From NCBI GenBank assembly GCA_964036195.1, contig OZ038453.1:24266352-24330351 (forward strand): a stretch of 64,000 bases of DNA, in the 5' to 3' direction. The DNA comes from Sphaerolaimus hirsutus (taxonomy: Eukaryota; Nematoda; Chromadorea; Monhysterida; Sphaerolaimidae). The notes below the pieces were generated by a model. The model saw only the letters and a program-made list of their open reading frames with translations, was not told where the DNA came from and did no database searches. Positions 1-64,000 of this stretch are shown in pieces; positions within the stretch are counted from its first letter, which is position 1, and every line of letters starts with the position of its first letter. The translations under genes were made by a program, and so were the position numbers.

Positions 1-773
1 ATATGATTGCATGTTCAAAAAAATTATTTTTCATGTTCAAAAACTGGGTCAAATTGACATACGGAATTTGGACATCACTAAACCGACCACAAAAATAGAA
101 TCTGCAGGTTGTCCCGATCATTTTAAGTGTTGAATGATTCAAATCAGCCCAGAAATGGTTGAGTTATTAAGCTTCAAAGACACTCATCCAGATTGCCCAT
201 TTTTTGTATATTTATTGACCATCTTTTTATTTACCCCACTTATCTCGGGCCTGGGGGATTATTTGAGCAAACAAATAATTTTCGTTGTAGCCCCAGCATC
301 AAACCCTGACATACCCAAACGGCATCAAAATTGGGCAAGGGACAAGAAATTGGGAAGCAAAAAAGTGCAGTGGACCCCCAGCCTACTGTTTCTCTATGTG
401 TGAAAAGTCTCAACTATTCTGCACGGTAGTGTATATCAAGAAATTTCAAAGTTCAACAAAATAATTCATTTTCTCAGTGTAGACAATGCAAAACAGTTTG
501 AGTGTGTATGTGTATTTATGTACCGTAAATTCTCTAATTGGGCGCCAGGCGTACTATTGTTTTCAGCACATTTTTAAGGGGTGCACTATTGGAGATGGCG
601 TATTATTGGAGACTGATGCATATTTTTCCGTCAAATCATAAACTTCAATGTCAACATAACTCAAATGTGAGCATCACATTTTAAAGCGATAAATTTCGTA
701 AATAAAAGTACCCAGTAAAACAGTGAATGACTGTGGCAAAATCGGCTACCTAATGATTCAACGATCGACACAT

Positions 774-1000
774 CTGGGGGCAGTTCCAAGCCCTGTAAAG
801 TGTAATGTAAAGTGTCAAATGTAAAGTCAAATGCAAAGTAAAGTGTCAATCAAAACAAAAAAAGAAAAGATTTTATTACTGAACTTTGCATGACAATTGA
901 CAGTTAACTTTGCATTTGACTTTACATTTGACACTTTACTTTGCATTTGACTTTACATTTGACACTTTACTTTACACTTTACAGGGCTTGGGACTGCCAC
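774..1000 (-). mobile_element. Introner-like inverted-repeat element C
   Basis: This 227-bp element has ends that read, on the minus strand, GTGGCAGTCCCAAGCCCTG at the 5' side and TTGGAACTGCCCCCAG at the 3' side, so GT and AG splice signals lie in its inverted repeats. The interior is repeats of a TGTCAAATGTAAAGT-like unit. Flanking frames on the minus strand fit a phase-1 intron (TCA-G before, AT-GTG after). The flanks lie inside a TA-flanked transposon, so whether they are coding is doubtful. Confidence 0.5.
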
Positions 1001-1062
1001 CTGAATCAGACGCATCGTTACTACTTTTTGATGCATAGTTTTTTACTTTTTCTCTGGGTGTC

Positions 1063-1143
1063 GCATTATTGGAGAGTGGCACATTATTGGAGAGTGGTAG
1101 ATTATTGGAGAGTGGCACACTATGGGAGAGTGGCACATTATAC
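1063..1143. repeat. 18-bp tandem repeat (ATTATTGGAGAGTGGCAC)
   Basis: About four and a half copies of an 18-bp unit lie in tandem. The duplicated block at 49.5 kb has about one unit fewer, so the array changed length after duplication. Confidence 0.8.
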
Positions 1144-1482
1144 TTGCACAACGTGTGCAAGGTTCAAGGGTGGCTATTGGAGAGGACGCATTATTGTAGA
1201 CCTGGCGCCTGATTAGAGAATTTACGGTATTCCTTAATTCAAACAGAAATTGTGAGCAATGTCATCAATGCAGGCATAAAACTATCAATTTTGGCTGTGT
1301 GAGCATCCCTTGATTGTTTCTGAAATACTCAAAAGTACAGAGGAAAAAGTGTGCATACAGATGGGTACATGTGCAATGAAAGTATAGTACCCATGGTCAG
1401 TATGCAGTTTTATGCATATTTCAGAGTAAACATAAATACCCACTATCAACTCAGTAGCCCAATCACAACAAACAGAACATAC

Positions 1483-3060
1483 CCACACTCCTCCTCAAAG
1501 GGTGGCGGTTGATATGGAGCTGATGTCCTTTTGTTCAGTTTGTCTTTTGTCTGAACACTGCCACTATAAACCTTCCTTGAAGAATCCCTCTTTCCCATAC
1601 CCATTCCATCATCTGCAAAGTAGCACTTATCCATGCACTGGGTGTAGCCAGCTTTTTCCTCTAGTTTCATTCTGTATTGCCACACTTTGTTGCCTCCATC
1701 TGGGGGGTAATCGGCGGTGGGGATAAACCCTTCAGAAGCGGCTTCTTCAGATGGGTAGCACCTGGGGTTTGGGGATTTGTGGGTGTGCGAAATGTGTGAT
1801 TGGAGCAATTATCATAATTCTTAGATGATGTTGACATATGAGAATTTTGGCACACATTAATACTATCGAAATAGAAAAAATGTATTATTGTCCTTGTTAT
1901 GACAAAGACTACATGTTGAAGTTGTCTTTTATGGATAGTGGTTCATATGACACAACCACATGTGGGGGTTATTTTTTCCTTACTTGGCTGGCGGGGGGTA
2001 CCATACAAGGCGGGGGGGGGGAATAATCAAGGATTTACATATTTTTTGTTGAGTAATTTTTGTTCAGTAATTACATGAGTAATTTTGTTTACCGCTCACC
2101 CAGTTTTGCCTTCTTTCAACAGGGCATTTGTACATTCATCAACCTTCAAATTGCTCTCTTTCATGCATTTGTCAGCCACATCATTCACTTTCTGAATCTC
2201 AGCATATTTTGTCTGTTTTCTGCACTTTTCTTCACACGGTGGCAGTGGGTAGTCATAATTTGGGAATGTGGGAACAGATTGCTTTTTAATACACTCCATT
2301 TGTGTGCTGTTGGTGCAAATGCACAGCTGTAATTTTGGAGACACCATGATTTTTGGTGATGGTGATAATATCGTCATTTTTAATTCCTGTTCATATTTAC
2401 ATAGAGCATATTTTCAAGTTTTATGCCTAACTTTTGCTCGGATTATGCCTAACTTTTGCTTGGATTATGCCTAATTTTTGGTTAGATTATGCCTAATTTT
2501 TGCTTGGATAACGCTGCAGTTTGTGGCACAAAAATGCATGAACTTTACACTAGCTGTGCTTGGATTATGCACTAAAACTGCTTGGATTATGCACAAAAAG
2601 CGCTTGGATTGTGCTTGATTTGATTTTGGTTTTTCCCCCTTCAAGGGTGGCGCAGGAAAAATATTATAAACTTCAGTAATCAACTAAAGCACAAAAAGGC
2701 TGTAAAAGCACTAGAAAACAAACAACAAGAAAAAGCTCATTCACACTGCTCACAAATTTGCGAATTTATTTTTGGCATTAGGTATTGCCTGTTCATTTTT
2801 TATATTTTTTTATATATTTTTTACTTTCTGGTAACTAACCGGGAGCAGGGGTGGGGGTGTAGGCTCTGTAACACTGCAATCAAGTCTGTGGAAAAATCAA
2901 ATTGGGTAACAAAACTATGGTAAATTAGAAATGGGCAACTGAACTGAATCCGCGAACTCACTCAGGGACCTCCTTGGCAACACATTTGCAGTGGCCCTTC
3001 TCCCCCCATTTCTTTTCTACTTCTTGAGTACACGTTTGCATGTCGAAATTGGCGGCGCAA
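1483..3060 (-). CDS. Cysteine-rich multi-exon gene, copy 1 (partial)
   Basis: Three exons were read by eye on the minus strand: 2962-3060 (99 nt), 2100-2326 (227 nt) and 1483-1761 (279 nt). Each has consensus splice sites: donors GTGAGT, GTGAGC and GTATGT, and acceptors ending ACAG, ACAG and CCAG. Exon 2962-3060 encodes a short module ending in HCKCVAKEVPE. Exon 2100-2326 begins LCICTNS and carries a CEEKC then KC...DEC cysteine pattern. Exon 1483-1761 has QCMDKC and ends FEEECG. The last two exons join in phase 2. The first ends in phase 2 while the second starts in phase 0, so at least one exon between them is unseen. No start codon, signal peptide or stop was found, and the family is not recognised; the cysteine spacing suggests a secreted or extracellular protein. 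Near-identical exons recur at 49.9-51.5 kb and diverged ones at 29.7-47.5 kb, which supports these exons being real. Confidence 0.6.
2420..2610. repeat. 22-bp tandem repeat around GGATTATGCCTAA
   Basis: Four units of about 22 bp (TATGCCTAACTTTTGCTTGG type) are followed by degenerate units containing GCTTGGATTATGCAC. It lies in the intron between the first two visible exons of copy 1. The copy at 50.86-51.07 kb has one extra downstream unit. Confidence 0.7.
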
Positions 3061-3084
3061 CTGTGTTATGCATGGAAAGTTTTT

Positions 3085-4067
3085 GGCTATTTACACAGGC
3101 CCTGGCCGGGGGCCGGACCCCGGCAAAAAATAATTTTTTTCAAAGTCTATAATTGGCGTGTATTGGTTGTTTGCATGTTAATTAGGTGAATTATCACCAA
3201 ATTACCATGCACAAAATTTTTGCAAGACCGTTAGACACGCCGATGCATATATTTTTGGGTGGGTGTATAAAATTTTTCTGATTTGTCTCAAATTTGGCAT
3301 GCGTGTACTCTTCGTTTAGTGAGTACGCATGCCAAATTTTAGCTCTGGGCAGTTACCGGTTTTTGTTTAATTCATACTTTATTTTTTTCGATCACTGTAT
3401 TTTTGTATAGTGATCGAAATCCTGCCCTGCCGGGGATCGGTCCCCAGCAATGTCGAAATGGCCCCGACCTGGGTCAAACGTCCCTGGTGAGTAAAATTTT
3501 TTTCAGTAAACAAATAATTTTGGTCCCTGACCGGGGACGTTCGTCCCTGACATGGGACAAATTTTTAGTCACCTGTCGGGGACGAATGTCCCCTGTCGGG
3601 GACAAATGTCCCCGGTCAGGGACCAAAATTCTTTGTTTACTGAAGAAAAAAAATTTTCTCACTGGGGACGTTTGACCCCAGTCTGGGCCATTTCGACATT
3701 GCCGGGGACCGATCCCCGGCAGGTTTTCGATCACTATACAAAAATACAGTGATCAAAAAAAATAAAAGTATAAATAAAATAAGAATCGGTAACCGCACTG
3801 AGCTGAAATTTGGCATGCGTACTCACTAAATGAAGGAGTACTCACATGCCAAAATTCAGGCAAATCCAGATATTCAGACAATTTATACACTCCCCCAACG
3901 AAAATGCATCAGTGCGTGTAACCATCTCACAAAATTTTTGTGCATGCTAATTTGGTGATAATTCACCTAATTAACATGCAAACAACCAATACACGCCAAT
4001 TTTTCACTTTTGAAAAAATTATTTTTTGCCGGGGACCGGTCCCTGGCCGGGACCTGTGTAAATAGCC
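3085..4067. mobile_element. Foldback element with 9-bp target duplication (MULE-like), copy 1
   Basis: Long inverted repeats begin GGCTATTTACACAGG and run to near the centre of the 983-bp element, so it is almost wholly palindromic. The 9-bp target duplication AAAGTTTTT is present on both sides (3076-3084 and 4068-4076). No transposase is encoded. Other family members in the window also have 9-bp duplications. Long inverted repeats with 9-bp duplications are typical of Mutator-like elements; that assignment is inferred. Confidence 0.75.
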
Positions 4068-4505
4068 AAAGTTTTTAATAGTATTATCTGTAGTACAAAT
4101 ATTTTATACAAATTATTGCCTTGGACCTTTAAAGTATTTCAAATATAGGGAAGCTTGTGTCATTTCCACATTGTCAAAAACATGCCAATCGGTTATTTCA
4201 TGTTTGTCAATCAAATCAGTACGCACAAATGGAAGTTACACAACTGAATTAGTACACAATCGACATTAAGACTGTTGTCAACTCAATGATCGCTATGTGA
4301 TGCGCGCACAGTGCGAATGTGTGATTGTACCCAGCATTGTTTGACATAATTATTTGTGTGGCTTGCATAAACACAGTAAGCACAACATTTTCTGTAACAT
4401 TTATGCTAAATGTGATGTTGTCAACTGAATATGCCTGTGAGGTGCTTTTAGTTGACACACGCAGTTGACCACAGCCTTCATTTACGATGTGTCAACTAGC
4501 GTGTA

Positions 4506-5411
4506 GGCACCGGGAAAAATGGCACCGCACCGCACCGGCACTCTTGCCAACGCATGAAAAGGACACCTGGAACCCTGGGGCACCGGCCAGAAAATGGCAC
4601 CGCACCGCACCGGCACCGGTGCCTTTTGGAAAAAATGGCACCGAAGGGCACCAGCTGGTTGCCGGTGCTAGCACCGAAAGGCACCGCACCGGGCTGGAAT
4701 TTCTGAAGTAAATATCGGGCAGTTTCTCAGTGGTCTCACTTTGGAAGTGCATATTTCCATGAATCTTCAACCGATTTTGATGGTTGAGCACTTAAAATGA
4801 TCAGAATGATATGGCAATCACTTTTATGAAGCAATTACAATGATTACAAATTAAAGATAAAATATTTTATTCACTACAATGTCCATAGCCACTATTGTCT
4901 ACTGATCGGAGTCATTGCTGTACAGAGAATGGTACTATCTCTGTCATAAACTGACAACAAATTTTGAATAAAAAAGTAAGATAAATATATGAGTTAAAAT
5001 TAGACAAAATTTTAGATTCGCTCATCAGATCACGTATTGGGTATAATGGATTTCACAGTAGGTATATTTATTTGATGGGATGTTTACAAAATAGGCAAAA
5101 ACGGTTGGGTAAATATATCACTGTTTTTTGAAATATGAATAAGCACATACTATGGACAAAATTGCACAGCACATGAAGCCTTGGCCGGTGCCTTTCCCGA
5201 TGCCTTTTACTTTGGCCCTGGTGCTAGCACCTTTGGCACCGGCAAAAAAATGGCACGGCACCGCACCGGCACCGGTGCTATTCTGAAAAAAATTGCACCG
5301 GCACCGGCATGGCACCCCTGAATATTGCAATGGCACCGCACCAGCACCGGTGCTGGTGCCCTTCGGTGCCCAGCACCAGGGCACCGGTGCCCCGGTGCCT
5401 TTACATCACTA
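4506..5411. mobile_element. hAT-like non-autonomous element with GCACCG subterminal repeats (hAT-1)
   Basis: The ends carry many copies of GCACCG/CGGTGC. The right end reads CATCACTA, followed by GTAGTGAG at 5412-5419. The left terminal TAGTGATG is deleted here but kept in the duplicate at 52945, where it is preceded by the same GTAGTGAG, giving an 8-bp hAT-type duplication. The interior (about 4690-5170) is unique sequence with no plausible transposase. Clustered short subterminal repeats are usual transposase-binding sites in hAT elements. Confidence 0.7.
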
Positions 5412-5419
5412 GTAGTGAG

Positions 5420-6236
5420 CTGCCATTAATACTGTGTGCATGGCACTTTATGATTTTCCCAAATTTATATGGTACACTCAACGATGGAAAAAACACAGAA
5501 ATTGAACACAGAAACTCATTGAGTTTCTGTGTTTTTTTATTTATTTTTTATTTTAACACACGTACCACGGCTGGCTCTATAAGTCAAGGGCATCATAATA
5601 ACAAAATGAAAAAAAAAACAGTTACGAAATGACAATGTCGACAGTTGAGATTGCAAATACGTTTGACAGTTTACACAGTAATAGAATACGCAATTAATTC
5701 ATAAACATTACTTGCAACAGGGCGAAAAATAACGGTATATAAAACGGGAACTAAATGTTTCACAGGTAAGGCAATTAAAGAAAGTGAACTGACTAAAATG
5801 GCGAAACAGTAGGTAGATGTAGATGTAGCTGAGATGCAAAAAAGTTTAATTAAAGTTAAAGTACCGGTCGCGGAATGAGATACATTGTAATATGCATACA
5901 TGTTGTAGTAAAATAAAGCACAGTTTGTACCAGGGCCCTGGATTTACCTAAGATACTCGTAGTTTTATATGAGAATCGGGTGTGTTCTTGTGCATACTCA
6001 AGACATATGGCATTACTGACTGTTTACATGTGGAAGTTAAAATCCCATGTTATGTCATAGTGCAAGTATTCATATGTGTTGCGACTTTATCTCAGTCGCT
6101 GCACTTATAAGACACCCCGTAACTCAATATGCCTATCCATAAGTGGAGTGCATACTAAAATACTGTAAATATGTGCACACTAGTTGTGATAGTTCTATTA
6201 AGTTATAATATGATAAAACAGCTACACAATACAGTA
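5420..6236. other. LINE 3' flank and unassigned repeats
   Basis: The stretch holds a hairpin built from AACTCATTGAGTTTCTGTG (about 5475-5540) belonging to a repeat family seen elsewhere in the window, then AT-rich sequence that may be the 3' untranslated region of the LINE on the minus strand. No clear poly(A) or tandem tail marks the LINE end. No gene is seen. Confidence 0.4.
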
Positions 6237-9088
6237 TTATTCGAGGCCGTATAAATAGGTGTCAAGCGCTGTAATATGTATGGATATCAACCTTCTTGAC
6301 GTGCTGCAGCTACATTTTATAATTTGAGCCAGCCTATCAATAGGTTCCCCTATACTCAACATATTACAGCACTTTTCTTCACAGCAGTCAGTGTTTAACT
6401 CTCTAAGGAATTTATTGCGCCAATATATTACGGCCACATCCTGACAACCGTACAAATAATGCGATAGCGTAGGCCAGAAATCGTGACCATATTGTACACA
6501 TGGTTTACACCTAGACCATTTTTTCCCCCTACTACTCAGCGCAAATTGTATTGTCTTCTGAAATAGTCCATGTTGTGCAAATACCCATGGCATTTCTTCT
6601 GAGTAAATTTTATATGTATTTAGGGGTTGTATGTTGGATTCCCGGTAACGTTCCATACGTGTCCGTGACAGATATACTTTACCTAGTGAACTATCACCCC
6701 ACGCATTCTGCTTAGCAATTTGTTTGATACTCTTTAAACCCAGTGTTGGGTCAATATTAGCTTCACGCAATAGCGCTGCCGACCTCCCTAAGGGACTTTG
6801 GCGTCGTGGCAGGTTTAACTTTGTCCTACCCCAAAGATCAAACGCCTGTTTAGTCGTCCTGCTAACATGATTGCTTTGCAAGTACCGGCAATGGCCTACA
6901 ATGATTTGTGTATACCAAGCTTTCATTGTAGTCACATCCCCATCTATAGCAAGACATCTGCTAGATAGATGCTGAGGCGTGCGGCATACGTTTCTGTATA
7001 CAGACATTTGTATGCCAACTAGCTTTGCTAGGGTTTGCTTCGGCAGACCAAAAATTTCCACGCCATAAAAAACTTTTGTCATAGCATAAAGTGTCCACAG
7101 TCTGTTGACTGCCCAAAACGGACGCAATGACATTGACGCTAATTCTCCAACCATAACAGCAGCAGTTTGTGCTCGCTGGAGAAGTACCTGGCGTTGCTTG
7201 CCAAACATATTGTTAGCTGACGTAAGTGTTAGACCTAAATATTTTATCTCATCAACTTCCGAAATGTACTGTAATTTCCCATGTATATCTCTGCCCAGTG
7301 TCCAATGACGTGTTGGGTTAGACTTACAACGGAAATGCAGTATTTTACTTTTATCCGGGTGTATTGCGACCCCCCACCTCCAAGACCACTCTGTGAATTT
7401 ATCCATTATGGCCTGGAGGTCATGAGATGTGTTTGCTAATAATGCAATATCATCAACAAAAAATACTGCTGGCACTTTGGATTGACCAAGTTGTGCCCCT
7501 ATCTTTAAGCTCTCCAAATCAGTACGCAAGTCCGCTAAGTATAAGACGTACAGACTTGGTGACAGACAACACCCTTGTCGTACACCTAGCGTATACGCGA
7601 ACTCGTCACTGTATGTTGAGCCGTACTGTATTACACAGCGCAGATCGTCATATGTACTGGATATAGAGCTAACAAATTTCGATGGGTACCCGTAGTCTAG
7701 CAGCTTATGCCACAATTTCTCACGGGGAACCCTATCGAAGGCCTTAACAGCATCCACAAAACACGCTGAAACACACTTGTTTCCACTCAGACAGCCTTGT
7801 ATGATAACATGGTTATCTGTAGTGCGACGCTTTTTCCGAAAGCCATTCTGCATACTTCCAAAACCGTCCACACTCTCAAAGGCTGATAGCAGCCTATGAT
7901 TCAGTACAGAGCAGTATAGTTTCAGAATGTTGCATTGTAAGCCTATTGATCGATAGTTGTCGACGCACGATTTAGAGCCCTTTTTATGCAAAAGGGATAA
8001 CTTATATGTTTTTGCTGTATGAGGAATTGGATTTCCATCAAGCCACGTATTAAACAGCAATGTAAGAGCCCTAATTAACTGACTACCACTGCCGCGTAGC
8101 ATTTCATGATAAACACCAGTGGTACCCGGCGATTTACCCAGTTTTAACCTCTTAATGGCTAATTTTATTTCTGCTGAGGTTATCCTCTCCTCGAGGCTGC
8201 ACCTAAGAGTGCCGGATATAACGCCTGACAGACTTGTTTCACAGGAATCTGAATCTAAGCTCATAGGATTTGACATTTGAACTTTATTCCAGAATCCTTC
8301 TAGCACTTTCGATATCTTATCTTTTGTATCCGCCAAACCAGACTTTGATCTAAGCATTGGATACAGTATGCCACCCTCTTTATACCGGTGGGCCATACTA
8401 TAGAGATCAGTTTTTGTGCTACTTGATTGCAACTCAATATCAAGTCGTTTGCGCTTGATATCCAGCTCATAGTCATGCTCACACGCACGTATTTTATTAC
8501 GTAGAGCCGCGACAAGAGCTTTGTACTCTGAATACAGAATAACATTCAAGTGTAGTTTTCGCCGTAGTTTTTGTATCTCAGCTTTCAGATGACGTATGCG
8601 TAAAGTCACGCATGTTGTCTGACTTTTCATTACCTTTATAGGATACCGCCTAGAGGCCACACTTTGAAGATGATATAGAATGTTTTCATATGTGCATTCA
8701 CCATCGACAAGTGTAGTTAAGGATTCCTCTAGCCATTTTGAAAACGGTTCAATGACATCTTCTCCCTTCACCACCCATTGGTGCCTGTACTTATCATCCG
8801 CAGGTGCAACGAGTTGTATATTATTAGCTGTTACCTTTAGGTGTAGAGAGCAGTGGTCAGAACCAATTGACATATCACTGGTTGGACTAAAGTGCGAAAT
8901 TTCACTAGACCATTCAGCGGTAGTGTCAAATAGAGCCAGATCCAACAATGAGCGTGTTAGACCGGCTTCATATGACCACCATATGTCAGTGACAGAGATA
9001 CCGACGTTTAGGTCGTTTACTCTTATAAATGAGTTCACTAGCCTACCTGTGTCATTTATTACGTGACTATTCCGTTCAAGTCCGGGGT
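6237..9088 (-). pseudogene. Non-LTR retrotransposon ORF2, 3' part: endonuclease C-terminus, reverse transcriptase, CCHC-like tail
   Basis: This is the reverse-transcriptase half of a LINE EN-RT protein, which would nick target DNA and prime reverse transcription from the nick. From the N-terminal side it has the endonuclease end with the SDHC histidine motif (about 8860-8870), a linker, and RT blocks including NGFRKKRRTTDN, the AFDR motif and the FVDD active site (about 7447-7458). The tail has a C-x2-C...H...C cluster (CKPCVQYGH). No stop or frameshift interrupts 6237-9088. The frame is cut at 9088 by the BEL/Pao 5' LTR, and its first half resumes at 21373. It is an APE-type LINE; the clade was not determined. 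The apparent start at 9149 lies in LTR sequence and is not real. Confidence 0.9.
9084..9088 (+). repeat. 5-bp target-site duplication (GGGGT), left copy
   Basis: GGGGT directly precedes the 5' LTR and recurs directly after the 3' LTR at 21373-21377. Five base pairs is within the usual range for BEL/Pao integrases. Confidence 0.9.
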
Positions 9089-10398
9089 TGTGCTGACCGT
9101 GGCAAAATGGATGGATAAAGAAATACAGAGATTTGATAATTAGGCTCATATTTATCTATTTACCTATTTGCACTAATTTACATTTCATGCACCATATAAA
9201 CTTACCGCAAATTGTATTTTCTACACTTATTACGTATCCATGGAGAATATTCGATTAGGAAAGTGTTCTATAAGTTATTGATATGTTTATGAGGAATATT
9301 TAGGTTAAAAAGTCAAATATGTTATTATTAGGTGTATTAACATAATATTAGGCTCATTCAACTCGCCGTAATTTTCTGATCATTATTATATATACATTTA
9401 CATGGTTTACTTGCAATTTGGGAAAGTCAAAAGTTGTAAATATTTATGTGCCACGTATTTATTTAGGCCAGCGTCCTAATAGAGAAATAGTGCCCTGTGT
9501 GTAACTAGCATTTTCTGTGTGAATTTACGAAGCCCTTCGCGTAGGCATAATTATTATAACCCTGCTCATAAGTTATATTATTTTTACTTTGACATTATGA
9601 TAAATACCCTGCTCAGATTATACCATAATATCATACAAACCCTGCTCAATTATTATACTCATTTACTTGAATAAGTCCCAATTTACCCATTATTCAACAT
9701 ACGTTTCCAGGAAGTGATTATTATTATTATGTTGAATATACCTTATTCTATTTACGTCATTAGGAACATTTACACCACTATTTACAATTTCCAAACCCTA
9801 TTTTATTAGTTCCAATGTGCGTCAATGTTTTCTGACAAATTGAACCAAATTAGTAAATTGGCCGAGTTTGCCGACTTTGCGCCTCGTAAGATTAATAGTT
9901 TTTCTATTAACCCAATTTGTACCTGGTATTTCTTTACCATAAGTATTTGAATGTATGCACGCATAGAATAAGCCAACTGTTTCTGTCAAATGTGTCTTAT
10001 TGTTATATTTGTGGTTTATTTGTGCATTTGTATTAGGAAATTACTGTAGCTGTTTTTCTATACATGATTTCCGTGTCTTAGCTACTTTGGAAGTTTTTAC
10101 TTCAGTCTGCGGACCCCAAGCTACTGAACGAAAATAAGCTAGCAATAGAAACTTCGATTAGGAAGCTCGCTAGACTTTGCGCTTTTGTAACACGCTGTAT
10201 CTGATCGAAATAAAGTACCTGAAACAATTCGAACCCCCTTTTTCAACACACAACTACGAAATAAACTCAACTTGGCTGTCGACAAGTGGACGTTCGGCTA
10301 CAACGGGAAATCAACCACTCTAAAGGCCGTTTCTCACTACGGTCTTGAAGCAGCCGGATTCGGTGGTAGAAGACGCTGACTTCGGTGGCTTCATCACA
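9089..10398 (+). mobile_element. BEL/Pao element 5' LTR
   Basis: This 1310-bp LTR begins TGTGCTGACC and ends TTCATCACA (TG...CA). It matches the 3' LTR at 20063-21372 base for base except for about seven substitutions counted by eye. AATAAA polyadenylation signals lie at 10209-10214 and 10260-10265. The low divergence implies a recent insertion. Confidence 0.95.
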
Positions 10399-10416
10399 TG
10401 GCGCAGCGAGCAGGGT
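10399..10416 (+). promoter_or_regulatory. Primer-binding site, tRNA-Ser
   Basis: TGGCGCAGCGAGCAGGGT starts at the base after the 5' LTR. It is an 18-nt perfect complement to the 3' end of an animal tRNA-Ser of the kind whose 5' end is GCAGCGA (acceptor strand TCGCTGC-G-CCA). This is where minus-strand DNA synthesis would start. The tRNA identity comes from recalled tRNA sequence, not a search. Confidence 0.85.
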
Positions 10417-11313
10417 GATTGCATGACATTGTGCTATCACCAAGCCGGAACGGACATTGTGCGGCAGTTGGCAGAACTTCAAAAGTCCTGCTGAACATCA
10501 ATTGGCCTTGGCTGAGCGTTGGCTGTTGATTTGCAGACAGCATTGTGCCAAAGTCACGGCACTCCTGTCTACATCCTGGGAGCGGTTCTACGCTCACGCG
10601 CGGAGGACACTGGAGTTCTGACAAGCCTGTCAGGATTTCAGGCAGCTTTCACCAGTGTTTTGGCAAGGTGCTAAACGCTGGGCGGCACCGGCATTTGACA
10701 AGGAGTCATTGTCGGACGGTGGTCAAACTTTAGCTGGATGCTCCTGGACATCCGGACGCCAGTGACCGCTCGCACGTCCTTCCTATGCCAAGGGAGGGTG
10801 ACCTGATGGAGACAGGATCGCCACAGAGCCACGCTAGAATCAGAAAGTGCACCAGAGTGCACAGAAACGTGTCACAGGTGACACGGCAAGCGCAGCACTG
10901 CGCACAGCGGCACAGGAGCCGCTCAGGAAAGCAAGTGGCCGGCGTGGTCACGGGGCACACAGGCGTGCCAGAAAGAGCGCCAGAGCGCTCAGAAAGAGTG
11001 TGTACAGACCCTCTTTGGGCGCACACTGCTGGGCAAATAAATTGTTTATTGTCCAGGTGGATTTGACCGGTGTGTTGAAGTCAACGCGTGTAAACAATCA
11101 CGTCAGGGGCTTTAGGAACACACCTGGTGCCAGTGCAGTAAAGGTCAACGCGTGAGAACACGTCAGGGGCCTGTAGGACTGCATTGGTATTGTGCGTGGC
11201 ACAACAAATCCGTAGTGCACAGAGCACTACACAGAAAGACGCAGAGAAGCGTCACAGGCGTCACAGGAGACACACTATAAAGAGAAACAGTGAAGAAAAA
11301 TTCATCAGCAAAA
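10417..11313 (+). other. BEL/Pao untranslated leader
   Basis: About 900 bp lie between the primer-binding site and the first gag methionine. The stretch is rich in CACAGG/GTCACAGG motifs, with a repeated AACGCGTG...CACGTCAGGGGC segment (11080-11175). No convincing coding frame is seen. Packaging signals would be expected here but cannot be identified by eye. Confidence 0.6.
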
Positions 11314-12663
11314 ATGGTTTCACCAACGGGTCACATCAGAAAGACCCTGGGGCCAGCAAAGCACAGGGTAGACAACAGATTGGCAAGAGAATATGCCAAA
11401 TATGACCCAGAGATATTTGCGGGAGCAACAAAGGAAGAAAAGAGAACAGAAATGAGAAGAGTGATTGCATCTGTCAAACAGGAGGGTGCAAAATTGGAAA
11501 GTGCAATGACTGCAGTGAGAACTCAATTTGACGCATGGAGGGATGTCGTCAAGGACATTGACGAACCCGACCAGATGGAACAAGAACAGAAGATATACCA
11601 AGACTCATATGAGGAATATGCAAACATGTCAGACTTGGTGACACAGAAAATTGCAGCCATGAATGTGTACATTGAAGAGTTGCAAGACATGATCCAGCAA
11701 CAGAGCGGAAATACCATGTATGAAGTCAATACAGCATTCATACAGCAGATGGCTGCCCAGATGGCTCTGACAGCTCAGGGAGCTGCTCCGGGGGCCAGTT
11801 CAACCAATGCAACCACGGCAAAGAGCGTCAAATTACAGAAACTGGAAGTGGAACAGTTTACTGGGGAAATTGTCAAATTTCGATCATGGTGGCAAATGTT
11901 CGAATCCCACATCCACAATCGGACAGATTTGGAGGACATTTCCAAGTTCTCATACTTGAGGAGCTTGCTGAAAGGCTCAGCATTTGGCATGATCAGTGGA
12001 TTGAGTGTGACGGCAGAGAATTATGCACCCGCAATTGCAATGCTCAAGAAAAGATATGACCAGCCAGTTGTAGTCAGAAACACGCTGATGAGTAATATCA
12101 TGAAGTTGCGATAGGCCAGGAATACCTGTCAGGATATGAGAATTTTGTTTGATGCAATTGAAAGGCTGCTCCAGCAGTTGGAGTCACTGGGTGAATCAGT
12201 GGAACATCCAATGCTGTTGAGCCAGCTGCAACAGAAAGTGCCACCCGAGGTTCTCAGAGAAATCCAGAAGGAACAGGGAACTGAGGAAGCCTTGACGGTG
12301 GAGATATTCAGAAAGCTGTTTGGCAAGCAGCTAGCGCTCAGTGAGGCTGTACAGCACGCACAGCAAACTGAGGCACCAGTTCAGCAATCGCGCCAGGGGT
12401 TTGGGAATAATCCGCGCGCACAGCAATTCAATAATCGATTCCAAGGCAATGGGAATCGATTCAGAGGGCCAGAGAACCCAAGGACCAGCACAGGGAGCAT
12501 GTCTGTGATCCAGAATGGTCAGAGTGCACCACAGGCTGGATTCATGAATCCTGGGAGGCCGTGTGTGTTCTGCAATGACACACAGCAATTACACTTTAAT
12601 GATAAGTGTCCAAAGTTCAAAACTGCCAGAGAAAGGAGAGTGATTTTGTCAAAGGCAGAGTGA
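11314..12663 (+). pseudogene. BEL/Pao gag, with an internal in-frame stop
   Basis: This is the gag-like capsid/nucleocapsid region. It has a basic N-terminus, a helical region with glutamine-rich stretches, a conserved segment around FRSWWQMFESHI and, near the end, a C-x2-C-x6-H-x4-C zinc knuckle. One reading frame runs from 11314 to 12663 except for a TAG at 12112-12114. It ends at a TGA (12661-12663) that falls between the first zinc knuckle and two further knuckles read in the same frame downstream. No frameshift is involved. Either the stops are decay, or they are read through in the natural polyprotein. The ATG at 11314 is preferred over 11290 for its adenine-rich context, but this is a weak choice. 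Confidence 0.8.
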
Positions 12664-15600
12664 TGCCTGAGATGCCTGCAGAAAGGGCATTACATGAATC
12701 AATGTCAATTTACGAGAAGTTGCTTCTATTGCAAGTCCAATAGACACCACACTGCGGTGTGCCCAGAGAAATTTGGTGACAATGGCAATGGAAACGCTGG
12801 ACGGCAAATTCCAGCATTTAGAGCAAATGGTCAACAGAATGGCCAGCAATCAGTAAACAATGGCAGAAAGTCTGTGCCGACAGTCGGACGACCAGCACAG
12901 AGCCAACAGAGAAAGGCCACAGTGAATTGTGTCACTGTGGAAGAAGCTGGACCAGAAGTGGTAGAGACAGAAACCATATCCAGCACAGTGGTTACAGAAC
13001 CAAATACAAAGCAACAGAATATGTCAGTGAACCTGTCAGTAAACAGGAATATGTCAATGCTGATGACAGCCAGAACCGTGATTGAGGCTTCAGAAATGGA
13101 TACAGAGATGGAGCCTGAACAGCCACCACTACAGATTCAAGCGTTCCTGGACACAGGATCCCAGGGAACGTACATGTCAGAGAAAGTGGCCAAGAAACTC
13201 AATTTAAAGAGTACAGGTGAACACCACATCCAGGTGTACACATTCGGAAATGAAAAGCCGCACTATAAAGTAGTACAGCAAGTGGAATTCAGAATGTGGC
13301 TTAGAAATGGCCAGAAAGTTGATATGGTGGCTGATGTGGTCCCGACGTTGACCACAGAACAAGTCAAAGTGCCTGTGTCAGAACAGGACGAAAAGTACCT
13401 GCAGAAGTACTTCCCGGATGAGAGTTACTTTGCAGACAGAATTCCCAAGGAAAAAGGGACAGAGTGCAAGTTCAAGCCAGACATTATAGTGGGCTTGAAT
13501 TATTTCTGGGACTTGATGTCCAGAAACACCAGCACCACCAGACTTCCATCAGGATTGTATGTCATTCCATCAGAATTGGGATTGCTGATGGGAGGTGGGC
13601 AGCTGACAAGCAACAGAAATCAATGGACCACGGATGGCGCATATCCGGTGGTGGTCAACACAATTGTGCATCAAATTCAGAGAGAAAAGTGGTACGAGGA
13701 AGCACCGTTGTCAATTGCTCCTGTACCAAATGTCAAAGACATGGACAGACTGGATACCATTGGCATAATGGACCAGCCAGACCTCGTCGAGGACGATGAG
13801 GCCATCAAGCAATTCAATGAGAGTGTACAGAGAAACCCAGACGGACGGTACTCTGTAAAGTTCATGTACAAACCGAATTTGCATGAACTCCCAGATAATA
13901 AAGCAATGGCGTTCAAGAGGTTCAGGTACCTCACCAACAGGCTCAAGAGAGACCCAGAATTACTGGAAAAAATTCAGGCAATCATGAAAGCACAGGAGGA
14001 GCAAGGAGTAATTGAGAAAGTCCAAAAGGATATTATGGATGGCAGGAAGTTCCATATATTGCCTCATCAACCAGTGATAACGCCAGAGAAAACCACCACA
14101 AAGGTCAGAGAGGTATATGATGCCTCAGCGAAACCGCCAGGCATGCCAAGCTTGAATGAGTGCATGTACCGCGGTCCAGTGATACTACCACAGCTGGTAG
14201 GGATGCTGATGCGATTCCGGTTGCATGGAATCGCCCTGGTCGCAGACATAGAGAAAGCATTTCTGCAGATTAGTCTGCAGGACAGTGACAGAGATGTGAC
14301 AAGATTTCTGTGGTACAAGGATCCCACAAAACCATCCATGGAGGACAACATTCAGATTTACAGATTTGCCAGAGTACCATTTGGAATAATTTGCAGCCCA
14401 GCGCTGCTAGCGCTGACAGTCAGATACCACCTGAATCAAGCTGGCACAGAAAATGCAAAATTGATCGATGAAAATCTGTATGTGGATAATTTGATCCTCA
14501 GTGTGGACACAGAGCAGAAAGCAATCGAATTGTACCAGGAATCCAAAGTGCTGTTCACAGAGGCACAGATGAATCTGAGAGAATGGAACAGCAACAATAA
14601 GAGCTTTACTTGGCAATTGGCAGAGTCAGATGTGGCCAAGGAAATTGTCACAACAGTCCTAGGCATGAAATGGGACACAGAAAGCGACCAGATGTGGCTG
14701 AAGACACCAAAGACAGTTCAGCAATCACAATTATCAGAAACTGACCAGGAAATCAAACTTCCCACGAAAAGGACAGTTGCAAAGGTGACTGCGGGATGTT
14801 TTGATCCAATGGGACTAGTCAGTCCTGTCCTACTGCCAGCAAAGAGATTTTTGCAAACGTTATGGCATTCAGGACCAAGTGCCAAAGAATGGGATACCCC
14901 CCTGTCTGAGGAACAGACAGCAATTTGGCAGCAATTGGAGACAGAGTTGCTCAAAGTTGGACAGATCAAGTTCAACAGAAATTTGAATTATCAGAGTGGT
15001 GCAGATGCACAACTGCACATTTTCGTTGATGCCTCAGCAATGGCATACAGCGCAGCGGCATACATATGCCAGAAAACGGAAAATAACAGCGGCACATCAA
15101 GCCTGCTGTACTCCAGATTGAGACTCGCTCCAAAGAAACCAGAAGTGACAATTCCACGGCTGGAATTGTTAGCAATGTTGATCGGCAGCAGAATGTCAAA
15201 GTTTATTCACAAAGAGCTCAAGGACGTCAAATTCAGTCAAACAGTTGTATGGTCAGATTCAACCTGTTGTCTGAAGTGGCTAACAACAGCAAAGCCACTG
15301 GCATGTTTTGTCAAGAACAGATTGGATGAAATCAAGAAAATTCAGAGTGAGACAGAAAACATGCACATCAGACACATCGCAGGACTGGAGAACCCAGCTG
15401 ACATGGCCACAAGAGGCATGAATATGTCAGAGTTGGAAGGCAGTAACCTGTGGTGGAAGGGGCCAGAATGGCTAATGACTGGAGAGTGGCCAGAGCCGAA
15501 AGTGGAGCCAGTTACGCCAGAAGTAATGGCAGAAATCAAGAAAGAAGAACTCAAGTTCCCAAAAGCCAGTCCAATTTACCTGGGCGCCACACAGCAAGTG

Positions 15601-18600
15601 GTCAGTGACCCAGATGCCAGCAATGTGCAAGCTGATGAAAGCAAGCAAAGCAATCCATTGGGAATTGAGATTCAGAGATTCTCATCACTGACAAAATTAC
15701 TGGATGCAACAGTATATGTGATGAGATTTGTGCGACAGATGCACAAAAAGCGCAGCAGAAATGACAGTCAGAATGGATTGTCAGAAATCATGGAAAGTAT
15801 CTGTGGTACAATAAAACCACAGGGAATTATCAGTATTGAAGAGAGAGAGATTGCGTTAAGATATTGGATCAAAGTAACGCAACAGAATCATTACAAAGGA
15901 GTGGCAGAGATTCTGACAACAAGCCACAGCAAAGGCAGCCAGAATGGCAAGAAAACAGCTGCAGACCAGCAGTTGATCAAATGGCTCAATGTGCAAATGC
16001 ATCAGGATGGAATCCTGAAGTGCCACGGCAGAATGGAGCATACAGACCCTCAGGAGGTCACAGTGCCACTCATACTGTTGCCAGCAACGGCTACAGTGAC
16101 TCAGCTGATCGTCAGAAACCAGCATGAAAAGTTAATGCACGCAGGAGTGCAACACACATTGGCAGCGATCAGACAAAAGTACTGGATTACACAGGGCAGA
16201 CGGGTGATCTATAATGTGACCAGAACCTGCCCAACCTGTAAGAAATTGGGAGCGAAGCCGTACCAGCTTCCACCAATGCCAGATTTACCAGAAACCAGAG
16301 TTCAGAGAGCCAGACCGTTCCAGTACACGGGCTTGGATTATTTGGGACCAGTTTGGTACAAAGTGGACAAAAATCACAGGAAAATGTGGATTTGTTTGTT
16401 CACATGTATGGTGACACGTGCAGTTCACCTGGAAAGTGTGCTGGACATGACAGCACAGGAATTCCTGAACGCAGTCAGGAGATTCATCGCCAGGTGTGGA
16501 AAGCCTGAGGCAGTGATTTCAGACAATGCGACGCAATTCAAATTGACAGAGAAAGTGCTCAGCACAAGCACTGACAAGGCCATTAACACTGGGAAAGAAT
16601 GGTCAGAAATGGTCAAAAGTGGAGCAGTACAGACTTACTGCTCACAGCAACAAATCCAGTGGAACATGACTACTCCTATGGCACCATGGCAAGGAGGTGT
16701 CTATGAGAGAATGGTGGGCATCACCAAGAAACATTTCAAGGCAGCTGTGGGGCACAGAATGTTAACCCTGCAAGAATTGTTGACACTTCTGCCAGAAGTC
16801 GAGGCAGTGATCAACAGCAGGCCAATCTCTTACATCTATGGTGATGTGAAGAGCCTCAGAGTGCTGACGCCAAGAGACTTCCTGACAGGGGAAGGTCAGA
16901 TTGGAGCACCACAGTTTGACGCAGACAAAGATGGAGAATTCGTGCCCAGAATGGATAATGCAGCGAAACTGCAGAAATATTGGGAGACAACCCAGCAAAC
17001 TTTGGATAAGTTCTGGGACTTGTGGCACCAAGAGTATATCCCAAGCTTGAGGGAAAGGACTCAGGTGACACACAAACATGGCAGATTGACAGCGACTCAA
17101 GAACCCAAAGTGAATGAAGTTGTGCTGATTTATGAAGAAAACATGCCCAGAGGTGCATGGAGGATGGGTCGCATCGAGCAGTTAGAGCCCAGCAAAGATG
17201 GACAGATTCGCTCAGCAAAAGTCAGAACTGCCAACAGAAATGTGGTCAGCAGACCACTCAATCAATTGTATCCACTGGAAATCAATTCAAAAACAATGGA
17301 TATCCCAGAGACAGCAGTGACAGTCAAAGTAGATTTACTGGACCCAGCAATTGTCCAGAAACATGTCAGAAATCAGAGCTCGAACAGAGACTCTGTATCA
17401 AACCCTGCTCAAAACCCTGCTCAGAGGAACTCAGCATCGGATAGAGTCCTGAGGAGTGCAACAGGGAAAGCCACAGCCACCACCAGCAGTCTGGTGATTG
17501 GAATGCTGTGCATGGTGTTGATGCTGACAGGCATGTCAGAGTCAGCAACGCTGAGAGAAGCTTACAGCGAAGTATTTTCCAGAACATACGTTCTAGAAAC
17601 CTCGACAGTGAGGCCACCATCATTGGCAGCACATCATGGATTGCCGCCTTTGCCTTCAGAATGGCCACCAAAATCTGTCAGAGAAATGCAGACTTATGAG
17701 AGATTCAAGGATGCAATTAAGGATCATCCTGTGGAACAGGTGATCAGTTCACAAAGCCAGAAGTATCAGATTTGTACCAGTGGAAGGCATGGACATGCGC
17801 TTACAGTTCCTGAAGAAGTGCAGTGCCATATCCCACCAAGGAATTTTGTCAAGGCAATGAAAGTTACACTTTACGCACAGAGACAGATTCCACAGAAAGA
17901 AAAGGCATACAGATGCTACATCAGAATCAAAGAGATCATCACACACACCAGTTTCTGGGGAGCGAAAGGCATTACAGGCAATTTTGAGAAATACCAGCAA
18001 GTTGGCGTGGTAGCCTGTAACTATGCAAGAATTCACAAGATGTTCAGAGGAACACCTTTAGTGGAAATGGAACCCAGAGTGTGGACAACCAATCAAACCT
18101 TGAATGTGGAATATTCATGGTGTTGTCATGACAAAGAGAATGTCGTCAGTAACTTCTACATGGAAGAAGGAACCGTGGCTTCACTCGATGGAAAGACTGT
18201 AATCAGCGACTTGCAAGATTTCAGCCAGTGCAGAGCCATGATGGGACATTGCAGAGACCACAATTATGGAATCACAGTGTGGGACACGGAGAACTTCAAG
18301 CATCAATGTGCATATGAGAGAATTGGCAGATTCAAATCAGAAATATCTGGCCAAACAATTATTGTGTCAAAGTTGCAAGCAGCATACTCCCACAGCAACA
18401 AGACAAAGAGGCCAATTGGTTCAGAATGTGTTCCGGGAGACACATACTACACCGATCAAGGAGGTGTATTCATCCAGTTTGACAGAAGAGAAGATGTGCC
18501 TGTGGAATGGGCAATGCCAGGAAAGATAGTGGAGGCAAGAGAGTCGACAATCAGTGGAACATTGTATGCCAGATTGGACGACAGAAACTCCAAGTTTCAG

Positions 18601-20019
18601 TTCCTGCAACATGTGGTCAGAGAGATGACTCAGGCACAATTTGCGATTGTATGGCATCAGCTATGTCAACTTCGCAAGAACCAGCTGGACATGTTGACTC
18701 AGCTTTTCCGTATCGATCCAACATTGGGGATTCGAGCCATGCTGGGAAGACAGGATGTTCATGCAGAATGGGCTGGAGAAGCAATTATGTTTTGGGAATG
18801 CAAGGAAGTGCAGCCATACATAATTTATCAGACAGGAAAAGTGGGAGAGACATGTTACAAATACACACCAATGAGATTGGACAAAGACGGGCCCTTGTGG
18901 TTCAAGAGCCCAGGCAGCAGAGACTTGGTGGAGAAATCACCAGAAGAAGACTGCAGCCACACCACACCGCACCTGTACAGAAATGAGCATGGACAGTGGA
19001 AGTCTGCACATGGAATGGTGCATGTCACAGAGACGCCAATTGAAATGACATGGAAAGGACAGTGGCAGGCCTTCACGTTTGACGCGCCTCACCTGTTCAC
19101 CAACATTGTCAACAGAGCGACCAATTTCATGGATGTCAGAGGCCAGATTCAGAGACTACAGAGTTTGGAGCATGTGCAGAACCAGTTGATCGATTACACA
19201 GCAGATATGTCATTGGATCCCAGAGTGATCAGAAATTCAATAGAAGGCATTGGAGCTGGAATTGGACAGACAGCAGCAGGAATCGGCAAGGCATATGGTC
19301 ACTATATATCTGGAGTGTCAAAAGGGTACACTAACTTTATGGGAGGAATGCTGAAAGGACCCTTTCAAGTGATCATCAACACAATCGCAATACTGCTGGG
19401 AATCACAATCCTGGTAGCTGGAATCGTAGCTGCAGGATACCTGTGGTACAATTGGAGAATTGCCACAGGGAAGCCAGTGATTCCACCATGCGTATATACA
19501 TGCATATGGAAATGCATAGTGTGTCCGTTCAAATGCATATGGCTATGCTTCAGAGCCATCAGATATACTATCAAGAAATCAACTCAGAAAGAGACCAATT
19601 ATCCACAAAGAAAAGTACGCAAGACAGAGTTGAGACCAGCAATCAAGAGGAGAGCCAGATCCAACTCAACACAGTCCGTCAGATTTGCCAGGAGAGCAGA
19701 AACCGAGGACAGAATGGCAAAGTCACTATCAGCATACGTTCAGCCAGATGAAAGTTCAGCTGATGAGGGACAAGTCAGAGCCAGGAACAGAGACAGTGTT
19801 CACATGCCTGATATCCGCAAATTCACCTCACGCGAACGCGCAGGAAGCGACACGGGCAACTACTTGCTTCATCATCAGGCTAGGTCGGCGTTGGCATCAC
19901 CAGCAACCGGACCTACAACTTCACGCACGCCCACGACTTCGCGCACGACCACGTTCACCACCGAGGCGACTGTGGAAACGCCACTCATCACTTTGGCGCC
20001 CACCACCACCAGCATGTGA
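12664..20019 (+). CDS. BEL/Pao pol plus env-like polyprotein
   Basis: A long open frame in the same frame as gag runs to a TGA at 20017-20019. Counting residues from the ATG at 12694: a zinc knuckle at 10-23, an aspartic protease DTGS at 153-156, and reverse transcriptase with ADIEKAF and the active-site box YVDN at 596-599 (second aspartate replaced). RNase H follows with FVDAS near 779. The integrase has an HHCC finger near 1142-1185 and catalytic D1215, D1277 and E1338. An env-like region starts at a hydrophobic, signal-like stretch near 1598-1618, contains many cysteines, has a predicted membrane span near 2227-2250, and ends in a basic and serine/threonine-rich tail of about 190 residues. 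The ATG at 12694 lies inside the nucleocapsid and is probably not a true start. The domain order PR-RT-RH-IN identifies BEL/Pao. The env class was not determined. Confidence 0.9.
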   Translation, partial: CLRCLQKGHYMNQCQFTRSCFYCKSNRHHTAVCPEKFGDNGNGNAGRQIPAFRANGQQNGQQSVNNGRKSVPTVGRPAQSQQRKATVNCVTVEEAGPEVVETETISSTVVTEPNTKQQNMSVNLSVNRNMSMLMTARTVIEASEMDTEMEPEQPPLQIQAFLDTGSQGTYMSEKVAKKLNLKSTGEHHIQVYTFGNEKPHYKVVQQVEFRMWLRNGQKVDMVADVVPTLTTEQVKVPVSEQDEKYLQKYFPDESYFADRIPKEKGTECKFKPDIIVGLNYFWDLMSRNTSTTRLPSGLYVIPSELGLLMGGGQLTSNRNQWTTDGAYPVVVNTIVHQIQREKWYEEAPLSIAPVPNVKDMDRLDTIGIMDQPDLVEDDEAIKQFNESVQRNPDGRYSVKFMYKPNLHELPDNKAMAFKRFRYLTNRLKRDPELLEKIQAIMKAQEEQGVIEKVQKDIMDGRKFHILPHQPVITPEKTTTKVREVYDASAKPPGMPSLNECMYRGPVILPQLVGMLMRFRLHGIALVADIEKAFLQISLQDSDRDVTRFLWYKDPTKPSMEDNIQIYRFARVPFGIICSPALLALTVRYHLNQAGTENAKLIDENLYVDNLILSVDTEQKAIELYQESKVLFTEAQMNLREWNSNNKSFTWQLAESDVAKEIVTTVLGMKWDTESDQMWLKTPKTVQQSQLSETDQEIKLPTKRTVAKVTAGCFDPMGLVSPVLLPAKRFLQTLWHSGPSAKEWDTPLSEEQTAIWQQLETELLKVGQIKFNRNLNYQSGADAQLHIFVDASAMAYSAAAYICQKTENNSGTSSLLYSRLRLAPKKPEVTIPRLELLAMLIGSRMSKFIHKELKDVKFSQTVVWSDSTCCLKWLTTAKPLACFVKNRLDEIKKIQSETENMHIRHIAGLENPADMATRGMNMSELEGSNLWWKGPEWLMTGEWPEPKVEPVTPEVMAEIKKEELKFPKASPIYLGATQQVVSDPDASNVQADESKQSNPLGIEIQRFSSLTKLLDATVYVMRFVRQMHKKRSRNDSQNGLSEIMESICGTIKPQGIISIEEREIALRYWIKVTQQNHYKGVAEILTTSHSKGSQNGKKTAADQQLIKWLNVQMHQDGILKCHGRMEHTDPQEVTVPLILLPATATVTQLIVRNQHEKLMHAGVQHTLAAIRQKYWITQGRRVIYNVTRTCPTCKKLGAKPYQLPPMPDLPETRVQRARPFQYTGLDYLGPVWYKVDKNHRKMWICLFTCMVTRAVHLESVLDMTAQEFLNAVRRFIARCGKPEAVISDNATQFKLTEKVLSTSTDKAINTGKEWSEMVKSGAVQTYCSQQQIQWNMTTPMAPWQGGVYERMVGITKKHFKAAVGHRMLTLQELLTLLPEVEAVINSRPISYIYGDVKSLRVLTPRDFLTGEGQIGAPQFDADKDGEFVPRMDNAAKLQKYWETTQQTLDKFWDLWHQEYIPSLRERTQVTHKHGRLTATQEPKVNEVVLIYEENMPRGAWRMGRIEQLEPSKDGQIRSAKVRTANRNVVSRPLNQLYPLEINSKTMDIPETAVTVKVDLLDPAIVQKHVRNQSSNRDSVSNPAQNPAQRNSASDRVLRSATGKATATTSSLVIGMLCMVLMLTGMSESATLREAYSEVFSRTYVLETSTVRPPSLAAHHGLPPLPSEWPPKSVREMQTYERFKDAIKDHPVEQVISSQSQKYQICTSGRHGHALTVPEEVQCHIPPRNFVKAMKVTLYAQRQIPQKEKAYRCYIRIKEIITHTSFWGAKGITGNFEKYQQVGVVACNYARIHKMFRGTPLVEMEPRVWTTNQTLNVEYSWCCHDKENVVSNFYMEEGTVASLDGKTVISDLQDFSQCRAMMGHCRDHNYGITVWDTENFKHQCAYERIGRFKSEISGQTIIVSKLQAAYSHSNKTKRPIGSECVPGDTYYTDQGGVFIQFDRREDVPVEWAMPGKIVEARESTISGTLYARLDDRNSKFQFLQHVVREMTQAQFAIVWHQLCQLRKNQLDMLTQLFRIDPTLGIRAMLGRQDVHAEWAGEAIMFWECKEVQPYIIYQTGKVGETCYKYTPMRLDKDGPLWFKSPGSRDLVEKSPEEDCSHTTPHLYRNEHGQWKSAHGMVHVTETPIEMTWKGQWQAFTFDAPHLFTNIVNRATNFMDVRGQIQRLQSLEHVQNQLIDYTADMSLDPRVIRNSIEGIGAGIGQTAAGIGKAYGHYISGVSKGYTNFMGGMLKGPFQVIINTIAILLGITILVAGIVAAGYLWYNWRIATGKPVIPPCVYTCIWKCIVCPFKCIWLCFRAIRYTIKKSTQKETNYPQRKVRKTELRPAIKRRARSNSTQSVRFARRAETEDRMAKSLSAYVQPDESSADEGQVRARNRDSVHMPDIRKFTSRERAGSDTGNYLLHHQARSALASPATGPTTSRTPTTSRTTTFTTEATVETPLITLAPTTTSM

Positions 20020-20020
20020 C

Positions 20021-20047
20021 GTTGCTGCAACAACGGGGTGCAGCAAC
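20021..20047 (+). other. Perfect 9-bp hairpin before the 3' LTR
   Basis: GTTGCTGCA (20021-20029) and TGCAGCAAC (20039-20047) pair around a 9-nt loop just after the env stop. The 15 bases directly before the 3' LTR are not a polypurine run, which is unusual for an LTR element. Confidence 0.6.
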
Positions 20048-20062
20048 TTCTTCCGCCCGGAG

Positions 20063-21372
20063 TGTGCTGACCGTGGCAAAATGGATGGATAAAGAAATAC
20101 AGAGATTTGATAATTAGGCTCATATTTATCTATTTACCTATTTGCACTAATTTACATTTCATGCATCATATAAACTTACTGCAAATTGTATTTTCTACAC
20201 TTATTACGTATCCATGGAGAATATTCGATTAGGAAAGTGTTCTATAAGTTATTGATATGTTTATGAGGAATATTTAGGTTAAAAAGTCAAATATGTTATT
20301 ATTAGGTGTATTAACATAATATTAGGCTCATTCAACTCGCCGTAATTTTCTGATCATTATTATATATACATTTACATGGTTTACTTGCAATTTGGGAAAG
20401 TCAAAAGTTGTAAATATTTATGTGCCACGTATTTATTTAGGCCAGCGTCCTAATAGAGAAATAGTGCCCTGTGTGTAACTAGCATTTTCTGTGTGAATTT
20501 ACGAAGCCCTTCGCATAGGCATAATTATTATAACCCTGCTCATAAGTTATATTATTTTTACTTTGACATTATGATAAATACCCTGCTCAGATTATACCAT
20601 AATATCATACAAACCCTGCTCAATTATTATACTCATTTACTTGAATAAGTCCCAATTTACCCATTATTCAACATACGTTTCCAGGAAGTGATTATTATTA
20701 TTATGTTGAATATACCTTATTCTATTTACGTCATTAGGAACATTTACACCACTATTTACAATTTCCAAACCCTATTTTATTAGTTCCAATGTGCGTCAAT
20801 GTTTTCTGACAAATTGAACCAAATTAGTAAATCGGCCGAGTTTGCCGACTTCGCGCCTCGTAAGATTAATAGTTTTTCTATTAACCCAATTTGTACCTGG
20901 TATTTCTTTACCATAAGTATTTGAATGTATGCACGCATAGAATAAGCCAACTGTTTCTGTCAAATGTGTCTTATTGTTATATTTGTGGTTTATTTGTGCA
21001 TTTGTATTAGGAAATTACTGTAGCTGTTTTTCTATACATGATTTCCGTGTCTTAGCTACTTTGGAAGTTTTTACTTCAGTCTGCGGACCCCAAGCTACTG
21101 AACGAAAATAAGCTAGCGATAGAAACTTCGATTAGGAAGCTCGCTAGACTTTGCGCTTTTGTAACACGCTGTATCTGATCGAAATAAAGTACCTGAAACG
21201 ATTCGAACCCCCTTTTTCAACACACAACTACGAAATAAACTCAACTTGGCTGTCGACAAGTGGACGTTCGGCTACAACGGGAAATCAACCACTCTAAAGG
21301 CCGTTTCTCACTACGGTCTTGAAGCAGCCGGATTCGGTGGTAGAAGACGCTGACTTCGGTGGCTTCATCACA
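20063..21372 (+). mobile_element. BEL/Pao element 3' LTR
   Basis: This 1310-bp copy of the 9089-10398 LTR starts TGTGCTGACC and ends CTTCATCACA. It is followed by GGGGT (21373-21377), the right target-site copy. Whole element: 9089-21372. Confidence 0.95.
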
Positions 21373-22347
21373 GGGGTGGTAATTCCCGATATGACCGTTA
21401 AAGTCACCTATTAATAGGGATGGGTTACCATTCGCAGTATTCTCGGATACTTGTTTTGAGAGATTGGAAAGGATAGTTTCGTTCCCCTGCATATAGTCCC
21501 TATTCCGTGCTACTTTCCCAGCATCAAATAGGTAAACTATAGCAAGCATTACGAATGTAGATGATTTGTTACATCGTAATGTTAGCCACAAAACATTTTC
21601 ACAGGTTTCCCAATAATCACCTCCCAAGACAGAGCATTCAATGGTACTTTTTGTGTATACCGCTATTCCACCATTGCCATTAACTGGCTTCATGATGGTA
21701 TTTAGTGTATACCCAGGAATATCAGGCAGATGCACCTTATGTACTGCATTTGTCTCACACAAGGCGATGCAATCGTACCCCTTTGAACCTATATTTTGGA
21801 GTTGTACATGTTTGTGCCTGATTGAGTTTACATTTTGATAAAATACTGTAAACTCAGTACCCGACCTTATATTAGAGTCCCTAGACGGGTCGACATGTGA
21901 TGGATTACCCGATACACGGTTACCATATTGTGTCATATCGGTTTGTAGAGTATCGACATGTGACACGTAATTGCGCTGCAAGTGGACATCTCCACCCAAT
22001 TTTGCCATACCCCCAACTTTGTCCGTGTGTTCATTATATACTGGCCTCTTTGTATTATACTTGTATTCAAAGAACGCCAAAAATTGACCTTGGGCGGCCA
22101 TACACGCAAGATGACACGCGTCATAAAACACGCTTAAGGGCAGCAGTTTTCGAATCGGGCGGAGTAGATGGCAAAACATACGGAAACTGTGTCCTAAAAA
22201 TATGAATCGATATATTCTGCCGAACCGAAGGAAAATTAATAAGCACCGAGAATGTCTGAAAGATCTGGCAATGTAATTTAATCTATATATTAAAGCCACT
22301 TCCCCTTTCTGTTCGGTTCTTCTCATTAGACGCCAGTGCAATCGCAT
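21373..22347 (-). pseudogene. Non-LTR retrotransposon ORF2, 5' part: APE-type endonuclease
   Basis: This is the N-terminal half of the LINE protein. After about 150 poorly defined residues comes the endonuclease core: FYQNVNSIRHK, then ALCETNA, and LIGDFNGHIG just before the break. These match the Mg-binding and catalytic blocks of apurinic-type endonucleases. The frame is interrupted at 21378 by the BEL/Pao element. Leaving out the element and one target-site copy, the two LINE halves are in the same frame, so the LINE looks intact apart from the insertion. The start codon is uncertain; the ATG at 22345-22347 is the first in frame. Confidence 0.85.
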
Positions 22348-22622
22348 AAACCAAACACAGTGCCAAATACTTCAAACACAGACGTACAACACTGTATGGC
22401 AAGACCTCACACAGGTAGGCATTAATTAATATATTATATGTGATTACTGTAATGCCCTTTCGTAGTGTAGGATCAGAACAGTTTGCCAGCTTCCCGTGTG
22501 GTGTCACGCCATAATTAAATTTGGAGGAAATTAAACAAAAAACAATCACCACACCGCAACCGGAACAAAGTAGGTGTAGCAGTTCGCACCTTCTGAAACA
22601 GAGGTGCACCTGCCTAACCGCC

Positions 22623-25600
22623 CTAAGCAACAGATCTGGCCCCCTTTTTATTCGCGGTAGAAGTACCAGCCTTTGCTGCTGCCGCCCAGCGGACGTGGGC
22701 CCCCACTTCGGCCGCCGCGACCACGGCCGCCGTGCGCTCCGCGATTTTGACCGGCATTGGCTGCCGCGGCACCCCGGTCGGAGCTGTGAAGGTGGGGAAG
22801 CTAGTTTTTGGTGATGATGACCCTGGATTGATTGTGAAACCAGCATACCAAATATACAACTGTATGCACAGAACACAATTAACCCCGCAAAACCGTGCCC
22901 ACCTGGACCGGTTATTCTGCTGCAGGCTTCCTCGGCGCTCGGATCCACTTCCAACCGAGCTATTTCGGCTGCCGCCGGCGCCACGAATTTGCGCCGCACC
23001 GCCAGCTCCGCGCCCGTACGGGAGTCCGCGAGCACCGCGTCCACGTTTTTTCGAACTTCCTGTAAAAGTACATAATCTTGTGTGGACATGTCACCAGATT
23101 CAATACTACCTTTACACGTCATTAACATGACAGACCTCCTTCGCCCTGTTGAACAGGTCCGCCAGCAGCCTTTGCCCCTCTTTGCAGAGGTCGGGATCGG
23201 TCGACCCGCACATCTGGCGCCACCTGAGGTGAGGATGATAATGTTGATATGATCAGAACAACATACGTATGACCTGCAACATCTATCTCTAGCGCCAATG
23301 AGCGCTGTACCCTGTTTCGCCCACCTGGCTAGCGTTGGAGCGCTGTAACCTTCCAGCGCCAGTACGCAATCCCGGGCCAATAGGCGACCCAAAAACGTCT
23401 CCCCGTACTTGCTCAGGTGGATGCCGTCTGTGCCTACAATCCCTTCATATAGGCGCATTGTGTCCACACCCACTAGGTGCGGAATAATTGCGGATTTTTT
23501 GTTGCGCAGCATGTAGTTCAGAGGCTGGGTGATGGTCACACCAGGTATATTGGCGCAGACCCGTGACAATGCTGATTCAATGTCTCTACCCAACCTCCAA
23601 AGCACAGCCTCTGCGTACGCGTTGTGCGCTACACCCTCTTGCGCCGGAAAAAACGGCTGGGTTACGCAGCACACAATCGGAATGTGCGGCAAGCCTTGGT
23701 CAAACAGAATGAAACGTAGTTGTAACAGCGCCACGTAAACATTCCGCACGAATTGGCAAATGCCTTTTGATTCCCCCGATTTAGCTACGCAAAACGCGGT
23801 GTCAATGTAGTCCAGTATCGATTTCCAGACCACAATTTTCACCTCGCTAAAATCAGCCAGGGCACACGCACCTTTCATAGTCGCCATTCTACACCCTGTG
23901 TAGCAGGTCGCTATGGTTGACACAGACACCGTATTCGGCAAATGCGCCGCCTCCGTGTGGACGACACTTTTACGTAAACAGTCCAGGAGTGGCACTCTCA
24001 CCGATTTAGCAGTGCTGTCGCCTAGCAACCACACGCGCAACGGTACAAAAGCGACTGACACGCCTAGCCACCCATCCCGCGGTCCCGTATGGTCCTGGCC
24101 ATACTTGTCGTCTCGCGAGAACTTATCAGAAAAGAAGTTTGTGGGTAGCGGCGTTAAAGACCATACAGGCGCTTGCCAGGTCACCGGACGCTTCACATCC
24201 CGCTGCAGGTATGGTATTAAAGGCAAATACCTATGGCAAAGGTTTAATACCTATGGCAAAGGGTTGTCCTCATAGTCAAGATGAAAACGCTGAATCACCT
24301 CGTTCTCCATGTCCACCACGCCGTCATCTGCGGCCTCACCCGCACCTTCCACGGGCTCTACCGCAGCAGCCGCCGCGCCGGCGGAACTGGAGGAAGACTT
24401 CCCCTTGTTGCGCTTGTTGATGGTCTGGTTCCACTGGTTGACTGCAATGGTGGGTATGTGTTGAGATATCATGGATAGTGATGATCGGGAATGGCGAAGT
24501 GGTTCAGGACATATTGTATAGCGTTTAATAACACTCTCCCTGACCACATACTCTACTATTTCCCCATCTTCTATCTCCGATTCTTTGATACCAAATTCAA
24601 TATATTTTTGAATATTACGTATCGTTCTCCCCCATTTTGTATTGTTCCCTCGTGAACTATGCAAGCCACCCAGCCTACCTTGGTGCATGGCCTTCGCCCT
24701 CTCTTTGTGCGCCTCGAGCCTAGTGCCCACGGTCCACATCTGGTCCGACTCAAACACCACGAACTCGGCATTGTAGGCCTGCTCTTCTTCTGACGTAAAT
24801 GTCAGCGAGGCCATCTCCGGGGAGGCGCGCACTTCCTCGAGAGCCAGACCGTACATATTCATGTTCCGGCCGTCGCTCGACTTCGTCACGCCATCCCACA
24901 AAGTTTTATTATAGCCGTTGCCGAGATAGCGATGCGCGCGCGCCGCATTGTGAATCTGCCGCGTCCCCGTGAGTTTCAAATACATGGCGAAGGCTTTGTT
25001 CCCCTTGACGCACATTTGCAAAACTGACACGAGGGAGCGGTAGGCAGGTGTACTGCGCATCCGAGCAGAATCGTCGGAAATTGTCTTATCGTACCATGTG
25101 ACGGCTTGATTGTCATCGGTATTATCGTAGTACAATTTCCACTGCTCGTTGCGCCACTCCGCCCAGCACTTGGCCATAACACTGGGGGCCATCGGATCAT
25201 ATTCAATATACGATATGTTGTACCGTATGGCTTCTTCTTTGAGAGCCGGCACGCCCAGTGTTTCACCTTTGTGCCAGAGCAGCGCGCACATAATGCACTT
25301 CCAGCGTATGCCAAAGGCCAGGAAGTCAGTCCGATGAAAAAAGGACATTGGATCCTGTGGCTCGGTGCTACTCAACATAAAAATGTTGTTCACATTGGCC
25401 GTCAGGTCGACTCCCTTGGCCTGCAAGCTGAGTTGCACTCGCTCGACCATCTCTCGCTGCACTTTTAATTCATCCCATAATTGGGTTTGCATGCGCTGAG
25501 ATTCGAGCTGCATCGTCTCAACGATCATGGCCTGACCCAAGTCGATCTGCCCACTTAAATAAATGGCATGCTGTAATTTAGCAAAGATCTCCTTGGATTG

Positions 25601-26725
25601 GCCCGTGAACGCACCCAGGGATTCGGCCTGCAGGGGAGTGAAATAATGTATAATATGCGTAGCTAATAATTTCCGCAAAGGGTCAGTAGAAGCTTTTTTG
25701 CATAGTTCATACCTCATCTCCACACCCCGTAACATCAATGTAGTTAGGCCTACTTTAGCATACAATGTTTTAAAAGAAGCCGAAATAATAACCCCGGTTA
25801 CATTTTCAGGATTTTCATTGTTTATAATACGATACAACTCAAAATAATCCTGTAAAGGTGGCACCAAAGAGATAGTAAAGAACAATCCCCCCATGCCACT
25901 CACATTGATCGGACCTTTGGCCAACAAGTCATCCATCAAGCGCATTTGCTCAGCGAGCTCAGCGTACTTCCCGGACCGGGACTCGACCAGAGTGTTGACG
26001 AACGTGACGCGCTCACGTGGTGTCATGGTGCCAAACTTGGTCTTCATCGCCACCGTATCCGCCGCCGTCATGGCCGGTGACGTGGTCAAGCCCTCCGACT
26101 CCGTGTCCATGTCAGAACGATTTGCGATGAAGCTTTTTTCGTGCTTCGTTTTGTGCGACAAAGCCTGCATTTTCGCGATTTGGTAATATAACACCTTATC
26201 TACAGGCCGACTTGGCTCAAAAATAGCTTCACAATGCTGCAATAAATTAAACCACATGCGAACTACTAATGAGATTTTTAACGCTGTAGTTTGCACCGTA
26301 AACGTAGCTCTCAAATTCAGCCGAAATTTACCTTGAGTGGGTTTTTTGTGATTTTAAAAACGCACTCCTGAGCGTGTATTGCACCATTGCGAATCAGACA
26401 AACCACAATATCAAATTCACAGATGAAACCACTCTCAGAATTAAAACCCGAACCCAACATTATCTGACACCTGGAACTGACAATATAATGCCCCTCACCA
26501 GATGCCAGATAATAATCCCACGGCCCCACTAACCGTTGTCGCGGTGCGCTTTTTTGGACCTCCGCCCTGCACCGTGCACCCTTTACTCGCCAGGACACGA
26601 AAACTGCCCGATTTACGCCCCGACCGACGTAACGGCTGCGATTTTGTGCCCTCAGGGTCTTGGGAATCTTGAGAGGTGTCAACGAAACCGTCGTTTTCGT
26701 TTTCCACCTCTTCAACGAGCGCCAT
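22623..26725 (-). CDS. Eight-exon gene with SGNH/GDSL-like hydrolase domain, 979 codons
   Basis: Exons on the minus strand: 26534-26725, 25904-26236, 24679-25627, 24299-24441, 23325-24202, 23136-23223, 22903-23059 and 22623-22822 (TAG stop). All introns are GT-AG (donors include GTGAGT and GTAGGC; acceptors CTGCAG, TTGCAG, TTACAG). All seven junction phases agree and give 2940 nt, 979 residues. Exon 1 is acidic then basic (SQDSQDPEGTKSQP). Exons 2-3 form an unrecognised helical region. Exon 4 has a serine/alanine-rich linker. Exon 5 has LLGDSTAKS near its start and DGIHLSKYG near its end, which fit SGNH blocks I and V (Ser; Asp-His). The last exons are alanine-rich and basic. The donor of exon 6 (GTCTGT) is the weakest. 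Esterase domains are known in ORF1 of CR1-like LINEs, and the LINE ORF2 starts 276 bp downstream, so this may be an intron-bearing LINE ORF1 or a separate gene. Confidence 0.75.
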
Positions 26726-27540
26726 GTCTTCCTATGTAAGTAAAAACCATAATATGTCTGAATTCGGCCATCTCGATTCAGTAGACAAAAGAAAAATTTC
26801 CGAAATTTTCGATATCGTGATATGTATACATCACATGAGTCATCGGAATTTTTTGGATCCACAATTTTACACGCCAATATTTTTACATCGAGTAAAATGA
26901 ATCTGCATAAATATTTACATACGTATCCTTTAAACCCTTTCACATTTCCTTCTGGGTACTGCAATATATGACCCGAGGAGTATGAAACAGCTTTTCGGAC
27001 GTAGTGAATGCATCCCAACCGACGGTTCCCACCGGACTCACCAATTCGAATGTGAAGAACCGCCGAAATTTCCTCGCCTTTCAACCAGAGCACTCGACGT
27101 TTAATTCCTTTTCTCCGGCGATCTGGAATATATACGCCAGAAGTCGAAATGCAATACAGATTTCTAAACGAAAACCTCTGCTTGTAATTAAAGTGCCGCA
27201 TTGCGATACTTTGTAAACACTGATTTTCATAGAATTTCTCTTTTACAGTGTTTAAGTCGACTTTACTTGAGGTAACAATCGACTTTTTCACATTACGTGA
27301 TAAAGTTGATGTATCACTTTCAGATACATTGTAACTTCCAAGGTATGTACCACACTCGTACGTATCTGCCAAAATTACGGTAATAATTGCGTACGTGCAG
27401 AGTTGTACAATACCTTGCCAATAAATGGCGGACATTTTCTTGGCACTGCTCCAGCTCCCTTTGAGCGGTGTTTTTACACCTTGGATGCAGACCATATATG
27501 TCCAGAAGCTTTAAAAAACCGGCCCGAGTCACCAGCGGTC
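26726..27540 (-). other. Upstream region of the SGNH gene
   Basis: This would hold the promoter and leader. A 392-codon open frame (27495-26317) crosses it in a different frame from exon 1 and runs through exon 1 and intron 1; it shows no domain and is probably chance. No clear TATA box was found. Confidence 0.35.
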
Positions 27541-27790
27541 ATTAAAAGACTGGTCTGGTAAACCCTGCCTCCCTATTCTCAACTGCGAACGCCAAACTTA
27601 CCCCTCTGATGGGAGTTTGTCTTTTCGACGTTTTTCTTTTTTTCAATTTTTGTTTTACACAGAAACACGGAAACTCATAAATTTTGAAAAACTCAAAACT
27701 CAAATGAGTTTTTTTTTGGAGAACACAGAAACACAGAAACACGGAAACACAGAAAAGTTTTTTTGAGTTTTTGTGTTTTTTTCAGCAAAG
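27541..27790. repeat. AACTCAAA/ACACGGAAAC repeat cluster
   Basis: The cluster has degenerate tandem and inverted copies of ACACAGAAACACGGAAAC and AAACTCAAATGAGTTT. The same vocabulary occurs at 5475-5540, 29450-29660, 33446-33655 and 36905-37075. It looks like a hAT-type subterminal array; ends and target duplication were not found here. Confidence 0.5.
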
Positions 27791-28093
27791 CGATTGAATG
27801 CACATTAATTCAGTTATACTAAACAAGATAAGATAAGCATGTATAGTATGTAAATATGTACAGTATGTATTCACATTTTATAATGGTACAAATAAAAAAT
27901 TTAAGATGGCATGCACATCTCATGGTGGATTTGACAATTTAAGTTTCGACATTTAAGTATACCTTATTACCTCGAATTAACCCCCCCCTTGAATTAACCC
28001 CCCTCAAAATGGACTGGTGAAATAATAAGCCCCCCCTCAAAATAGCCTCCTCCGGGATGATGTACATCATGTATCCAATGTATTTACATGGTT

Positions 28094-28985
28094 GGGCTGA
28101 AAAGTCCCCGGCAGTGCTCGCCATTCACGCTAGGGGTAAGCTACGGTGATAAAATTTTCACACGTTAATATATCAGGTGTTTTGAGTTTTCACCCAAAAT
28201 TTCACCCCTCTAGCTCCACCCACTGCGGAACTGTGGGGGTTACAATTTCGGTCATTTTGTGCTGATGTACAAATGGTGCTCTAGCTCAATGCTGCTTTAA
28301 GTTGTGATCATGAAATTTTGGCTAGTGTAAGCCAGTGTGTTGGCAATGTGCTGATAGTATTCAACACTTTCATCAACATCATTGCTATTAAGGTAAAATT
28401 AATATGCAGATCAGGGTGATGTGCAAGAAATGTGGGAACTGTGATGGATGTTTTTGGTGATAATCTGAGATCATGTTGTATTGCAGTGATTTTGATGTTT
28501 TTTTTGAAATGTGCAGTAAATTATTATGTCAATTAAATTTCATTTGTGTTTCATTACTAATCTGTAGGGGCCACATTACCTGTATTCAACAGCAGTGTGC
28601 ATGACAAACGCCTCCTTTATTGACCAACCATAGAGGCAGAATGATGAATTTGGTAGTGAGAGTAGGGACAGTAATGACAATATGGACTAGGCTTATGATA
28701 TCATAGCTAATGTTGGTTAGTGCTGGCACATTGCCAACACTGGTGGCTTACACTGGCCAAAGTTTCATGATCACAACTTAAAGCAGCGTTGAGCTAGAGC
28801 ACCATTTGTACATCAGTACAAAATGACCGAAATTGTAACCCCCACAGTTCCGCAGTGGGTGGAGCTAGCGGGGTGAAATTTTGGGTGAAAACTCAAAACA
28901 CCTGATATATTAACGTGTTAAAATTTTATAACCGTAGCTTACCCCTAGCGTGAATGGCGAGCACTGCCCGGGGACTTTTCAGCCC
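28094..28985. mobile_element. Inverted-repeat element, GGGCTGAAAAGTCCCC ends
   Basis: Arms of about 270 bp (28094-28370 and 28720-28985) are near-perfect inverted copies around a unique centre of about 350 bp. No transposase frame is seen and no clear target duplication was found, so the superfamily is unknown. On the left (27950-28090) lie short CGAATTAACCCCCC repeats with no gene. Confidence 0.7.
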
Positions 28986-29137
28986 GGCCATGTACATGAT
29001 GTATTTATTACTGCTAATCTGCATCGCAGCTACACATAGACTGTACTAGGTTGTGTAGCTATCTACATGTTTATTTCAAATATATCCTGTTTGGACACAT
29101 TTATAACCTGTTTTGGTTACGTAAATGCCTACTATTT

Positions 29138-29665
29138 TCAATGATCCTTACAAAACTTTCTGATGAAATAATAAACCCCCATGGGGGTATTTCGGGGTAA
29201 ATGGTAGTTGTAGTTCAAATCAATTCCGTAGTCTTCCATACAGTGCATATCCATTGAAGAATTTTGGAGTACTGCGTAAATTGTCGTTTCTGGGCATTTT
29301 GTTGTTGGTGTTGTGATGTTGATGTCCTCATTGTGGACATTTTTATGGACTTTTTGACACTTGAATGAATACACAGATGTTATGTGGGGTTAAAACATGT
29401 GTAAAACCAACATTTTATAAGAAAACCACTGTTTCCAGATCGAAATGCTGTAAATCGAAATTTTTTGGGGGAAAACTCGATTTTTTTTGGAAAAAAACTC
29501 GAGTTTTTTAAAAAAAAACCTCAAAAAATCAAGTTTTTACAAAAAAACACAGAAATAAAAACAGAGTTACTCAAGTTTTTTTCAAGAAAAACTCAAAACA
29601 CAGGTATTCATTTTTGAAAAACTCAAAACACAGAAAGTGTTTTTTTGGAGAACTTACCCATCGTT
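29138..29665. mobile_element. Remnant sharing a right end with the element at 33446
   Basis: The right end reads GAGAACTTACCCATCGTTG, and the inverse of this starts the element at 33446. The interior (29240-29375) is homologous at DNA level to 33740-33930 in opposite orientation. A short minus-strand frame with several cysteines is visible but has no splice or domain support. Confidence 0.45.
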
Positions 29666-29708
29666 GGGTACACTACATAGTGTGCATGGCGACAAACATT
29701 ACACTCAC

Positions 29709-32700
29709 CCACACTTTTCCAAAAATGGTGGTTCAAGTAGACCAGTATCAGGCCCTGCGGGCACTCCCAGTCACTGTAAAATGCCTTGTGAAATGTCAAA
29801 TGGCCTGTAAAATGTCAAATGTCATGCAAAATGTCAAAGGTCATGTAAAATGTCCTGGAAAATTTCAAATGTCATGTAAAGTATCAAAAGTTATGTAAAA
29901 CACCCTGTAAGTTGCAAACAACCTTGCCCATTGACCAATGCTTTTTAGATGACTTTTGACACTTTGTTTGACATTTGACATTTTCCAATGTATTTTACAT
30001 TTTTGACACGTTGCATGACATTTGACTCAAATGTCATGCAAAATGTCAAAGATCATGTAAAATGTCCTGGAAAATCTCAAATGTCATGTAAAGTATCAAA
30101 AGTTATTTAAAATACCCTGTAAGTTGCAAACAACCTTGCCCATGGACCAAGGCTTTTTAGATGACTTTTGACACTTTGTTTGACATTTGACATTTTCCAG
30201 GGTATTTTACATTTTTGACACTTTGCATGACATTTGACATTTGGCATTTTCCAGGGCTCTTTACGTGATTTTTGACACTTTGTTTGACATTTGACATGAC
30301 ACAGGGCATTTTACAGGGTCTGGGACTGACACCTGGCGGCGACGCCATTGTTCGCTCGCTGGGATCACTCGCCATTTCATCCATGAAACATTGATAAGTA
30401 CACTCGCTGAAATTACTTTTTTCGTGCAACTGCCATGTGAAATCATTCACTGCATAGTGACCAAGATCCACATATTTGTCGGGGTTGAAGATTCTTGGTT
30501 CAGTGTTCATACAGCTGCAAAATTGTGTTTTGTGATTTTGTGTCAACCTAACTTACATGTGGTTACCCCCGGGGGTTTTATTTTTCATAGTGTAAATTTT
30601 GCGGGTGGTTCAACCAGGGAAGGGATATTTCGAGGGGTCTATTTTTTGTCAGAAATTTCCGTGAAATTCATACTAAAGAATATCTTTGTAAGTGCCTAAA
30701 ACCGGTAATCAATATGTCAGAATATGATACATTAGACGATATCAACGTATTCACATATACATTGCATATACATTATGTACATATTGACATCATTCCAAAT
30801 GGGGGCATTTCGAGGGGGTGACTACGAGGATACACGATAAATACAAAATCAGAATTTTTGGTGGGTAATTCGATGTTTGGGCAATCCCGAGGTAAATCAA
30901 TTGCAAAATCTCACCCGTTCTGGCCCTGTTTTGTTTGCTCCAAAAGGCACTGGTCGATTTCTTTGATATACTCATGTTGACACTTTTTGACGGCATTGTC
31001 CAGTTTTCTTATCAATCCACCATCTGCGCCGCTTTTGTCAACACACTTGTCAAAGCATTGATCTTCTGGGGGCAGTCCCAGACCCTGTACAATGCCCTGT
31101 CAAATGTCAAATGTCACGCAAAGTGTCAAAAGTCATGTAAAATGCCCTGCAAAATGGCAAACTGCAGTTTGTCATATTGCAGGGCATTTTACGTGACTGT
31201 TGTCACTTTGCATGACATTTCACATTTTACAGGTCATTTTGCAGGGTCTGGGATTGGCACCAGGTTCAGAAATGGAATCGCTCCACCATTTATTCGCAGT
31301 TTTCAAACACTCCACATGTGTCGGATTGCTGCAGTCGCAGTCGGGTACCTGGGAATTTTCTAAGGCTACGTTTACAGCTATTTTGTGACGACTCAACAAC
31401 ACTTAAAAAGTACAATAAGTTGAGTAAAAAAGTTCCATTTTCATGAGAAATAGTGGTCAACTGTACATTCTACCCTAGAAGACAGTTACCCGATTAGTGA
31501 TGGAAAGGCACCGGGGTAGTGATGGAAAAGCGCCATGGCGCTGGCGCCTGGCGCTAGCGCCAAAGCAAAAAGCGCCATGGCGCTTTTGGCGCTTGGCGCT
31601 AAAACGCTCTGGCGCCATTGGCGCTTGGCGCTGAGGTTTGAGAAAGCGCCATGGCGCTTTTGGCGCTTGGCGCCATTTTCTGGTGGCGCTATTGGCGCCT
31701 GGCGCCGGCATTTTAAATGGCGCCAAAAAAGCGCCAACCATGATAATCAAAAATTGTTATAATACGGGGAAATCGACACTGCAGTTGATTACTTTTGAGG
31801 CAACTGAATAAATATTGATTAATATTAGGGTAAACTTTATATAAATAGATGTGAACATCGAATAAAAGCAGAGGTGTTAAAATCGCGGTAAATCCCCTTG
31901 TATGCTTTGCTCCCAATTCTTTCTTGCAGTCAAAATCAGGGGTTCAGTCTGGCGGGGGTTAGAAGGGGTGGGGGGGTTACCCCCAACAAACGCTCCGGCT
32001 ATCTATCTATCCCCGGTGCCGCTCAGCTATCTATCTAACCTGATGGTAAATTTTAGGCTACTATCGCTCGAGCCCCCCACCCCCCCCCCCAAATCGACCA
32101 GATATGTATCTCTCCAGAGCGATTATTTGAGAAATTTTGCCCTGATTTAGTGGTTGTTTGAATGGGCAAAAGTTGAATAGACTACTATGACTTCAGCGGT
32201 CCGTCACTCACAGTTATGCACTCATTTTTCTACCATCAAATTGTAGAACAAATTTTTTTGGCGCTGGCGCTATTGGCGCTTGGCGCCATCACTCTCTGGC
32301 GCCATTGGCGCTTGGCGCTGAGGTTCAGAAAAGCGCCATGGCGCTTTTGGCGCTTGGCGCCATTTTGCTCTGGCGCCATTGGCGCTTGGCGCCGGGGTCA
32401 GAAAAGCGCCATGGCGCTTTTGGCGCTTGGCGCCGAAAGCCTGGCGCTTTTTCCATCACTACGACCGGGGCACCGGTTCTCCGGTGCTGGGCACCGAAGG
32501 GCACCAGCACCAAGGCTGGTGCGGTGCGGTGCCATTTTTCGGGGGTGCCCTGCCAGTGCGGTGCCTTTTCCATCACTATACCCGATACCGGGCGACAACG
32601 GCAACGTTTTCAAAATGTCTATTAATCTTGAGCTACGAGCACAATTCTGCAATTTGACATGCATATTCGCCTAGGTAGAATGTATAGTTGACCACTTTTT

Positions 32701-35700
32701 CTCACGAATATGGGACCTTTTTAATCAACTTATTGAACTTTTTCAGTGTTGTTGAGTCTTCAAAAAAAACCGCGTAAATGCTACCTAGCATTGAAAAAAT
32801 CTCTGGGAGATTTTTATTTTAAAAAAATCAGAAAATAACAGAAAATGTAAGATAGTCTGAGTTTTATACTTTTCACGATTTTCTAGAGAGATTTCACCAT
32901 ATTTTCTTTTTGAGAGATTTTCTGAGATTTTCAAAATTTCAGAAAATCTCTCAAATTCTGATATTTATATTTATTTATATTTTTTACAGGTTTTGTGACA
33001 GAGATTTAATTATATTTATTTCTTGAGAGATTTTCCGACATTATATTTAATTATATTTTGTAAAAATTGATGATTTTTAGATGCTAATGCTACCTAACAT
33101 TTAAAAAAAAATTAAAAATGTTTTTTTAAATCAACTGACTGGAGGCGGCGTCGGTATGTCCGGGCCTGGGGGCGGAGCTAGGGTAGGTTCACTAGTGCTC
33201 AAACTCCCGGGCACGTGGAGCAAAAGACACGTAAGCAGTATCTGTGAAAGGTGTTTTGTATTAAGCATACATTTGGCACTTTACTTTTTGAATATTTTTA
33301 TTGGCACAGCCAAGTGTTCTCAATTTGCAATTTCTCCCAAACCCTGTAAAAATGCCCGCTGAAGCGTGAAATTCATGCACATAGTCGAGAGGTAGGTAAA
33401 ATCACACATTTTAAAAATTCTGCTATTTTGACACCTTGCGGTCAACGATGGGTAAGTTCTCAAATAAAAAACACTTTCTGTGTTTTGAGTTTTTCAAAAC
33501 TGAATACCTGTGTTTTGAGTTTTTTTCATGAAAAAAACTTGAGTTTCCATGTTTTATTTCAGTGTTTTTTGAAAAACTCAAGTTTTACTGTAAAAACTCA
33601 AGTTTTTTAGTAAAAACTCAAGTTTTTTTGGTAAAAACTCAAGTATTCTAACAAAAAGTTGCATTTTACAGCATTTTGATGTGAAAACAGGGGTTTTCTT
33701 ATCATATATAGGTTTTGCTATAGGTTTTGCTGATATAGATGTTCCACAAATTGAGGATCTGCATATTTGTTCATGTGTCAATAAGTCCACAAAAATGTCC
33801 ACTACAGTCCACAAAATCAAAAAAATAAGCATGCCCACTCCACAGCATAAGCATCAACAAAATGTAAAAAAACGACGATTCACACTGTACAATAAAATAC
33901 TTCAATGGATGTGCACTGTATGTTGTACTGTGTGATTAAACTGCAACTATACTTGAACATGTACATCGTTGAAGCCTTCAACGTATCTGAACCAGAGTTG
34001 CGAAAGCGTATTTACTCTTACCCGAAATACCCGGGTAAATGGGTATTTATTGATAGACGCGGTGCCCAAAGAAGCGACAGCAAGTTGTTGCGAAGTTTAT
34101 GTCATTCATCCAATCTTGTTTACAGCCCAAGTGGCTACTTAAATACCATCACAAGAGAAATGCAACTGTGCACACATTAAGGATCTCACATTCTCACATT
34201 ATACTTACGCTTACGCTTACGCTTTCATAAAATACCCGTACGCTTTATTACGCTTTCCTGGCCAAAATACCTGGGTACTAAAAGCGTAAAAAAATTTTTT
34301 CACACAGCACAGTTTTACACTTTTGAAAAAGTGTAAAACTACAAAAAATTATAGTGAACCAGAACACATAACAAAAAAAAACTGAAATCACGCAATAACA
34401 TCCAAACCGAGCATTGTCATAAACAATGTCATAAGTCATAACACTAGTGGAGTGGCTACTGCAGGACAACCCAAAATACCCTTAGCTAAATTTTAAATTG
34501 ACATAAAAATGTGGCTTCGCCTGGTCTCGATAATGGTATACGCGGCGGACAGCACACTTAAAGTATGAAAACCTACCATAACCCATCTGAATAAGAAACC
34601 AAAAATTATACAGTTTTTTCACCGTAACATTTCGTTTTTAGTATGGAATAATTAATTACAAAATTTATCACAAGATTTTATTCATTGAATTATGGTAGGT
34701 TTTCATACTAAACACCTTCCCGGACAAGTTCACCACCCATTTTTTTTATTCCACTTTGAATGCAATATCTCCGTCCATGGAGGTGTTATATAGCTGAAAC
34801 TTTGTATATATAAAGTTGTAAGACCCCTCTACTCCCCAACAATGGGGGAGGTGCGGCGACTCACTACAGGGTGGGTTGCCCTGTATGCAACAATTTTTGT
34901 GGCGTTTTTGGTGTCCCAAGCAAGTTCACCACCCACTTGATTAGCTACACTTTGAAGGCTATATCTCCAGCTGTGAGGGCGGTAGAAAGCTGAAATTTGG
35001 GGGATGTCTTGCCAACAACCCCCCTCACAATACACCAGTGGGGCGGCTGCCGACGACCCACTAAAGCATGGGTCACTGCATATAAAGTTGATAATTTTTT
35101 TAAGAACAGCCCAAGTGTCAGAAACAAGTTCGCCACCCAACTGCATTACAAAACAATGTTGTGAGAACATACCTGATATAAAATTGAATCAGATTTGAAC
35201 CCTAGTTCTGCTCATAAAAGTTTTTTCAGTAGGGCACCCACCATGTCCCATAAACAGCAGACTGAAAATTTCACTTTAAACCAATTTTTTGTATCACACT
35301 TAAAAAGTTGGTTTACAAAGTTAACTAGGGGAGGGTCTAAGGTTCAAAGTTATGTAAACAACATAACCTCTAAAATGCTTCCATAAGGAAATTTATTTGG
35401 GGTGAATGAAAAAGTGAAAATTGTGTCAAATTTTGTTCCTGAAATGACATCATTTTGACATCATAGAATTCACCCCAAGTAAATTTCCTTATGGAGGCAT
35501 TTTAGAGGTTATGTTGTTTACATAACTTTGAACCTTAGACCATATCTAGTGAACTTTGTAAACCAACTTTGTAAGTGTGAAACAAAAAAATGGTTTAAAG
35601 TGAAATTTTCATTCTACCGTTTATGGGACAGGGTGGGTGCCCTACCAAAAAGAATTTTTTTGGCTGAATTAGTGTTCCAACGCGATCCAGTTTTATATTA

Positions 35701-38700
35701 GGTATGTTTTTGCAACATTTTTTCAATGCAGTTGGGTGATAAACTTGTTTTGGGACACTTGGGCTGTTTTTAGAAAATGGTCAACTTTATATGCAGTGAC
35801 CCATGCTTTAGTGGGTTGTTGGCAGTAGCCCCACTGGTGTATTGTGAGGGGGGTTGTGGGCTAGACATCCCCCAAATTTCAGCTTTATACCACCATCACA
35901 GCTGGAGATATGGCTCTCGTAGTGTAGGCGATCAAGTGGGTGGTGAACTTGTTTGGGACACCAAAAACGCCAAAAAAACTGTTGCATATAGGGCGACCCA
36001 CCCTGTAGTGAGTCGCCGCACCTCCCCCATTGTTGGGGAGTAGAGGGGTCTTACAACTTTATGTATACAAAGTTTCAGCTTTATAACACCTCCATGGACG
36101 GAGATATTGCATTCAAAGTGGAATAAAAAAATGGGTGGTGAACTTGTCCGGGAAGGTGTTTAGGTGTGCTGTCCGCCGAGTATAGTCATGGCGCTATTCC
36201 GCCATGGCGCTTTTTCTAATGCCATTGTCAATGGTGCCAGAAAAATGGCGCCATGTGCCAGAAGCACCATGACACCACTTCCTCATGCATCACTCCACAT
36301 TCATACATCTGATAAGCCATCTAATATCATCTAAAGGTGAAAGCAAGGGCGTTTTCGATGGGCTTGAGCAAGCCTTGGGCGATTCTACAGCAAGAGCCCT
36401 CTCTAAAAAATTTTTTTACGCTTACGCTTTTTTTTACGCTTTCCTAGGTATTTAAAAAATACCCTACGCTTACAGTATCCATACTCAAAATTTGGAAAGT
36501 GTATTTACGCTTACGCTTACGCTTTCCAAAAATACCAGTATTTTAACAACTCTGATCTGAACTACTTACCCGTCCCAAAACACCTCATCTTAAATTTCAA
36601 CAAAAAATCACGTTCAAGAGAAAATGGGTTCATATGGAGATGCCTAGCGCCCAATATCCTGGGCACTGGCTTAAGGGACCCTCCACACTGTCAGTGGACA
36701 CTGGCATGCTAAGTACACCGCCTTGTCTCCAATACCACACCAAAACTTGACAGCAGCAAAATCTTTTTTTTTCATCAAATCATCACATTCTTTTGCAAAA
36801 ACCATGTCAGCTCATCAGAAACATGAACAGACTCATGTAAATACATATCAAAAAACTATACACATATACATTATGTATGTTCATACTCACATTGTTCAGT
36901 TCAAATCATGTGCCTGAGAAAAACTCAAAAAACATTTCCGTATTTTCTGTGTTTCCGTGTTTCCGTGTTCTCTGAAAAAAAACTCATTTGAGTTTCCGTG
37001 TTTTTCAAAATTGCTGAGTTTCCGTGTTTCCGTGTTAAACAAAAACACGGAAACTCATTGAGTTTAGGTTTATTTTACAAAAGACCTACTTCTTCTACGT
37101 CAAAAAATGCGACAATAAGCACCATGTATAAGGGTCTATATTTACACTTATTTTAGTATGTAGATGGTGTAAACCCTTTCTGACGTAACACAGTCATTGT
37201 TTTTAACATATATTCCGCATTGACAGACCACAAACCGCGGTTTTGGCATGTACATTCTCTGTACATGCTTTGGGGGAGGGGGTATTTCGAGGGGGTGGGT
37301 AATTATTTCATAGCCGCCATTTTGAGGGGGTATTTCGAAACGGGGGGTATTTCGAGGAAATACGGTACTTTAATACGCTTGCAAAATTTATATCGTGTAA
37401 TTTCAGACGGTACCTGGCTAACCTCAATTCTCATAATCAACTCAAAGTTTAACTTGTACAAATTTATCCAAAATACCAAATATAAAGGACTCACCTTCAC
37501 AAACATTTTGCTCGCTTTGCGGTTAAAATGAAAATTTTAAAAATAAATTTCAATCCACAACATTGATGAATTTTGATCACAATTGAAGCTGTTTACACTA
37601 TTTATCCGCCGGCTAACATTACAACATGCGACCGTTGGGATTAGATCTGTTGTGCAAATTTGATTCATCATATACTCGTCGCTACACAAAGTGTGCTACC
37701 GTATTTTGATGAATAGACAACCCTCACAGTAGTTGACACATGTGTGTCAACTGAATTGTGTCAACTCAGATTTCGGCTTCACGCGTGTCGCAGAGCGTTA
37801 TTCAAATGCACTTGCCGTTATATTTTTGTTTCAACATTGCCTTATGCGTAGTGATGTAAAAGCCCCACGGCGCTTTTGGCGCTTGGCGCCAAATTCCTGG
37901 CGCTTTTTACATCAGTACTCATGTGCACTTGTGTAGTATTTGATTGAATTACTACAAAATATTGTAGTAATTCAATCAAATACTACACTTGGAGATCGCT
38001 GTGTGACAAGTGAAGCCGAAATCTGAGTTGACACAGACCAGTTGACACACATATAAGTGTTTTTTTGTAAGAAAAATAATAATTTGTGGGTTTGTATTCA
38101 GGTGAGATATGGTATATTCATTGTAAGGTGTACTGTCAGTGGATTATTTGAATCATGTTTGATTTCATAATGTAATAATAGTTTTTGCGCTGTTTTGGTA
38201 AGGTCACTGTGACTGTAAGCATTTGTTTACTGTGATTTTCTATTTCTGTATAAACCCAGATCAAATAACCCGCTCAAAAATCATGCTTTCGGGGGAAACG
38301 ATAATAATACAACAAGTATTTTATCTAGCTAATGTGCCTGCAGTGCAGTGTCTACCAGAGTTGTTAAAATACCGGTATTTTTGGAAAGCGTAAGCGTAAG
38401 CGTAAATACACTTTCCCATTTTTGAGTATGGATACTGTAAGCGTAAGGTATTTTTTAAATACCTAGGAAAGCGTAAAATAAAGCGTAAGCGTAAATTTCT
38501 TTTAGAAAGTGCTCTTGCGTCAGAAAAACCCTTGCTTTCACTATTACCTAGATGAATTTATACACCATTGTCATTCATATTTTCACATTAAATTAGTACA
38601 CAGTTGCATACTTATTATACATTAAGTTTCTTTATGCATTCACAATCAAGTAAATATGCATACCAGGTGAATATATACTCACATACAGTGGCGGCACCGG

Positions 38701-40171
38701 TAATGCATCCACGATTCTGTCTGTTTTTGTTCAGTGAACTGTTTCAAAATAAAGCTCTCAGCGACAGTTTTCGCAATCCATTTTCAGCCCCAAAATTCCT
38801 AATCTGAAGTTACGATATTGCTAGGCAAGACAAGTTTAACGAGACATTTGTATTTCAACGGAATTGTGTACATTTTCCGCTGTTTTTTTTGTGTCATATT
38901 GCACACACGCGGTCAGTTTTTTGTACGCGTTTTCGTTCATTTCCTTTTTTGTTGTTTTACACTTTTTTGAAGCATGAAACTGGACCGTGTGAAACGTTTT
39001 TTACGCTTTTAGTACCCGGGTAATTCGGCTGGGAAAGCGTAAAAAAGCGTATGGGTATTTTACGAAAGCGTAAGCGTAAGCGTAAGTATAAATACCCATT
39101 TACCCGGGTATTTCGGGTAAGCGTAAATACGCTTTCGCAACTCTGGTGTCTACACTAGTTTTCAACCGAAATTTCAATAACTTATAAATCAGCTTTGAAC
39201 GCATTTAATTTTTCTAGAATAGGGTGTGTGTCAACTGCAATTGACGGAGATTAAAAATAACTAGTTCCTGGTTTACCTTTTGTTTAAATACCTAACTGAT
39301 TACTGTTTCCTGTTTACCAACGCTAACACGGGTAGGGCAGTAGCAAACACATGTTTTGGGTATCCAAAAGATGCCATTCCGCACAAATTTTGTGTGCTGT
39401 GTGTGCAACAAAATTAGGTAATGGATTAAAAAATACTAGCAGGATTCTCTCCGACTTTCGGTCGGGTTTATCATGTTTTACTATACTTTAACAAATACTA
39501 ATGGACACTTGTTTCGACATCAATTATGAATCCCTTTGAAAATAAAGCCCGCGGGGTCCACCATCTAATTATTTGCTAGTTTTTCCCATTGCTTTCTATT
39601 TTGGCCTATGGTAATGTCGTGTCAAAACTGGTGCATTATCTATGCCACATAATAAGACCCCATTATTTGAAATATTGTAAGCACAAGGGGTTCTTTTAAA
39701 AATTTATGGTAATGTGCAAATTACCATAAATGATGCAGTGCAAATTACCATCAGCAATATCAGAAACCCCTGTAGTCACTGTATCAAAAAACCCACATGG
39801 ATCATGTCATGATTTGTAATTTGGTATTTTTATTGTTTGTATTGTTGGTACATTACATATTGCTTTTCTAAAAACATGGCTAGCATGCGGGCAAGCTGAA
39901 CTATAAGATATCCAACCACCGGCTCTGTATGGGTTAGATGGAAAAGAATTGAGTGCTTTTTTGACTTTGGACTTCTATACCTCCACTTTTGACTTCCATA
40001 ATTGATGTAGTAACAAGTGTCCGTTAGTATTTGTTAAAGTATAGTAAAACATGATAAACCCGACTGAAGGTTGGAGAGAATCCTGCTAGTAACATTATGT
40101 AAGCACTTTTCCATGCCCAACTTTACTTGAACAATGAACAATGAAGGAAGTCATGAACAATTGATGAGAGG

Positions 40172-40228
<57 letters not shown>

Positions 40229-43200
40229 ACAAGTTGACATAACAATTTATTCTTTGGTAGAAATCAATACTTATTATGCTTATTGGATCACTGATGGCTC
40301 CACAGTAATTCTATTGCTATTTACATAGCATTATAAAGTACTGCCACTTGTCTGAAGTTTGAAAAATGGGGTCATTGGAAAAACAACATTTTTTTCCATC
40401 CCTATGCCCATCTACACAAACATCAGCACCCCCATTTTATAGGCAAGTGACAGCAGCAGGGGTCTTGTGGATTTGGACCCCCACAGGGGTTTGTATAGAT
40501 AGTAAATTGCTCCTCCAGAGCATAATTACTAAGAACGTTTTTTGGGGTTACAGGGTTTCAATAGATCGGCTTTTCAAGGTTTAGAAGGTGAGTGAAATTG
40601 AATTGGATATAGGGGCAAAATTTCTCAAAAATACATCCAAAAATTTCTCGAAGATTTTTGTTTTGGGTGGGGGGGTCCAGGGGATGGTACCAAAAAATTG
40701 TCTCCAGTTTCTTAAAAATAAAAAACGTTGTTTAAAAAAAAACGCAAGCATCGAACCATTTTTTAAATAAAAAAACCTTGTTTAAAAAACGCAAGCATCA
40801 AACTGTTTTTTAAACTGGGGTCGTTGAAAAAAACAATGTTTGTTCCATCTCTACTGCTGGATAGATGGATAGAGTTGGGCACTTTTTGGGGTGGGGAAGT
40901 GAACCCACACCCCTCCATTGTAGAACCCTGCCAGCATAGATAGCTGGAGAGTTCGAAGGGGGAAATAACCTCAACCCCCTTTACTAGACTGCTCGACAAC
41001 AGAGTGAAAAATTCCATCAACTTTCTACTTGAATGTCACATGACTGCATACACAGTTCACATGAATATTTATGTCTGTGATTATTGAGTCGAGACTAATA
41101 AAGATTTCTATTGGCCAATAAGAAACAGTTTTAATACTCACATAATGTTCAATTGGCATAATGTTCAATTGACAACATTTTCACAATGTTCAATCTTCAG
41201 CACCTGTATTGATGACCACACTCACATTCTTCCCCACAATGTTCCACGCGCCCGATTCCTTGTTGGGTGGCGTGTGTAGACAGAACACAGTAAAACTCCC
41301 GGACCCTGTAAAATGCCCTTACTTTTATTTTTTATCGGATGTTTGACATTTTATGGGGCACTTTAGATGACTTTTCATACTATGCATGACACTTGACATT
41401 TTACAGGGTGCGGGAATGACAGCCGATAATGGAATTATTTAGTGTCAACTTTCCGTTTTCCGTTTCCGCTTTTTAGAGCCAAAATATCTATCCCACATTT
41501 CAGGGGTCCGAATAGGGGGGGGGTAGTGTTGGGGAACCGAACCGACCCGAACCGAACCGAACCGAACCGAACCGAGAACCGAGCACTATTTTGGAACCGA
41601 GAACCGAGAACCGGAACCGACCTTGAGAACCGAACCGGAACTGAGAACCGGCACTGCTACCCAGAACCGAAGTAAATACCCGAAAAAAACGAAATTTTCA
41701 AGGAATCTTAAAGTTTTTAAACAGCGTTTTGTCAACACCTACGGAATCTAAGCCTTTAAACAGCAGCTGAACATCTTGGTGCGTGTTCAGAATTGCAAAA
41801 TTCATCTGTTTGCAAAATAATTGCGCGGGACATTTCATGTACACTCCAGTGATATTACACCTTACAATTAAATCTACCATATCCCACCTGAATAAAAGAA
41901 CAAACATAGAAAAATTTCATCATATTTATCAAATGTTTTTGATAAAGATGATGAAATTTTTTTATGTATGTTCGTTTATTCAGATGGGATATGGTTGATT
42001 TCATTGTTAGGTGTAATGTCGCTGCAGTATACACATTATCACTGGTAGTAGTTTTCATTGGTTTTGTGGCAGTTTTAACCATAGTTGGCAAAAGTTATTT
42101 ATGTTTGTACTCAAAATGATACGCGTACTCACTCGCATACTACATAAATACATTTACCTTTCCTCCAGAAAAAAATACCAGTACTCATTTACTTGTGTAC
42201 TTTTTTAAAGTACGCGAGTACAGAAAATGTTTTATTTTACACTTTTTTAAATACCAGTATTATTATAACAACTCTGATTTCTGGGCTATTTACACAGGTC
42301 CCGGCCGGGGACCGGGACCCGGCAAAAAATAATTTTTTTTAAAAATGAATAATTGGCATGTATGGGTTGTTTGCATGTCAAATAGGTGAATTATCACCAA
42401 ATTAGCATGCACAAAATTTTTGCGAGACGGTGACATGCGCTGATGCAAATTTTTTTTTTGGGGGTGTATAGTTTTTTCGATTTGTCTGAATTTTGGCATG
42501 TGTGTACTCCTTTGTTTACTGAGTACACATGCCAAATTTCAGCTCAGCACCGTTAACGTTTATCATTTTATTCACACTTCAATTTTTTTCGATCACTATA
42601 TTTTTGTATAGTGATCAAAATTCTGCCGGGGTCCGGTAGGGTGTCAAATTTCCGTTTCCGTTTTCCGTTTCCGCCTTTCTGCAGGACAATTTTTTACCTT
42701 ACCGTTTTCCATTTTCCGGCAGCCGAAAAAATTTTACCTTTCCGTTTTCCGGCAGCCAAAAATTTTTTACCTTTCCGTTTTCTGTTTTCCGGCAGCTGAA
42801 AATTTTTTACCTTTCCGTTTCCGTTTTTCCAGCCCATTTTTCCGTTTTCCGGCTGAAAAATTTTTACCTTTCCGTTTCCGTTTTACCAGGCCATTTTTCC
42901 ATTTTCTGGCTCAATTTTCAGTTTTCTGGCTTTTTTCCATTGTTTTTCCAATCTGTATTTATCTTCAATTGGCTCATCCCATTGTGTTGTTTTTGTCTCT
43001 TGGATCAGCATTGACAACTGGGATTTCAGGGTCAGTGAAACAGGTGCTGTGAACCCAATTGGATCATATGCTGACACCAATAATTTATTCAAGTTTCATC
43101 TGGTTGGTGTTGTGATGCTGTCAATTTGCAATTTTGGTGTTGATATTGCCACTGCCAGCATGTCCGTTTGGTGATTTTATTTCATGCCCATTACTGCAAC

Positions 43201-46200
43201 AATTTTATTCACCTTTGGACTGTCGTTTTCTGCTATTTCATTCATGACTGATCTGGAGTTTGACAGCCATTCCCTCATGTTCATAGAACATTGGTTAAAT
43301 AAAGCTTTGACTTTGTAATATAGTTCTAAAGCTTCAACTTCATTCGTGACACTCATGATGAAGTTATCGACGTAAATGTTGTTTATTATCATCGCTAACT
43401 GGTTTTGTTCCCCTTCATTTTCTTCATATTCATTCATGTTGTTTATTGTCACATTTAAATGGTATTTTATGACTGCTCCCAAAATTGCTGGGCTGCAGAC
43501 AAGTCCAAACAGTGCGCGTTTTTAAAACGAAGTACTATTAAGTTATTTTCAGTTACTGGTTTTGAGGTATCTTTCAGCCAGAAAAATCGTGTGTAGTCTC
43601 TAGCTTGGTCATGCAATCCTATTTGAAAAAATGCCTTTTCAATATCGGCAATTAATGCTAGATTGCCTGCCCTGAACCTCATGAGTAGGCCCAGTATTAA
43701 TGGTGTTGTAATTGGTCCTCTAAAAAAGCACTTGTTGAAACTGGGCTTACCTGCCGACCCGTCGTACACAATTCTGCATGATGTCGATTTGCCTGGCATG
43801 ATTACTGGCTGGTGTGGCAGGTAATGAATCCCCTTGTTGTCTGTTTTGTCATCACAGATCTCAATTATTCCCTTTTCTAGTTGGTCATCCAAAACTTTCC
43901 AGAATTTTTCGAATAAGTTTGGATCTTTGTTGAATCTTCTTATCAGTGATTTAAACCACACCAAGGCTTCTGCTTTTCCCGTGGGCAGGTAACTGATACT
44001 CTCTTTATATGGCCAATCAATATAGTATTGTTTGTTGTTGTCATTGAATTTTATGCTATTTATTATCATCTCCTCTGCAATGTCGTCATCAATTGCATAG
44101 GGGTCATCAGTAGTGATGTAAAGGCACCGGGGCACCGGTGCCCCGGTGCTGGGCACCGAAGGGCACCAGCACCAGTGCTGGTGCGGTGCCATTGCAGTTT
44201 CCAGAGGTGCCCTGCCGGTGCCGGTGCCAATTTTTTCACGATAGCACCGGTGCCGGTGCGGTGTGGTGCCATTTTTCGAGGGTGCCTTTAGGTGCTGGCA
44301 CCTGCTGGAAAAAGTGGGGCACTGGGAAAGGCACCAGCAGGATTTCAATGGTTTGCAATATGCCACTTTCAGGATGTGCGTGTGTACACTTAAAAAGTGA
44401 CGCAATGTAATGCACGTTGGAACGTGCCTGCGATAGCTTTTTGTGCCATTTTTTGTGCATTTTTGTGCCATATGAATAATTCCCCAATCCCGAGATAAGA
44501 TGGGTCTATAAAACGTTGTTGTTTTACATGGCAGATCTGGCAGCTAGAATTTGTAGCTCAATCACACATCCATGTCTGGATCGTATTGGATGACTGAACA
44601 CTTAAAATGATCGGCACAACGTCTAGATTCCATTTCGGAGGTTAATGATGTCTTTATTCGTCATGCCGATTTGACTGCTTTTTCAGCACGAAAAATATTT
44701 TTTCTGAACATGATATCATATTTTTGTGTTGAAAGGTTGGGTCAAATCAGCATAGGGAATTTAGACATCCCTAACCTGATCTTAACAATGGTATCTGCAG
44801 ATTGCGTTGATCACTTCAAGTGTTCAATGGTCAAAATGCTTAAGATATCGCGAGTTAGTGAGCTCCAAATTCGATTAGCCAGATCAGGCCATGTAAAATG
44901 AACACGACCCCCCTTATCTCGGGACTGCGCAATTATTCAAGGAAATAAAATTAATTGGGTTGTAGCCCTGACCCTAAACCAGAACAGCATCAAAAACAAC
45001 CAACGTACTACAGAATGGGATGTTTATATCTCAGCAGAATCTGATTATACATTGACCGCTTTTTTATCACCAAATTTTTTTCAGAATGGCACCGGTGCCG
45101 GTGCGGTGCGGTGCTATTTTCTGGCCGGTGCCCCAGGGTGCCAGGTGCCCTTTTCATATGATATCAGAGGTGCCGGTGCGGTGCGGTGCCATTTTTCCCG
45201 GTGCCGTTAACATCACTACCTATGACTAGGGTGTTAAAAAAAAATTTTTTACGGAAAACGGAAAACGGAAAGGGTAAAATTTGAAAGCTGCCGGAAAACG
45301 GAAAACGGAAAGGGTAAAAATTTTCATCTGCCGGAAAACGGAAAACAGAAAGGGTAAAACAAATTTATCGGCTGGAAAACGGAAAACGGAAAGGGTAAAA
45401 AACTTTCCTCCGGAAAACGGAAAGTTGACACCCTACCTATGACTGAACTGTTGACATTTTGCATGGCATTTGGCGAATTTTTATCAGGTTTGACAAGTTT
45501 GCATAAGGTTTGACAAATTTTATGACATTTGACACTTTACTTGACACTATACAGGTCCGTGAGTGGGACTGTTACCTAACCATTGTTTTTTCTTCATTTT
45601 TACTAATTGTTTACTTTTTTTTCAGGGTTTTTGACTGAAAAAATGTGTTTGTGAAGCATAGGAAGTGGATATGCATCGTGAACCATGGGTGCAAGGTGTA
45701 ACGTCAGGGTATAAATATAAAAGATGATTTACAGCATAATGACAAATAGGAGCTGAAGCAACAAATTCAGTGTCAACAAACTACAAATACTCAAGAACGC
45801 TTAGAGATTTCCCAAATTGACATGTTGAAAAGCAACCGATATCTACAGGGTGTGGCAATTTAGACGCCGCCTCTAGATTTCAAATAACTTGTCACTGGGT
45901 TGTCGGATTAGGCTATTCACACAGGCAAAACCACCAGGACCCGGCAAATTTTTTGTTTGAAAAGTGAATAATTGGTATGTATGGGTTGTTTGCATGTTAA
46001 TAAGGTGAATTATCACCAAATAAGCATGCACAAAATTGTTTTGAGACGGTTACACGCGCTGATGCATTTTCTTTGGGGGGGTGTATAAATTTTTTTGGAT
46101 TTGTCTGAATTTTGCCATGTGAGTACTACTTCATTTCGTGAGTACGCATGCCAAATTTCAGCTCAGCGCGGTTATCGGTTGTTATTTTTTTTATACTTCA

Positions 46201-47472
46201 ATTTTTTTTGATCACTGTATTTTTGTATAGTGATCAAAATCCTGCTGGGGACCGGTCCGCGGCTATGTCGAAATTTTTTGGTGCGCAATTTTTTTTTCAG
46301 TAAACAAAGAATTTTGGCAGGGGACAAATTTTTAGTCACTCACTAAACAAAGGAGTACTCACATGCCAAAATTCAGACAAATCCAAAAAAATTTATACAC
46401 CCCCCCAAAGAAAATGCATCAGCGTGTGTAACCATCTCAAAACATTGTTGTGCATGCTAATTTGGTGAAAATTCACCTTATTAACATGCAAACAACCCAT
46501 ACACGCCAATTATTCACTTTTGAAAAAAATTATTTTTTGCCGGGTCCCGGTCCCCGGCCGGGACCTGTGTAAATAGCCGTCGGATTAACGTCAAATTTTA
46601 GGTCAACATAAACAACTAAATACAAAACAATCCCTGAAAATATGGCTGCGATAGCTTCACTCGTTCTCAAGCTATTCATGCAATCGCGTAATTGTCACTA
46701 CCACCTCGTGACGATAGGCATTGAGCGATAAAAACGCACAATAACCAGTGCAAAATTTTTATTATGCAGGAGTGATGTGCAGGTGCACCGACTCACAAAA
46801 TGCCGTAAATGATCACTCAATGTAACCACGACTCTTATGAATAGCCAACTGCAACCTATTTGGGTTTCATCTGCAGCTTCTGCTTTGTCAATGTGTATTG
46901 CCACGAGGTGGTAGTAAAGCTACAATTCTTGGTGTTTGCGTGAATAACTTGAGAACGAGTGAAGCTATCGCAGCCATATTTTCAGGGATCGTTTCCTATT
47001 TAGTTGTTAATGTTGACCTACAATTTGACATTAATCAGATTTCCCAGTGACAAGTTATTTGAAATCTAGAGAGGACGTCTAAATTGCTACACCCTGTACA
47101 TCGTGTCCAAAAATTATCCAAAAAGCTCCAGTGGTTCTGGAACTATGAATGTTTTTTGTTTATGAAATATGCATGTATATTTTTCATTCAAGCTTTGTTA
47201 TACATTTAAAAATATCATGTAAATAATGGTTATCTAATGGTTTCAAAAAAAAAATTTTAAAATCGTTCCATCACTCCCATGCAATTCATTCATTGTCAGT
47301 CATTTCAATGCTGCAGTCCAAGCTGCAAAAAGTGGTCAGGGCTTTATTAATTATTAATTAGCAATAAAATTCTATTTCTACTCACCCAGGGACTTCCTTG
47401 GCTACACAATGACAAATGTGATCCTTTTCCATGTTTTTTTGACAGGGGACGTAGTCAATGGTACCATAGCAC
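29709..47472 (-). CDS. Cysteine-rich multi-exon gene, copy 2, with two introner-like introns
   Basis: Exons on the minus strand: 47386-47472 (CYGTID...HCVAKEVPG), then 31261-31348 plus 30915-31065, then 30333-30514 plus 29709-29754. They are paralogues of the three exons of copy 1. The first two cysteines and the EC.K pattern of exon 2, and the ending PPFLEKCG of exon 3, match copy 1 (ending PPFEEECG). Exons 2 and 3 are each split by an inverted-repeat element (31066-31260 and 29755-30332) that can be removed as a phase-1 GT-AG intron. Exon lengths agree exactly with the required phases (88+151 and 182+46 nt). The intron between 31349 and 47385 is filled with transposons, so the gene may be broken. 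One exon is missing between exons 1 and 2, as in copy 1. Function is unknown; probably extracellular. Confidence 0.55.
29755..30332 (-). mobile_element. Introner-like element B (intron of gene copy 2)
   Basis: On the minus strand it begins GTGTCAGTCCCAGACCCTG and ends GACTGGGAGTGCCCGCAG. Exon sequence before it ends CCGCCAG and after it starts GGCCTGAT; removal keeps the frame (phase 1). The interior contains two tandem units of about 200 bp built from AATGTCAAATGTCATG-like words. No coding sequence is seen in it. Confidence 0.7.
30515..30914. other. Intron sequence of gene copy 2
   Basis: This is the intron between exons 2 and 3 (donor GTGAGA at 30914, acceptor TTTTGCAG at 30515-30522 on the minus strand). 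It contains TTTCGAGGGGTCTATTTT and CATTTCGAGGGGGTG fragments of the CGAAATACCCCC repeat family. No gene is seen. Confidence 0.45.
31066..31260 (-). mobile_element. Introner-like element A (intron of gene copy 2)
   Basis: This 195-bp element begins GTGCCAATCCCAGACCCTG and ends TCTGGGACTGCCCCCAG on the minus strand, with the two ends forming inverted repeats. The upstream exon ends GAACCTG and the downstream exon begins AAGATCAATGC; joining them is in frame, phase 1. The paralogous exon at 2100-2326 has no intron at this place. Confidence 0.75.
31495..32578. mobile_element. hAT-like element with GCACCG ends (hAT-2), with a nested GGCGC-type element
   Basis: It begins TAGTGATGG and ends CCATCACTA, with the 8-bp duplication TACCCGAT on both sides (31487-31494 and 32579-32586). 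About 20 bp in, a second element starts with the same TAGTGATGG terminus but GGCGCTTGGCGCC-type subterminal repeats, and runs to about 32461. Between its two ends lies unrelated DNA (31745-32255) including a G-run/CTATCTATC fragment at 31940-32100. No transposase is encoded. Confidence 0.8.
32587..33440. other. Non-coding block duplicated at 53.9-55.85 kb
   Basis: AT-rich sequence with GAGATTTTCTGAGATTTT repeats (32800-33050) and a conserved block starting TATGTCCGGGCCTGGGGGCG (33155). It matches 53892-54149 plus 55542-55850, where a foldback element interrupts it. No coding exon can be supported. Confidence 0.5.
33446..33992. repeat. AAAACTCAAG/CACAG repeat region
   Basis: It begins CAACGATGGGTAAGTTCTC, then holds many copies of AAAACTCAAGTTTTT-like words, then sequence homologous to 29240-29375 in the opposite orientation. 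It looks like one end of a hAT-type element. The duplicated locus at 55.85 kb lacks everything from here to about 37078. Confidence 0.45.
34541..36180. mobile_element. 1.6-kb foldback element nested in hAT-5
   Basis: The two halves are inverted copies almost to the centre (35410-35460). The ends read CGCGGCGGACAGCACAC and its near-complement, flanked by TATA on each side, suggesting a TA or TATA target. The left arm is interrupted by a small palindromic element at about 34562-34703 that is absent from the right arm. No coding sequence is credible. Confidence 0.75.
34562..34703. mobile_element. Small palindromic MITE
   Basis: GTATGAAAACCTACCATAA and its inverse close the ends, and the short sequence TAAA flanks it on both sides. 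The right arm of the host foldback lacks it, giving an empty site for comparison. A related palindrome (ACCATATCCCACCTGAATAA) lies at about 41875-42000. Confidence 0.65.
36905..37078. repeat. GTTTCCGTGTTTCCGTG repeat array
   Basis: Tandem and inverted copies of GTTTCCGTGTTTCCGTG and AACTCATTGAGTTT, the same vocabulary as 27541-27790. It ends where homology to 55890 begins. Confidence 0.5.
37079..37728. other. Non-coding block duplicated at 55.9-56.57 kb
   Basis: It carries GGGGTATTTCGAGGGGGTG repeats and a TTCGAGGAAATACGGTA terminus of the CCGTATTTCCTCG repeat family. It aligns with 55892-56570 by eye. No gene is supported. Confidence 0.5.
37729..38055. mobile_element. Inverted-repeat element with nested 65-bp hAT remnant
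   Basis: TTGACACATGTGTGTCAACT and AACTCAGATTTCGGCTTCAC at the left recur inverted at the right (about 38000-38055). Inside, 37852-37916 is a minimal TAGTGATGTAAAAGC...GCTTTTTACATCAGTA element with GGCGC repeats, flanked by imperfect 8-mers CTTATGCG and CTCATGTG. Confidence 0.6.
38356..39145. mobile_element. hAT-like element, CAGAGTTG ends (hAT-6)
   Basis: Same family as hAT-5: CAGAGTTGTT at the left, GCAACTCTG at the right, and the perfect 8-bp duplication GTGTCTAC (38348-38355 and 39146-39153). Subterminal CGTAAGCGTAAGCG repeats lie at both ends. The interior of about 500 bp has no transposase. Confidence 0.85.
39436..40089. mobile_element. TA-flanked MITE, CTAGCAGGATTCTC ends
   Basis: Inverted repeats of about 85 bp start CTAGCAGGATTCTCTCC, with TA on both sides (39434-39435 and 40090-40091). 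No transposase is seen. A TA target fits the Tc1/mariner superfamily. Confidence 0.7.
40174..40225. repeat. (AT)n microsatellite
   Basis: About 26 uninterrupted AT dinucleotides. Confidence 0.95.
40226..41237. other. Unassigned repeats
   Basis: This stretch contains fragments resembling the hAT MITE in the Gypsy element (TAGATAGTAAATTGCTCCTCC near 40495, inverted G-rich and C-rich runs near 40440-40990), and a duplicated AAAAACGTTGTTTAAAAAAAA segment (40720-40820). No gene is supported. Confidence 0.4.
41290..41420 (-). mobile_element. Decayed introner-like element D
   Basis: CTCCCGGACCCTGTAAAATG at the left and ACAGGGTGCGGGAATGACAG at the right form inverted repeats of the same family as elements A-C. 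On the minus strand the expected GTGTCAGTCCC start is GCTGTCATTCCC and the acceptor CAG is CTG, so it would not splice in the same way. A good donor (AAT-GTGAGT at about 41232-41240) lies to its left, so an exon may adjoin. Confidence 0.4.
41524..41680. repeat. AACCGAACCG tandem array
   Basis: TAGTGTTGGGGAACCGAACC begins an array of AACCGAACCG and GAGAACCG units. The terminus and the array resemble another hAT family end. No matching right terminus was found. Confidence 0.5.
42284..42636. mobile_element. Truncated foldback (MULE-like) element
   Basis: It begins GGCTATTTACACAGGTCCC, like 3085-4067, and follows that arm to about 42632, where it is cut by a TAGGGTGTCAAA terminus. The other arm is missing. 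Confidence 0.7.
42637..42890. repeat. TTTCCGTTTTCCGG array with TAGGGTGTCAAA end
   Basis: TAGGGTGTCAAA followed by many TTTCCGTTTTCCGGCAGC units: the same terminus and repeat word as the complete hAT element at 45227-45435. The right end merges into the BEL/Pao relic. Confidence 0.6.
42883..44105 (-). pseudogene. Decayed second BEL/Pao pol fragment (reverse transcriptase)
   Basis: In minus-strand order: 44105-43490 holds the RT N-terminal part with HYLPHQPVIMPGKS and ADIEKAFFQ; after a frame change near 43490, 43482-43177 holds IYVDNFIMSV and MREWLSNS; 43092-42883 holds DPIGFTAPVSL. These match in order the corresponding parts of the intact BEL/Pao at 14.0-14.9 kb. Gag, protease, integrase and LTRs are absent, and the frame is broken at least twice, so it is a relic. 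Its RT box also reads YVDN. A hAT element lies directly upstream of the fragment. Confidence 0.85.
44111..45218. mobile_element. hAT-like element with GCACCG ends (hAT-3)
   Basis: It begins TAGTGATGTAAAGGCACCGG and ends GTGCCGTTAACATCACTA, with GCACCG/CGGTGC arrays at both ends and a unique interior (44340-45080). The flanking 8-mers (GTCATCAG, CCTATGAC) do not match, so the two ends may come from different copies or one flank is altered. Confidence 0.65.
45227..45435. mobile_element. 209-bp hAT-like MITE with GGAAAACGGAAA repeats (hAT-4)
   Basis: TAGGGTGTTAA and TTGACACCCTA ends, perfect 8-bp duplication CCTATGAC on both sides (45219-45226 and 45436-45443). The interior is almost entirely four units of CGGAAAACGGAAAGGGTAAAA. 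It lies next to the right end of hAT-3. Confidence 0.85.
45444..45575 (-). mobile_element. Partial introner-like element E
   Basis: On the minus strand, GGTTAG is followed by GTAACAGTCCCACTC, like the 5' ends of elements A-C, then TGTCAAATGTCATA-like repeats. The other end is missing next to hAT-4. Confidence 0.4.
45846..47096. mobile_element. Mariner-like inverted-repeat element with nested foldback
   Basis: The ends are CAGGGTGTGGCAATTTAGACG and its near-complement (the flanking TA is at 45844-45845 and 47097-47098). Arms extend about 65 bp on the left before the nested insertion and continue beyond it. No transposase is seen. TA target and CAGGGTG ends fit Tc1/mariner. Confidence 0.7.
45911..46578. 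mobile_element. Foldback element with 9-bp target duplication (MULE-like), copy 2
   Basis: GGCTATTCACACAGG and CCTGTGTAAATAGCC ends with the 9-bp duplication GTCGGATTA on both sides (45902-45910 and 46579-46587). Shorter in its interior than 3085-4067. It is nested in the mariner-like element. Confidence 0.85.
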
Positions 47473-48444
47473 CTGGAAATAATAACCGTAAATATAATGG
47501 GCAAAAACAATGACCAAATTGTGTAGTATGTGCCCAAATTCAATGTGCTGACCGCTGTTGAAAAGCGGTGCATTTTTTGGGAGCATTTTACCAAAAAAGT
47601 GAAACATATTGCAGTACACTACCGTGCAGAATAGTTGAGACTTTTTGCGCTGCATGATTAATGTTGCCAGAATTTCGAAATGGTTGATATGCAAAACATT
47701 TTGATACTATTCATGGTAACCCTGGGGGGTTGACTACACATGCCCAGGATGACCGCCCCTCAAGTTCAAATCTGCCTATATTCCTAGTGTACCAACATAT
47801 TCACTCAGTTTGTTCATGTTTCAGAATAGTTGAGACTTTTCTTGTATTGGGCAGCAGCCACTCAGTATCTCACTTTAAACTCTATATCCACCTCCTACGT
47901 TATTTTTTAACAAAATTTTCACCATGGCAACTGCTTGCCTGCATCGCTGAGCTCTGTGTGCAGCAAGAAACATTCTAAGCATGAACAGCATATGGCAATG
48001 CATATATGGAAATGTGGCATTTATTAATTTTTGCTGCAGTTTTGCATCCATTGCTGGCAACTCTGAAATGGGGGTAGGCATACTACTGGGTGGGGCTATT
48101 TGGTGTGTAAATTTGAGGTTTTGGCTTTGCTCTATTAGGGAGAAAAGTTGGCCCAACTGTGAATGAGTAATGTGCAATTATTTTGGATGGAATGAAGATG
48201 GAAGTTTGTAAGTGCTATAACTTTTAATTGGAACGAGATATTGAAAAAACGTTTTTGTCATATTAATTCTCTCTGTCTAAAGTATGTTATAGACTGTTCA
48301 ATAACAAAATTTGCATGCTGCAAACCCCAGTAAAATAAGCATAAAATATTTAGACACCATTGAAATTTTGAAGTGCCATAACTTTTGATTGGTAAGAGAT
48401 ATTGAACTCATTTCTGTTTTAAATGAATCCTCGTTGTCTAAAGT
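47473..48444. other. Unassigned sequence between gene copies 2 and 3
   Basis: AT-rich. Contains CGGTAGTGTATATC-like and TAGTTGAGACTTTT words shared with the 48.8 kb region. No exon with both splice sites and homology was found, although a signal-peptide exon for gene copy 2 would be expected upstream of 47472. Confidence 0.35.
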
Positions 48445-48972
48445 ATATGATTGCATGTTCAAAAAAATTTTTTTTTCATGTTCAAAAACTGGGTCAAATT
48501 GACATACGGAATTTGGACATCACTAAACCGACCACAAAAATAGAATCTGCAGGTTGTCCCGATCATTTGAAGTGTTGAATGATTCAAATCAGCCCAGAAA
48601 TGGTTGAGTTATTAAGCTTCAAAGACACTCATCCAGATTGCCCATTTTTTTGTATATTTATTGACCATCTTTTTATTTACCCCACTTATCTCGGGCCTGG
48701 GGGATTATTTGAGCAAACAAATAATTTTCGTTGTAGCCCCAGCATCAAACCCTAACATACCCAAACGGCATCAAAATTGGGCAAGGGACAAGAAATTGGG
48801 AAGCAAAAAAGTGCAGTGGACCCCCAGCCTACTGTTTCTCTATGTGTGAAAAGTCTCAACTATTCTGCACGGTAGTGTATATCAAGAAATTTCAAAGTTC
48901 ACCAAAATAATTCATTTTCTCAGTGTAGACAATGCAAAACAGTTTGAGTGTGTATTTATGTGTATTTATGTA

Positions 48973-49658
48973 CCGTAAATTCTCTAATTGGGCGCCAGGC
49001 GTACTATTATTTTCAGCACATTTTTAGGGGGTGCACTATTGGAGATGGCGTATTATTGGAGACTGATGCATATTTTTCCGTCAAATCATAAACTTCAATG
49101 TCAACATAACTCAAATGTGAGCATCACATTTTAAAGCGATAAATTTCGTAAATAAAAGTACCAGTAAAACAGTGAATGACTGTGGCAAAATCGGCTACCT
49201 AATGATTCAACGATCGACACATCTGGGGGCAGTCCCAAGCCCTGTAAAGTGTAAAGTAAAGTGTCAAATGTAAAGTCAAATGCAAAGCAAAGTGTCAATC
49301 AAAACAAAAAAAGAAAAGATTTTATTACTGAACTTTGCATGACAATTGACAGTTAACTTCGCATTTGACTTTACATTTGACACTTTACTTTGCATTTGAC
49401 TTTACATTTGACACTTTACTTTACACTTTACAGGGCTTGGGACTGCCACCTGAATCAGACGCATCGTTACTACTTTTTGATGCATAGTTTTTTACTTTTT
49501 CTCTGGGTGTCGCATTATTGGAGAGTGGCACATTATTGGAGAGTGGCACATTATTGGAGAGAGGCACATTATACTTGCACAACGTGTGCAAGGGTCAAGG
49601 GTGGCTATTGGAGAGGACGCATTATTGTAGACCTGGCGCCTGATTAGAGAATTTACGG
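48973..49658. mobile_element. TA-flanked inverted-repeat element, copy 2
   Basis: Duplicate of 523-1227, with TA at 48971-48972 and 49659-49660, carrying the shorter 18-bp array (about 49510-49572) and introner-like element C' at 49223-49449. Confidence 0.6.
49223..49449 (-). mobile_element. Introner-like element C', duplicate of C
   Basis: Same 227-bp length and same GT...AG ends as 774-1000; the 3' arm is TTGGGACTGCCCCCAG. It arose by segmental duplication, so it is not an independent insertion. Confidence 0.5.
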
Positions 49659-49913
49659 TATTCCTTAATTCAAACAGAAATTGTGAGCAATGTCATCAAT
49701 GCAGGCATAAAACTATCAATTTTGGCTGTGTGTGCATCCCTTGATTGTTTCTGAAATACTCAAAAGTACAGAGGAAAAAGTGTGCATACAGATGGGTACA
49801 TGTGCAATGAAAGTATAGTACCCATGGTCAGTATGCAGTTTTATGCATATTTCAGAGTAAACATAAATACCCACTATCAACTCAGTAGCCCAATCACAAC
49901 AAACAGAACATAC

Positions 49914-51513
49914 CCACACTCCTCCTCAAAGGGTGGCGGTTGATATGGAGCTGATGTCCTTTTGTTCAGTTTGTCTTTTGTCTGAACACTGCCACTATAA
50001 ACCTTCCTTGAAGAATCCCTCTTTCCCATACCCATTCCATTATCTGCAAAGTAGCACTTATCCATGCACTGGGTGTAGCCAGCTTTTTCCTCTAGTTTCA
50101 TTCTGTATTGCCACACTTTGTTGCCTCCATCTGGGGGGTACTCGGCACTGGGGAGAAACCCTTCAGAAGCGGCTTCTTCAGATGGGTAGCACCTGGGGTT
50201 TGGGGATTTGTGGGTGTGCGAAATGTGTGATTGGAGCAATTATCATAATTCTTAGATGATGTTGACAAATGAGAATTTTGGCACACATTAATACTATCGA
50301 AATAGAAAAAATGTATTATTGTCCTTGTTATGACAAAGACTACATGTTGAAGTTGTCTTTTATGGATAGTGGTTCATATGACACAACCACATGTGGGGGT
50401 TATTTTTTCCTTACTTGGCTGGCGGGGGGTACCATACAAGGCGGGGGGGGGGGAATAATCAAGGATTTACATATTTTTTGTTGAGTCATTTTTGTTCAGT
50501 AATTACATGAGTAATTTTGTTTACCGCTCACCCAGTTTTGCCTTCTTTCAACAGGGCATTTGTACATTCATCAACCTTCAAATTGCTCTCTTTCATGCAT
50601 TTGTCAGCCACATCATTCACTTTCTGAATCTCAGCATATTTTGTCTGTTTTCTGCACTTTTCTTCACACGGTGGCAGTGGGTAGTCATAATTTGGGAATG
50701 TTGGAACAGATTGCTTTTTAATACACTCCATTTGTGTGCTGTTAGTGCAAATGCACAGCTGTAATTTTGGAGACACCATGATTTTTGGTGATGGTGATAA
50801 TATCGTCATTTTTAATTCCTGTTCATATTTACATAGAGCATATTTTCAAGTTTTATGCCTAACTTTTGCTCGGATTATGCCTAACTTTTGCTTGGATTAT
50901 GCCTAATTTTTGGTTAGATTATGCCTAATTTTTGCTTGGATAATGCTGCAGTTTGTGGCACAAAAATGCATGAACTTTACACTAGCTGTGCTTGGATTAT
51001 GCACTAAGACTGCTTGGATTATGCACAAAAAGCGCTTGGATTATGCACAAAAAGCGCTTGGATTGTGCTTGATTTGATTTTGGTTTTTCCCCCTTCAAGG
51101 GTGGCGCAGGAAAAATATTATAAACTTCAGTAATCAACTAAAGCACAAAAAGGCTGTTAAAGCACTAGAAAACAAACAACAAGAAAAAGCTCATTCACAC
51201 TGCTCACAAATTTGCGAATTTTTTTTGGCATTAGGTATTGCCTGTTCATTTTTTATATTTTTTTATATATTTTTTACTTTCTGGTAACTAACCGGGAGCA
51301 GGGGTGGGGGTGTAGGCTCTGTAACACTGCAATCAAGTCTGTGGAAAAATCAAATTGGGTAACAAAACTATGGTAAATTAGAAATGGGCAACTGAACTGA
51401 ATCCGCGAACTCACTCAGGGACCTCCTTGGCAACACATTTGCAGTGGCCCTTCTCCCCCCATTTCTTTTCTACTTCTTGAGTACACGTTTGCATGTCGAA
51501 ATTGGCGGCGCAA
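49914..51513 (-). CDS. Cysteine-rich multi-exon gene, copy 3 (partial)
   Basis: Exons 51415-51513, 50532-50758 and 49914-50192 on the minus strand, with the same lengths, phases and splice sites as copy 1 (99, 227 and 279 nt). Codon changes relative to copy 1 are few (for example one Asp to Asn in the FADDG region), and no stop or frameshift has entered any exon, which fits selection or a recent duplication. First and last exons and one middle exon are not identified. Confidence 0.6.
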
Positions 51514-51537
51514 CTGTGTTATGCATGGAAAGTTTTT

Positions 51538-52501
51538 GGCTATTTACACAGGCCCTGGCCAGGGGCTGGTCCCCGGCAAAAAATAAATGTTTTCAAAGTC
51601 TATAATTGGCGTGTATGGGTTGTTTGCATGTTAATTAGGTGAATTATCACCAAATTACCATGCACAAAATTTTTGCAAGACCGTTACACACGCCGATGCA
51701 TATATTTTTGGGCGGGTGTATAAAATTTTTCTGATTTGTCTCAAATTTGGCATGCGTGTACTCCTTCGTTTAGTGAGTACGCATGCCAAATTTTAGCTCT
51801 GGGCAGTTACCGGTTTTTGTTTAATTCATACTTTATTTTTTTTCGATCACTGTATTTTTGTATAGTGATCGAAATCCTGCCCTGCCGGGGATCGGTCCCC
51901 AGCAATGTCGAAATGGCCCCGACCTGGGTCAAACGTCCCCGGTGAGTAAAATTTTTTTCAGTAAACAAAGAATTTTGGTCCCTGACTGGGGACGTTCGTC
52001 CCTGACAGGGGACAAATTTTTAGTCACCTGTCGGGGACGAATGTCCCCGGTCGGGGACCAAAATTCTTTGTTTACTGAAAAAAAAATTTTCTAACTGGGG
52101 ACGTTTGACCCCAGTCGGGACCATTTTGACATTGCCGGGGACCGATCCCCGGCAGGTTTTCGATCACTATACAAAAATACAGTGAATAAAAAAAATTAAA
52201 GTATAAATAAAATAAGAATCGGTAACCGCACTGAGCTGAAATTTGGCATGCGTACTCACTAAACGAAGGAGTACTCACATGCCAAAATTCAGACAAATCC
52301 AGATATTCAGACAATTTATACACTCCCCCAAAGAAAATGCATCAGCGCGTGTAACCATCTCACAAAAATTTTGTGCATGCTAATTTGGTGATAATTCACC
52401 TAATTAACATGCAAACAACCAATACACACCAATTTTTCACTTTTGAAAAAAATTATTTTTTGCCGGGGACCGGTCCCTGGCCGGGACCTGTGTAAATAGC
52501 C
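51538..52501. mobile_element. Foldback element with 9-bp target duplication, duplicate of copy 1
   Basis: Same ends and same AAAGTTTTT flanks (51529-51537 and 52502-52510) as 3085-4067. It was duplicated with the block. Confidence 0.8.
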
Positions 52502-52944
52502 AAAGTTTTTAATAGTATTATCTGTAGTACAAATATTTTATACAAATTATTGCCTTGGACCTTTAAAGTATTTCAAATATAGGGAAGCTTGTGTCATTTC
52601 CACATTGTCAAAAACATGCCAATCGGTTATTTCATGTTTGTCAATCAAATCAGTACGCACAAATTGAAGTTACACAACTGAATTAGTACACAAACGACAT
52701 TAAGACTGTTGTCAACTCAATGATCGCTATGTGATGCGCGCACAGTGCAAATGTGTGATTGTACCCAGCATTGTTTGACATAATTATTTATGTGGCTTGC
52801 ATAAACACAGTAAGCACAACATTTTCTGTAACATTTATGCTAAATGTGATGTTGTCAACTGAATATGCCTGTGAGGTGCTTTTAGTTGACACACGCAGTT
52901 GACCACAGCCTTCATTTACGATGTGTCAACTAGCGTGTAGTGAG

Positions 52945-53891
52945 TAGTGATGTTAAAGGCACCGGGAAAAATGGCACCGCACCGCACCGGCACCTTTGCC
53001 AACGCATGAAAAGGGCACCTGGCACCCTGGGGCACCGGCCAGAAAATGGCACCGCACCGCACCGGCACCGGTGCCTTTTGGAAAAAATGGCACCGGCACC
53101 GAAGGGCACCAGCTGGTTGCCGGTGCTAGCACCGAAAAGCACCGCACCGGGCTGGAATTTCTGAAGTAAATATCGGGCAGTTTCTCAGTGGTCTCACCTT
53201 TGGAAGTGCATATTTCCATGAATCTTCAACCGATTTTGATGGTTGAGCACTTAAAATGATCAGAATGATATGGCAATCACTTTTATGAAGCAATTACAAT
53301 GATTACAAATTAAAGATAAAATATTGTATTCACTACAATGTCCATAGCCACTATTGTCTACTGATCGGAGTCGTTGCTGTACAGAGAATGGAACTATCTC
53401 TGTCATAAACTGACAACAAATTTTGAATAAAAAAGTAAGATAAATATATGAGTTAAAATTCGACAAAATTTTAGATTCGCTCATCAGATCACGTATTGGG
53501 TATAACGGATTTCACAGTAGGTATATTTATTTGATGGGATGTTTACAAAATAGGCAAAAACGGTTGGGTAAATATATCACTGTTTTTTGAAATATGAATA
53601 AGCACATACTATGGACAAAATTGCACAGCACATGAAGCCTTGGCCGGTGCCTTTCCCGGTGCTTTTTACTTTGGCCCTGGTGCTAGCACCTTTGGCACCG
53701 GCAAAAAAATGGCACGGCACCGCACCGGCACCGGTGCTATTCTGAAAAAAATTGCACCGGCACCGGCATGGCACCCCTGAATATTGCAATGGCACCGCAC
53801 CAGCACCGGGGCGGGGCTGGTGCGGTGCGGTGCCATTTTCGGGGGTGCCCTGCCGGTGCGGTGCCATATTTCCCGGTGCCTTTTCCATCAC
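52945..53891. mobile_element. Chimeric hAT element (left end hAT-1, right end hAT-2)
   Basis: The left terminus TAGTGATGTTAAAGG follows GTAGTGAG (52937-52944), which is the right target copy of hAT-1 at 5412-5419. The right terminus CCATCACTA is followed by TACCCGAT, the target copy of hAT-2 at 32579-32586. The element therefore has two unrelated flanks, each matching a different insertion in the window. Confidence 0.85.
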
Positions 53892-54158
53892 TATACCCGA
53901 TACCGGGCGACAACGGCAACTTTTTCAAAATGTCTATTTATCTTGAGCTACAAGCACAATTCTGCAATTTGAAAATGCACATTCGCCTAGGTAGAATGTA
54001 TAGTTGACCACTTTTATTCACAAATATGGAACCTTTTTATGTAACTCATTGAACTTTTTAAGTGTTGTCGAGTCTTTGCCAAAACAAAAACCCCGCGTAA
54101 ATGCTACCTAACATTTTTTTTTTAATTTAAAAATAATTTTTTTTAACACAACTTACTG

Positions 54159-55532
54159 GGCTATTTACATAGACCCCGGCTGGGGACCGGTCCCTGGCAA
54201 AAAATCATAATTTTCAAAAGTCAATGATTGGTGTGTATGATTTGTTTGCATGTTAATTAGGTGAATTATCACCTAATTTGCATGCACAAAATTTCTGCAA
54301 GTCGATTACAGATGCTGATGCATTTTCTTTGGGGGAGTGTATAATTTTTTTAGATTTGTCTCAATTTTGGCATGTGTGTACTCCCTTGTTTAGTGAGTAC
54401 TCATGCCAAATTTCAGCTCAGCGCGGTTACCGGTTCTTATTTTTGTTACATTTTAATTTTTGTCATTCACTGTACTTTTGTATACTGTATGAAATCCCAC
54501 TGGGGACCGGTCCCTGGTGGCGATAGAAATGGCCCCAATCAGGGCCAAACATCCCCGGTTATAAAATTTATTTTTCAGTAAACAAAGAATTTTTGTCCCA
54601 GACCAGGGACGTTTGTCCCCAACACACGGGACGAAAAATTTGTCCCCTGCCGGGGACAAACATTCCTGGTTGGTGACAAAAATTATCTGTTTATGGAAAA
54701 AAGATTTTTCTCACCAGGGACATTTGGCTCTGGTCGGGGCCATTTCTATTGCTGCCAGGGACTGGTCCTCGGTGGGATTTCAATCACTATACAAAAATAC
54801 AGTGATCGACAAAAATAAAAGTGTAAATAAAATACGACTCACTAACTGCTCTGAGCTGAAATTTGGCAAGTGTACTCACTAAACAAAGGAGTACATGCAT
54901 GCCAAAATTGAGACAAATCGAAATAAAAATTTATACACTCCCCCAAAGAATATGCATCAGCGCCCATCTTGCAGAAATTTGGTGCATGCTTATTTGGTGT
55001 TAATTAGACCCCGTTTACACGGATTTTTTGTGACGACTTGACAACAATAAAACGTTCAATAAGTTGAGTAAAAAGGTTCCATATTCATTAGAAAAAGTGG
55101 TCAAGTATACCTTCTACCTAAGCAAATATGCAGGCCAAATTGCAGACTTGTGCTTGTAGCTCAAGATTTATAACATTCAAAAAAGTTTGCTATTGTCACT
55201 GGCTGTCGGAGACAGTCCGACAACTGTCCGACAACTGCAAAAGTTTTCAAATGCCTTAAACTCATGAGCCACAAGCACGATTGTGCAATTTGACATGCAT
55301 ATTCGCCTAGGTAAGATGTATAATAATTGACCACTTTTTCTCATAAATATGGAACATTTTTACTCAACTTATTGAACATTTTATTTTTGTTGAGTCATCA
55401 CCAAAAATCTGTGTAAACAGGGTCTAAACCTAATTAACATGCAAACAACCCATACACACCAATTTTTTTACTTTTGAAAATTTTTATTTTTTGCCGGGGA
55501 CCGGTCCCCGGCTGGGGCCTATGTAAATAGCC
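54159..55532. mobile_element. Foldback element with 9-bp target duplication (MULE-like), copy 3, with nested insertion
   Basis: GGCTATTTACATAGACC and TATGTAAATAGCC ends with the 9-bp duplication AACTTACTG on both sides (54150-54158 and 55533-55541). The right arm is split by a TA-flanked element at 55007-55424. The corresponding site at about 33130 is empty. Confidence 0.85.
55007..55424. mobile_element. TA-flanked element, GACCCYGTTTACAC ends
   Basis: Ends GACCCCGTTTACACGG and CTGTGTAAACAGGGTC, TA on both sides. The interior is related to 31364-31486 plus 32587-32790, which is another copy split by hAT-2. No transposase is seen. Confidence 0.7.
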
Positions 55533-55541
55533 AACTTACTG

Positions 55542-56588
55542 GAGTCGGCATCGGTATGTCCGGGCCTGGGGGCGGAGCTAGGCTAGGTTCACTAGTGCTC
55601 AAACTCCCGGGCACGTGGAGCAAAAGACACGTAAGCAGTATCTGTGAAAGGTGTTTTGTATTTAGCATACATTTGGCACTTCACTTTTTGAATATTTTTA
55701 TTGGCACAGCCAAGTGTTCTCAATTTGCAGTTTCTCCCAAACCCTGTAAAATGCCCGCTGAAGCGTGAAATTCATGCACATAGTCAAGAGGTAGGTAAAA
55801 TCACACATTTAAAAAACTCTGCTAGTTTGACATCTTGCGGTTTTGCATGGCGTTTTACTGGGTCTTTTACCTGGTCTAGGTCTTTTTCCAAAAAGACCTA
55901 CTTCTTCTACGTCAAAAAATGCGACAATAAGCACCATGTATAAGGGTCTATACACTTATTTTAGTATGTAGATGGTGTAAACCCTGTTCTGACGTGACAC
56001 AGTCATTGTTTTTAACATATATTCCGCATTGACAGATCACAAACCGCAGTTTTGGCATGTACATTCTCTGTACATGCTATGGGGGGGTTGTTTCGAGGGG
56101 GTGGGTAATTATTTCATAGCCGCCATTTTGAGGGGGGTATTTCGAAATGGGGGGTATTTCGAGGGGGGTATTTCGAGGAAATACGGTACTTTAATATACG
56201 CTTGCAAAATTTGTATCGTGTAATTTCAGGTGGTACCTGGCTAACCTCAATTCTCATAATCAACTCAAAGTTTAACTTGTACAAATTTATCCAAAACACC
56301 AAATAAAAAGGACTCACCTTCACAAACATTTTGCTCGCTTTGCGGTTAAAATGAAAATTTTAAAAATAAATTTCAATCCACAACATTGATGAATTTGATC
56401 ACAATTGAAACTGTTTACACTATTTATCCGTCGGCTAACATTACAACATGCGACCGTTGGGATTAGATCTGTTGTGTCAATTTAATTCATAATATACTCG
56501 TCGCTACACAAAGTGTGCTACCGTGTTTTGATGAATAGACAGCCCTCACAGTAGTTGACACATGTGTTGACACATGTGTTGACACAAT
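55542..56588. other. Second copies of 33.1-33.4 kb and 37.1-37.7 kb blocks
   Basis: 55542-55850 matches 33136-33440 and 55892-56570 matches 37079-37730. The roughly 3.6 kb of transposons at 33446-37078 is absent here. No exon is supported. Confidence 0.7.
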
Positions 56589-58125
56589 TTAAATGCCCTC
56601 ATAACGGTGTGCATGGGAGTACGCATGTGCACTTGGATGACGCGTCACGCGTGCAGCAGTATTGCGGTACACGGCATCTGGCGCAGGGCGCCTAGCACGC
56701 GGGCGACGGCGCAGTAAAACAGGTGTTGCGGGCACGGTATCACGCTGTGAAGACGCGGGGTGGTCCTCGGGTGCCGCGACGTCACCCAGCGGTTCAGCAA
56801 ATCGATGGCGACGGATTTCGGGCGGATTCGGCGTCAAAGTGTTCTGTGGCGTCTGCACCGGCGTGTGGTCTGCGCGCCGGTAGAACGTATTCTGGTCATC
56901 GATGTCGAACGCGCGACGCTGCAAATGGGATGGTTGAGGGATAGCGGGACGCATTGACATTATGTCTACATCGACTCAGGCTCTGCCAACTTGCCCAAAA
57001 TCAGGGGCCCAAAATCAAGAGCTGCCCAAATTTAGTAATTAATGTTTAATATATTCCACCACCACCCAAAATGAACCGTGGAGAAAATCGAAGTCTCCGT
57101 CTGGGAGGCAATAGATGCGGCGGCCACGCGGCGCGCCGATTCTGACCGCAATTGCTCCAGCTCCTGTGCATTTTGTGCAATTGTAGCGGCTTGTTGCTGG
57201 CACAAATGCTGGGTGTCGGTCAGGTTACGGTGCAGGCGATCACATTCCACCTGCTTTAAATACTTTAGTTGATTCGATTGTGTTTCTGCAAATGATTTTA
57301 TAGTGGAAAAAATTTCATAGTATAATTTATTTCAGCCAGAATTGCTTTCAATTAGGAAAATTTGATTAGAAATAGTGCTGCTAGGACTTCAAATTGAACA
57401 AATTAGAAATTTAAATCATAACCTAGCAAGACATCAGTCAGAAAGCACTCATTCAACAGCTGAACATTTGCTCACTTTGTATCCTTGAACAGCATGATGT
57501 CGCTCGTCCGCGTTGTCGCGTGCCACTTGGAATGCTGCTTGTAGGGCCGTGTAGCGTTCCGTCAAAGTGCCCATGTCCTGAGTAATGTTGTTATGGTATA
57601 GAAACATTGTTATGGTCAAATTTCGGTCAATGTTTTTTATCCTTTTTTGGGCATTGTTCAAACGTTAATCATTTTCGAAATTCTGAATTTTTAGACACAA
57701 GAATTTTATGAAATTTTTTGAACGCCATAAATGTGGAATAAATTGAATATTGCTCAAGTGTCAATACACTGGTGGAAAAATGAAGGTAATAGGGAGGGCA
57801 TAGTGATTAAAACCTGGCGGTAGCGTGTTTCATAGTCAATGGAACCGTCTGCAAGTCGCGGTAGTGATGGTTCTTGCACGCTGCTGGTGCCCGGTTGTTG
57901 TTCTGGGCAGAGAGACGGTGGCACGCGATCGATTTGAGTAGAATCCATTGGCTCCGTTGCGTTATCGTTGCTTTCTTCATCGTCGTCGCGTACGCGCACG
58001 TCCAGGGAGGAAGATGCCGCCGAAATAGGAGTGAGTGGGTCTTGAGTTATTTTTTGGCCATCTTTACCAGCCCACACCAACGTGAATGATACCGCCAGCC
58101 ACCCTAACAATTTGACAAACAACAT
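56589..58125 (-). CDS. Small apparently spliced gene downstream of the Gypsy frame
   Basis: Exon 57814-58125 (104 codons) starts with a signal-peptide-like MLFVKLLGWLAVSFTLVWAG and continues acidic and proline/serine-rich (an in-frame ATG also lies at 58156-58158). Donor CAG-GTTTTA leads in phase 0 to exon 57476-57577 (34 codons, acceptor ACTCAG, donor AAA-GTGAGC). Then 57077-57250 (58 codons, glutamine-rich, coiled-coil-like) is a likely third exon. An arginine/proline-rich open frame at 56589-56960 may be the last, but its junction phase was not resolved. It lies on the same strand 160 bp after the Gypsy stop, with an AATAAA between (about 58191-58196 on the minus strand). It could be an accessory or env-position gene of the element, or a host gene. 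No domain is recognised. Confidence 0.45.
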
Positions 58126-58285
58126 TTTGATATATTGTTGTTGTTTTTTAGCAAACAAGTTTTGTTGTAGATAAAGGTGGCAAGCGAAATCTTTATTGAA
58201 AATTTATGTGCGATGGAAAGGAAATAAATAATGGGATGCGAGGAAATAGAATCGCAACAAGTAGGTGTGAATTCTGCACAAATTT

Positions 58286-61200
58286 TTATAGTGTGTTTAC
58301 CCGCCAGCAAAAACGGTGCGGGACTTTACAGGCAGAGTTATTGTACTCAACAATTACAGTCGGCCCATTTACGTCCAGGACCTTTAGAGGCCCTGTGAAT
58401 TTAGGTAGTGTGCGGTTTGGGGAAAGATTACGTACCATTACCGCATCCCCAGGCACAATGACAACTGCATGTTTGCTATCTAAATAATGTTTGTAAAGCA
58501 GACGGTTTTTGTCACTGTGCGATTTCGCAGCCATTCGCACAGCTTGCACATCAGATTTTCTGGCTGCAACATATAATAGATTCCAATGAGGCATGTAACC
58601 ATAAGCTAAAAAGAAGGGGCAACAGGCGGTATTACGATTGAACGCCAAGTTGTGTTTCAGAATAGTCATTGGCAACAAATCTCGCCAATGTAACGCTGGA
58701 TATTCTTTTCTCAAAATGGCGTAAATTTCTCGAATTTGGCCATTAACAGATTCAACCATACCGTTAGCAGCCGGGTTATGTGATAGGGTTGGGGAGTGTG
58801 CTGTGCCAAATCGCGCACACATTTCATGAAAACTTGTGTTAACATACTCAGTTCCCTGATCCGTCACTAATAACCGTGGTGCACCAAAAATAAGGAACAC
58901 TCGAGTGAGAACTGCCCTGGCTACAGGGGTATCTTGAATTTTGACCCTCCGAGTGGTTGGATAGATAGCAAATCGCTCCTCCGGAGGGATAGATAGCTGA
59001 AAAATTTTCTGGGGGGGGGGTTGGGGGGGGGGGGTTTGGGGGGGGGGTTGTGGTGGTTCGATATATAGGCTTTTTCGGGGCATAGAAGGAAGAAAAGGGA
59101 GAAAAATCGCTAAAAGTAGGTGTAAAATAGCTCAAAATGGGTATACAAGAGCATATAGTACTTAAAATAGCTGAAAATAGGCAGTTAGACGCATGAACCA
59201 GTGATTTTGGAGGTGAAAATCTATATATAGGTATGAAAAATAGCGATTTTGAGCGAAAATTGGGGTATAGTTTCTGAAAAATCGCTCCAGATAGGTAGAT
59301 AGCTGAGCGATTTGGGGGGGGTTTAGGGGGTAGTAGCCCAAAATTTTGCCTCCGGGATAGATAGATAGCTGAGCGGCCTCCGGGATAGATAGATAGCTGG
59401 GCGGTTTGGGGGGGGGGGGTAACCCCCCCCCCAACCCCCCCCCATTCGAGACCCCTGCCTGGCTACTGTGTTTGCATTCAGTGAAGAAACTGGGAATGCG
59501 ACCACATAACGGGTAAATGCGTCGACTGCAACCACGACCTTTGATTTTTTGTCATTGTGTTCTAGCTGCATAGTGTCTATGTGAAGCACCTCAAATGGCT
59601 GAGATGGTGTTTCTACCGCGCCGATGGGGCCTGGGTGCAACCTATGTTTTTTATATTGCATGCAATTAGTACAATTTGAGCAAAACTGCAAAACGTCATC
59701 TTTCAAACTGGGCCATGAGAAATAATGGCATAATAATTCTAGGGTTCGCGCCTGACCACCATGGCTGGCATAAATGCCGAAGTGGGCTTGTGCTAAGCAG
59801 GCGTCCTGCCATGTTTTTGGCAGCCAGATTGCATACTCATTAGTACTGCCAATCACTTTGTGGTATAATATTCCATCAATAACTTGTGCATTTGGAATTG
59901 CATGTGGATCCCCATGAAGTTGGCTCAAAATGGAACTGAGTTCTGGATCATTTTCTTGGATTTGTCGCCAGTCAATTTTTTGTGTCAGAGCCACCGTTTT
60001 TTTTAAATGTACATCTCCGGGAAATTTGACGCCTTTGGAAATCATGTGGGCGGCAAATCCCTTGACCAAGTCTGTGCCTTCCGCTAGTTCTTCAACGTCA
60101 AACTGTGGTTCATCAATGGGGTTACGGGAAAGTGCATCCGCCACTGTATTTTGAATTCCGGGTCGGTGGATGAATTTAGTAATTTTATCACTCAGGAAGA
60201 TAGACCAGCGTTCCAATTTATGGTGATGTGGCGAGCGCAACGCCTGTTGTATCCCGCTATTATCTGTGATAACAATTAGCTGTTGGCCCTCAACAAAATC
60301 GGCCAGGCGGTGTATAGCCCATGCTATACAAAGTGCTTCCAACTCCGCTGCCGAAAATGTTGAATGTGGGTGCGTCAGTCGCTTTGAAATGAATGAAATT
60401 GGGTGCATGTGACCATCGTCTCCATACTGTGAAAGTACGGCACCTAGCCCCGTGGCACTGGCGTCTGTTTCTAAATAGAATGGTTTGCCATCGCGAACTG
60501 GATGCACCAAAACTGGTGGGCTTGCTAGGCAGTGCTTTAATGTAGCCCAGGCATCTAACATGTCATCTGACCATTCAAAAGGAGTTTCACCGTGTTTTGG
60601 TATGCGGCCTTTCAGCACCGCATACAGTGGTGCGGAAATTCTACTGTAATTGGGAATGAAGTGGGAGTAGTATACGCATTTGCCCAGGAATCGGCGTAGC
60701 TCCTGTTTAGTGTGTACTTTGGGCAATGATGTCATCGCCTCCACACGCGAGGGCGCCGGGGCGACACCCTCGGCGGATATTTGGTGCCCCAGATATTTCA
60801 ATGTAGAGGTGAAAATATTACATTTTTTAGGTTGCATGCGCAGGTTTGCCCATCGCAGGCGCAAGAACAGTCGGCGTAAGTGACCCAAGTGTTCGTCCAC
60901 AGTATCAGAACAACACAGCACGTCGTCGACGTAGGCGCGCACCCATGCGCGGGATAAATTCTCATTCAAATCCATGAGCACACAGTTCATGAGCCTCTGG
61001 AAAGTAGCTCCGGAATTGCATGATCCAAATAGCATTCGCGTGTATCTGAACTGTCCTAAGCTACACACAAAGCTAGTTTTCTCCTTGGAGTCTTCGTCCG
61101 CCAGGGGGACGTTGTAGTAGCCATGGCGGATATCAATTGCCGTAAACACTTTGCGGCCGGCGAATTCTGCAAGTATTTCCCCAATCCTAGGCAGGGGGTA

Positions 61201-63998
61201 GGAATTGATTTTTGTGATGAGATTAACTAGCTTGAAATCGACGCAAAAGCGCCAATCGTCCGATCCTTTGGGTGCAATTGTAATTGGTGATGCCCAGGGA
61301 CCATCAGAATGTTCTATAATGCCCTCGTGTAACATGGATTTTATTGTTTTATTGATAAAATCTCGTTTAAAAGTCGGTTCGTATCGCGGGGCTTGCTTGA
61401 TAGGGGGGTGATTGGGGTCTGTAAGTATCGCGTGTGACACTAGCGGTGTGCAACCAACATCATACTCGGTACATGCGAAAATGTCATGGAATTCTGCCAA
61501 TAAATCACGAAAGACTTGTGACTGCTCTGTGGTGAGTGAAATACGATTTTTACTGGGTAGATTAGCCAAAATGAACTCGACCCGCTGTTCTGTGGTCATC
61601 GGAGGTAATTCTGTGTCGGCCGTAGCAGTGCTGTTTTCGTTCGGGGGTTGAGGCATAGTCACTGCTTTATAGCATCTGTACTCAGCGTGTACAGGGTGCT
61701 CTTTGTCGTGCGATGTCGTCGTGCGGTTCCCTAGCAAATTGTCCTGACTTTCAAAGCCCAATATCTTGCTGAAATGAATACTCGGCTTGTAAAGTGAATT
61801 TTTATGGACTGGTGATGTGTGTGCCACATGATGTCCTTTCGGCAATTCTACCGGCGTGTCACTGGGGTTGAACATGGTCAGGTATGCGTGAGATCTTGCG
61901 TCATGCGAGACTGTAGTATTGTACATGGCAAGTCCTGTTGTCGATTCCAAATCCGTGTTTGTGTATAGAAAAACAGCGTTTTTCCAGCTCTGAATCGGGA
62001 AATTTGCTGGTCGGTGCGGCGTGACGGCTATTTGTGCAGTTCCATGGGCTGGCACATACAGCTTCTTCTTCAGCAAAATCTTCTGGGCAACACAATTGGT
62101 GAAATCTTGTTCTAACTTCTCAAATTGACATGTAGTTTTTTCGTCTTTCACTGGCGTGATTTTCGTTTGCTTCTCGAGTGCGAGTGGTATGAGCCACGAT
62201 AGTTTGAGGAATGACATAACATCTGTTCCGAGCAATACTTCAGGCATCGCGTCAACATTCATATTGACAAGACATACCACCAAGACCTTCCTGAGGACGT
62301 TATCTATAGGCGAGGCGTGTTCCATGAACAATGGAATTTCACACATAGTGCCAGTGTCTGTTTTTCCATTGAGCATGTATACTTGGACATCAGTAGTGCG
62401 AAGATATTTGTCAGTGTCTAAACCAGTTTTTTGAGCAATTTCTAATAACAATTTGATCGGCACAATGGATCTAGTGCAGCCCGTGTCTAAGATTACTTTT
62501 GACGGGAGTCCCTCAATGTTTACCTGCGCATACACTTGCGGCCCGTTAGCTTTTTCCACTCGAACAGCAAGTCGCTGGTTTGCACCAATGCATGTGCGCG
62601 CATGTGTTTCGCTTAAGGTGGCAATGCCATAGGATGAATCGATATGTTTTGCGTGATAACAAGTAATTTCATTTTCCAAAACCACGGGTATCATTCCATC
62701 ACTCTGTTTAATCGATTCACGTTGAATCGCGTTGTCATTCAATTCAGACTGTGCCGTCGCCTGAAACAGGACCGGCGCCGGTGGAAAATACGCTCTCAAA
62801 GAAGTCGATGACGTCATTGTCGAAGTTGGGACCTGAATTGGATAGCGTGATTGCAATTGCAACCAAAAATTTCGACTCCAGTTATTTAACACACCCTCAT
62901 TTTCAGATTTCAGCGTGGCAGCAAGTCTGTGGCGAAATTCATCGCAGTACAGGTCAAGTCGACCATCTGGCGGCATCAATTCAGCATCAGCATTGGCATC
63001 AGCATCGACATCAGCATTGGTATCAGCGTCTGCACGATCATTCTCGCCCGCTAGCCCTATTTTGGCAAATATGGGAGTTCTGGGTAGAGACGCTTCCGTG
63101 GTGTGGGGTGGCCCATAACGTCGAACCTGCCCATACCCCTCTGACTTGGGGTTGGACATTACTGCGGGGTTGTCGCCTACAGGACCCTGACGTAATGTCA
63201 CGCGACATTCACTTGCCCGATGGCCAGAATGGTTGGGCCTCGGACACCAGGGGTCCGCCGCATTGTCTGCCATCAACTTCTTCACAGAGAATCGGACCGG
63301 GCCAGCGCGGGGTCCAGAGAGGCTTCCCCGATTACTGTTCAAAGTAGCGGCCGCTGTAGGAACTTTCTTTACACTAATGAAATAATCTTCCAGCAACTGC
63401 ATAGTTTGGATTAGCGGCAACTGTTTGACTTTGGCTGCGTTGCGGAAGTTAGCCACTACAAATTTGTCATATCGGCTCTCGTCGAATTTGTTCCATAGTT
63501 TCAATGAAATGACTTTGTCCATTAATTTGCGATCGAAATTCATTGACTCTTTGTATTCTGATGGCATCTTGGACAATAATCGAAGATAAAAATCGAGAAA
63601 GGTTTCGTTGCGTAACATGGCTGCTGCTTCCCATTCAGAAAAAGAGTATAATTTTTTTGTATCTTTGAAAATTGAATTCAATTCTTCTAGTACCTGGGCT
63701 GGATTTGATAAGTTTTCAGGAGTGGTGATTGTGGTAAGGACGCGATACGTGTCACCCTTTAATTTAGTGGTAAACACCTCGATCCAAAACTGGTTGACTA
63801 ACCCAGTGTCAGCCACTGAAAGGCTAGCCATTTGAACGATGCGGCGCCACTCAGCAAATGTCAGCGTATCGGTTTTGCCGGAGTAAGTGGGTATTTTGTC
63901 TAGAATATGTGGTTTCGCCAACATCCAATACTGCAGTAAATCTGCTCTGCCATTTTTCACAATCAAACCTGGTAGTTTAGTTAAATCTTTTAGCATCC
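58286..63998 (-). pseudogene. Ty3/Gypsy gag-pol frame, split by a hAT MITE; 5' end outside window
   Basis: In minus-strand order: a gag region; a zinc-knuckle-like CPRPNHSGHRASEC (near 63240) lacking the second cysteine; an aspartic protease ILDTGCTRSIV (near 62480); reverse transcriptase with DIRHGYYN and YVDD (near 60930); RNase H with ETDAS (near 60460); integrase with an H-H-C-C finger (about 59790-59660); LHIDTM; then, after the insertion at 58924-59457, VTDQGTEY, GMVESVNGQ and a GPL/F module near the end. Gag and pol are one frame with no frameshift in between. The frame is continuous across the MITE if the MITE and one target copy are left out, so the insertion is the only visible break. 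No LTR is visible in the window. The domain order RT-RH-IN identifies Ty3/Gypsy. Confidence 0.9.
58924..59457. mobile_element. 534-bp hAT-like MITE in the Gypsy integrase
   Basis: Ends CAGGGGTATCTTGAATTTTG and CATTCGAGACCCCTG, with a perfect 8-bp duplication CCTGGCTA (58916-58923 and 59458-59465). The interior has long G and C runs and GATAGATAGCTG units, also seen at 31940-32100 and 40440-40990. No coding sequence. Confidence 0.9.
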
Positions 63999-64000
63999 AC

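Follow-up and report, generated by a model that had tools for sequence, protein, structure and literature searches.

A transposon family with CWG flanks that probably behaves as an introner in the nematode Sphaerolaimus hirsutus

Results

The interrupted gene and its surroundings

The window, i.e., the whole 64,000-nucleotide stretch of DNA from the nematode Sphaerolaimus hirsutus that was analyzed, carries on its minus strand a cysteine-rich gene, in which exon 2 is split by the intron-like element A and exon 3 by the intron-like element B (Table 1). The lengths of the exon pieces are those given by the first-pass annotation, and its claim that the paralogous exons have no introns at these places holds for the exons close to the window's start as well as for their further copy at about 50 kb. 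These two copies of the paralogous gene, together with the elements C and D, are carried by a segmental duplication of 96.7% identity (window positions 1-5370 and about 48445-53834); they differ by five substitutions in exon 3 and two in exon 2, no fewer than in the flanks.

Several other elements are found nearby. A BEL/Pao retroelement occupies about 9630-20770, with repeated flanking sequence at both ends; its 2451-aa ORF combines pol domains with a region that matches the Monjiviricetes fusion glycoprotein family (E 1.8e-15), and a BEL/Pao protein of Plectus sambesii is among its best named matches. The minus strand carries a LINE-like element, recognisable by the reverse transcriptase domain (E 3.5e-30) of its 972-aa ORF (6237-9155), and four adjacent ORFs of 376-700 aa (21241-27510) that stay below the Pfam cut-off, the best match being Exo_endo_phos (E 0.0013).

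Table 1. Elements and exons in the window; positions refer to the window unless an assembly contig is named.
Feature	Position	Strand	Remarks
Element A with 3' CAG	31066..31260	-	Intron-like GT...CAG; 192-nt element plus 3-nt copy of the putative TSD; 5' flank CTG
Element A in the 348-Mb host assembly	C4:24297417-24297611		
Element B with 3' CAG	29755..30332	-	Intron-like GT...CAG; 575-nt element in which 212 bp are directly duplicated; 5' flank CAG
Exon 2 of the cysteine-rich gene, part before A	31261..31348	-	88 nt
Exon 2, part after A	30915..31065	-	151 nt, then donor GTGAGA
Exon 3, part before B	30333..30514	-	182 nt
Exon 3, part after B	29709..29754	-	46 nt, then donor GTGAGT
Paralogous exon 2, uninterrupted	2100..2326	-	Copy near 50.5-50.8 kb
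Paralogous exon 3, uninterrupted	1483..1761	-	Copy near 49.9-50.2 kb
Element C	774..1000	-	AAGCCCTG-like subfamily; CAG on both sides; oriented like the neighbouring gene; no exon established
Element D	49223..49449	-	Copy of C in the 96.7% segmental duplication
Element E	41290..41422	+	Diverged relative (end mismatches 5 and 7); its letters give GT...AG; no established exon

Structure and ends of the elements

On the minus strand, the junctions of A read ..AACCTG, GTGCCAATCCCAGACCCTG...CAGGGTCTGGGACTGCCCCCAG, AAGATC and those of B ..CCGCCAG, GTGTCAGTCCCAGACCCTG...GACTGGGAGTGCCCGCAG, GGCCTG. The sequence letters and a TIR profile confirm the ends, the coordinates and the strand of both inverted-repeat elements with their GT and CAG ends as annotated before. 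The profile finds both ends of A, B, C and D at 0-4 mismatches and none at up to five mismatches in 20 draws of first-order Markov sequence. A forms an intron-like stretch of 195 nt, the body of which is nearly a single palindrome with two 99-nt arms that are 86% complementary, and folding of the RNA with its flanks gave z-scores of -13 for A (200 shuffles) and -24 for B (20 shuffles); a search of Rfam resulted in no match at the gathering score. The element ends coincide with GT and AG in A and B; family-wide, 492 of 797 copies end with CAG and 305 with CTG (see below). The earlier description is refined in one respect: the flanking 3-mers, CAG/CAG for B and CTG/CAG for A, would represent CWG target-site duplications (TSDs). 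The idea that the 5' CTG of A is a mutated CAG was dropped since CTG flanks are common.

Other relatives are present in the window. The orientation of E, whose strand is listed in Table 1, is not assignable by the rule used for the family (a T as second base in just one of the two ends), and a diverged, one-ended relative lies at 45420-45580, its minus-strand end being GTAACAGTCCC.

Reading frame and splice sites

Removal from GT to AG yields an open frame in both exons, with both junctions in phase 1, as had been stated for this gene, and retention of either A or B would bring in stop codons. After removal of A, residues 4 to 80 of the 80 residues of exon 2 align with the paralogue (tblastn E 3e-8), the only gap, of two residues, lies downstream of the junction, and the spacing between the same two cysteines is identical (18 and 18 residues); the corresponding alignment of exon 3 is weak (E 0.02-0.03). 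The differences between exon 2 and its paralogue amount to 0.54, 0.50 and 0.70 at codon positions 1-3 (74 codons), indicating that the exon has evolved as a protein. Apart from A and B, the remaining frames and splice sites of the gene are intact. A search for a homologue of the cysteine-rich protein outside the genome found none. A match of the gene to Toxin_22 (E 0.17) was below the cut-off and was taken as chance.

Splice sites were scored with a matrix and compared with four host introns. With this matrix the donors score low (A 2.6, B 4.4 vs 5.7-9.7 in the four host introns), the donor of B being the top-scoring one of its region. The terminal acceptors (A 4.5, B 4.2) are inside the host range of 1.5-7.0, and acceptors scoring above them by the same matrix lie within both elements. 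The low donor scores and the better internal acceptors would count against clean splicing of A and B.

A genome-wide family with CWG flanks

A search of the 348-Mb host assembly with A as query returned 2777 candidates at first look, and 40 of these were scored. Patterns for the exact ends identified 797 copies and none in the backwards-read controls; this number is a lower bound for the family because ends and length are fixed in the patterns, it counts duplicates in, and the patterns themselves demand CWG. The family is defined by the GT end GTGCCARTCCC, the GGGG end GGGGCAGTCCC and the CWG flanks. Read with the GT end first, the flank classes (5'/3') are CAG/CAG in 362, CTG/CTG in 254, CTG/CAG in 130 and CAG/CTG in 51 copies, so that 181 of the 797 pattern-matched copies have unequal flanks. 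The 3' flank is CAG in 492 copies (62%) and CTG in 305 (38%), and 413 of the 797 have CAG as their 5' flank, in agreement with a directionless target.

For a closer comparison, 49 oriented copies were taken from the window and from L093-L132 with their flanks, and oriented by the rule mentioned above for E; copies with indistinguishable ends (at least five, E among them) were excluded. The majority consensus of the 45 oriented copies of 170-200 nt is near-palindromic and 189 nt long, and the four main flank classes diverge from it by 5.1 to 6.6% on average. After one duplicate was dropped, CWG is present on both sides in 40 of 48 oriented copies, and the two flanks are identical in 30 of those 40.

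The listed copies fall into two subfamilies, A-like (AGACCCTG) and AAGCCCTG-like (AAGCC; C and D). Three AAGCC copies, all CTG/CTG, have flanks of 39-45% GC and none of them shows a junction-spanning sense frame of more than 58 residues. The excess of CTG/CAG over CAG/CTG (130 vs 51) was considered as selection for AG and set aside, since the subfamilies do not differ: the two classes number 71 and 35 among A-like and 29 and 16 among AAGCC copies (hand counts covering 100 of the 130 and all 51 listed places). Eight near-identical CAG/CTG copies are clustered on contig C9 at about 24.96-25.76 Mb, probably due to local amplification.

Four 10-kb stretches at round-number places contained no paired elements. 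Of 90 stretches from viral contigs only one (L071) matched, over 20 nt, and a further viral-contig search gave no match; the bacterial and archaeal contigs yielded one stretch (L091), with a 25-nt match within a bacterial-looking gene.

Copies within coding exons read GT end first

The flanks of the copies were joined and frames across the junction were sought, in a sample that includes 20 further CTG/CTG copies; 37 coding-looking sense and 23 antisense frames were submitted singly to Pfam. At E<=1e-3, matches were obtained for 18 of the 37 sense frames (4/10, 7/8, 2/10 and 5/9 by batch) and for none of the 23 antisense frames (none among 2, 1, 10 and 10; Fisher 2e-5). As the sense frames were picked by eye, 18/37 is no estimate of the exonic share, and the evidence lies in the contrast of sense and antisense. 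In 14 of the 18 matches the domain spans the junction; in the other four (L093, L101, L107 and one of the copies of L130) it stops there or lies on one side.

The families matched in sense are unrelated and comprise P4-ATPase, GPCRs, amino-acid and sugar transporters, DB module, collagen, ASC channel, BTB, MSP, kinase-like, mitochondrial carrier and E1 dehydrogenase; a cuticlin N domain and a weak Srsx match were also met in junction frames. The DB module, cuticlin N, Srsx and ASC domains, which are typical of nematodes and close ecdysozoans, suggest a host of this kind, as does the BEL/Pao match to Plectus sambesii. Aligned with solved structures, the P4-ATPase frame has no gap at the junction, the match ending 8 residues beyond it, and the natriuretic-receptor frame is gapless there. 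A Na/Ca exchanger frame gave no Pfam match at E<=1e-3; it aligns across the junction to the solved NCX1, with a 2-residue gap just upstream of the junction and none at it. At L130 (G000:C579:2059-6250) three element copies lie within about 1.9 kb, and two junction frames match 7tm_1. One copy (L094) may represent an antisense exonic insertion: its antisense frame is protein-looking with no Pfam match, and the copy's divergence of 2.6% is among the lowest.

It had been asked whether many copies in the genome lie in genes, at GT-AG positions and in sense. The 797 copies and the sense contrast bear out the first and the last part; the second has to be restricted, as 305 of the 797 end with CTG and GT-AG therefore does not describe the family as a whole.

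Copies that end with CTG

A Pfam domain crosses the junction in eight CTG/CTG copies (L103, L122, L130, L141, L143, L145, L147 and L153), all of them GT end first. A 3' CTG would call for a GT-TG intron, or for some other route, if removal is to be exact, and use of the AGs in the 3' part of the element mostly leaves a residue that shifts the frame. These exonic copies present an alternative: they are either removed exactly with a TG end, or removed by a hairpin route, or they mark broken genes.

Among the 40 oriented copies that CWG flanks on either side, GT follows the 3' end in 10 of 13 copies with CTG vs 1 of 27 with CAG (Fisher 3e-6). Genome-wide it follows 97 of the 254 CTG/CTG copies, where 1 in 16 is expected with even bases, and the 5-bp repeat CTGGT is then present at both ends. 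A role of this GT as a splicing signal was rejected, as it is similarly frequent in the AAGCC subfamily (13 of 30 vs 29 of about 70 A-like copies; hand count, C1 to C6:14.95 Mb), whose fetched copies show no clear exon. Being present in both subfamilies, it probably reflects a target-site preference.

Discussion

The preferred reading and its alternatives

The proposal that A and B belong to an introner-type family is supported by the number of copies, their CWG flanks and the Pfam sense contrast. As judged from sequence, we consider it likely (probability about 0.82) that both are members of a non-autonomous DNA transposon family that behaves as an introner and would be removed from the transcript by splicing. 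A PHIS/NuwaI-like transposase would insert the element at a CWG under duplication of 3 bp, with the 5' splice site (GT) coming from the element and the 3' one from the duplicated target. If the downstream duplicate is CAG, removal of GT...CAG would take out the element together with one duplicate and the mRNA would be as before the insertion; the spliceosome would remove A and B as introns of this type. This layout of exact restoration fits A (CTG/CAG), B (CAG/CAG) and the 492 copies with a 3' CAG. As mobilizer, a NuwaI-like transposase is the best guess by analogy, because published NuwaI elements have CWG duplications and TIRs that usually start with GGG. A related autonomous element would be expected to carry a PHIS DDE transposase and a Myb/SANT gene.

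Alternatively, the elements might be removed as long RNA hairpins that are excised and religated by the ligase RTCB, in the manner of SOS splicing, the terminal GT and CAG being incidental. SOS splicing recognises paired inverted repeats. The very stable hairpins formed by A and B with their flanks, their weak donors and the copies ending with CTG in conserved domains would all suit such a route, and a review describes SOS splicing of DNA transposons in animals (PMC13247085). Removal of a DNA transposon from animal mRNA would be common to both systems; in that description, however, SOS splicing figures as a defence that involves RTCB as ligase and a nuclease of unknown identity, whereas the fixed GT end and the sense bias found here point to the spliceosome (PMC13247085). 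A hairpin route should ignore orientation, yet every Pfam-supported junction frame reads GT end first, and this bias argues for a role of the GT and against a purely hairpin-based route, making this explanation an improbable one. In a still less probable reading, A and B would be recent, unspliced insertions that break the gene, the restored frame merely reflecting the exact target-site duplication. The weak donors, a protein for which no homologue was found outside the genome, and the exons of the duplicated paralogues, which are not less diverged than their surroundings (substitutions given above), are in line with a broken gene. On the other hand A and B are both inserted in sense and bounded by GT and AG, the other frames and splice sites are intact, the codon-position differences of exon 2 point to long-term coding constraint, and throughout the genome copies of 5-7% divergence (class average) sit in sense in intact-looking conserved domains.

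Within this gene, gain and loss are separated by the paralogue comparison only. A and B might instead go back to old introns that have disappeared from the paralogue, each of them having received a MITE insertion. However, both ends of the TIR elements coincide exactly with the splice positions, older intron sequence is absent beyond them, and the identical exact arrangement recurs in unrelated genes, which makes this history very improbable.

Beyond A and B, a wider reading can be put forward tentatively, at somewhat less than even odds: a CWG-targeting, NuwaI-like transposon may have seeded hundreds of introns in this nematode, about two fifths of them being GT...CTG, since the target is CAG or CTG with about equal likelihood, and these would be removed exactly by a TG-tolerant spliceosome or by a hairpin-guided route.

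Relation to known systems

The comparisons in this section refer to extracts of the cited papers. In the large survey by Gozashti et al. (2022; PMC9860276), just two groups of animals turned out to have introners. The family resembles them in consisting of repeated, non-autonomous TIR/TSD elements that would create introns in unrelated genes, and the layouts described there include an element-borne 5' splice site combined with a 3' splice site supplied by the TSD; it differs in its nematode host, its CWG target and the 38% of copies that end with CTG. The NuwaI group of the PHIS superfamily has CWG 3-bp TSDs and TIRs usually starting with GGG and has been reported from animals only (Han et al., 2015; PMC4482050). 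The 3-bp CWG duplications of the present family and its GGGGCAG end fit this group, whereas its other TIR starts with GTG instead of GGG, and the published NuwaI families are not described as introns in the extract of that paper.

The introner elements of Amoebophrya share hairpin-forming inverted repeats and short direct repeats at exon boundaries with the elements described here (PMC7789003). However, as far as that extract goes, the dinoflagellate elements show very variable splice motifs and no family-specific inverted repeats, in contrast to a single family with fixed ends. Moreover, tunicates are an animal group with many introns outside of GT-AG, for which introner transposons with weak splice sites are discussed as a possible source of splice-site divergence (PMC13326754); they belong to another phylum, and 62% of the copies in the present family have GT-AG ends. 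A study of nematode introns mentions introners as background (PMC9169325). Among the matches listed in a search of the open-access literature by titles and abstract starts, no paper joins introners and NuwaI.

Introners are a leading explanation of sudden intron gain, and the family would link them to a named transposon type via its target site. The CWG target would give about half of the insertions a CAG acceptor, with the donor brought along by the element, and the CTG half might serve as a natural experiment on whether an animal is able to remove introns without AG.
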